Below, piece after piece: positions 1-37,381 of a DNA stretch of 37,381 nt (the first letter of the stretch is position 1; each line of letters opens with the position of its first letter). Made by a program: the position numbers and the translations under genes. The notes below the pieces were generated by a model. That model saw only the letters and a program-made list of their open reading frames with translations. It ran no database searches and was not told the DNA's origin. The DNA comes from an uncultured Bacteroidota bacterium (GTDB lineage: Bacteria; Bacteroidota; Bacteroidia; Flavobacteriales; Flavobacteriaceae), in assembly GCA_902510475.1 (NCBI GenBank), contig CABXCC010000013.1, positions 1-37,381 on the forward strand, in the 5' to 3' direction.

Positions 1-90
1 TAAGAAAGAAAGTCCAAAAAATGCAAATGCAACTGTAGGGCAAACCTTTTTTAAAAATTCCCTTCTACTATTTAAATTTTTATGATTCAT
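1..90 (-). CDS. Tat-signal secreted protein, N-terminal fragment
   Basis: The minus strand from 90 reads 30 codons without a stop and runs off the window at base 1. The visible N-terminus is MNHKNLN followed by SRREFLKK and then a hydrophobic stretch (VAFAFFGLSFL). That is a twin-arginine (Tat) export signal: S-R-R-x-F-L-K and an h-region. Tat substrates fold, usually around a cofactor, before export. The next genes are a cupredoxin and a YceI/DUF5777 pair, so an electron-transfer protein such as a Rieske type is conceivable, but the fragment does not show it. The gene is divergent from the cupredoxin at 212 across a 121-base gap. The function is unknown. Confidence 0.7.
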   Translation of the reverse strand, partial: MNHKNLNSRREFLKKVCPTVAFAFFGLSFL

Positions 91-211
91 ATTAAATTAT
101 TCTTGTTTTCTATTATCATAATTTCAATATTTATGCCAAAGCATTTTGGACCGATAAATCTTATGCTGAATTAGTTTTGGTATAGTAGTTGTACTTAACA
201 CATAAAAAAAT

Positions 212-790
212 ATGAAAATAAAATTACTCTTCTTTGTACTATTAACTAATTATGTTTTTTCGCAAACTAATCATCAACTTGATTGGGGGATGAGTAGTAC
301 AAATCAACAAATTACAATTGATGTAGGTGATTCTGTTACCTGGACATGGGGTGGTGGAACTCATAATCTTAGGTCAACTGGCGGAGTTGAAAGTTTTGAC
401 AGCGGATATTTTACTGGTCCTGGCCCACAATTTTCACACACTTTCACAATTCCTGGTGTAACTACTTATATTTGTGACCCACATCCGAATTCAATGTATG
501 GTTCAGTGACTGTTTTAGGAACTGCTTCTACAAATGAGGTTTATGACTTTAACTTTAAAGTTTATCCAAATCCGGTTATTGACATGGTTAATTTAACTTT
601 TGAAAGTAGCTTTGAAAACACGTTCAAAGTTGAAATTTATGACACTTTAGGTAGACTAAGTTTTACACAAAATAAACTTTCAACAGGGAATAAATTATCC
701 TTTAATATTTCAGAATTGGAAAGAGGAATTTATATATTGAAACTATATAACAACGACAAAATTTCTGTTCAAAGGATTATTAAAAAATAA
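212..790 (+). CDS. secreted plastocyanin/azurin-like cupredoxin with T9SS sorting domain
   Basis: This 192-residue protein starts with a Sec signal peptide (about 1-18, cut near FSQ). Residues about 20-103 form a small blue-copper fold with the expected type-1 copper ligands: H51 (GGGTHN), C88 and H91 in CDPHP, and M95 before YGSVTV. Residues about 111-192 are a type-A T9SS C-terminal sorting domain: FKVYPNPV, then a VEIYDTLGR block and GIYILKL near the end. The protein should therefore be moved to the cell surface or released by the type IX system. It is a probable electron carrier or copper binder outside the outer membrane. The gene ends 5 bases from the end of the convergent DUF5777 gene. 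The cupredoxin call is firm; the partner is unknown. Confidence 0.88.
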   Translation: MKIKLLFFVLLTNYVFSQTNHQLDWGMSSTNQQITIDVGDSVTWTWGGGTHNLRSTGGVESFDSGYFTGPGPQFSHTFTIPGVTTYICDPHPNSMYGSVTVLGTASTNEVYDFNFKVYPNPVIDMVNLTFESSFENTFKVEIYDTLGRLSFTQNKLSTGNKLSFNISELERGIYILKLYNNDKISVQRIIKK

Positions 791-795
791 ATATT

Positions 796-1692
796 TTAAA
801 ATACTCTGAGAATATTGAATCCAAAAAATATGTGTTTTTTTGACCAATTCCCTTCAGCATCAAGGATTGATGAAACATCATTCATGCTTTGGGTATTTGA
901 AAAAATGAGTTGAAAAACATGTCCTCCTGTTTCTAAATCAAGCCCTATGCTTAAGACGTCTGAATTAGGAGAGTTGTCTAATCTGTTTAGTTTGGCATTG
1001 TACTCAATATTTAAAGCAGTTCTTTTATTTATTTTATAATTACTACTGATGCCCAGTAGGTAGTTATTCTCTTTATCATAAGTTGTTACGGCTGGAATAT
1101 TATCGATAAATAATATTCTCTCTCTGTTAAAATTTCGTTTTATGAAAGATGGAGAAATTTGAAGGGATATTTTATCGCTAATCCTGTTTGAAATTAAAAT
1201 TTGTGTAAGGAACAATGACCTCTGGGAAAATGTTAATTCTGTTCCTGGAGCCAAAAAATCGGAGGAATTATAATTAAAGCTATTATATAATGAGATATTT
1301 AGGGGAAATCCGGAGTTTTGATCAGCAATTTTATTTTTAAAGTTTATTGAATAGGTTTTATCCAAAGATTCTCTGCTAAAACCAACTTGAAAATTATCAG
1401 AAAAACCATAAAGCATTTCTATTTTGGTATTGGCGATATCTAGTCCAAATAATGTGCTAATTCCTTCATTGATATTTCCAAATCTATGGGCAACATATAA
1501 ATAAAGTTCTTTTTCTTTAGATTGCTTTGTTGATTGACTATTAATGATTTTATGAGCCTTAAATGCACTTAAACCAACACGGTAATCTTCATTCTGATAT
1601 TCGATTTGATCTAGAAGACTTTCTTGTGAGAAGAAAAATAATGGCAATAAAAAAAAGTATGAAAAAATTGAGTAATTAGTTTTTTTCTTCAT
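796..1692 (-). CDS. DUF5777 family outer-membrane beta-barrel protein
   Basis: The chosen start is the MKKKTNYS Met at 1692; an ATG two codons earlier at 1698 is also possible. Both lie inside the tail of the upstream YceI gene. A signal peptide ends near FFSQ. The body contains the family's conserved blocks: an AFKAHKIIN segment, HRFGNINEG followed by FGLDIANTK, then a series of alternating strands (YGFSDNFQVGFSRES and similar) ending in an aromatic C-terminal strand, as expected for an outer-membrane barrel. This matches DUF5777, a Bacteroidota family of unknown function that I associate with YceI-like neighbours. It is the last gene of a leftward operon SGNH-YceI-DUF5777. The substrate is unknown. 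Confidence 0.75.
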   Translation of the reverse strand: MKKKTNYSIFSYFFLLPLFFFSQESLLDQIEYQNEDYRVGLSAFKAHKIINSQSTKQSKEKELYLYVAHRFGNINEGISTLFGLDIANTKIEMLYGFSDNFQVGFSRESLDKTYSINFKNKIADQNSGFPLNISLYNSFNYNSSDFLAPGTELTFSQRSLFLTQILISNRISDKISLQISPSFIKRNFNRERILFIDNIPAVTTYDKENNYLLGISSNYKINKRTALNIEYNAKLNRLDNSPNSDVLSIGLDLETGGHVFQLIFSNTQSMNDVSSILDAEGNWSKKHIFFGFNILRVF

Positions 1693-2224
1693 AAACATAG
1701 CTAAGATTAATTTTTACCTCTTCATCAATTTTTTTAAAAACAACTCTAGGTATTTTAATTTTATAATCACTTAATTTAACGGAAAAACTTGATTTAAGCT
1801 CAATTTTATTATTATTTTTTTTTAAATAACCCACCGCCAAAATATCATTTGATTCCCCTTTAATAGTCAGAGTTCCTCTTATTAAAATTTCTTGAGAATT
1901 ATTATCTAAACTGATTTTATCAAAATTTTCTATATATCCTTCAAAAGTAGACGTAGGGTAAATGTTACTTTCTAGGTAGTTTTCATTAAAATGCTCTTGC
2001 ATTAATCCCAATCTGAAATTAAATCCACTTATTTTAATTAGAGCGGCAATTTTACCATCATCAATATCAAAAATTGAAATTGATGATTCATTTTTAGCTT
2101 TTATTGGCTCAAATGCTGCTTTTGAGCCGTCAAATTCTGTTACACCTGAATTTGTGTAATATTTTTGAGATAAACACACAGTTGTGAATAAAAAAAATAT
2201 CAATAAGAGTATTTTATTTTTCAT
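1676..2224 (-). CDS. YceI-like periplasmic lipid-binding protein
   Basis: The protein is about 182 residues from the MKNKILLL start, chosen because it begins a clean signal peptide (ending near CLSQ) and lies 1 base after the stop of the upstream SGNH gene. A start 8 codons upstream (2248) would overlap that gene. The mature part is a lipocalin-like YceI fold: a TNSGVTEFDG strand, I-K-I-S-G-F-N, MQEHFNENYLES, YPTSTFEGYI, then the GTLTIKG and FSVKLSDYKIK strands. YceI proteins bind polyisoprenoid or similar amphiphilic molecules in the periplasm. Its neighbour DUF5777 overlaps its last bases, so the two are probably translationally coupled. The fold assignment is good; the ligand is not known. 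Confidence 0.8.
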   Translation of the reverse strand: MKNKILLLIFFLFTTVCLSQKYYTNSGVTEFDGSKAAFEPIKAKNESSISIFDIDDGKIAALIKISGFNFRLGLMQEHFNENYLESNIYPTSTFEGYIENFDKISLDNNSQEILIRGTLTIKGESNDILAVGYLKKNNNKIELKSSFSVKLSDYKIKIPRVVFKKIDEEVKINLSYVYEEKN

Positions 2225-2225
2225 T

Positions 2226-2921
2226 TTAATTATAAATTTTTTGTTCAATAATAGGTAAAATTCTTTCTACAAATAATGTGTAGGCTGATTCAGAGGGATG
2301 TAAATTGTCATTTGACACTAGTTCGGGGTTTTCTAATCCAAGTCTTGTAATATCTGTAATATACACAAAACTAATTTCGTTTTGATAGCAATAGTTTTGA
2401 GCAAAATTATTATACATATCTATTTCTGATGAAATTTCGTCTCTTAATCCTTGAGAAAAGGACTGAGAGTAGGGTGTGTAAGCATAATCTGGAATTGAAA
2501 TAACAACAACATCTTCAAAACTACCAGAGTTAGTCTTGGATCTCGATATATTCAATAAATCGATAAATTCGTTTTCATAGGTTTCAAAAGACAAGTTCCA
2601 AAATTGATTATTTACTCCGATTAGAAGTGTAACTATATCATAGTTTGCTGGTAAGTCATTATTAATATTATTTATTAAAGCTGTTGTTGACCATCCAGTT
2701 TGTGCGATTATGTCGAGATTAAAATTATCGTTGGGATTTAAGGTTTTTAGGGTATCAATAAGCTGATTTGGATAATTACAATTCTCACATACTCCTTCCC
2801 CAATGGTGTAGCTATCGCCTAAGGATAAAATTTTAACATTTAAAACTTCTGGGTTTTCTAAAACCTCAGAACCTGTGTTACATGATGTAATTAAAATTAA
2901 TATCAAAAAAAAATATCTCAT
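2226..2921 (-). CDS. SGNH/GDSL hydrolase lipoprotein
   Basis: This 231-residue protein has a lipoprotein signal (MRYFFLILILITSC, lipid-attached C14). The SGNH blocks are all visible: block I GDSY at 35-38 with nucleophile S37, block II glycine in QTGWST (about 74-79), block III GVNN with N104, and block V DNLHP with D205 and H208 of the catalytic triad. It should be a secreted esterase or acetylesterase; the substrate cannot be read from sequence. It is first in the leftward operon with the YceI-like and DUF5777 genes, and its start is divergent from the reductase at 2984 across 62 bases. Confidence 0.88.
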   Translation of the reverse strand: MRYFFLILILITSCNTGSEVLENPEVLNVKILSLGDSYTIGEGVCENCNYPNQLIDTLKTLNPNDNFNLDIIAQTGWSTTALINNINNDLPANYDIVTLLIGVNNQFWNLSFETYENEFIDLLNISRSKTNSGSFEDVVVISIPDYAYTPYSQSFSQGLRDEISSEIDMYNNFAQNYCYQNEISFVYITDITRLGLENPELVSNDNLHPSESAYTLFVERILPIIEQKIYN

Positions 2922-2983
2922 ACACCAAAAATTTCAAATACTGTACCAAATTAATTTATACTTTAGCTCTCTAATAATTTATT

Positions 2984-3982
2984 ATGAAAAGAGTATTTGT
3001 AAGTGGTGGTTCCGGGTATATAGCAATGTATTGTATTAAAATTTTAATTTCTAAAGGTTATTATGTTGTGACCTCGGTTATTGATAAAAGTAAAATTGAT
3101 GTTGTTAAAAATGCACTAATCAATCATGGAGTTAGTTGTGATAATATTGATTTTAAAATTTTAAATCTATTAAATGATGAGGGTTGGGATGATGCATTAA
3201 AAGACTGTGAATATGTTTTGCACATGGCATCCCCTGTAATCCCAGGAGATGTAGATAAAGATCTTGTTGTAAAGCCAGCGGTTGAAGGGATGGAGAGATG
3301 TTTAAAGTCAGCTATTAAAAACGGAGCTAAAAAATTTATTCAAACCTCCTCATACGCTGCGATTTATAGTAAAAAGGCGGATGACAGAGAATTCTCTGAT
3401 AATGATTGGACCGATTTGTCAAATAAAAAATTACTTCCTTATGAAATAAGTAAAACTAAATCTGAAAAGAAAATGTGGGACATAGCTGATGAATCATCTA
3501 TTAAAGCTTGTGCAATTAATCCTGTCTTGGTTTTAGGGCCGTCTATGTCTGGAATATTAAGTATGTCAAACAGATTAACCATAAAAAAAATATTTAGTTT
3601 ACCAGTTGTTCCTGATGTAAGTATCAGTGTTGTTGGTGTTCAGGATGTAGCGGAAGCACATGTTATGGCAATGGAGAATGAAAATGCAAATGGAAAAAGA
3701 TTTTTGTTATCAGAGAAAACAATTAAGCTTAAAGATTTGAGTAGTATTTTAAAAAGTGCTGGATTTAAAAAAGTTCCAACATTGGTAATACCAAACTTTT
3801 TATTAAAATTTGTCGCTTTGTTTACTCCGTCGCTAAAAATGATCGCCAAACGCTTAGGGAAAGAAGAAAAGCTTCATACTACTAACGCTAATAATGTTCT
3901 TGGATGGTATCCTAATTCGGTAGAATTAGAAATAGTTAATTCTGCAAAACAATTGTATGAAACGGGGATATTAAAAAATTAA
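2984..3982 (+). CDS. NAD(P)-dependent epimerase/dehydratase, dihydroflavonol-reductase-like
   Basis: This 332-residue cytosolic extended short-chain dehydrogenase has the nucleotide-binding loop GGSGYIA at 8-14, a Ser pair at QTSSYAA (about 121-127) and the catalytic Y154-x3-K158 (YEISK). The overall pattern (HMASPV after the fourth strand, NPVLVLGP, VGVQDVAEAHVMAM) is that of dihydroflavonol-4-reductase / cinnamoyl-CoA-reductase-like enzymes, which in bacteria reduce diverse aldehydes or ketones. It appears monocistronic. A near-consensus -7 box TACTTTAG sits at 2959-2966, 17 bases before the ATG, and a strong terminator follows at 4041-4067. The physiological substrate is unknown. Confidence 0.82.
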   Translation: MKRVFVSGGSGYIAMYCIKILISKGYYVVTSVIDKSKIDVVKNALINHGVSCDNIDFKILNLLNDEGWDDALKDCEYVLHMASPVIPGDVDKDLVVKPAVEGMERCLKSAIKNGAKKFIQTSSYAAIYSKKADDREFSDNDWTDLSNKKLLPYEISKTKSEKKMWDIADESSIKACAINPVLVLGPSMSGILSMSNRLTIKKIFSLPVVPDVSISVVGVQDVAEAHVMAMENENANGKRFLLSEKTIKLKDLSSILKSAGFKKVPTLVIPNFLLKFVALFTPSLKMIAKRLGKEEKLHTTNANNVLGWYPNSVELEIVNSAKQLYETGILKN

Positions 3983-3983
3983 C

Positions 3984-3991
3984 TATCTTTG
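3984..3991 (+). promoter_or_regulatory. -7 promoter box TATCTTTG
   Basis: TATCTTTG is a perfect match to the flavobacterial -7 consensus TAnnTTTG. It lies 2 bases after the reductase stop codon. Transcription from it would begin near 3998 and meet the terminator at 4041-4067. No good -33 TTTG at the usual 17-23 base spacing is present; the nearest TTG, at 3953-3955, is 28 bases away. Confidence 0.4.
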
Positions 3992-3997
3992 TAATGT

Positions 3998-4067
3998 GTT
4001 GAACTTATATTAATTTATAAGTGGTTTTTAATAACCAATGAAAGCTTTCCTTTTGGGGAGCTTTTTT
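3998..4067 (+). ncRNA. candidate small RNA with three hairpins, or structured 3' end
   Basis: The 70 bases between the TATCTTTG box and the end of the terminator can fold into three consecutive hairpins: ACTTATA/TATAAGT (4003-4009 with 4016-4022), GGTT/AACC (4023-4026 with 4033-4036) and the 10-bp terminator stem. They contain no open reading frame of note. This could be an independent small RNA, a leader in front of susC, or simply the structured tail of the reductase mRNA. The sequence alone does not decide between these. Confidence 0.3.
4041..4067 (+). terminator. intrinsic terminator after the reductase gene
   Basis: AAAGCTTTCC at 4041-4050 pairs over 10 bp (two G-T wobbles) with GGGGAGCTTT across a TTTT loop, and a T-run ends at 4067. 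It separates the reductase from the polysaccharide utilization locus. Confidence 0.8.
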
Positions 4068-4079
4068 ATTTTAAATTAT

Positions 4080-4093
4080 CGAAAACGTTTTCG
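4080..4093. promoter_or_regulatory. LacI-type operator palindrome in front of susC
   Basis: CGAAAACGTTTTCG is a perfect 14-bp palindrome with the central CG typical of LacI/GalR-family operators. It lies 176 bases before the susC start and after the terminator of the preceding gene, in the control region of a locus that ends with its own LacI-family gene at 14766. I found no second copy in the window. The regulator-operator pairing is inferred. Confidence 0.6.
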
Positions 4094-4155
4094 CTAATTA
4101 TTTAACACTAATTATAGAATTATCATAGAATTAATCTATACGTTACATTATCATT

Positions 4156-4170
4156 AATGAATAATTCATT
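4156..4170. repeat. inverted repeat in the susC upstream region
   Basis: AATGAAT-A-ATTCATT is a 7-bp-arm inverted repeat centred on one A, directly after the short palindrome TCATTAATGA that overlaps it at 4151-4160. It lies between the LacI-type palindrome and susC and could be a second regulator site. In such AT-rich DNA the chance of a random occurrence is not small. Confidence 0.3.
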
Positions 4171-4268
4171 TTAGTAATAATATAATAACAAACACTTCTT
4201 TTTACATTTTTAATAAAAAAATGGGTGTTAAAATAATTAAATTTCAACATCAAAAAATTAAACTTAAC

Positions 4269-7200
4269 ATGAAAAAATCAATATTAAACTTATTTATTGC
4301 TCTAATTTCTGTTTGTACAGGTATTCAAGCACAAAGCGTTACAGGTTCTATTACCGATTCTGAAGACGGTGAGCCACTTGCAGGTGTTAATATCATTGTT
4401 CAAGGACAAAACAAGGGGGCTGTTTCAGATTTTGACGGTAATTTTAGCATATCAAATTTTGAAAATGGATCTCAATTGGTTTTTAGTTATATAGGCTATA
4501 AGACTCTAAATTTTAAAATTTCATCAACCGATCAAATATCACAAAATATTTCAGTTTTGATGGATAAAGATTTAAGCGAACTTGACGAGGTTATTGTAAT
4601 TGGATATGGATCTCAAAAATTAAGTGATATTTCTGGTGCAGTTTCAACTGTTAACGCTGATGCAATAGAAGCATCATCACCTGTTAGAGTTGAAGATGCA
4701 CTACAGGGACAGGCTTCAGGAATAAATATTATTTCAAGTGGTTCACCAGGTTCAAAACCAACGGTTTTGATTCGTGGTATTACTTCATATGCAGGAAATG
4801 ATCCTTTAGTAGTAATTGATGGTGTTTCCGCCTCAATTGATGATTTAAATTCCTTGAACCCAAATGATGTTAAATCTGTGAATGTATTAAAAGATGCGGC
4901 TCTTGCATCGATTTATGGGGTAAAGGGTGGAAGTGGAGTAATTGTTATTACCACTAAATCTGGAGAGAGAAATTCGGAAACCACATTTACTTTTAATACC
5001 TCGGTTGGTACTCAGGAAGTGGTTAGGACAATCGACGTTTTAAATGCTAGTGAATATGCTGCGATATTAAATGAAGCAAGCGTAAATGCAGGTGAAGGAA
5101 TTGTTTTTCCAAATATTTCAGATTTTGGAGTAGGTACTAATTGGCAAGACGAAGTATTGGTTGATGCACCCATAATTAACCATTCGATTACTGCCTCAGG
5201 AGGTAGCGAGAACACATCATACTATGTGTCTGCAGGTTATACTGGTCAAGATGGTGTAGTAGGCGGTGGAGAAAAATCTTACTTTAACAGAACTAACTTC
5301 ACTACAAATATTAATACTGATTTAACTGATAAAACTAAATTATTAGTTAATACAAATTACACTAATATTAAAGGTAAAAGTTTAGCTGAAAACGGGATTA
5401 CAAGTGTTTTGTCAAATGCGTTAAACTTCGACCCAACGGTTAGTCCATATGAAAATGGTTCCTTTGGTATTAGTGAAACAATAACCCAAGAAATAATTAA
5501 CCCTCTGGCACAAATTGATAATACATACAATCAAAACAAGGTGGATAAAATTCAGGGTAAAATTGAATTACAACATGAATTGATGGAAAATCTAAATGTC
5601 ACCTCTAGATTAGGTTATACATATGTTGATATATATGGCAAGAGTTTCATCCCTTTTCAATTTTATGGATCTGGTCATAATCAAACAAATGCAAATCCAG
5701 ATCTTTCTCCAATTGTAGCTATTGACAGTGAAGGTAATATAACTTCAACTCACAATAGAGTTAGTGAAAGTCATACTAATTATTTTAATTATACCTATGA
5801 ACTCTATGGAAATTATGATTTTACTGTTAATGAAAATCACAATTTTCAAACAGTAGCTGGTTTTTCCATCGGAGAAAATAAAGGAAGTAACATTTCAGCT
5901 ACTAATGAAGACGTCCCATTCAACTCATGGGATTATGCAGATGTTAGTGCGGCCACAGGAAATGCAACTCAGCAAACATCAGGTTCTTGGCAGTACGTGA
6001 GTAGAAATCTCTCTTATTTTGCAAGAGTTTTATATGACTATGACGAAAAATATTATGCATCTTTCACAGGAAGAATGGATGGAAGTACTTCTTTTGGTAA
6101 AAATAATAAGTTTGGATTTTTCCCTTCAGCATCAGTTGGATGGGTGGTTTCAAAAGAAGACTTCTTTGATAATATTGAAGTATTAGATTATCTAAAATTT
6201 AGAGCTAGTTACGGTACATTAGGAAATGATAATATTAGCCCTCAATTTTCTTTAATTTCAACATTCCCAAGTTATGTTTTTAACGGAAATATTACACCTG
6301 GTTCTTCTTTAGGATCTATTCCAAATGATGATGTTTCATGGGAAAATCAAGTTCAAATGAATGTTGGGGTTGATACCAGAGTTTTAAATGACAAGGTTTC
6401 GATTTCTTTAGACTATTTCAAAAAGACTGTTGATGATTTATTGTTTAGCCCAAATCTTTCTCTATATCTAGGGGTCCCGTCTTTTCCAACAACAAATATT
6501 GGAAGTACTGAGAGTACAGGAATTGATGCTTCAATTTCATTAAATACATCAGTAGGAGCCCTCGAAATTTCATCTAATTTAAATTTTACAACTGCTGAAA
6601 ATAAAGTTGTAGCCATCAATAATGGTGATAAGTATATATGGGGAGCTGGTTATGGAATTCCATACAGAAATATAGTAAGATTTGAAGAAGGTTTCTCTCC
6701 TGGGTATTTCTTTGGTTATGTAACTGATGGAATTTTCCAGAATCAGGAAGAGGTTAACAGTCATGCAACACAAAATGGAGCTGTTCCAGGTGATATTAGA
6801 TTTGTAGATGTTGATGGCGATGGCATTATCAATGATTCAGACAGAACCCAGATTGGTGATCCGTTTCCTGACTTTACAATCGGTTGGAATTTGAACTTAG
6901 GCTATAAAGCATTTGATCTTAGCGTCTTTACGTATGCCTCTGTTGGTAATGATATTTACAGAGCATACGAAAGAAATCTCAATTATACTAACAGGTTTGC
7001 ATCAACTCTCGCTAGATGGACTGGTCCTGGATCAAGCTTAGATGAGCCAAGAGTTACTTTTGTGGATTCAAATAATAATAACAGAGCATCTGACAGATAC
7101 ATTGAGGACGGTAGCTACCTTAGAATAAAGAATATCCAAATTGGCTATACTTTCCCTGAATTACTTACCGACGTTTGGGGATTCGATGAGGTTAGAGCTT

Positions 7201-7349
7201 ATTTTCAGGTAAAAAATGCTCTAACTTTAACCGATTATTCAGGATATGATCCTGAAATTTCGGTTGGTGGTGTATTAAACACAGGTATTGATTATGGAAC
7301 TTACCCACAACCTAGAATATGGTCAATGGGATTAAATATTAAATTTTAA
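4269..7349 (+). CDS. susC: SusC/RagA-family TonB-dependent outer-membrane glycan transporter
   Basis: The start at 4269 (MKKSILN) gives a 1026-residue protein with a clean signal peptide ending near IQAQS. An in-frame ATG at 4221 would add 16 charged residues and is less likely. Domains in order: a CarboxypepD_reg-like domain (about 22-105, VTGSITD...GEPLAGVN...SDFDGNFSI), a TonB box region (EVIVIGYGSQK), a plug domain with the SusC signature (LKDAALASIYGVKGG...VIVITTKSG), and a C-terminal 22-strand barrel ending in SMGLNIKF. It would import beta-glucan oligosaccharides through the outer membrane using TonB energy, with the SusD lid encoded 11 bases downstream. It is the first gene of a probable laminarin locus and sits behind the LacI-type palindrome. 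Confidence 0.96.
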   Translation: MKKSILNLFIALISVCTGIQAQSVTGSITDSEDGEPLAGVNIIVQGQNKGAVSDFDGNFSISNFENGSQLVFSYIGYKTLNFKISSTDQISQNISVLMDKDLSELDEVIVIGYGSQKLSDISGAVSTVNADAIEASSPVRVEDALQGQASGINIISSGSPGSKPTVLIRGITSYAGNDPLVVIDGVSASIDDLNSLNPNDVKSVNVLKDAALASIYGVKGGSGVIVITTKSGERNSETTFTFNTSVGTQEVVRTIDVLNASEYAAILNEASVNAGEGIVFPNISDFGVGTNWQDEVLVDAPIINHSITASGGSENTSYYVSAGYTGQDGVVGGGEKSYFNRTNFTTNINTDLTDKTKLLVNTNYTNIKGKSLAENGITSVLSNALNFDPTVSPYENGSFGISETITQEIINPLAQIDNTYNQNKVDKIQGKIELQHELMENLNVTSRLGYTYVDIYGKSFIPFQFYGSGHNQTNANPDLSPIVAIDSEGNITSTHNRVSESHTNYFNYTYELYGNYDFTVNENHNFQTVAGFSIGENKGSNISATNEDVPFNSWDYADVSAATGNATQQTSGSWQYVSRNLSYFARVLYDYDEKYYASFTGRMDGSTSFGKNNKFGFFPSASVGWVVSKEDFFDNIEVLDYLKFRASYGTLGNDNISPQFSLISTFPSYVFNGNITPGSSLGSIPNDDVSWENQVQMNVGVDTRVLNDKVSISLDYFKKTVDDLLFSPNLSLYLGVPSFPTTNIGSTESTGIDASISLNTSVGALEISSNLNFTTAENKVVAINNGDKYIWGAGYGIPYRNIVRFEEGFSPGYFFGYVTDGIFQNQEEVNSHATQNGAVPGDIRFVDVDGDGIINDSDRTQIGDPFPDFTIGWNLNLGYKAFDLSVFTYASVGNDIYRAYERNLNYTNRFASTLARWTGPGSSLDEPRVTFVDSNNNNRASDRYIEDGSYLRIKNIQIGYTFPELLTDVWGFDEVRAYFQVKNALTLTDYSGYDPEISVGGVLNTGIDYGTYPQPRIWSMGLNIKF

Positions 7350-7360
7350 AATAAAAAATT

Positions 7361-8821
7361 ATGAAAAATTTAAAAACAATATTATTACTGGTTTTTGTTA
7401 CTTCATTGTTCAACAGATGTTCAGATCATGTTGATTATGAAGCAATTGAAGGGTATCAAATTACGTCTGAAATATATTTTCAGCAAGAATCGGACTACGA
7501 TGCTGCATTGGTTGGAACATATGATCCCTTACAATGGCTATTCTTTAATATACAATTAGGAGCTATTGCGTCTGAAATTTCCTTATGTGGTGGTGAGAGT
7601 GCGACGGATTATATTGGAATTCAGCAAGTAGACGATATGACTCATTATCCTGAAAATAATGTTCTTAGACAAATGTGGCAGTTTTTATTCGAAGGTGTAA
7701 ATAGAGCAAATTATATGGAAGAAAATAAGGCAAACATAGAATTTGACGGAAAGGATGCTATGTATGGAGAGGTTTATTTCCTTAGAGCATATTATTATTT
7801 TGAATTGGTTAAGTTCTTTGGTGATGTTCCTTTATTCACAGAAGCAAGACTTACTGCTGGAGAGGCAGGTACTCTTACAAGGGCGCCAAAAGAAGAAGTT
7901 TATGCTCAGATTGAATTGGATTTACAAAATGCAATAGGATCACTTCCAGATTCGCAATCCCAATTAGGTAGGGTTAATAAACATACAGCTTATGCTTTAT
8001 TAGGAAAGGTTTTATTGTATCAAGATAAATTTAATGAAGCTGCATCAGCACTTGATAATGTAATCGGAGTTTACTCTCTTGTTTCAGATTATGGAAGTCA
8101 ATTTCTAAGGTTTGGTGAAAATGGTCCAGAATCTGTATTTGAAATTCAGTATTCTAACCAATCCAATTGGTATGACTGGGGCTGTGCTCATTGTAGCGAA
8201 GGAAACTATGCCATAATAATGAATGGCCCAAGAGGATGGAGTGGACCTGAATATGCTCAAGGGTGGAGTTTTAATGTTCCAACTGCAGAATTTTATAATT
8301 CGTTTGAAGAAGGAGATTCAAGAAGAGACGCAACGGTTCTTGATATAGAAGCTTTTGCTACTGCAACTGGGTCAAGCTACACTGAAGGTTATGATCATAC
8401 CGGTTATTTTAATAATAAATATATTCCCAGGGCTGGTGAGTCCGGAGGACAAACAGAGTTAAATTATCTTACCAATTTTAGAATTATAAGATATTCAGAT
8501 GTTTTATTAATGGCAGCTGAAGCATATAATCGAGGTGGTATTGACGATGGACTTGCACAGGAATTTTTAAATCAAGTAAGAAGAAGAGCATTTGGAGATA
8601 ATGACCACGATATTTCAGCTTCTGGATCTACGCTTACAGATGCAATTTGGGAAGAAAGAAAATTTGAACTTTCACTTGAAGGTCACAGATTTTTTGATTT
8701 AGTTAGAACAGGACGTGCTTCTAGCTTGATACCTGGATTTGTTGAGGGTAAACATGAAGTTTTCCCTATTCCGCAACAGGAAATTGATATTTCAGGACTA
8801 ACCCAAAATGCAGGATATTAA
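7361..8821 (+). CDS. susD: SusD/RagB-family surface glycan-binding lipoprotein
   Basis: This 486-residue protein has a lipoprotein signal (MKNLKTILL...NRC, C20). The N-terminal half carries the helical TPR-like SusD fold (MWQFLFEGVNRANYM, FLRAYYYFELVKFFGDVPL), and the C-terminal part has the family end pattern: RYSDVLLMAAEAYN, WEERKFELSLEGHRFFDLVR and a QNAGY terminus. It forms the hinged lid on the SusC transporter and binds the glycan at the surface. The 11-base gap from susC and the short gap to the next gene indicate one operon. Confidence 0.96.
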   Translation: MKNLKTILLLVFVTSLFNRCSDHVDYEAIEGYQITSEIYFQQESDYDAALVGTYDPLQWLFFNIQLGAIASEISLCGGESATDYIGIQQVDDMTHYPENNVLRQMWQFLFEGVNRANYMEENKANIEFDGKDAMYGEVYFLRAYYYFELVKFFGDVPLFTEARLTAGEAGTLTRAPKEEVYAQIELDLQNAIGSLPDSQSQLGRVNKHTAYALLGKVLLYQDKFNEAASALDNVIGVYSLVSDYGSQFLRFGENGPESVFEIQYSNQSNWYDWGCAHCSEGNYAIIMNGPRGWSGPEYAQGWSFNVPTAEFYNSFEEGDSRRDATVLDIEAFATATGSSYTEGYDHTGYFNNKYIPRAGESGGQTELNYLTNFRIIRYSDVLLMAAEAYNRGGIDDGLAQEFLNQVRRRAFGDNDHDISASGSTLTDAIWEERKFELSLEGHRFFDLVRTGRASSLIPGFVEGKHEVFPIPQQEIDISGLTQNAGY

Positions 8822-8837
8822 ACTAACAAACACAAAT

Positions 8838-10397
8838 ATGAGAATTTTAAGAAATTTTTTAGGACTATTTTTATTAACCGCTTTTACAATTAGCTGTGTT
8901 GATGAAAATGAAAGTAACGCTGATTTTGTTGCTTCAATTACCGAACCAGCAAATATATCTGCCTTGGTTAGTATCACACAGGATAATACAGGTCTAGTCA
9001 CAATTACTCCAACTGGAGAAGGAGTTGTGTCATTTCATGTTGATTATGGTGACGGATCAGATATTTCTGAATCAATCAACCCAGGAATCAGTACACAACA
9101 TACATACATGGAAGGTTCATATGAAGCAGTAATTACGGGTACTGCTTTAGACGGATCTACAGCACAAGGAATAGTAACTGTTGTTGTTTCTTTTATTGCT
9201 CCAGAAAACTTAGTAGTTGATATTGTTAGTTCATCTGGATCATACAATATATTGGTATCGGCAACTGCAGATTATGCAACTTCATTTGAGGTATTATTTG
9301 GCGATGAGCTTACTGGAGATGCAACTGCAATGCAGCTCGGTGAACAACTAACTCACACTTATGAGGGTGCAGGCACATACAATGTAACAGTAACAGCTTT
9401 AAGTGGTGGAGCAGCAACAACTCAATATTCACAAGAGCTTATAATTACAGACCCCCCTGTATTTGACGGGTTTTCAACTTTTGAAGATTTTGAAGGTGAG
9501 GTACCTGCTAATTTCTCTTTTGGCGGAGTCGGAAATGTTGTAGTGGTAGTAAATCCTGACAATTCAGGAATTAATAGCTCTGAAAATGTAATGCAATGCA
9601 CAAAAGATCAAGGTGCCGAAGTTTGGGGAGGAATGGGTTTTTCGGTTGATGGTTTTATCAACTTCAATGGTAATAATATTCTTAGATTAAAATCCTATGC
9701 CCCTGAAGCAGGTAAAGTAGTGAAGGTAAAACTTGAAACTAGTGCAGGAAATGTTGATGGATTAACCTATGAATTTGACATGGTTACAACAGTTGCTAAC
9801 CAATGGGAGATTCTTTCATATGATTTTTCTGGAGCGCCTGACTTAGACTACACAACAGCTATTGTTTTTTATGATTTTGGAAATCAGGATGCTGCAGTAT
9901 ATCACTTTGATGATGTAGAGGTAGGAATTGGCGAGTATGTCCAGGGTATTGAAAATTTTGAAGGAGATGTTCCAGAAAGTTTCTCTTTTGGTGGAGTTGG
10001 CGGAGTTGAAGTGATTCCTAATCCAGATCCATCTGGGGAAAATACCACCGGAAATGTTCTTCAATTTGTAAAAGACGAAGGAGCTGAAGTTTGGGGAGGA
10101 ATGGGCTTTGCAGTGGATATTATAGATTTTAATGGCTCAAGTCAAATCCATATTAAGTCTTATGCACCCGAAGTTGGAAAAGTAGTTAAGGTAAAACTTG
10201 AAACAAGTGCTGGAAATGTTGCAGGACTTACACATGAAATGGACATGACTACAACCGTTGCTAACCAATGGGAAACATTAGTGTATGATTTCTCGGAAGC
10301 ACCAGATTTAGAATATGTATCATTCATTGTTTTTTATGATTTTGGAAATACAACGGGAGCTACGTACAGAGTTGATGAAATTCAATTAATTGATTAA
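8838..10397 (+). CDS. surface glycan-binding lipoprotein with PKD-like domains and a duplicated C-terminal module
   Basis: The start at 8838 (MRILRNFL) is preferred over 8808 because it begins the lipoprotein signal directly (C20 in TISC). The 519-residue protein has two PKD-like domains (about 36-120, with HVDYGDGS, and about 122-203, with VLFGDE and HTYEGAGTY). Two copies of a roughly 147-residue beta-sandwich module follow, at about 215-362 and 371-519. Each copy has F/I-E-x-F-E-G, SFGGVG, GAEVWGGMGF, SYAPE, KVVKVKLETSAGNV, TTVANQWE and a final D-D/E strand. The position after susCD and the surface lipoprotein form suggest a SusE-like binding protein, probably for beta-1,3-glucan. It shows no catalytic motif I recognise, and the ligand is inferred from the locus. 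Confidence 0.8.
   Translation: MRILRNFLGLFLLTAFTISCVDENESNADFVASITEPANISALVSITQDNTGLVTITPTGEGVVSFHVDYGDGSDISESINPGISTQHTYMEGSYEAVITGTALDGSTAQGIVTVVVSFIAPENLVVDIVSSSGSYNILVSATADYATSFEVLFGDELTGDATAMQLGEQLTHTYEGAGTYNVTVTALSGGAATTQYSQELIITDPPVFDGFSTFEDFEGEVPANFSFGGVGNVVVVVNPDNSGINSSENVMQCTKDQGAEVWGGMGFSVDGFINFNGNNILRLKSYAPEAGKVVKVKLETSAGNVDGLTYEFDMVTTVANQWEILSYDFSGAPDLDYTTAIVFYDFGNQDAAVYHFDDVEVGIGEYVQGIENFEGDVPESFSFGGVGGVEVIPNPDPSGENTTGNVLQFVKDEGAEVWGGMGFAVDIIDFNGSSQIHIKSYAPEVGKVVKVKLETSAGNVAGLTHEMDMTTTVANQWETLVYDFSEAPDLEYVSFIVFYDFGNTTGATYRVDEIQLID
9480..10394 (+). repeat. in-gene tandem duplication of a binding module
   Basis: Two directly repeated segments, 9480-9923 and 9948-10394, encode the two homologous modules of the binding lipoprotein. 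Stretches such as KVVKVKLETSAGNV are the same in both at protein level, so the duplication is recent or strongly constrained. Confidence 0.85.
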
Positions 10398-10408
10398 TAA
10401 ATAATATT

Positions 10409-11308
10409 ATGAAAAGAATAAATTTTTTACTGATTGTTTTATCTCTATTTATTTATACTTCTTGTGAACAAGAGGACTATGAATTTGGAGATATATTAAG
10501 CCCAACAAATTTAACAATTTCTGCTGCAGTTCAAGGAGCTGATGCAGATAATCCCTATGGAGATGGTAGTGGCTATGTTACATTTACTGCTACTGCTGCA
10601 GATGCTATCACTTATAAATTCATTCAAAATGGAGTAGAATATATGCAGCCAAGTGGTGTTTTCACAACAAGATTCACCAACACTGGTATACACATATATC
10701 CCATTGAAGTTGTTGCATCTGGAACAGCTGGTGTTATGTCAAATGGGGCTACTTCTGTTGAGGTACTATACACATTTGAACCTCCTGCTGATTTAGTTGC
10801 AGCATTAACTACGGGGAGTTGGAGAGTTATGGCTGAATCAGCTGGTCATTTAGGGGTTCACAGCGCAGACTCTAATCACACCGGTGTTGATAATGATATT
10901 CCTGTTTGGTACAGTGCTGGTCCCTATGATAAAGCTGATACTGGAATGTATGACGATAGAATGGTTTTTTCATCAGACGGATCTATGGAGTACCAGACTC
11001 AAGGAACTATCCTTGGTAAGGATATTCCGCTTGAGAATGATTTTGGTGGGGTACAAGACAGACCTCAAGATCAAATAGATGCTGGGGAGTATTGGTATTA
11101 TTCTGCGGATAATTTTAACTCAACCTGGAGTATCTCTGAACAAGATGGGTATTTAGTGCTTAACCTAACTGGAAACGGTTTCACCGGATTTTATGTCGGA
11201 GGAGATCATACATTCAGAATAACTCAATGGAGTTCAAACGAAATGTATTTAAAAACTATCGGATTTGATAATAATGCGTGGTATACTAAAATAACTAACC
11301 AGGAATAA
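10409..11308 (+). CDS. PKD-like surface lipoprotein of the glucan locus (SusF-like position)
   Basis: This 299-residue lipoprotein (signal ending YTSC, C19) has an N-terminal PKD-like module (about 31-125, with NPYGDGSGYVTFTATAADA and TNTGIHIYPIEV) that is clearly related to the N-terminal module of the GH16 enzyme in the next gene. The C-terminal half (about 128-299) begins with LTTGSWRVMAESAGHLGV and is rich in Trp, Tyr and Asp (VWYSAGPYD, YDDRMVF, WSISEQDGYL, NAWYTK), as in glycan-binding beta-sandwich domains. I do not recognise a catalytic domain. Similar proteins are sometimes labelled endo-1,3-beta-glucosidase, but I see no support for that here. It is likely a surface binding protein, and a terminator follows at once. 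Confidence 0.75.
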   Translation: MKRINFLLIVLSLFIYTSCEQEDYEFGDILSPTNLTISAAVQGADADNPYGDGSGYVTFTATAADAITYKFIQNGVEYMQPSGVFTTRFTNTGIHIYPIEVVASGTAGVMSNGATSVEVLYTFEPPADLVAALTTGSWRVMAESAGHLGVHSADSNHTGVDNDIPVWYSAGPYDKADTGMYDDRMVFSSDGSMEYQTQGTILGKDIPLENDFGGVQDRPQDQIDAGEYWYYSADNFNSTWSISEQDGYLVLNLTGNGFTGFYVGGDHTFRITQWSSNEMYLKTIGFDNNAWYTKITNQE

Positions 11309-11330
11309 TAATATTTTTATATGAACATAT

Positions 11331-11367
11331 AAGAGAGAAGTTCTGTAAAACTTCTCTCTTATTTTTT
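11331..11367 (+). terminator. intrinsic terminator inside the glucan locus
   Basis: AAGAGAGAAGTT at 11331-11342 pairs perfectly over 12 bp with AACTTCTCTCTT at 11349-11360 around a 6-base loop, followed by ATTTTTT. It should end or reduce transcription of susC-susD and the two binding proteins before the enzyme genes. Confidence 0.82.
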
Positions 11368-11374
11368 ATATTTG
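11367..11374 (+). promoter_or_regulatory. -7 promoter box TATATTTG before the GH16 gene
   Basis: TATATTTG matches the TAnnTTTG consensus exactly and abuts the T-run of the terminator. The predicted start of transcription (about 11381) is 13 bases before the GH16 ATG at 11394. A degenerate -33 (TTCTG at 11341-11345) lies about 21 bases upstream, inside the hairpin. It would give the GH16-GH3-lacI genes their own transcript. Confidence 0.5.
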
Positions 11375-11393
11375 TGACTTGCTTAACGAAATC

Positions 11394-12491
11394 ATGAATA
11401 AATTATTAAAATCCCTTTTTTTTATATGCTTTTTAACTCTGGCATGTTCTTCAGACAGCACTGAGGATTCAAATTCAGACTCAACAATAGAAGAACCTAT
11501 AATTCCGTCTGATTTAACATTAGAAATAAATATAATTGGACAAACTGATTCCTTTCCACACGGCGATGGGTCAGGACTAATTACTTGTACAGCAAATGCC
11601 ACCGATGCAATAAATTATGAATTTAGGTTTGGAAGTGGTGTGACCCAACAATCTGACACTGGTCAAATTGAGTATACCTACACCGATCAAGGAATAAATT
11701 CACACACAGTATACGTTTATGCATATTCTACAACTGGGCATTACACCAGTACTTTTTACACTTTTGATCTTTTTGTAGAAGCACAAGCTCCTGAAGCCTC
11801 TTGGTCTGAAGAATTTAATTATAATGGTCCGATTGATTCTAATGTTTGGACTCACGAAATTGGTAATGGTGAATGGGGATGGGGAAACGGTGAATCTCAA
11901 TATTATACCAGTAATTTAGATAATGTAAGGGTCGAAGATGGGTTACTAAAAATAACCGCCAAAAGACAAGATATTGCAGGATTTGAATATTCTTCTGCAA
12001 GAATTATATCGCGTGATAAATACGAATTCCAGTATGGAAGAGTTGACATAAGAGCAAAATTACCTACAGGAGTAGGAACATGGCCTGCCCTTTGGTTACT
12101 CGGGGCAAATTTTAGTGAGGTTGGTTGGCCAGAATGCGGAGAAATTGATATTATGGAACATTGGGGCCATGATCCAACAGTTATCGCTGGTTCAATACAT
12201 ACTCCAATGAGTCATGGAGATACTTGGACTAATGGACATACAACTGTGGTTGATTACAATGATCAATTCCATATATATTCTATAGATTGGAATGAAGATA
12301 GAATTCAATTTTTTGTTGATGATGTATTATATTATACTTACAATCCATCACCCAAAACAGATGAAAACTGGCCATTTGATCAAGAAGCATTTTTTATTTT
12401 AAATGTTGCAGTTGGTGGAAGCTGGTTTGATATAGATCCAGAATTTAATGAGTCAACTATGGAGGTTGATTATATAAGAATTTATCAGTAA
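11394..12491 (+). CDS. GH16 endo-beta-1,3-glucanase (laminarinase) lipoprotein
   Basis: The start at 11394 gives a 365-residue protein with a lipoprotein signal (MNKLLKSLFFICFLTLAC, C18); a TTG at 11379 would only lengthen the n-region. An N-terminal PKD-like module (about 38-128) is followed by a GH16 catalytic domain (about 134-365). The active-site motif is GEIDIMEHWG, with nucleophile E250, D252 and acid/base E255. Typical laminarinase surroundings are present: WGWGNGE, QYGRVDIRAKLP, GTWPALWLLG, and a C-terminal VDYIRIYQ. The inserted Met in E-I-D-I-M-E is the laminarinase-type beta-bulge. The enzyme should cut internal beta-1,3 bonds at the cell surface; activity on mixed-linkage glucan is an alternative. 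Confidence 0.92.
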   Translation: MNKLLKSLFFICFLTLACSSDSTEDSNSDSTIEEPIIPSDLTLEINIIGQTDSFPHGDGSGLITCTANATDAINYEFRFGSGVTQQSDTGQIEYTYTDQGINSHTVYVYAYSTTGHYTSTFYTFDLFVEAQAPEASWSEEFNYNGPIDSNVWTHEIGNGEWGWGNGESQYYTSNLDNVRVEDGLLKITAKRQDIAGFEYSSARIISRDKYEFQYGRVDIRAKLPTGVGTWPALWLLGANFSEVGWPECGEIDIMEHWGHDPTVIAGSIHTPMSHGDTWTNGHTTVVDYNDQFHIYSIDWNEDRIQFFVDDVLYYTYNPSPKTDENWPFDQEAFFILNVAVGGSWFDIDPEFNESTMEVDYIRIYQ

Positions 12492-12496
12492 AAATT

Positions 12497-14764
12497 ATGA
12501 GAAAAATTATTTATTCCCTTATTACTTTATTATTTGTTGTTTCATGTGAGAATTCTAATTCTCATGATTCTGAAAAAGAAAAATTTATTAATGATTTAAT
12601 TTCCAAGATGACCCTGGAAGAAAAGGCAGGTCAAATGAACCAATACAACGGTTTTTGGGATGCAACTGGTCCAATGCCTGAAGGTGACTATCAGAAAAAG
12701 AGATATAATGAACTAATGAATGGACAAGTTGGTTCTATGTTAAATGTTATAGGAGTGGATGAAATATATGCACTACAAAAGATAGCAGTAGAAGAAACTA
12801 GATTAGGCATTCCTTTAATTTTTGGTCATGATGTAATCCATGGATATAAAACTATTTTTCCAATTCCTTTAGCAGAGTCGTCAAGTTGGGATTTAGATCT
12901 AATGGAAAAATCTGCAAGAGTTGCTGCAACCGAAGCAAGTGCTGATGGTCTTAATTGGACTTTTGCTCCAATGGTTGATATTTCTAGAGACGCAAGATGG
13001 GGTAGAGTAATGGAAGGAGCTGGTGAGGATCCTTATTTAGGGAGTCTAGTTGCAAAAGCAAGAGTTAAAGGTTTTCAGGGAACTGATCTGAGCGAAATCA
13101 ACTCAATTGTTGCTTGTGCAAAACATTTTGCTGGTTATGGTTTTTCTGAAGCTGGAAGAGATTATAACACTACAGACTTTAATCATTTTACACTTCATAA
13201 TACAATTATGCCTCCTTTCAAAGCAGCAGTTGACGCAGGTGTGAGGACTTTTATGAATTCGTTTAACACGTTGGATGAAATACCTGCAACTGGACACATA
13301 CACATTCAGAGAGATATTCTAAAAGGTGATTGGGATTTTGACGGATTTGTTGTTTCAGATTGGGGCTCAATTGACCAAATGATTCCACATGGATTTGCAA
13401 GGGACGGAAATCATGCAGCTGAATTGGCTGTTATTGCGGGTTCCGATATGGATATGGAATCAAGCTTGTATGTAAGTAAATTAGTTGGTTTGGTTAACTC
13501 TGGAAAAGTAGATATTAATTTGATAGATGATGCAGTTAAAAGAATTCTTAGGGTCAAGTATGAATTAGGTTTATTTGATGATCCTTATAAATATTGTAAT
13601 AATGAAAGATCAATTCAAGAATTAGGCTCTGACCAAAATATGCAGGTAGCTCTTGAAGCAGCAAAAAAATCTATTGTTTTATTAAAAAATAATAATCAAT
13701 TATTACCGTTAGAAAAAGAAGGCAAAAAAATAGCTTTAATCGGCCCGTTGGCAGATGACAAAAACAGCCCACTTGGAAACTGGAGATCTCAGGCTGTTTA
13801 CAATTCAGCAACTTCTGTTCTTGAGGGAATGAACAAATATAAAGGTAATAGAATTGTATTTGAAAAAGGAGTAGAGCTTTACTATGGTAAAACAAACTTT
13901 CATAACAGAGTTAAATTAAATTATAATGATAGGTCTGATTTTGGGAAAGCAAAATTGGCAGCAGCCACCTCAGACGTAGTGGTTATGGTTATGGGGGAAG
14001 AAGGCCATCAGTCTGGTGAAGGACGAAGTAGAACAAATATTGGATTACCAGGTTTACAATTTGAGCTCTTAAAAGAAATTTATAAAATTAATCAAAATAT
14101 TATTTTGGTTGTAATGAGCGGAAGACCATTAGACCTATCATGGGCTGACAAAAATATTCCGTCAATAGTACAAGCTTGGCAACTTGGTTCAAAATCGGGT
14201 GATGCAATTGCCCAAGTATTATACGGAGATTATAATCCATCAGGAAAATTAACAATGTCATTTCCAAGAAATGTTGGGCAGGTCCCAATATATTATAATT
14301 TTAAAAATACAGGAAGACCTAGTACCTCCATAGAACAGGTTACTAATTCGGGCTATGCTGATGTAGTTAATAGCCCATTATATTCGTTTGGACATGGGTT
14401 AAGTTATACTAATTTTAAATATTCTAATTTAACAATTGACTCTGGTGAGTTAGACTATAATTCCAAAATTAATATTTCTGTTAAAATTGAAAATACTGGA
14501 TTTTTCACTGGAAAAGAAGTTGCACAATTATATATCCGAGATATTGTTGGCAGTATAGCTAGACCAATGAAAGAATTAAAAGGATTTGAGATGATTGAAT
14601 TAGCACCAGGAGAATCTAAAGTTGTTAGTTTTGAAATTGATAGTTCTTTATTAGAATTCTACACATATGAAAATAAATGGGAGGCTGAAGACGGAAAATT
14701 TCATGCTTTTATTGGAACAAATTCTGATGTAAGCGACTATAAAGAATTTCATTTAGTTAAGTAG
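12497..14764 (+). CDS. bglX: GH3 beta-glucosidase lipoprotein
   Basis: This 755-residue protein has a lipoprotein signal (MRKIIYSLITLLFVVSC, C17). It has the full three-domain BglX layout: a TIM barrel (about 25-365) with LGIPLIFGHDVIHG, KHFAGYG at 209-215 and the nucleophile D288 in GFVVSDWGS; an alpha/beta sandwich (about 380-605) with SIVLLKN, IALIGPLAD and GEEGHQSGEG, which supplies the acid/base; and a C-terminal fibronectin-III-like domain (about 650-750, NTGFFTGKEVAQLYI...RPMKELKGFE). It should release glucose from the beta-1,3- and beta-1,6-linked oligosaccharides made by the GH16 enzyme 5 bases upstream, in the periplasm or at a membrane surface. Confidence 0.94.
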   Translation: MRKIIYSLITLLFVVSCENSNSHDSEKEKFINDLISKMTLEEKAGQMNQYNGFWDATGPMPEGDYQKKRYNELMNGQVGSMLNVIGVDEIYALQKIAVEETRLGIPLIFGHDVIHGYKTIFPIPLAESSSWDLDLMEKSARVAATEASADGLNWTFAPMVDISRDARWGRVMEGAGEDPYLGSLVAKARVKGFQGTDLSEINSIVACAKHFAGYGFSEAGRDYNTTDFNHFTLHNTIMPPFKAAVDAGVRTFMNSFNTLDEIPATGHIHIQRDILKGDWDFDGFVVSDWGSIDQMIPHGFARDGNHAAELAVIAGSDMDMESSLYVSKLVGLVNSGKVDINLIDDAVKRILRVKYELGLFDDPYKYCNNERSIQELGSDQNMQVALEAAKKSIVLLKNNNQLLPLEKEGKKIALIGPLADDKNSPLGNWRSQAVYNSATSVLEGMNKYKGNRIVFEKGVELYYGKTNFHNRVKLNYNDRSDFGKAKLAAATSDVVVMVMGEEGHQSGEGRSRTNIGLPGLQFELLKEIYKINQNIILVVMSGRPLDLSWADKNIPSIVQAWQLGSKSGDAIAQVLYGDYNPSGKLTMSFPRNVGQVPIYYNFKNTGRPSTSIEQVTNSGYADVVNSPLYSFGHGLSYTNFKYSNLTIDSGELDYNSKINISVKIENTGFFTGKEVAQLYIRDIVGSIARPMKELKGFEMIELAPGESKVVSFEIDSSLLEFYTYENKWEAEDGKFHAFIGTNSDVSDYKEFHLVK

Positions 14765-14765
14765 A

Positions 14766-15785
14766 ATGATTACTTTAAAAAAATTAGCTGAAGAACTTAA
14801 GGTTTCTATTTCGACAGTTTCGAAAGCTTTACGGGATAGCCCTGAGATCAGTGTTGAAACCATTGAAAAGGTTAAATATCTTGCAAATAAATATAATTAT
14901 AGACCCAACAAAATAGCTTTAAGTCTAAAAAGCAATAGAACATTAACAATTGGTGTTATTATTCCAGATATTTTAAATAGATTTTATTCAAAGGTGCTAA
15001 ATGGTATTCATGATTCTGCCGATCAATTTGGTTATGATGTAATCACAATTAATACAAAAGAATCTATGCTAAAAGAGGTTGATAGCCTGCAAATTTTTTC
15101 AAGCGGAACTGTTGACGGGGTTATTATAGCTATGTCTGAAGAAACCTTAAATAAAAATGACTATTCTCACTTAAAGGAATTCACAATGAAAGAAACGCCA
15201 ATAGTGATGTTTGATCGAGTAACAGATAAGATAAATTGTGATAAAGTAATAATTGATGATTTTGACGCAATCTATAACGAAGTCAAAAGCTTAAAAGATT
15301 TAGGAAGAAAAAAAATTGGATTCATTAGTACAATTAATGAATTAAACGTTGGTAAATATAGAGCAAATGGATTCAGAAAAGCATCATTTGATTTCTTCGG
15401 TAAATTTGATGAAAATTTAATTTTGAGAATATCAAAAAATCGAGATAAACATATAGAAATTGAAAAATTTTTAAAAAAGAACAAACCTGATGCAGTTATT
15501 TCAGCTGATATTGTATGTGGAGTTATTTCTATTAATATTGCAAAAAATCTAAATATAGAAGTTCCTAAAGAATTATCTGTAGTTGGTTTTGGAGACAAGA
15601 CAATTTCTGAGTATTCAAGTCCTAAACTAACAACTATTTATCAGCACGGAACAGAGATTGGAAACAGATCTGTTGAGTTACTTGTAGACAGAATGAATTC
15701 TAAATGGTTCGGACTAAATAAAAATCAAAATTCTTATACAACAGACATTATTCCGACTTTAACAATTGGGGGAGAATCAAAATAA
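14766..15785 (+). CDS. LacI-family transcriptional regulator
   Basis: This 339-residue cytosolic regulator has an N-terminal helix-turn-helix with LKKLAEELKVSISTVSKAL (about 4-22) and a hinge helix (YRPNKIALSL), followed by a periplasmic-binding-protein-like effector domain (GVIIPDILNRFYSKVLNGI onward, ending TIGG). It starts 1 base after the GH3 stop, so it is co-transcribed with the enzymes it probably controls. The 14-bp palindrome at 4080 in front of susC is the obvious operator candidate. LacI-type control is less common in Bacteroidota loci than hybrid two-component or SusR systems but is known. Its last 9 bases overlap the convergent DUF456 gene. Confidence 0.93.
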   Translation: MITLKKLAEELKVSISTVSKALRDSPEISVETIEKVKYLANKYNYRPNKIALSLKSNRTLTIGVIIPDILNRFYSKVLNGIHDSADQFGYDVITINTKESMLKEVDSLQIFSSGTVDGVIIAMSEETLNKNDYSHLKEFTMKETPIVMFDRVTDKINCDKVIIDDFDAIYNEVKSLKDLGRKKIGFISTINELNVGKYRANGFRKASFDFFGKFDENLILRISKNRDKHIEIEKFLKKNKPDAVISADIVCGVISINIAKNLNIEVPKELSVVGFGDKTISEYSSPKLTTIYQHGTEIGNRSVELLVDRMNSKWFGLNKNQNSYTTDIIPTLTIGGESK

Positions 15786-16271
15786 GTTATTAAAATTATC
15801 TAAAAATAATTTTATATATAGTACAAGGTAAACTGTAGATATAAAAGCTTTTGAAACTCCTGAAACTATCAAACCTAAAAATACTCCCACACCTGCCTTA
15901 AAAGATTTTTTAAAATTTTTGTTTAATAACAATTCCCCTGAAATAGCTCCAATTATGGCTCCAATTATTATTCCAAAGGGAGGGACAAAAAGACCTATAA
16001 TTGTCCCTATTGAAGCTCCAATAATTCCATATTTACTAGCCCCGAATTTTTTAGAGGTATATATGGGTAATATGTAATCTAAAATAAAAATAATCAAGGC
16101 AATAATAAATGTAGTAACTAGTAGAGTAGTATTTACTTGAACATCAGAGATTATGCTGAACAAAAATAGACCAATCCAGGAGCTTAGGGGTCCCGGTAAA
16201 ATAGGTATTACGCTTCCTATAATACCCACAATCATTATAGCAAATGATAATATTAACAAAAATATATCCAT
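15777..16271 (-). CDS. DUF456 family integral membrane protein
   Basis: This 164-residue protein is almost wholly hydrophobic, with about five membrane segments. The pattern matches DUF456: an N-terminal segment with GIIGSVIPILPGPLSSWIG, then ILDYILPIYTSKKFGASKYGIIGA, and the glycine-rich GLFVPPFGIIIGAIIGAISGELL. The function of the family is unknown; the glycine-zipper helices are its hallmark. The gene converges on lacI with a 9-base overlap of coding ends and is divergent from the lipoprotein gene at 16337. No terminator is visible between it and lacI. Confidence 0.85.
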   Translation of the reverse strand: MDIFLLILSFAIMIVGIIGSVIPILPGPLSSWIGLFLFSIISDVQVNTTLLVTTFIIALIIFILDYILPIYTSKKFGASKYGIIGASIGTIIGLFVPPFGIIIGAIIGAISGELLLNKNFKKSFKAGVGVFLGLIVSGVSKAFISTVYLVLYIKLFLDNFNNLF

Positions 16272-16336
16272 ATTCTATTTAAGATTTTTTTAAATAAATC
16301 AATTAACTTTATGAAAATATATAATATTAATTTATT

Positions 16337-16819
16337 GTGAGAAAAACCTCATTAATTTTTTCTTTTTTTTTCTTTCTAGCATGTGATTTAGATTTTAAAA
16401 TAAGCAAGAAAATAACTGTTGATGAGTTTATTAATGATGAAATGAAATCATTTAATTGGTTAGAAGTTGATCAATTTCCTGTATTTGAAAATTGTACACA
16501 AATCGATGAAACCAGTAAAAAAAATAATTGCTTTATAAGAACAATTTCAGACAGTCTTAGTTTAAATTTCATCAAAAATGATTTAATTTTAAATAGAACA
16601 TTAATCGACACAGTTTTTATAAAATTTAAGGTTGATAAAAAAGGAATTATAGAAATTGAAAATATAGAAATTGGTGAAAAGATATTGCCATATAAAGAAG
16701 TGATAAATCAGTCTTTTGTTAAGACTGCAGCTAATTTGCCAAAATTGTACCCAGCAATAAAGAGGGGTCAAGAGGTTGATGTTACTTTTGATCTTCCTAT
16801 TCTTGTTTCAACTGAATAA
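16337..16819 (+). CDS. lipoprotein with TonB C-terminal-like domain
   Basis: This 160-residue protein starts at GTG (MRKTSLIF); no ATG gives a full signal. The lipoprotein signal ends at AC (C16). The rest has a motif seen in Bacteroidota TonB-like proteins: FPVFENC, a second Cys about 14 residues on, then a TonB-C-terminal-like domain (VFIKFKVDKKGIIEIENIEIG... LPKLYPAIKRGQEVDVTFDLPI). It lacks the N-terminal membrane helix and Pro-rich linker of a real TonB, so it is unlikely to energise transport directly. A near-consensus -7 box TAACTTTA is at 16304-16311. It is followed after 6 bases by ruvC and may share its transcript. Confidence 0.65.
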   Translation: MRKTSLIFSFFFFLACDLDFKISKKITVDEFINDEMKSFNWLEVDQFPVFENCTQIDETSKKNNCFIRTISDSLSLNFIKNDLILNRTLIDTVFIKFKVDKKGIIEIENIEIGEKILPYKEVINQSFVKTAANLPKLYPAIKRGQEVDVTFDLPILVSTE

Positions 16820-16825
16820 AAAATA

Positions 16826-17374
16826 ATGGCTGAAAAAATTATTTTAGGAATTGACCCTGGAACTACAATTATGGGTTTTGGCATTATAAAAGTAAAGGAT
16901 AGAAAAATGAATTTGATTCTGATGAATGAATTGAATTTGACTAAGTATAAAGATCATTATTTAAAATTAAAGTTGGTTTTTGAAAGAACCATCTCATTAA
17001 TTGAAGGATATAATCCCGATGAAATTGCTATTGAAGCGCCGTTCTTTGGTAAGAATATTCAAAGTATGTTAAAATTAGGTAGAGCTCAGGGTGTCGCTAT
17101 GGCTGCTGGTCTTTCGAGAGAAATACCAATCACTGAATATTCTCCTAAAAAAATTAAAATGGCAATCACCGGAAATGGAAATGCTAGTAAAGAGCAAGTT
17201 GCTAAAATGCTTCAAAATTTACTAAGTATTGAAAAACTCCCGAAGAATCTTGATTCAACTGACGGCTTAGCTGCAGCGGTTTGCCATTTTTATAATTCTA
17301 ATAATAGCTTAGGGGGTAAAAAATATTCTGGATGGGCCAGCTTCGTTAAAAAAAATCAAGATAAAATTAAATAG
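16826..17374 (+). CDS. ruvC: crossover junction endodeoxyribonuclease RuvC
   Basis: This 182-residue Holliday-junction resolvase has all four catalytic acidic residues in place: D10 (GIDPGT), E70 (AIEAPF), D143 and D146 (DSTDGLAAAVCH), close to the E. coli positions 7/66/138/141. The FFGKN...KLGRAQG segment of the family is also present. It acts with RuvAB in recombinational repair. The hemW reading frame opens 3 bases after its stop, so the two genes are probably translated from one message. Confidence 0.96.
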   Translation: MAEKIILGIDPGTTIMGFGIIKVKDRKMNLILMNELNLTKYKDHYLKLKLVFERTISLIEGYNPDEIAIEAPFFGKNIQSMLKLGRAQGVAMAAGLSREIPITEYSPKKIKMAITGNGNASKEQVAKMLQNLLSIEKLPKNLDSTDGLAAAVCHFYNSNNSLGGKKYSGWASFVKKNQDKIK

Positions 17375-17376
17375 TT

Positions 17377-18501
17377 ATAGCCAGTATTTATATTCATATA
17401 CCATTTTGTAAAAAAGCATGTCACTATTGTGATTATCATTTTTCAACCTCTTTGAAATCAAAAGATTTAATAATAAGATCAATATGTGATGAGATTAAAT
17501 TAAGATCATCTGAATTAAATGAGGATATTCATTCAATTTATTTTGGGGGTGGAACTCCTTCAATAATGAACAAATCAAATATTTCTTTAATATTAAACAC
17601 AATTCACGATTCATTTAAGATTGTAAAGAATCCAGAGGTAACTTTAGAATGTAATCCTGACGATATCAATTTAAGTAAAATTGAATCTTGGAAAAGTAGT
17701 AAAATAAACAGAATAAGTCTAGGTGTGCAATCTTTTAATAATTCTGATTTATTATTAATGAATAGGTCACATAGTTCTGATCAGGCTCTATCATCTCTCA
17801 ATTTAGTAATGCAAAATTTTGAAAACTTTTCAGTTGATTTAATCTATGGAATCCCAAGTTCTTCTATTGGTCAGTGGAAAAAAAATCTTGAAATACTGAT
17901 TGATAATAATGTTCCTCATATATCAACATACGCTTTAACCGTTGAGCCAAAAACAGCTCTTAAAAAATTAATTGAAAACAAGAAAATCGATCAAATTAAC
18001 GAAACTGATCAAAGAATTCAATATGATTTTACATTCAAAACCTTATCTAAACTTGAATATATTAATTATGAATTTTCCAGTTTTGCCAAACCAGGTTTTG
18101 AGTGTCAAAATAATTTGGGGTATTGGGACAGAAAAAAATATATTGGATTTGGACCTTCTGCTCATTCATTTGACGGGAAGTACAGAAAATGGAATATTAG
18201 TAACAATCATCTTTATTCTCAAAGTATTGAAAATAAAAAATTGCCTCAGAAAACAGAATGTTTAAATGAAAAAGATGTTTTCAATGAAATAATGATGATA
18301 GGTTTACGCAGATCAACAGGAATTAACATTGATGATCTAAAGTTGAAGTTTGATCAAAAATTTATAGATCACTTTTTAAAGGAAATATCTTTGAAAATAG
18401 ATGATGGCATTTTGATAAAAAAAGAAAATAAAATTCACACTTCAGATGAGTACAAATTTATGACTGACGGAATAGCATCGGATTTATTTATAACAGGTTA
18501 G
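17377..18501 (+). CDS. hemW: HemW, radical SAM heme chaperone, with apparent ATA start codon
   Basis: Read from 17377 the frame gives 374 residues, the normal HemW length, beginning (M/I)ASIYIHIPFCKKACHYCDYHF. The radical-SAM iron-sulfur motif is CKKACHYC (residues 11-18), followed by IYFGGGTPS, ECNPDD, RISLGVQSFN, VDLIYGIP and the C-terminal HemW domain. The frame is closed by a TAA at 17368-17370. Between that stop and the cluster motif there is no ATG, GTG or TTG: only ATA (17371, 17377) or ATT. The first standard start (TTG 17452) would remove the cluster. ATA at 17377 aligns with the usual first Met of this family. HemW is a heme-trafficking protein related to HemN. The family is certain; the start codon is inferred. 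Confidence 0.9.
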   Translation: MASIYIHIPFCKKACHYCDYHFSTSLKSKDLIIRSICDEIKLRSSELNEDIHSIYFGGGTPSIMNKSNISLILNTIHDSFKIVKNPEVTLECNPDDINLSKIESWKSSKINRISLGVQSFNNSDLLLMNRSHSSDQALSSLNLVMQNFENFSVDLIYGIPSSSIGQWKKNLEILIDNNVPHISTYALTVEPKTALKKLIENKKIDQINETDQRIQYDFTFKTLSKLEYINYEFSSFAKPGFECQNNLGYWDRKKYIGFGPSAHSFDGKYRKWNISNNHLYSQSIENKKLPQKTECLNEKDVFNEIMMIGLRRSTGINIDDLKLKFDQKFIDHFLKEISLKIDDGILIKKENKIHTSDEYKFMTDGIASDLFITG

Positions 18502-18553
18502 TCAAGAATAAATAATTTAAAAAACATTATCTTGAATAGATAAATTTTATTTT

Positions 18554-19459
18554 ATGGAATGGAAAGGAGTCATGCCTGCAATTACCACCAAATTCAATTC
18601 AAGTAATAAGTTAGATCTTGATTTATTTAATAAGAATTTAAGTTTTCAAATTGATTCAGGTGTAAATGCAATAGTCTTAGCAGGTTCACTTGGGGAAGCC
18701 AGTACACTAAACCAGGAAGAAAAGAATATTTTAACCAAAAGCACTGTACAATATGTACAAGATAAAGTGCCAGTTGTGATAAATATTGCTGAACAGGGTA
18801 CTTTAGATGCAATAAAATGCGCTGAAGATGCTGAAATGCTTGGGGCTAAGGGTTTAATGGTATTACCTCCAATGAGGTACAAGTCTGGAAGAAATGAAAC
18901 AATTGATTACTTTAGGTCGATAGCAAACTCAACAAGTCTTCCAATAATGATTTACAACAACCCTGTTGATTATGGAATTGAAGTAACACTAGACATGTTT
19001 GATGAATTGTTAAAATGTGAAAATATTAAAGCTGTCAAAGAATCAACAAGGGATATTTCAAATGTGACAAGATTGAAAAATAGTTTTGGATCAAGATTAA
19101 AAATTATGACGGGAGTTGATACAATTGCTCTTGAAAGTTTATTAATGGGAGCTGACGGATGGATCGCGGGTCTTGTATGCGCCTTTCCAAGGGAAACAGT
19201 TGCAATTTACAAACTACAAGAAAAAGGAAAAATTAAAGAAGCAATAGAAATATATAGATGGTTTCTTCCCTTGTTAGAGTTAGATATAAACCCCAAGCTT
19301 GTTCAAAATATTAAATTAGCAGAAACCATTTTGAATATTGGATCTGAACACGTAAGATTACCTAGAAAACCTCTTTCAGGTAATGAGAGAGAAGAGGTGT
19401 TGAAAATTATTAATACAGGAATTAAAAATAGACCAGATTTAACAAAATATAATTTTTAA
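18554..19459 (+). CDS. DapA-family lyase, probable 1-pyrroline-4-hydroxy-2-carboxylate deaminase
   Basis: This 301-residue TIM-barrel enzyme of the dihydrodipicolinate synthase family has the Schiff-base lysine K162 in KAVKEST and the active-site tyrosine Y134 in YNNP. The substrate-loop sequence GSLGEAST replaces the GTTGES of true DapA, which argues against lysine synthesis. With a 4-hydroxyproline epimerase, an FAD D-amino-acid dehydrogenase and an aldehyde dehydrogenase in the same operon, it most likely deaminates 1-pyrroline-4-hydroxy-2-carboxylate to 2-oxoglutarate semialdehyde, step three of trans-4-hydroxy-L-proline degradation. It is the first gene of the operon. An inverted repeat TTATCT/AGATAA lies just upstream (18528-18544). 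Confidence 0.85.
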   Translation: MEWKGVMPAITTKFNSSNKLDLDLFNKNLSFQIDSGVNAIVLAGSLGEASTLNQEEKNILTKSTVQYVQDKVPVVINIAEQGTLDAIKCAEDAEMLGAKGLMVLPPMRYKSGRNETIDYFRSIANSTSLPIMIYNNPVDYGIEVTLDMFDELLKCENIKAVKESTRDISNVTRLKNSFGSRLKIMTGVDTIALESLLMGADGWIAGLVCAFPRETVAIYKLQEKGKIKEAIEIYRWFLPLLELDINPKLVQNIKLAETILNIGSEHVRLPRKPLSGNEREEVLKIINTGIKNRPDLTKYNF

Positions 19460-19462
19460 AAA

Positions 19463-21034
19463 ATGATTTCAGGTAAAAACCAAATTGGAGAAGATTTGTC
19501 TTCGGATTCTAATGAAACTTTTCAAACATTTGATCCTAAATTAAATATTGAAAATGACACAATATTTTTTGAAGCAAGTGACACTGAAATTCGAAAAGCA
19601 ACAAAACTTGCATCAGATGCATTTAAAATTTTTAAACAAGTTTCAGCAAAGAAAAGATCAGAATTTTTAATACAAATTTCTGAAGAGTTAAAATTAATTT
19701 CTTCTGAAATTATAAACATATATTGTTCTGAAACAGGATTGCCTGAAGCAAGATGTTTAGGAGAATTAGGAAGAACTATAAATCAACTTATAAGTTTTGC
19801 AGAACTACTCAAAGAAGGAAAGTATCAAGAAGTTTCTATTGACAGTCCAATTCCAAACAGAAAACCTTTGCCAAAACCAGATCTTAGAAAAATGTTAATG
19901 CCAATTGGCCCTGTTGTAGTTTTTGGTGCTAGTAACTTTCCTTTAGCCTATTCAACTGCTGGAGGTGATACAGCATCTGCTTTAGCTGCAGGATGCCCAG
20001 TTATTTTGAAATCTCATCCGATGCATGCTGGAACTGGAGAGTTGGTTTCATCAGCAATTATAAGAGCGGCAAAAAAAACAAATATGCCTAACGGAGTTTT
20101 TTCTAATTTAAACAGTAAAGGAATTGAGGTTGGTATTAAATTGGTAAATAGTCCTCACGTAAAGGCCGTTGGATTTACCGGAAGTTTAAAGGGCGGTAGA
20201 GCGATTTATGATTTGGCATCAAAGAGAAGACACCCAATTCCTGTATTCGCTGAGATGGGAAGTGTTAATCCGGTTTTAATTTTTCCCAAAAAACTTGAAA
20301 AAGAATATGCTGAACTGGCTATACAATATGCCAAATCAATTACTGTTGGATCTGGACAGTTTTGTACAAATCCAGGAATTATAATTTCTTTTGAATCCGA
20401 TGTTTTTGACCTTTTTATAAAAAAATTGATTGAGGAAATTGAACAAATATCTCCTTCATGTATGTTACATCCTAATATTTATAATGCATACAATTCAGGA
20501 TTAGAAAAAATTAAGCAAAACAGTAATGTATCTGTACTTACTCGTGAAATAAATATAATAGATAAAAATTATCCGCAACATGTTATTTCACATGTTAGCG
20601 CTGGAAATTTTATCGAAGATAAAAGTTTACAACATGAGGTTTTTGGACCTTGTTCATTAATTGTAACATGTCAAGATTATAAGGAGATGTATGCCGCTAT
20701 AGAATCTTTAGAAGGACAGTTGACAGGTACAGTACTAGCCGAAAATAATGATACTATGTTAACTCAAGAAATTATTGATGCTTTAGAACTAAAAGTTGGT
20801 AGAATTATTTTCAATGGTGTACCAACAGGAGTTGAAGTTTGTGAGTCTATGACCCATGGAGGTCCTTACCCGGCTTCAACCGATAGTAGATTTAGCGCGG
20901 TTGGGATTAATTCGATAAAGAGATGGTTGAGACCTGTAAGTTATCAAGATTTCCCTGAAAGTTTATTACCAGATGAATTAAAAAATGGAAATCCCTTAAA
21001 TATAAAACGTAATATAAATGGTGTTGTAGACTAA
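19463..21034 (+). CDS. 2-oxoglutarate semialdehyde dehydrogenase (aldehyde dehydrogenase family)
   Basis: This 523-residue aldehyde dehydrogenase lies 3 bases after the deaminase gene. Catalytic residues are visible: N158 (GASNFP), E264 (FAEMGS), nucleophile C301 (GSGQFCTNPG), and the FTGSLKGG cofactor loop. The sequence belongs to the FASNFP/GSGQFCT subgroup used for 2,5-dioxovalerate (2-oxoglutarate semialdehyde) oxidation. It would convert the product of the upstream deaminase to 2-oxoglutarate with NAD(P)+, feeding the TCA cycle. This is the last step of hydroxyproline breakdown; the same enzyme also serves pentose or glucarate pathways elsewhere, but no such genes are nearby. Confidence 0.9.
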   Translation: MISGKNQIGEDLSSDSNETFQTFDPKLNIENDTIFFEASDTEIRKATKLASDAFKIFKQVSAKKRSEFLIQISEELKLISSEIINIYCSETGLPEARCLGELGRTINQLISFAELLKEGKYQEVSIDSPIPNRKPLPKPDLRKMLMPIGPVVVFGASNFPLAYSTAGGDTASALAAGCPVILKSHPMHAGTGELVSSAIIRAAKKTNMPNGVFSNLNSKGIEVGIKLVNSPHVKAVGFTGSLKGGRAIYDLASKRRHPIPVFAEMGSVNPVLIFPKKLEKEYAELAIQYAKSITVGSGQFCTNPGIIISFESDVFDLFIKKLIEEIEQISPSCMLHPNIYNAYNSGLEKIKQNSNVSVLTREINIIDKNYPQHVISHVSAGNFIEDKSLQHEVFGPCSLIVTCQDYKEMYAAIESLEGQLTGTVLAENNDTMLTQEIIDALELKVGRIIFNGVPTGVEVCESMTHGGPYPASTDSRFSAVGINSIKRWLRPVSYQDFPESLLPDELKNGNPLNIKRNINGVVD

Positions 21035-21068
21035 AATGAGATCCTCGATTTTAAAAATTAATAAATAC

Positions 21069-22778
21069 ATGAAATACAATTATCTTTTTCTAATAATTTT
21101 TATTTTCTACTCATGTAATACAGATCAGCATAAATTAGAAGGTATTATTGAAGAATATCAAAACCATAAAGGATACGATCATGATGAGTACCCACTTGGA
21201 AATTTTTCTGAAGATTACTTTAAGAATGAAAAAGAATTCGCAGAGAATCTTTTATCAAAAATGTCTAAGATAGATGCAAATAAGTTAGTTGAAAACGATA
21301 ATATTTCTTACGAATTATTATCCTTTGAGCTACTTGATATAATAGCTTATTATGATTTTGAAAGATTTCTAAATCCTCTATTATCTGACTCAGGTTTTCA
21401 CACTAGCTTGGTCTATCATGTTAGGCCTGTGTATAATTATGAGCAGATTAAAAATTATTTAAATAAACTTAATTCAATTCCTCAATATGTTGATCAGTAT
21501 TTACCCCTTATGAGAAAAGGAATTGAAAAAGGAGTTTCACAACCATTGATAATTTTTAAAGGTTATGAATCTACTTACAACGATCATATTACCGAAGATT
21601 ATAAATCAAATTATTTTTATTCTCCGTTCAGTAACTTACCAAAAGAATTATCTCAAACTCAAAAAGATTCTATTTTAATCGAGGCCAAAAAAGCCATTGA
21701 AAAAAATGTGGTTCCACAATTTATTAGGATTAAAGACTTTTTTGAAAATGAGTATTATCCAAATACAAGAAATAGTATTGGGGTTTCAGAAACCCCTAAT
21801 GGATCAGAATTTTATCAAAATAGAATTGATTATTACACAACAAGTAAGACATATACTGCTGATAAAATATATGAAATTGGATTAACTGAGGTGGCCAGAA
21901 TTAAAAAAGAGATGATTGAAATCATCAAAGAATTAAATTTTAAGGGTTCTTTTGAGGAATTTTTCAAATTTTTAAGAACAGATGACCAATTTTATGCGAA
22001 AACTCCAAAAGAGCTACTTATTTATGCAAGGGATATTTCAAAAAGAGCAGATGCACAGCTTCCAAGATTTTTTAAGACCCTCCCAAGAAAACCATACGGA
22101 GTTGCACCAGTCCCTGATGCTATTGCTCCAAAATACACTGGAGGAAGATATGTTGGTACTTCAAAAAATAGCACTGAACCTGGTTATTATTGGGTAAACA
22201 CATATGATTTAAAAAGCAGAACTCTTTACACAATTCCTGCTTTAACAGTACACGAGGCTGTTCCCGGACACCATCTTCAAAATGCATTAAATAATGAATT
22301 AGGAGATAGTATACCGCAATTTAGAAGAAATTTATATTTATCAGCTTATGGCGAGGGTTGGGGTTTATACACAGAATTTTTAGCTGATGAAATGGGGATT
22401 TATACAACTCCTTATGAAAAATTTGGCAAGTTTACTTACGAGATGTGGAGAGCTTGTAGATTAGTAGTAGATACTGGTATTCATGCAAAAGGCTGGTCAC
22501 GCGATCAAGCAGTTAATTATATGTCAAGTAACACTGCATTGTCACTTCACGAAGTTAATACCGAAATAGACAGGTATATTTCTTGGCCTGGGCAAGCATT
22601 GTCATATAAAATAGGTGAATTAAAGATTAGAGAATTACGAAATAAGGCGGAAAATAAATTAGATCAAAAATTTGATATTAGAGATTTTCATGAGATTATC
22701 TTAGAATATGGAACAGTAACTCTGTCAATATTAGAAAACAGAATTAATAATTATATAGTTAATAAAATCAATGAGTAA
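21069..22778 (+). CDS. DUF885 family secreted metallopeptidase-like lipoprotein
   Basis: The start at 21069 (MKYNYLFL) gives a normal lipoprotein signal ending FYSC. An ATG at 21036, 1 base after the aldehyde dehydrogenase stop, would add 11 residues and is the coupled alternative. The 569-residue body is DUF885: a long helical N-terminal part, GVAPVPDAIAP, and the zinc-type motif HEAVPGHH at about 395-402 followed by LSAYGEGWGLYTEFLADE, which supplies a downstream Glu as in M2/M3/M32-like peptidases. It lies inside the hydroxyproline operon (8-base overlap with the epimerase gene), so a role in releasing hydroxyproline-containing peptides in the periplasm is attractive. That role is inference; the peptide specificity is unknown. 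Confidence 0.8.
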   Translation: MKYNYLFLIIFIFYSCNTDQHKLEGIIEEYQNHKGYDHDEYPLGNFSEDYFKNEKEFAENLLSKMSKIDANKLVENDNISYELLSFELLDIIAYYDFERFLNPLLSDSGFHTSLVYHVRPVYNYEQIKNYLNKLNSIPQYVDQYLPLMRKGIEKGVSQPLIIFKGYESTYNDHITEDYKSNYFYSPFSNLPKELSQTQKDSILIEAKKAIEKNVVPQFIRIKDFFENEYYPNTRNSIGVSETPNGSEFYQNRIDYYTTSKTYTADKIYEIGLTEVARIKKEMIEIIKELNFKGSFEEFFKFLRTDDQFYAKTPKELLIYARDISKRADAQLPRFFKTLPRKPYGVAPVPDAIAPKYTGGRYVGTSKNSTEPGYYWVNTYDLKSRTLYTIPALTVHEAVPGHHLQNALNNELGDSIPQFRRNLYLSAYGEGWGLYTEFLADEMGIYTTPYEKFGKFTYEMWRACRLVVDTGIHAKGWSRDQAVNYMSSNTALSLHEVNTEIDRYISWPGQALSYKIGELKIRELRNKAENKLDQKFDIRDFHEIILEYGTVTLSILENRINNYIVNKINE

Positions 22779-23778
22779 ATATATTTTCGAATGTATTGAT
22801 GCACACACTTGTGGTAATCCGGTAAGATTGATTTTAACAGAAAATCCAAAACTCAACGGAAAAACAATGAGTGAAAAAAGATTGGATTTTTTAAAAAATC
22901 ATGATTGGATCAGAAAATCTTTGATGTTTGAACCAAGAGGTCATGATATGATGAGTGGGGGAATGATATATCCTCCAGAAAACTCAGAAAATGATTTTTC
23001 AATTTTATTTTTAGAAACTTCTGGATGTTTACCCATGTGTGGGCATGGAACAATTGGTATCGTTACTATAGCACTTGAAGAAAATTTAATAAAACCAAAA
23101 GTTGAAGGGGTTCTAAAAATTGAAGTTCCTGCTGGAACAATAGAGGTTAATTATAAAATAAAAAATGAAAAAGTAGAGTGGGTAGAAATCATAAATGTAG
23201 ATAGTTTTCTTGCCGATTCAAATTTAAGGATCCATTCAGATTATTTGGGTGGAATTAAGTTTGATGTTTCTTATGGGGGTAATTTTTATGCGATTATTGA
23301 ACCTCAAAAAAATTATTTTGGATTAAATAATTATCGAGCTGAAGAACTTATTTCTTTTTCCCGTGAAATTAGAGATAAGATTAATAAAAAATATGCAAAT
23401 AGATTTATTCACCCTATTGATAAATCTATAAGTAACGTGTCTCATGTTTTATGGACAGGTCAGGTACTTGATGATGAATCTTCGTCAAGAAACGCGGTAT
23501 TTTATGGAGATAAAGCAATTGACAGATCTCCGTGTGGTACAGGAAGTTCTGCTAGAATGGCGCAATTATTTTCACAAAACAAACTAAAAGTTGGAGAGGT
23601 TTTTATTCATGAAAGTTATATTGGATCAAAATTTGTTTGTAGAATTCAAAAATCTTCAAAAATTCATAATATTGACGGGATTTCGCCAGTTATAAGAGGT
23701 TGGGCTAAAATTCACGGCCATAATAAAATAATTGTCGACAGTTTAGATCCTTTTTATCAGGGATTCCAAGTAATATAA
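22771..23778 (+). CDS. 4-hydroxyproline 2-epimerase
   Basis: This 335-residue protein belongs to the proline racemase superfamily. Both catalytic cysteines are present: C90 in LPMCGHGTIG and C255 in DRSPCGTGSSARMA, with H92 and D251. Two cysteines indicate an epimerase or racemase; trans-3-hydroxyproline dehydratases have Thr at the second position. The N-terminal IDAHTCGNPVRL is typical. In this operon the substrate should be trans-4-hydroxy-L-proline, converted to cis-4-hydroxy-D-proline, the first step of the pathway. The ATG overlaps the end of the DUF885 gene by 8 bases; the next gene follows after 2 bases. Confidence 0.92.
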   Translation: MSKYIFECIDAHTCGNPVRLILTENPKLNGKTMSEKRLDFLKNHDWIRKSLMFEPRGHDMMSGGMIYPPENSENDFSILFLETSGCLPMCGHGTIGIVTIALEENLIKPKVEGVLKIEVPAGTIEVNYKIKNEKVEWVEIINVDSFLADSNLRIHSDYLGGIKFDVSYGGNFYAIIEPQKNYFGLNNYRAEELISFSREIRDKINKKYANRFIHPIDKSISNVSHVLWTGQVLDDESSSRNAVFYGDKAIDRSPCGTGSSARMAQLFSQNKLKVGEVFIHESYIGSKFVCRIQKSSKIHNIDGISPVIRGWAKIHGHNKIIVDSLDPFYQGFQVI

Positions 23779-23780
23779 AT

Positions 23781-25028
23781 ATGTCTAAAAAGGTATTAAT
23801 TGTCGGAGGCGGGATTATTGGAATATGCTCAGCATATTTTTTAAAAAAAGATGGTTTTGATGTAACTATCGTTGACAAATCAAGTATGAACACTGGTGCG
23901 TCATATATAAATGCAGGATATTTATCTCCTGGCCACATAATTCCTTTGGCATCACCTGGTGTAATAAGTCAAGGTCTTAAGTGGATGTTTGATTCTTCAA
24001 GCCCTTTTTACATTCAGCCTAGATTCAATACCCCGTTTATTAAATGGCTAATTGCTTTTAATAAGTCTTGTAGTGAAAAAAATGTTGAAAACTCAATCAG
24101 ACCTATTATTGATTTGTCGGTTTTTAGTCAGGAATTATTAAATCAAATCAAGACTGAAAATCAAATGTCATTTCACTATGAAAAAAAGGGATTGATGATG
24201 TTGTGTAAATCTGAAAAGTCATTACGCAAAGAAGAGGAAATTGTAAAAAAAGCGGTTGAAAGTGGATTAAGCGCTAAAATGTTAAGTGTTGATGATATAA
24301 AATCAATTGAGCCTAACATAAATATTGACACAATTGGTGCTGCTTATTTTGGATCTGACCATCATACAACGCCTGGAGAGCTGATTTCTCAATTAAAAAA
24401 ATTCATTCTTGATAACGGAGTAAATTGTTTAAAAAATACCGAAATTGAAAATTTTGAAATAGACAGAGATAAAATAAAATCGGTTAAAATTTCTGGAAAG
24501 AGTGTTAGATTTGACGAATATGTTTTATCGGCAGGAACTTGGACATCTAAAATATGTAATAAGTTAGGAATTGACCTGCTTTTACAGGCTGGAAAAGGGT
24601 ATAGTATAAATCATCATAAACAAACAGGAATAACATGTCCAGCAATTTTAGTAGAAGCTAAATGTGCGATAACCCCAATGAATGGATTTTGCAGATTCTC
24701 TGGAACAATGGAGATTTCTTCTATTAATAACAAATTAAGAATGAATAGAGTAAATGCTATTGCTGATTCAGTTGAATCATTCTATCCATCAATTAAAATC
24801 CCTCAATCTGACAGAAAAAGTGCTGTTTTTGGATTCAGACCCATATCGGCAGATGGCTTGCCATATATTGGTAGAACAAAAAAATTAAAAAATGTGTTAA
24901 TTGCTACTGGTCACGGTATGATGGGGTGGAGTATGAGCACAGGGACAGGAAAGATTATTTCCGAGTTAATTTCCGAAAAAAATACTTCTATTAATATTGA
25001 TCGATTTAATCCTAATAGAAAATTTTAA
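23781..25028 (+). CDS. FAD-dependent D-amino-acid dehydrogenase, probable cis-4-hydroxy-D-proline dehydrogenase
   Basis: This 415-residue DadA-like flavoprotein has the FAD-binding motif VGGGIIGICSAYFL at 8-21, an acidic E/D at the end of the second strand (TIVDKS), the NAGYLSPGH segment of D-amino-acid dehydrogenases, and the C-terminal FAD contact ADGLPYIGR...TGHGMMGWSMS. It would oxidise cis-4-hydroxy-D-proline to 1-pyrroline-4-hydroxy-2-carboxylate and pass electrons to the respiratory chain, the second pathway step. It is the last gene of the operon; its end overlaps by 4 bases the end of the convergent kinase/aminotransferase fusion. Other D-amino acids are possible substrates, but the neighbourhood supports hydroxyproline. 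Confidence 0.88.
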   Translation: MSKKVLIVGGGIIGICSAYFLKKDGFDVTIVDKSSMNTGASYINAGYLSPGHIIPLASPGVISQGLKWMFDSSSPFYIQPRFNTPFIKWLIAFNKSCSEKNVENSIRPIIDLSVFSQELLNQIKTENQMSFHYEKKGLMMLCKSEKSLRKEEEIVKKAVESGLSAKMLSVDDIKSIEPNINIDTIGAAYFGSDHHTTPGELISQLKKFILDNGVNCLKNTEIENFEIDRDKIKSVKISGKSVRFDEYVLSAGTWTSKICNKLGIDLLLQAGKGYSINHHKQTGITCPAILVEAKCAITPMNGFCRFSGTMEISSINNKLRMNRVNAIADSVESFYPSIKIPQSDRKSAVFGFRPISADGLPYIGRTKKLKNVLIATGHGMMGWSMSTGTGKIISELISEKNTSINIDRFNPNRKF

Positions 25029-28018
25029 TCACACTTTAAAAAATCCTCTTTCAAAACTAAATCAAGAAAAAACAATAAATTATCTGCATCTTTTTTGTTA
25101 AAAATCATCGGTGGTTTAATTTTTATAACATTATGATCAATTCCGTCATTACTCATTAAAAATCCAAGATCCTTCATTCTACTTTTTAAATATATTGCTT
25201 TGTCTTCTAAAGGATTTAATTTTTCATCAACTAATTCAAAACCAAGAAATAACCCTTTACCTCTAACATCTCCGATTATTGGATGTTTTGATGCTAAGCT
25301 CAATAAGCCCTTTTTTAAATAATTGCCGATTATCAAAGCATTTTTTTGTAAATCTTTTGATTCTATCTCATTTATTACTTCAGATGCGATTTTACAAGAC
25401 ACTGGATTTCCACCAAAAGAGCTAAAGAATTCCATTCCGTTATTAAATTTTTCTGAAACTTCATCACTACAGACAACAGCTCCGATAGGGTGCCCGTTAC
25501 CCATTGGTTTACCAAGTGTAACTATATCAGGAATTACATCATATAATTCAAAACCCCAATACTTTTCTCCAACTCGTCCAAAACCAGTTTGCACTTCATC
25601 ACATATTAGAAGAATATTATTTTTAGTAAATAATTTCGCACACTTTTTTAGGAATGTTTTTGGAAGCTCAATCTGACCTCCACAGCTTAAAATTGGTTCT
25701 ATTATCATTGAACTAATTTTATTTTTTTTCATTTTTGACTTTTCAACGATATTTTGAACATAAGAAAAATATTTTTTAGAAGTATTTTTTCCACGATGTT
25801 TTCCACGGAATATGTCTGGAATTGGTATTTCATAAATGTTTTTTAATTTGCCTCTCCCTCCCTTACTCATATATTTATAGTTGCTCAGATTTATCGCGTA
25901 GTTTGTATTTCCATGATATCCGCCCTTTGAAACAATATGATTATTACTATTCGTATATATTTCACTCATTCGGATTGCTAGCTCGTTGGCTTCACTTCCA
26001 GAATTGACAAAATATATTTTTGATAATTTTTTTGGAAATTTTCGTAATATCTTTTCGCTAAGATCTAAAATCTCTTTGTGTAAATATCTAGTGTTAGTGT
26101 TTAAGATCCCCAATTGTTTTTTTGCAGATTTTACAACATTTATATTTTGATGACCAACATGTGCAATATTATTCACGGTGTCTAGATACTTACGCCCGTA
26201 ATTGTCAAATAGAAATTGATTAAACCCGCGAACTATGTGTAAAGGATTTTGGTAGCTTAACATCAAGTTTGCACCCAAATATTTTTTCCTTAGCTTAATC
26301 AATTTATCATTTTCTTGGGCTTTATTTCTAGGCAGCTTAATATTTAAAATTATTTCTGGATTAGGACAAATACTAGACCAAACATCTTTTTCATTAAAAA
26401 AACATACACCAGGAAAATCATTTTTGAAATTTAACAATGTTAGCATAATTTGAAAATGTAAATGTGGTGTCCATCCTCCATTTTCTTTTTTATTTCCTAT
26501 TTCACCGATTTTTTGGCCTTTCTTAATTTTTTGGCCTTTCTTAATTTTTGATTTTTTTTGATCAGATAAATGTCCATAAAGGGAATAATATTTAATGTTA
26601 TTTATTAAATGTTCAATAATTACTAAGCCTCCATAACCTTTTTTGGTTTTATCATTGGTTATGATTTTTACAAAACCATCCATAATGGAATAAACCGGGG
26701 TTTTTTCATTTATCCAAAAGTCAATTCCTAGATGAGTTGTTCTATTTTCTATCCCACAATCTGTAATTTTTTGATAATCTAACGAATCATATACAGGTCT
26801 TACCTCTAAATATCCACCACATAATAATTTGTTTTCAGAATTAGATTTTAACTTTTGTTCAAATTTGTTATTATCTATTATCATTTCATTATCAAGCCAT
26901 TCACTAGAAACACTCATATCAATCGCTTTTGGATCTTTTTTGTTTAAAGTTTTAAAAAGTATATCCAATGAAGAATTATTTTCTTTGATCATTGCACTAA
27001 ATTTCTTTTCATTCTTGTGAGGGGAATATCCACATGATTTTCTAAAAAAACATATAGCTAACTCTTTATTCATCATAGACCAATTTTTGAATAGTAAATT
27101 CATGTCATCTTGGCTAATAACTAAATATTTATTTTCCCTGTTATTTTTTTTATTAAGACTTGATTTAATTAATGATACTGTGATTCTCATTAAGATTAAA
27201 TCATATAAGAAATCAATTTCCTCCTCTTTTATTTTTAAACTATTGTTGAATCCCTCTAAAACATCACAGGCTGATATTAAAGGATTCTTACTCCCGATAA
27301 TTGCATAAGTACAAAGTATGGCAACTTCGTTAATTATTTGAGTATATGTGCAATCCCCAAAATCTATTATCCCATTAATTCTTGGCGCTTTTAAATTTTT
27401 AGAAACGATGATATTATTATCATTGATATCGTTGTGGATAATAGACTTTCTTAGTTGCCTGTATTTTTCTTCTTCTTGTTTAAAGTTAGATATGAGTTTT
27501 TTAACAATATTTCTTTTAGAAATGCCAATTTCGTTTGTGTATTTTTCAGTCCATAAAAAATTTTGCAAATCCCAATCAAATTTATTTCTTAAATATTTTT
27601 TTTTAACTTTTTTTAATTCATTTAAAATTTTAGCTGAAATTTCCCCTAGTTCAAACCTAAGCGATTTATTAATGGGGTTTACTTTTGACCATAATCTCCC
27701 TTCAATCCAACTGTTCATTCTAAAGAATCTCAGATTATTATCTTTATCTTGAAAGGATCCAATCACATTACCATTCAATGTAGGTGTGTTGCTAGAAGTT
27801 TTTTTATTTTTTTTAAGTAAATAAAGAATATCAATCTGAAATTTTACAAACTCCTCGTCGGTATTTTTGGGATAAATTTTAAAAAAAAATATATTGTTTT
27901 TTGAAACTATTTTAAAGTTGTCATCAATTTCACCATTCACTTGAATTGCTTTTGATCTGATTTTATAATTAGAAAAGACAAGTTTTTCTACAAAGCCTAA
28001 TTCAAATTTGTTTTTCAT
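25025..28018 (-). CDS. three-domain fusion: APH-type kinase, M23 metallopeptidase-like domain, class-III aminotransferase (candidate hydroxylysine kinase / phospho-lyase)
   Basis: This 997-residue protein has no signal peptide. Residues about 1-300 are an aminoglycoside-phosphotransferase-type kinase with catalytic HNDINDNN (D197) and metal-binding IIDFGD (D219). Residues about 400-550 are an M23 (LytM) domain with all zinc ligands (H429, D433, H519-L-H521) and YGHL at 481-484. Residues about 575-997 are a PLP-dependent class-III aminotransferase: SGSEA at 683-687, GGYHGNT, DEVQTGFGR with D807, and the PLP lysine K837 in TLGKPMGNGHP. That last domain resembles the AGXT2L group, which are phospho-lyases rather than transaminases. 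Kinase plus phospho-lyase is the hydroxylysine (or ethanolamine) breakdown chemistry. It ends tail to tail on the hydroxyproline operon, which favours hydroxylysine. Why an M23 domain is present is unclear. Confidence 0.85.
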   Translation of the reverse strand: MKNKFELGFVEKLVFSNYKIRSKAIQVNGEIDDNFKIVSKNNIFFFKIYPKNTDEEFVKFQIDILYLLKKNKKTSSNTPTLNGNVIGSFQDKDNNLRFFRMNSWIEGRLWSKVNPINKSLRFELGEISAKILNELKKVKKKYLRNKFDWDLQNFLWTEKYTNEIGISKRNIVKKLISNFKQEEEKYRQLRKSIIHNDINDNNIIVSKNLKAPRINGIIDFGDCTYTQIINEVAILCTYAIIGSKNPLISACDVLEGFNNSLKIKEEEIDFLYDLILMRITVSLIKSSLNKKNNRENKYLVISQDDMNLLFKNWSMMNKELAICFFRKSCGYSPHKNEKKFSAMIKENNSSLDILFKTLNKKDPKAIDMSVSSEWLDNEMIIDNNKFEQKLKSNSENKLLCGGYLEVRPVYDSLDYQKITDCGIENRTTHLGIDFWINEKTPVYSIMDGFVKIITNDKTKKGYGGLVIIEHLINNIKYYSLYGHLSDQKKSKIKKGQKIKKGQKIGEIGNKKENGGWTPHLHFQIMLTLLNFKNDFPGVCFFNEKDVWSSICPNPEIILNIKLPRNKAQENDKLIKLRKKYLGANLMLSYQNPLHIVRGFNQFLFDNYGRKYLDTVNNIAHVGHQNINVVKSAKKQLGILNTNTRYLHKEILDLSEKILRKFPKKLSKIYFVNSGSEANELAIRMSEIYTNSNNHIVSKGGYHGNTNYAINLSNYKYMSKGGRGKLKNIYEIPIPDIFRGKHRGKNTSKKYFSYVQNIVEKSKMKKNKISSMIIEPILSCGGQIELPKTFLKKCAKLFTKNNILLICDEVQTGFGRVGEKYWGFELYDVIPDIVTLGKPMGNGHPIGAVVCSDEVSEKFNNGMEFFSSFGGNPVSCKIASEVINEIESKDLQKNALIIGNYLKKGLLSLASKHPIIGDVRGKGLFLGFELVDEKLNPLEDKAIYLKSRMKDLGFLMSNDGIDHNVIKIKPPMIFNKKDADNLLFFLDLVLKEDFLKCD
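26509..26544. repeat. 18-bp perfect tandem repeat inside the fusion gene
   Basis: The 18-base unit TTTTTTGGCCTTTCTTAA is repeated exactly twice (26509-26526, 26527-26544). On the coding strand it duplicates the six residues KKGQKI within the M23 domain, giving KIKKGQKIKKGQKIG at about 491-505. Confidence 0.9.
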
Positions 28019-28103
28019 TATTTATCCGTTGGCTATTTGTTATTAAATTACCAATTACTGTTTTTAAAAACAATATATATCTTCCAATTCTCAAACTATT
28101 GTT

Positions 28104-28111
28104 TATATTTG
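28104..28111 (+). promoter_or_regulatory. -7 promoter box TATATTTG for tRNA-Leu
   Basis: TATATTTG matches TAnnTTTG exactly and lies 12 bases before the first base of tRNA-Leu(UAG). The predicted start (about 28118) leaves a short 5' leader. No clear -33 TTTG is seen at the usual distance. Confidence 0.5.
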
Positions 28112-28123
28112 CCATTCAATTTT

Positions 28124-28205
28124 GCGGGCGTGGTGGAATTGGTAGACACGCTAGACTTAGGATCTAGTGCCGCAAGGTGTGAGAGTTCGAGTCTCTCCGC
28201 CCGCA
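28124..28205 (+). tRNA. tRNA-Leu(UAG)
   Basis: This 82-base class-II tRNA has acceptor arms GCGGGCG (28124-28130) and CGCCCGC (28198-28204) with discriminator A. The D arm contains TGGTAGACACG, and the anticodon stem CTAGA/TCTAG encloses the loop CTTAGGA with anticodon TAG, so it reads CUN leucine codons. The short variable arm TGCCGCAAGGTG and the T arm GAGAG-TTCGAGT-CTCTC are present. CCA is not encoded. Confidence 0.95.
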
Positions 28206-28282
28206 CAAATTCTCAATTTATTCCTTAATAAAGACTTATCTAGTCTTCTAACAAATCAAGAAAAAAAGTTTATTTTTAACAA

Positions 28283-29365
28283 ATGAACCCTAGCGATTTT
28301 AAATCTGGAAAAATAATAAATGAAATCTCTCAAAAAACATATTCATGGGATTCACCAAGTAATATAGCACTGGTTAAATATTGGGGGAAAAACAAAGATC
28401 AGACTCCAAAAAACCCATCGATCAGCTTCACATTATCAAACTGTAAAACCACAACTAAAGTAGAGTTTGTGAAATCTAGTTTGAAATCAAATTTGGTTGA
28501 TTTTGAGATTATTTTTGAAGGACAAAAGAATAAAAAGTTTAGACCCAAAATTGAAAAATATCTTTCCAAAATTTTAGAATATTGTCCGTATTTGAGCAAT
28601 TATCAATTAATTATTAATTCAACTAACAGCTTTCCACATAGCAGTGGGATAGCTTCCTCGGCGAGTGGAATGAGTGCGCTTTCTCTTTGTATTTTAAGTT
28701 TTGAAAAAGACCTTACAGATTTCAATAATGAAGAGTACTTTTATAAAAAAGCATCTTTTCTTTCAAGGATTGGATCTGGAAGTGCATGTAGAAGTATATA
28801 TGGTGGTATTAATCTGTGGGGGAATAATGATGAATTTAAAAATAGTTCTGATTTATATTCAATAAGTTTAGAAGATAATATTTCTTCAAATTTTAATAAT
28901 TATCGTGATACGATATTAATTATTGATAATAAGGAAAAGGAGGTTTCAAGTTCAGTAGGTCATGAACTTATGAATGAACATCCCTTTTCGGAGTTACGCT
29001 TCAGTCAAGCTTTTGAAAATATTTCTAAATTGAATTCAATTTTAAAGAGCGGAAATCTGCATGAGTTTTGTTTGTTAGTCGAAAGTGAAGCGCTAACTCT
29101 TCATTCTTTAATGATGAGTAGTGATCCTTCTTATTTATTAATGAAGTCTGAAACTTTGAGTGTAATTAATGAAATTCAGAAATTCAGAAATTCATCTAAT
29201 ATTCCTGTATGCTTCACCTTAGATGCTGGAGCAAATGTCCATGTTTTATACCCTGATAAAAATTGTCATGAAGTCTCCGATTTTATTAAAAACAACTTAT
29301 CCAGTTATTGTGCAAACGGTAGATTTATCAATGATATAATAGGAAAAGGTCCCAAGCAAAACTAA
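28283..29365 (+). CDS. mvaD: diphosphomevalonate decarboxylase
   Basis: This 360-residue GHMP-superfamily enzyme carries out the ATP-dependent decarboxylation of mevalonate diphosphate to isopentenyl diphosphate. Family motifs: SPSNIALVKYWGK at 24-36, the phosphate loop SFPHSSGIASSASG at 116-129, GSGSACRSIYGG at about 162-173, and LDAGANVHVLYP near the C-terminus, which holds the product-side Asp. It is followed after 18 bases by mevalonate kinase and then a prenyltransferase, the usual flavobacterial isoprenoid block. The gene starts 77 bases after the tRNA. Confidence 0.95.
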   Translation: MNPSDFKSGKIINEISQKTYSWDSPSNIALVKYWGKNKDQTPKNPSISFTLSNCKTTTKVEFVKSSLKSNLVDFEIIFEGQKNKKFRPKIEKYLSKILEYCPYLSNYQLIINSTNSFPHSSGIASSASGMSALSLCILSFEKDLTDFNNEEYFYKKASFLSRIGSGSACRSIYGGINLWGNNDEFKNSSDLYSISLEDNISSNFNNYRDTILIIDNKEKEVSSSVGHELMNEHPFSELRFSQAFENISKLNSILKSGNLHEFCLLVESEALTLHSLMMSSDPSYLLMKSETLSVINEIQKFRNSSNIPVCFTLDAGANVHVLYPDKNCHEVSDFIKNNLSSYCANGRFINDIIGKGPKQN

Positions 29366-29370
29366 ATTTG

Positions 29371-29378
29371 TATATTTG
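29371..29378 (+). promoter_or_regulatory. -7 promoter box TATATTTG directly before mevalonate kinase
   Basis: This is a perfect TAnnTTTG match that ends 5 bases before the ATG at 29384. If used, transcription would start at or next to the ATG, giving a leaderless message. It may equally be a chance match in AT-rich DNA. Confidence 0.3.
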
Positions 29379-29383
29379 AATTA

Positions 29384-30304
29384 ATGAAAGGTCCTTTATT
29401 TTATTCTAAGATTTTATTATTTGGAGAATATGGTATAATTGAAGATTCAAAAGGCCTATCTATCCCTTATAACTTTTTTAATGGTGCTTTAAAAATTGCT
29501 GATTCCTCTTGTGAAGAATCAAAAAAATCAAATTTAATATTATCTCAGTTTTCTACTTATTTAAAAACCATAGATATTGACCTTGATTTAAATTCCTTTG
29601 ATAATCATATCGAAAAAGGAATGTATTTTGATTCCTCAATTCCTAAAGGATATGGAGTAGGTAGTAGTGGTGCTCTTGTTGCCGCTGTTTACGAAAAATA
29701 TGCAAATAATAAAATCACTGTTTTAGAAAATTTGACAAGGGAGAAGCTTCTTGTCTTAAAAGCAATTTTTTCTAAGATGGAATCTTTTTTTCACGGTAAG
29801 TCATCTGGATTGGACCCATTGAATAGCTATTTAAGTATTCCGATTCTTATTAAGTCCAAAAATGACATTAATGTAACGGGGATTCCAAGTCAAAAATCCA
29901 ATGGTTCGGGCGCTGTATTTTTATTAGACAGTGGTCAAACTGGATCCACAGCTCCGATGGTAAATATTTTCATGGAAAAAATGAAAAAAGAAGGTTTTAG
30001 AAATATGCTAAATTCTCAATTTATAAAGCATACAAACATTTGTGTAGACAGTTTTTTAAACGGTGATTTAAATAATCTTTTTAAAAGTACGAAGAAGTTA
30101 TCTCAAGTTGTTTTTGAAAACTTTAAACCGATGATACCAAAAGAATTTCATGATCTATGGAAAAATGGAATTGACAATGGATCTTATTTTTTAAAACTTT
30201 GTGGTTCTGGAGGGGGAGGCTATATTCTAGGATTTGCGCCTGATATAGAAGAAGCTAAAAAGGATCTCGAAGGTTATAATTTAGAAGTTGTTTATCACTT
30301 TTAG
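29384..30304 (+). CDS. mvk: mevalonate kinase (GHMP kinase)
   Basis: This 306-residue GHMP kinase has the N-terminal YSKILLFGEYGI segment, the ATP-binding motif PKGYGVGSSGALVAA at 87-101, a GKSSGLDPL loop with the catalytic Asp, and the C-terminal LCGSGGGGYILGF motif. It phosphorylates mevalonate in the route to isopentenyl diphosphate. Its place between mvaD and a UbiA-family prenyltransferase supports this over other GHMP kinases. Phosphomevalonate kinase, the middle step, is not in the window. Confidence 0.88.
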   Translation: MKGPLFYSKILLFGEYGIIEDSKGLSIPYNFFNGALKIADSSCEESKKSNLILSQFSTYLKTIDIDLDLNSFDNHIEKGMYFDSSIPKGYGVGSSGALVAAVYEKYANNKITVLENLTREKLLVLKAIFSKMESFFHGKSSGLDPLNSYLSIPILIKSKNDINVTGIPSQKSNGSGAVFLLDSGQTGSTAPMVNIFMEKMKKEGFRNMLNSQFIKHTNICVDSFLNGDLNNLFKSTKKLSQVVFENFKPMIPKEFHDLWKNGIDNGSYFLKLCGSGGGGYILGFAPDIEEAKKDLEGYNLEVVYHF

Positions 30305-30309
30305 ATACC

Positions 30310-31191
30310 ATGTCTGCTAAAGCTAAACGAAGATCAATTTTTTTTAAATTTTTAAGTATTTTCTCTGTCGTTAGAGGATATAATGTGTTGCTTATTGTTT
30401 TTGCTCAATATCTAACCTCCATTTTTATTTTAAGTGATAAAACATATTTTGAAATACTTTTTGACAAGAGTTTATTCCTTATAATTTGTTGCTCATCTCT
30501 TTCAATTGCTTCCGGTTATATTATCAATAATTTTTATGATGAAGAAAAAGATCTTATAAATAAACCCGTTAAGTATAAAATAGATGACGTAGTGAATAAC
30601 TCAACAAAACTTAGGTTTTATTTCTTCTTAAATTTTATAGTTGTCCTGATTGCATCATTTATTTCTTTGAGAGCGGTTCTATTTTTTTCCGTTTACATTT
30701 TTTTCCTATGGTTTTACTCTCATAAAATAAAGCGTTTACTATTTCTTGGAAATTTATTTTATTCCTTATTAACGGTGACTCCATTTTTTGCAATTTTGCT
30801 TTATTTTAGAAACATAGATCTAATAATTATTGCCTATGCTTTGTTTCTATTCTTTATGTTACTACTTAAAGACATTACCAAAGACTTAAAAAATTTAAAA
30901 GGAGATTTTTCTCAGGATTATAAAACCATTCCTGTAGTATTTGGTGAGAGTTTCACAAAAGCTATAATTTCATTGATAGCTTTTGTAAATATCTTCTTAC
31001 TCTTTAATTTATATTTGAATTTTTCAAAGGGATACATGATCATATTTTACGCTGTTTCTTTGATACTACTACTGGTTTTTTTAATAAAATTATTTCTTTC
31101 TAAAAAGGTCTCTGACTATTTATTATTGCATAATATTTTAAGATTTGTAATTACATTTGGAGTCTTTTCTATTATTTTTCTTGCTTTCTAA
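30310..31191 (+). CDS. UbiA-family prenyltransferase (geranylgeranylglycerol-phosphate geranylgeranyltransferase-like)
   Basis: This 293-residue polytopic membrane protein has both Asp-rich prenyl-diphosphate/Mg motifs: N73-x3-D77-x3-D81 (NNFYDEEKD) and D188-x3-D192 with D199 (DITKDLKNLKGD). About eight to nine hydrophobic helices surround them. It transfers a polyprenyl group to an acceptor in the membrane. In flavobacteria the copy next to mvaD-mvk is usually labelled geranylgeranylglycerol-phosphate geranylgeranyltransferase; the real acceptor is not settled by sequence. It lies 5 bases after mvk, so it is the third gene of the isoprenoid operon. Confidence 0.88.
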   Translation: MSAKAKRRSIFFKFLSIFSVVRGYNVLLIVFAQYLTSIFILSDKTYFEILFDKSLFLIICCSSLSIASGYIINNFYDEEKDLINKPVKYKIDDVVNNSTKLRFYFFLNFIVVLIASFISLRAVLFFSVYIFFLWFYSHKIKRLLFLGNLFYSLLTVTPFFAILLYFRNIDLIIIAYALFLFFMLLLKDITKDLKNLKGDFSQDYKTIPVVFGESFTKAIISLIAFVNIFLLFNLYLNFSKGYMIIFYAVSLILLLVFLIKLFLSKKVSDYLLLHNILRFVITFGVFSIIFLAF

Positions 31192-31250
31192 TTTCAATTT
31201 TTAACAGACAAATCAATATCTTATTATTTAGTTTAAAATTTGTTATATGA

Positions 31251-31270
31251 TGTTTATATTTATATAAACA
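31251..31270. promoter_or_regulatory. perfect inverted repeat before the first surface-protein gene
   Basis: TGTTTATAT-TT-ATATAAACA is a 9-bp-arm perfect inverted repeat with a 2-base centre. It ends 10 bases before the ATG at 31281. It overlaps a near-consensus -7 box (TATATTTA, 31255-31262), so a bound protein could block transcription. As an RNA it could also form a hairpin at the start of translation. Confidence 0.4.
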
Positions 31271-31280
31271 AATTAAAGCC

Positions 31281-33248
31281 ATGAAAAGAAACTATATAAT
31301 CTTACTTCTATTAGTTTTTACCTGCAATTTTCTTTTTTCACAGTCTCCAGAAATTTTATTAAATGGTACAGTGAGCGCTGAAGAAAGCCAGATAAAAAAT
31401 GTTGCTGATCCAACAGACCCTGGTGATGCCATCAACAAAGGATATCTCTCTGAAATGTTTGAATCTTTGCAGTCACAAATTGACGGTTTAGAGTCTCAGG
31501 CTGAGGATTTACAAACACAAATAGATTCCATAAATGGAGTCGTTAAAGTTGTTATTTCTGCTATTGCTACAACCGGCACTCATGGTTCACGTTTTTATTT
31601 TGATAGCGCTAGTTCTTTCAATGGAGAGGATACATTTGACTTCTCCTATGGCAATAATGGTTGGCAAGGATGGGGTGGAAATTCTCTCGTTGATCAGGGG
31701 TTAAATCCTAGATATATTGTTTCTCAAATTTTAAGTAGAGTCCCAGCTGATGGAAGTGTTTTTGCTGATTACGAGTTCAATAGTTATTTTTCCATTGGAG
31801 ATTCTTTTGGCTTTAAAGATTTACCAAATGTTTTAACTTCTGATGATTACATTATCACAGATTTTAATACCTCGACAAATTTTGATGTAAGAATAAACGA
31901 TGCTGATTTAGAAGGTGAAGAGCTTGTTGTTTCATTATCAGAAGTCCCTGATTTAGGAACTTTGACATTAAATGATAATGGTACACTCACGTATACACCT
32001 GCTGCAGATTTTTCAGGTGAAGTTCAATTTACTTATGATGTTACAGACGGAGTGAATATAGCAAATGCATCCGTAAAAATTTTGGTTAAAGAAGAAATAC
32101 TACCTCAAGAAAATATTGTTATTTCTGGTATAGCTGTTACTGGACCTGGAACTGGGTCTAGATTTGTTTATGACAGTGTAACTTCCGAAATAGGTTATGA
32201 TACTTTTGATTTTGGTTATGGTAACAGTGGTTGGCAAGGCGGTGGAGGTAATACACTTATTGAACAAGGTTGGAATCCTAACTACTTAATTTCTCAGATT
32301 TTAAGTATGGTTCCAGCTGATGGCAGTGTAACTTCAGTTACTGAATTTAATTCATATTTTTCTGTTGGTGATATATTTAGTTTTACAGGTTTATCAAATG
32401 TTTTAGCAGCAAATGATTACTTTAAAACTTTATTCCAAAGTTCAGTAACAATTGATGTTAGAAATAATGATGCTGATTTTGAAGGAGAGGAACTAATTGT
32501 TACTGTGATTGATGGCCCTAATTCTGGGACGCTAATATTGAATGAAAACAATACACTTTCATTTACACCAGCTGATGATTTCTCTGGTGAAGTACAATTT
32601 ACCTATCAGGTAACCGATGGTGAAAATACTGCAAATGCGGTAGCAACAATTTATGTTGAGCCTCAAATTGAACCTCAAGAAAATGTAACACTGTCTATAA
32701 TAGGATCAGCTGGTTCTAATGTTTCACGTTTCTGGTTTGACAGTCTTACTGCCTCAGGAGGTGAGGATACATTTGATTTTATATATGGATCTTCCGGTTG
32801 GCAAGGTGGTGGGGGTAATTCATTGACATTACAAGGTTTAAATCCAAATTATATTATATCTCAAATATTAAGTGTAGTTCCTGCTAATGGTAGTGTAATA
32901 TTATATAGTGAATTTAACACTTATTTTTCTGTAGGTGACTCTTTTAGTTTCTCCGGTTTATCAAATATTTTGACAAATGATGATTACGTTATAACAGATT
33001 TTAACACATCGATTGATGATTTTGATGTAAGGTCTAATGATGCTGATTTAGAGGGTGAACAGTTAATAGTCACATTATTGGAAGGCCCTGAGTCAGGTAC
33101 TTTGACATTGAATGATAATGGTACATTTTCATTTACACCTGCTACAGATTTTTCTGGTGAAGTTCAATTTACCTATGAAGTAACCGACGGTGAAAATGTA
33201 GCTGGCGCTACATCAACAATTAAAGTTAGAGACGAAAACTTTGATTAA
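31281..33248 (+). CDS. secreted surface protein with shared tail-fibre-like N-terminus and three tandem Ig-like repeats
   Basis: This 655-residue protein has a Sec signal peptide ending LFSQS. Residues 23-56 hold the module ILLNGTVSAE...QIKNVADPTDPGDAINKGYL, shared with the next two genes and reminiscent of phage tail-fibre proteins. A coiled coil follows (about 57-85, SQIDGLESQAEDLQTQID). Three repeats of about 189 residues (88-275, 277-465, 467-653) make up the rest. Each repeat has an unrecognised part (SRF..D...EDTFDF.YG..GWQG) and a cadherin/Ig-like part (DVR.NDADLEGE...GTLTLNDNGT...DFSGEVQFTY.VTDG). There is no lipobox and no T9SS tail. It is likely an exposed adhesin or fibre; the partner is unknown. 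Confidence 0.7.
   Translation: MKRNYIILLLLVFTCNFLFSQSPEILLNGTVSAEESQIKNVADPTDPGDAINKGYLSEMFESLQSQIDGLESQAEDLQTQIDSINGVVKVVISAIATTGTHGSRFYFDSASSFNGEDTFDFSYGNNGWQGWGGNSLVDQGLNPRYIVSQILSRVPADGSVFADYEFNSYFSIGDSFGFKDLPNVLTSDDYIITDFNTSTNFDVRINDADLEGEELVVSLSEVPDLGTLTLNDNGTLTYTPAADFSGEVQFTYDVTDGVNIANASVKILVKEEILPQENIVISGIAVTGPGTGSRFVYDSVTSEIGYDTFDFGYGNSGWQGGGGNTLIEQGWNPNYLISQILSMVPADGSVTSVTEFNSYFSVGDIFSFTGLSNVLAANDYFKTLFQSSVTIDVRNNDADFEGEELIVTVIDGPNSGTLILNENNTLSFTPADDFSGEVQFTYQVTDGENTANAVATIYVEPQIEPQENVTLSIIGSAGSNVSRFWFDSLTASGGEDTFDFIYGSSGWQGGGGNSLTLQGLNPNYIISQILSVVPANGSVILYSEFNTYFSVGDSFSFSGLSNILTNDDYVITDFNTSIDDFDVRSNDADLEGEQLIVTLLEGPESGTLTLNDNGTFSFTPATDFSGEVQFTYEVTDGENVAGATSTIKVRDENFD
31542..33239 (+). 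repeat. three tandem ~565-bp in-gene repeats
   Basis: Repeat units at about 31542-32105, 32109-32675 and 32679-33239 encode three homologous copies of the same two-part module. Protein identity is high in the GWQG, SQILS.VPA.GSV and DFSGEVQFTY segments, while the DNA copies have drifted at third positions. Confidence 0.85.
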
Positions 33249-33261
33249 ATTTAAAATAGAT

Positions 33262-34929
33262 ATGAAATATACTTTTACACTAATTATCGGATTGTTGTCT
33301 GCGTTAAGTTTTTCACAATCTGCTGATATTCTCTTGAATGGTACTGTTAGCGCAGAGAATAATCAAATTAAAAATGTTGCTAATCCAACTGAGTCAGGTG
33401 ATGCGATAAATAAATATTATTTTTTACAGGTTCTGGATACTACAATTGTTTCTGCTAATCTTCAAAATGTTTTGAATGCAGGTCCAAACGCAAATTTAAC
33501 TCTTGATTCTGATGATAATGATGGGCTTGATTTAATTTTTTCAGTTGATGGAAACAATTATATGAGATATGAGGGCTTTACCAGTAAAATCAACGTGGGA
33601 AATGGAGAGGCTTATGCAATTTATGCTGATGCCTCAGCTCCCAATCTAGGTAGAAATCATGCGATTCAGGGTACAGCTAGTGGCGGCGAGGAATTAAATG
33701 TAGGTTTAATTGGATTATCCGAAGGAGATGGTAATGAGACAACAAATATGGGTGTTTGGGGTCAAGCAAGATATTCTCCTGGATCAAATATTGGTGTTAC
33801 TGGTTATGCTCATTTTGAATCTGGTGCCAATACGGGTTTATACGGGTCAGCCATGAATTCCTCAAATTTAAATATTGGAGTATCTGCTGAAACTAGTGCA
33901 AATACATCCCACACTGGGAATAATTATGCATTAAGGGCGAGCGCAATGTCTGAATCTGAAAATGGTATTAATTATGGAGTTTATTCTGTTGCTGGTGGTG
34001 GTAGTGAAAGTTATGCTGGATTTTTTATTGGAGATGTGAAAGTTTCTGAAGGTAAAATCAATAGTGATGTTACATTAGTTAACCCTCCTGTTGAGGATAT
34101 GGATGCAGTGAATAAATCTTTTCTATTGGGAATATTAGAAGCTTACGAATCTCAGATTGATGATTTACAAGCTCAGATTAGTAATTTACAAACTCAATTA
34201 AATAACCTTAATGCAGCTGAAATCCCTACTGAAGGATTAGTTGCATATTATCCTTTTAACGGAAATGCAAATGATGAAAGTAGTTTTGATAATCACGGAA
34301 CTGTCAATGGCGCTACTCTGACCAGCGATAGATTTGGAAATGTCGATAGAGCATACAGCTTTGATGGGGATGGAGATTCTATTTTATCTGACTATATAAT
34401 AGAGCCTCAATCAACGACGACTTTTTCATTTTGGGCAAAGACAACAGAAGAAACAAGAAGAATGACAGTTTTGAATCAAGATTGTAATGGATCTGGGCTC
34501 TCAGATTCTGAAAATTGTCATGATACATTTGCTTTAGTTTTAAATAAATTTTTAAACTCGGCTGTTGTATGTGAATACGGACACATGGATACTTCGCCTC
34601 AATCATTTGGATATGTTGGGGGAAGTCATTATGGAACGGTAAATCATGAGGTTGCTAATAGCGGATGGCAACACTATGCTTTAGTTATTGGTGAAAACAA
34701 CAATTATTCATACTCTAATTTCAAGTTTTATGTGAATGGTGTTTTATCGGAAACTGGGTGTGATCACAATTGGGGTGGTTGGGAATATGAATATGCAAAT
34801 ATACCTCTTGCAATTGGAAAAGGAAATAATTACACATTAGAGGGTGATTATTTGGGAGAAATTGATGATGTAGCTATTTGGAATAGAGCATTATCAGATG
34901 AAGAAATTGCTAACTTATTCGATCTTTAA
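33262..34929 (+). CDS. secreted surface protein with shared tail-fibre-like N-terminus and LamG-like C-terminal domain
   Basis: The start at 33262 (MKYTFTLI) gives a signal peptide ending SFSQS; a TTG at 33241 lies inside the previous gene. The 555-residue protein repeats the SADILLNGTVSAENNQIKNV module. A Gly/Asn-rich section (about 95-265) with a short-period pattern (GVWGQA, IGVTGYA, NTGLYGSA, IGVSAE) follows, as in beta-helical tail-spike regions. A second DAVNKSFL module with a coiled coil (about 282-320, SQIDDLQAQISNLQTQL) comes next. The C-terminal domain (about 330-555) begins GLVAYYPFNGNANDES and contains YSFDGDGDS and DDVAIWNRALSDEEI, a concanavalin/LamG-like fold that often binds glycans. 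It lies 13 bases after the preceding gene. Confidence 0.75.
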   Translation: MKYTFTLIIGLLSALSFSQSADILLNGTVSAENNQIKNVANPTESGDAINKYYFLQVLDTTIVSANLQNVLNAGPNANLTLDSDDNDGLDLIFSVDGNNYMRYEGFTSKINVGNGEAYAIYADASAPNLGRNHAIQGTASGGEELNVGLIGLSEGDGNETTNMGVWGQARYSPGSNIGVTGYAHFESGANTGLYGSAMNSSNLNIGVSAETSANTSHTGNNYALRASAMSESENGINYGVYSVAGGGSESYAGFFIGDVKVSEGKINSDVTLVNPPVEDMDAVNKSFLLGILEAYESQIDDLQAQISNLQTQLNNLNAAEIPTEGLVAYYPFNGNANDESSFDNHGTVNGATLTSDRFGNVDRAYSFDGDGDSILSDYIIEPQSTTTFSFWAKTTEETRRMTVLNQDCNGSGLSDSENCHDTFALVLNKFLNSAVVCEYGHMDTSPQSFGYVGGSHYGTVNHEVANSGWQHYALVIGENNNYSYSNFKFYVNGVLSETGCDHNWGGWEYEYANIPLAIGKGNNYTLEGDYLGEIDDVAIWNRALSDEEIANLFDL

Positions 34930-34939
34930 AAATCAAACT

Positions 34940-35875
34940 ATGAAAAAATATTTTACCTTTTTGTTAATTACAGTTATTTTTACCTTTTCAGCTTTTTCTC
35001 AATCTGCTGATATTCTATTGAATGGAACTGTCAGTGCTGAGAATAATCAAATTAAAAATGTTTTGGATCCGACAGACTCAGGGGATGCGGTAAATTTAGA
35101 TTACTTAAATGAAAGACTAGATTTTTATCAGAATCAAATCGATAACTTACAATCTCTGTTAGATAATTTGCAATTACAATTACAAAATGTGGTTGATCAG
35201 GACGGGAATACTTATTCATATCTTATTTATGGTGATCAATCTTGGACAGTTGAAAACGCAAAGATGATTACGTATCGGGATGGAACTCCAATACCACAAT
35301 TATCTGATCAACAAGAGTGGGCTGATACTACTACTGGTGCTTGGTGTTATTTTGACAATGATCCGTCTAAAGGAATACTTTATAATTGGTACGCAGTTGC
35401 AGGCATACATGATAATGATCCTAATACTCCTAATAAAGAATTAGCTCCAGAGGGTTGGCATGTGGCAAGTTACTCGGAGTGGGAAGAATTACAAATTTTT
35501 TTAATCGATGCCGGCTACAATTTTGACGAAAGTACAGAGGGAAATAAATTAGCCAAGGCAATAGCCTCAACAACTGGTTGGATAGAAGGTGGGTCTTCCT
35601 CAACTGAAGGTGGGGAATTAGAAATAGGTGATCCTGGCTATGACCAAATTACCAATAATAGCAGCGGTTTTGATGCTTATCCAACAGGCGGCAGGCGTTA
35701 TAATAATTCGAATTTTTTTAATCACGGAATTGAAAGTGGTTATTGGAGTTCAACCGAATCAACGGAACAGGAAGGTAAATCGTGGCAATTTCATTTTTAT
35801 ATTGATGGTGTTTATACAAGTTTGTATGAATGGTACAAAAATATGGGTTGGTCAGTACGCCTAGTAAAAGATTAA
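34940..35875 (+). CDS. secreted surface protein with shared tail-fibre-like N-terminus and FISUMP domain
   Basis: The start at 34940 (MKKYFTFL) gives a 311-residue protein with a signal peptide ending AFSQS. It has the shared module SADILLNGTVSAENNQIKNV...DAVNLDYL and a coiled coil (about 60-90, YQNQIDNLQSLLDNLQLQLQNV). The C-terminal domain (about 92-311) is of the FISUMP type (Fibrobacter succinogenes major paralogous domain): QDGNTYSYLIYGDQSWTVEN, GILYNWYAV, APEGWHVASYSEWEEL, SGFDAYPTGGRR, GYWSSTES and a final GWSVRLVKD. This is a C-type-lectin-like fold. It lies 10 bases after the LamG gene, so the three genes form one operon ending at the terminator at 35898. Confidence 0.78.
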   Translation: MKKYFTFLLITVIFTFSAFSQSADILLNGTVSAENNQIKNVLDPTDSGDAVNLDYLNERLDFYQNQIDNLQSLLDNLQLQLQNVVDQDGNTYSYLIYGDQSWTVENAKMITYRDGTPIPQLSDQQEWADTTTGAWCYFDNDPSKGILYNWYAVAGIHDNDPNTPNKELAPEGWHVASYSEWEELQIFLIDAGYNFDESTEGNKLAKAIASTTGWIEGGSSSTEGGELEIGDPGYDQITNNSSGFDAYPTGGRRYNNSNFFNHGIESGYWSSTESTEQEGKSWQFHFYIDGVYTSLYEWYKNMGWSVRLVKD

Positions 35876-35897
35876 CTTAAAACTTAATATTTCAATA

Positions 35898-35932
35898 AAA
35901 AAAAGGTGTTCTAAAACAGAACACCTTTTTTT
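35898..35932. terminator. bidirectional intrinsic terminator
   Basis: AAAAAAAGGTGTTCT (35898-35912) pairs perfectly with AGAACACCTTTTTTT (35918-35932) around the loop AAAAC. A-run and T-run flanks make it work on both strands. It ends the three-gene surface-protein operon on the plus strand and tRNA-Leu(CAA) on the minus strand. Confidence 0.9.
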
Positions 35933-35933
35933 G

Positions 35934-36016
35934 TACTCAAGGTGGGAATCGAACCCACACTCTTAAAAAGAACTGGATTTTGAATCCAGCGCGTCTACCA
36001 ATTCCGCCACTTGAGC
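35934..36016 (-). tRNA. tRNA-Leu(CAA)
   Basis: This 83-base class-II tRNA lies on the minus strand. The acceptor GCTCAAG (36016-36010) pairs with CTTGAGT (35941-35935), discriminator A. The D arm is TGGCGGAATTGGTAGACGCG-like, the anticodon stem CTGGA/TCCAG encloses TTCAAAA with anticodon CAA (reads UUG), and there is a long variable arm and a T arm GTGGG-TTCGATT-CCCAC. CCA is not encoded. Confidence 0.95.
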
Positions 36017-36023
36017 ATTCGGG

Positions 36024-36031
36024 CAAAAGTA
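36024..36031 (-). promoter_or_regulatory. -7 promoter box TACTTTTG for tRNA-Leu(CAA)
   Basis: On the minus strand 36031-36024 reads TACTTTTG, an exact TAnnTTTG match, 7 bases before the first tRNA base. The -33 element is not clear. Confidence 0.5.
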
Positions 36032-36132
36032 AAAAAAATATTATGTATTAATGAAATTCCTAAATTTAAAATTTCTATTTTTACGATTCTATAAATTTTT
36101 TAATTTAATCTACTAACAACCAACAAAATACA

Positions 36133-37074
36133 GTGCCTGCAGCAATCCTAAAACCAAAAATATTTAACTGTACAAACAGTTTAGAATTAGCAAAAAAAAT
36201 ATCAAATTCATACGGTGAGGATCTCGGAAATGTTATCATTTCAAGATTTTCAGATGGTGAATTTCAACCTTCATTTGAAGAGTCAATTCGTGGAACAAGG
36301 ATTTTTATTATTGGCTCCACAAATCCTTCACCAGAAAATTTAATGGAAATGCTTTTAATGTTAGATGCTGCTAAAAGAGCTTCTGCAAGACACATAACAG
36401 CTGTAATTCCTTACTTTGGTTGGGCAAGGCAAGATAGAAAAGACAAACCAAGGGTTCCAATTGCCGCAAAAATGATTGCAAAAATGATTGAAACTGCCGG
36501 TGCAACACGATTAATTACAATGGATTTACACGCAGACCAAATTCAAGGTTTTTTTCAAATCCCTGTTGATCACATGTATGCATCTACTATTTTTATTCCA
36601 CATATATTAGGTTTGAAATTAGATAATTTATGTATAGCTTCACCTGATATGGGTGGTTCCAAAAGAGCTTATGCATATTCAAAAAATCTTAGCTGCGATG
36701 TGGTAGTATGTTATAAGCAAAGATCACAAGCAAATGTAATTTCACATATGGAGTTAATCGGTGAGGTAAAAGGAAAAAATATAATATTAGTTGATGATAT
36801 GGTCGACACTGCTGGAACCTTATCAAAAGCAGCAGATTTATTGATTGATAGAGGGGCAGTAAGTGTTAGAGCGATTTGTACACACGCTATATTATCGGGA
36901 GATGCTTATTCCAAAATTGAAGCTTCTAAACTTGAAGAGCTTATTGTTACAGATTCTGTTCCAAATATTAAGCCTCATTCTAAAATAAAAGTATTATCTT
37001 GCGCCGATTTATTTGCTGATGTTATGGATAAAGTACATAACAACAAGTCAATAAGTTCAAATTTTATAATGTAA
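36133..37074 (+). CDS. prs: ribose-phosphate pyrophosphokinase (PRPP synthetase)
   Basis: This 313-residue enzyme makes PRPP from ribose-5-phosphate and ATP for purine, pyrimidine, His, Trp and NAD synthesis. It starts at GTG (MPAAILKPK), as no ATG precedes the conserved part. Motifs: FSDGEFQPSFEESIRG (39-54), FGWARQDRK ATP loop (95-103), catalytic MDLHADQ with H133, and the PRPP loop VDDMVDTAGTL (220-230). A near-consensus -7 box TATTTTTA lies at 36076-36083. It is followed after 13 bases by rplY, the usual Bacteroidota order. Confidence 0.97.
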   Translation: MPAAILKPKIFNCTNSLELAKKISNSYGEDLGNVIISRFSDGEFQPSFEESIRGTRIFIIGSTNPSPENLMEMLLMLDAAKRASARHITAVIPYFGWARQDRKDKPRVPIAAKMIAKMIETAGATRLITMDLHADQIQGFFQIPVDHMYASTIFIPHILGLKLDNLCIASPDMGGSKRAYAYSKNLSCDVVVCYKQRSQANVISHMELIGEVKGKNIILVDDMVDTAGTLSKAADLLIDRGAVSVRAICTHAILSGDAYSKIEASKLEELIVTDSVPNIKPHSKIKVLSCADLFADVMDKVHNNKSISSNFIM

Positions 37075-37087
37075 ATAATATATAAAA

Positions 37088-37381
37088 ATGAAATCAATTA
37101 CAATCAACGGATCTAAAAGAGAAAGCGTAGGTAAGACTTCTACCAAAGCACTGCGTAATGCTGGAGAGGTTCCTTGCGTATTATACGGAGGAGACGGGCC
37201 AGTACATTTCTCAGCACCTGAGTTGGCATTCTCTAAACTGGTATATACTGCAAATGCATATACAGTTGTAATTGCCATAAATGAAAAAGAATCTTACCCA
37301 GCTGTATTACAGGATATTCAATTTCATCCTGTAACCGATAAGATACTACATGTAGACTTTTACCAATTATTTGAAGATAAG
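37088..37381 (+). CDS. rplY: ribosomal protein bL25 (L25/CTC family), N-terminal part
   Basis: An open frame of 98 codons from the ATG at 37088 runs off the window. It begins [16 protein letters not shown] and has the L25/CTC pattern: [17 protein letters not shown], then [24 protein letters not shown]. It binds 5S rRNA in the large ribosomal subunit; flavobacterial copies carry an extra C-terminal CTC domain that is not visible here. It is almost certainly co-transcribed with prs. Confidence 0.95.

What the first reader, a model, noticed from the sequence alone, without database searches (positions are those of the whole stretch)
18554..28018. Candidate collagen-residue recycling island: hydroxyproline and hydroxylysine catabolism side by side
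Seen: a five-gene operon with the four enzyme types of the trans-4-hydroxy-L-proline to 2-oxoglutarate route (two-Cys epimerase, DadA-like FAD dehydrogenase, DapA-like deaminase, FASNFP/GSGQFCT aldehyde dehydrogenase) and a secreted DUF885 peptidase-like lipoprotein. Directly convergent is a kinase plus AGXT2L-like PLP enzyme fusion. Known: kinase plus AGXT2L-type phospho-lyase is how 5-hydroxylysine is degraded in animals. Inference: because hydroxyproline and hydroxylysine occur together mainly in collagen, the island may salvage both from collagen peptides. No dedicated transporter or regulator is in the window, so uptake must be encoded elsewhere.
Basis: partly seen in the sequence, partly recalled or inferred. 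Interest (0 to 1): 0.75.

Follow-up and report, generated by a model that had tools for sequence, protein, structure and literature searches.

The report
Bacterial gene cluster salvaging collagen-type residues
A marine bacterium carries, side by side, genes that look able to break down hydroxyproline and hydroxylysine, two amino acids typical of collagen, and related bacteria often keep these genes together with sugar-removing enzymes that would fit collagen's hydroxylysine-linked sugars.

Summary
The five-gene hydroxyproline (Hyp) operon is real; its epimerase passes its curated model.

The pairing is not unique. Of 93 three-domain-class loci in this bacterial family (window included), 36, from 28 genera, have a Hyp-epimerase-family gene within 20 kb, each with a convergent one.

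Relatives give an independent substrate clue. Of 88 intact three-domain loci, 35 have glucosidase- or galactosidase-type neighbours, 21 in the order glucosidase-fusion-galactosidase; ten carry trans-3-hydroxyproline genes; six carry alpha-aminoadipate-semialdehyde (AASA) dehydrogenase or 2-oxoadipate decarboxylase types. Two-domain controls: 1 of 27. Four Sinorhizobium/Ensifer loci repeat the theme. This fits Glc-Gal-hydroxylysine of collagen: sugars removed, hydroxylysine phosphorylated, ammonia and phosphate eliminated to AASA.

Nothing was assayed. The nearest solved structure is an ethanolamine-phosphate lyase. No such glucosidase was found in 21 incomplete genomes of this genus, so here it probably scavenges free or peptide-borne residues. 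M23's role is open.

The parts
18554..19459 (+). [quoted passage not shown]
   Evidence: PF00701 E 1.7e-59; seen in 19 of 88 three-domain loci within the stretch fetched
19463..21034 (+). HypH-like: aldehyde dehydrogenase, 2,5-dioxovalerate / alpha-ketoglutarate semialdehyde (inferred)
   Evidence: PF00171 E 1.6e-47; best NCBIfam NF052305 115.9 bits, far below cut-off 750
21036..22778 (+). DUF885 lipoprotein-like protein, peptidase-like (inferred)
   Evidence: PF05960 E 3.7e-158; seen in 25 of 88 three-domain loci
22771..23778 (+). HypE: 4-hydroxyproline 2-epimerase, two-Cys
   Evidence: NF010578 519.9 bits > cut-off 376; CGH and SPCGTG motifs
23781..25028 (+). HypO-like: FAD D-hydroxyproline dehydrogenase (inferred)
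   Evidence: PF01266 E 2.2e-51; NF001933 271.9 bits, below cut-off 383
25025..28018 (-). three-domain fusion: putative 5-hydroxylysine kinase - M23 metallopeptidase - 5-phosphohydroxylysine phospho-lyase
   Evidence: (NF004799 full length, 933.9 bits, cut-off 1128)
27305..27934 (-). APH kinase domain, residues 29-238; catalytic-type H195, D197, N202, D219
   Evidence: PF01636 E 2.2e-15; D197, N202, D219 in 89 of 89 aligned, H195 in 87
26444..26737 (-). Peptidase_M23 domain, residues 428-525, metal-site residues kept
   Evidence: PF01551 E 9e-22; H429, D433, H483, H519, H521 each 88 of 89; matches LytM/lysostaphin/TagE-type chains by sequence
25070..26245 (-). class III PLP (AGXT2L-type phospho-lyase) domain, residues 592-983, PLP lysine K837
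   Evidence: PF00202 E 7.8e-79; nearest solved 6tor E 8.2e-109; K837 89 of 89

Best explanation
The locus is a salvage island for hydroxylated amino acids of collagen type. The + strand operon epimerises trans-4-hydroxy-L-proline (HypE), oxidises the D-form (HypO), deaminates the pyrroline (HypD) and oxidises the semialdehyde (HypH) to 2-oxoglutarate; DUF885 probably trims peptides. The - strand fusion phosphorylates 5-hydroxylysine on its hydroxyl (APH domain). Its PLP domain then eliminates phosphate and ammonia, giving alpha-aminoadipate semialdehyde (AASA), which a P6C/AASA dehydrogenase encoded elsewhere in this genome oxidises. In relatives the same fusion often sits in an operon with an alpha-glucosidase and a beta-galactosidase that would strip Glc-Gal from glycosylated hydroxylysine. 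Shown: the domains, motifs, synteny and neighbour counts. Inferred: every substrate and reaction, and collagen as the natural source. The M23 domain keeps its metal-site residues; its role is unknown.
For: Families and motifs. Synteny with the Hyp operon: 36 of 93 three-domain-class loci (4 of the 93 are fragments; the window is one of the 36) within 20 kb, 28 genera, each with a convergent epimerase. Context of 88 intact three-domain loci, labelled by best BLAST seed: Hyp genes 36, glycosidases 35, T3LHyp dehydratase plus reductase 10, ALDH7/HGLS 7 (6 without L104), at least one 66 (65 without L104); control class 1 of 27. PF22422 glucosidase: 48 genes in 80 genomes, 28 within 10 kb of the fusion, about 0.3 expected; all 28 among the 31 of 660-715 aa. 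AASA/P6C dehydrogenase above cut-off near the fusion in L074, L139, L161, L093 and in the window's own genome at C4:54029-55453. HGLS in L074, L093, L085, L096. Galactokinase and GalT in the L062 cluster. Repeat in four Sinorhizobium/Ensifer loci with GH42 and in two Marinimicrobia loci with GH2, a T3LHypD type and an aminopeptidase P type.
Against: Nearest solved relative is human ethanolamine-phosphate phospho-lyase, and no hydroxylysine lyase is among the 60 of 204 chains listed, so sequence alone cannot separate the two. The kinase part has no significant solved relative (best E 0.82). 22 of 88 three-domain loci (23 with L104) had none of the telling neighbours within the stretch fetched. 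Two-domain relatives lack the context although 49 of 55 genomes in that class have HypE. In the genus PF22422 and HGLS were not found (0 of 21 each; genomes incomplete, the window's 65%). 8 of 12 alphaproteobacterial fusion loci examined lack the glycosidases. HypH scores far below every named NCBIfam equivalog listed. Neighbour counts are not corrected for shared descent.
Confidence: 0.78

Rival explanations
1. The fusion is an ethanolamine kinase plus ethanolamine-phosphate phospho-lyase for phospholipid head groups, and its place beside the Hyp operon has no metabolic meaning.
For: Nearest solved chains are 6tor (human ETNPPL, E 8.2e-109) and 5g4i (bacterial phospholyase); related separate-gene kinase/lyase pairs sit near an APC permease and an aldehyde dehydrogenase in Shinella and Agrobacterium.
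Against: A two-domain protein without the context (L071) and the S. meliloti fusion also hit 6tor best, so this is not discriminating. Frequent neighbours of the three-domain class are Hyp, T3LHyp, glycosidase and AASA-pathway types.
Confidence: 0.08
2. The substrates are right but the source is not collagen: free hydroxylysine or hydroxyproline, or algal material such as diatom wall peptides with hydroxylysine derivatives (recalled) and hydroxyproline-rich glycoproteins.
For: The genus has small genomes in which no PF22422 glucosidase was found (0 of 21) and no M9 collagenase (0 of 21, no control rang). The neighbouring cluster 4221-14764 looks built for glucan.
Against: In relatives Hyp, T3LHyp and Glc-Gal-removing enzyme types meet at one locus, a combination best explained by collagen.
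Confidence: 0.2
3. The adjacency is chance or mere genomic neighbourhood inheritance.
For: Within the genus the whole neighbourhood (ruvC, hemW, mevalonate genes) is conserved in L006-L009, so linkage there is one event.
Against: Hyp linkage is seen in 28 genera with changing intervening genes and spacing (about 1.3 to 20 kb); 28 of 48 PF22422 genes lie within 10 kb of the fusion against 0.3 expected.
Confidence: 0.03

Closest known systems
Animal hydroxylysine catabolism: hydroxylysine kinase (HYKK/AGPHD1) plus 5-phosphohydroxylysine phospho-lyase (PHYKPL/AGXT2L2), Veiga-da-Cunha 2012 (paper not held; title seen only as a reference in PMC8154272; content recalled)
   Same: same two enzyme folds (recalled), proposed same two reactions
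   Different: bacterial, fused in one chain with an M23 domain, linked to Hyp genes and in relatives to glycosidases
Bacterial trans-4-hydroxy-L-proline pathway (LhpA-F; passages of PMC5144071)
   Same: four enzyme types in one operon (types recalled and matched)
   Different: DUF885 gene in the operon; converges on the fusion; no transporter seen in the window
Colwellia collagen utilisation cluster with M9 collagenase and Hyp genes (passages of PMC7883544, 12 of 18 places shown)
   Same: collagen-residue island with Hyp catabolism and proline peptidases
   Different: has an M9 collagenase; the word hydroxylysine does not occur in that main text (0 hits); no kinase-lyase or Glc-Gal glycosidase in the passages seen
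NCBIfam NF004799 (PRK06148, 'hypothetical protein')
   Same: full-length match 3-991 of the protein; L139, of the same class, has the same domain order
   Different: 933.9 bits, below its cut-off 1128; S. meliloti L054 scores 1460.6
YgjK, GH63 alpha-glucosidase of E. coli
   Same: nearest solved relative of the glucosidase neighbour in L074 (1.2e-74)
   Different: its natural substrate is described only as assumed to be another alpha-glucoside (PMC9061262, passage); the animal PGGHG that removes Glc from Glc-Gal-Hyl is GH65 (PMC11012932, passages)

Membership tests
4-hydroxyproline catabolic operon (epimerase route) | HypE over curated cut-off with two catalytic Cys | tested here: met
   519.9 > 376; CGH / SPCGTG
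4-hydroxyproline catabolic operon (epimerase route) | DAO-family dehydrogenase, DapA-family deaminase and ALDH in the same operon | tested here: met
   PF01266, PF00701, PF00171, contiguous + strand
4-hydroxyproline catabolic operon (epimerase route) | ALDH passes a named semialdehyde dehydrogenase equivalog | tested here: not met
   best NF052305 115.9 against 750
Hydroxylysine kinase / phospho-lyase | APH kinase with catalytic residues intact | tested here: met
   PF01636; D197, N202, D219 89 of 89
Hydroxylysine kinase / phospho-lyase | class III PLP fold of AGXT2L type with PLP lysine | tested here: met
   6tor E 8.2e-109; K837 89 of 89
Hydroxylysine kinase / phospho-lyase | substrate is hydroxylysine, not ethanolamine | not testable with these tools
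   no assay; no hydroxylysine lyase among the solved chains listed; structure prediction switched off
Hydroxylysine kinase / phospho-lyase | downstream AASA dehydrogenase in the same genome | tested here: met
   NF050084 821.7 bits at G000:C4:54029-55453; 16 of 21 genus genomes match, 15 over the cut-off
NF004799 PRK06148 | score over curated cut-off 1128 | tested here: not met
   933.9 bits
Ethanolamine-phosphate phospho-lyase | closest solved sequence relative | tested here: inconclusive
   6tor is nearest for the three proteins tested, in or out of the collagen-type context
Collagen utilisation cluster | M9 collagenase | tested here: inconclusive
   0 of 21 genus genomes, but no control genome rang

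The most novel reading that the evidence does not exclude
Bacteria of several phyla share an undescribed pathway for glucosyl-galactosyl-hydroxylysine of collagen: PF22422/GH63-like alpha-glucosidase, GH2 or GH42 beta-galactosidase, then a single chain whose M23 domain frees hydroxylysine from short Gly-containing peptides, whose kinase phosphorylates it and whose PLP domain makes AASA.
Probability: 0.15. Interest if true: 0.85.

Novelty: new variant of a known kind. Interest (0 to 1): 0.62.

Why it matters
It would give a function to a large family named only hypothetical protein or class III aminotransferase; with its two-domain form it matches in 148 of 397 genomes sampled from this bacterial family. 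It would also give bacteria a route for the glycosylated hydroxylysine of collagen; hydroxylysine is not mentioned in the paper on a marine collagen cluster (PMC7883544). The prediction is directly testable with hydroxylysine and with glycosylated hydroxylysine from collagen hydrolysate, and it raises the question why a zinc-peptidase-type domain sits between a kinase and its partner lyase.

Tried and rejected
Rejected: reading the pair as a local curiosity; ethanolamine as first choice (context); L104's aldehyde dehydrogenase as AASA dehydrogenase (it is closest to a succinate-semialdehyde model); the 448-aa PLP gene in L139 as lysine 6-aminotransferase (hemL-type models match best). Genome-level co-occurrence alone is weak because the two-domain class shows it too. 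Promoter and terminator scans of the region gave numbers close to shuffles (56 against 52.6; 5 against 3.7). Eight paper searches (open-licence library only) listed nothing on a bacterial hydroxylysine or glycosyl-hydroxylysine operon by title or abstract start; one search listed 25 of 104 papers and 15 of 34, and subscription papers are mostly not held, so this is not proof of novelty. Rhizobial fusion loci with an Lrp gene and amino-acid binding protein (L053, L055, L178) show no glycosidase; their substrate is open.
Full report
What is there. The + strand array 18554-25028 encodes, in order, a DHDPS-family protein, an aldehyde dehydrogenase, a DUF885 protein, a proline-racemase-family protein and a DAO-family flavoprotein. 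The racemase-family protein passes the curated 4-hydroxyproline epimerase model NF010578 (519.9 bits, cut-off 376) and keeps both catalytic-type cysteines. The other three enzymes match their Pfam families well but reach no curated NCBIfam cut-off among those listed. The - strand gene 25025-28018 ends 4 bases inside the last operon gene. It encodes 997 aa with three Pfam domains: APH kinase, Peptidase_M23 and class III aminotransferase fold. The protein matches NF004799 over its full length but below the cut-off (933.9 against 1128).

Is it only local? No. In the genus, 13 of 20 other genomes have a long match (E below 1e-180) to the fusion model. In 397 genomes sampled from the family, 148 match it at E <= 1e-90 (two-domain forms and some fragments included) and 214 match the epimerase model at E <= 1e-40 (this also catches a paralogue); 130 have both (OR 14.2, P 1.2e-27, not corrected for shared descent). 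At genus level 88 of the 99 fusion genera have the epimerase in at least one genome, against 141 of 237 genera overall. Against a strong reading of this count, the two-domain class also has it in 49 of 55 genomes (5 of the 55 are fragments or kinase-M23 pieces). Position says more. The table was cut, so 50 genomes were searched again, and the window's own entry was taken. Of 93 loci classed as three-domain (4 are fragments), 36 have an epimerase-family gene within 20 kb, the window included; 29 have it on another contig, 12 have none and 16 have it further than 60 kb. In 34 of the 36 the nearest is convergent as in the window; in the other two (G198, G400) a same-strand paralogue lies nearer and a convergent epimerase lies 7 to 10 kb away. 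The 36 come from 28 genera. In the two-domain class it is 2 of 55, neither convergent.

What the neighbours say. I fetched 120 stretches of up to 20 kb, from 120 of the 148 fusion genomes, and labelled ORFs by best BLAST seed. Of 88 loci with an intact three-domain fusion, 36 have HypE or HypO, 35 a GH63-like, GH2 or GH42 gene, 10 a trans-3-hydroxyproline dehydratase type with its reductase, 7 an ALDH7 or HGLS type, and 66 at least one. One of the seven (L104) is closer to succinate-semialdehyde dehydrogenase, leaving 6 and 65. In 21 of 88 the order glucosidase-fusion-GH2 galactosidase is contiguous on one strand. Of 27 two-domain loci only L074 has any of these. L074 is telling: Lrp regulator, HGLS, AASA/P6C dehydrogenase (826.4 > 730), GH63-like, GH42, kinase-lyase, and a protein resembling D-2-hydroxyglutarate dehydrogenase (below its cut-off). 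L062 holds glucosidase, fusion, GH2 (970.1 bits, just below the cut-off 999 of NF052611), a symporter type, galactokinase, GalT, then the convergent HypO, a DPP IV-type gene, HypE and DUF885. AASA dehydrogenases over cut-off also lie near the fusion in L139, L161 and L093.

A whole-genome check of the glucosidase. PF22422 was searched in 80 of the 93 three-domain-class genomes: 40 have it, 48 genes in all. Twenty-eight lie within 10 kb of the fusion, where about 0.3 would be expected by size alone; all 28 belong to the 31 genes of 660-715 aa and come from 24 genera. The nearest solved relative of this glucosidase (L074) is YgjK. A paper says that YgjK has a high Km for nigerose and that its natural substrate was assumed to be another alpha-glucoside (PMC9061262, passage). 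From memory, not from a call, YgjK handles Glc-alpha-1,2-Gal well. Collagen hydroxylysine carries Gal and Glc-alpha-1,2-Gal (PMC11012932, passages; its abstract prints the Glc linkage as beta, the body as alpha).

Other phyla. In two Marinimicrobia loci kinase and lyase are separate neighbouring genes, followed by GH2 and, in the same run, a T3LHyp dehydratase type and a symporter, and preceded by an aminopeptidase P type. On alphaproteobacterial plasmids, 4 of 12 fusion loci examined (L054, L179, L182, L189) carry amino-acid and sugar ABC genes, a PF22422-type enzyme and a GH42 beta-galactosidase. The other eight showed no such glycosidase within 10 kb. I examined 15 of 106 plasmid records; three of these have separate genes in another context. 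A FastTree of the PLP domain puts 26 two-domain proteins in their own clade (support 1.0) and joins L074 to the S. meliloti protein (0.92), so the sugar-linked context appears on more than one branch; the node holding all three-domain proteins is weak (0.44).

The trans-3-hydroxyproline genes. The dehydratase type (L068) scores best against NF045511 but below cut-off (383.8 against 540); its partner reductase passes NF004793 (357.7 > 322). All ten have Cys at the first and Thr at the second catalytic position, unlike the Cys/Cys epimerases. The route dehydratase plus reductase to proline is described in PMC5144071 (passages).

Mechanism proposed. Hydroxylysine is phosphorylated by the APH domain and the PLP domain eliminates phosphate and ammonia to AASA. 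The window's own genome has an AASA/P6C dehydrogenase (821.7 bits), and 16 of 21 genus genomes match. HGLS was not found in the 21, so the later steps probably differ from those of L074. Kinase, PLP and M23 residues are nearly invariant in 89 aligned proteins. The conserved metal site suggests that M23 is a working hydrolase, perhaps on short peptides; its sequence relatives include LytM, lysostaphin and TagE-type enzymes. This part is a guess; two genomes carry kinase plus M23 without the lyase in that gene (L172; G301).

Limits. Nothing was assayed. The nearest solved relative of the lyase is human ethanolamine-phosphate phospho-lyase for the three proteins tested, in or out of the context. 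The kinase part has no significant solved relative. The window genome is 65% complete. In its genus no PF22422 gene was found (0 of 21), and the M9 search found none but no control rang. So collagen as the actual diet of this organism is inference from relatives.

Novelty. The pieces are known kinds. Their combination into a hydroxylysine, and in relatives glycosyl-hydroxylysine, pathway in bacteria did not appear in the searches made (listings only, open-licence library). The closest printed system I found, the Colwellia collagen cluster, does not mention hydroxylysine in its main text (PMC7883544).

Noticed in passing
window 4221-14764: SusC/SusD pair, PKD protein, GH16 and GH3 enzymes followed by a LacI-type regulator: looks like a beta-glucan (laminarin-type, recalled) utilisation cluster upstream.
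   Followed up: partly
window 31281-35875: Cadherin/Ig-repeat and laminin-G-type surface proteins between mevalonate-type genes and a ribose-phosphate pyrophosphokinase gene; the stretch is diverged and shorter in the close relative L006 but kept in L007.
   Followed up: no
L071, L073, L075, L116-L135 and others: A separate clade of two-domain kinase-lyase fusions (26 proteins, support 1.0) without any of the collagen-type neighbours in the stretches fetched; its substrate is open.
   Followed up: partly
L172:8852-10606: APH-M23 protein without the PLP domain (G301 alike), suggesting that M23 may work with the kinase rather than the lyase.
   Followed up: no
L186:6652-10290 and L187:6640-10299: Two class III PLP genes plus a phosphotransferase beside a Tm-1-like and a HAD gene, with an APC permease and aldehyde dehydrogenase nearby; perhaps a different kinase-lyase pathway.
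   Followed up: no
L053, L055, L178, L184, L185: Alphaproteobacterial three-domain fusions with a divergent Lrp-type gene; three (L053, L055, L178) also have an amino-acid binding protein downstream, L185 a weak match to another one; no glycosidases found.
   Followed up: partly
L056-L068 and others: DUF4407 membrane protein and a DUF4440-like protein are frequent same-strand neighbours of the fusion (25 and 34 of 88 loci); no role known to me.
   Followed up: no
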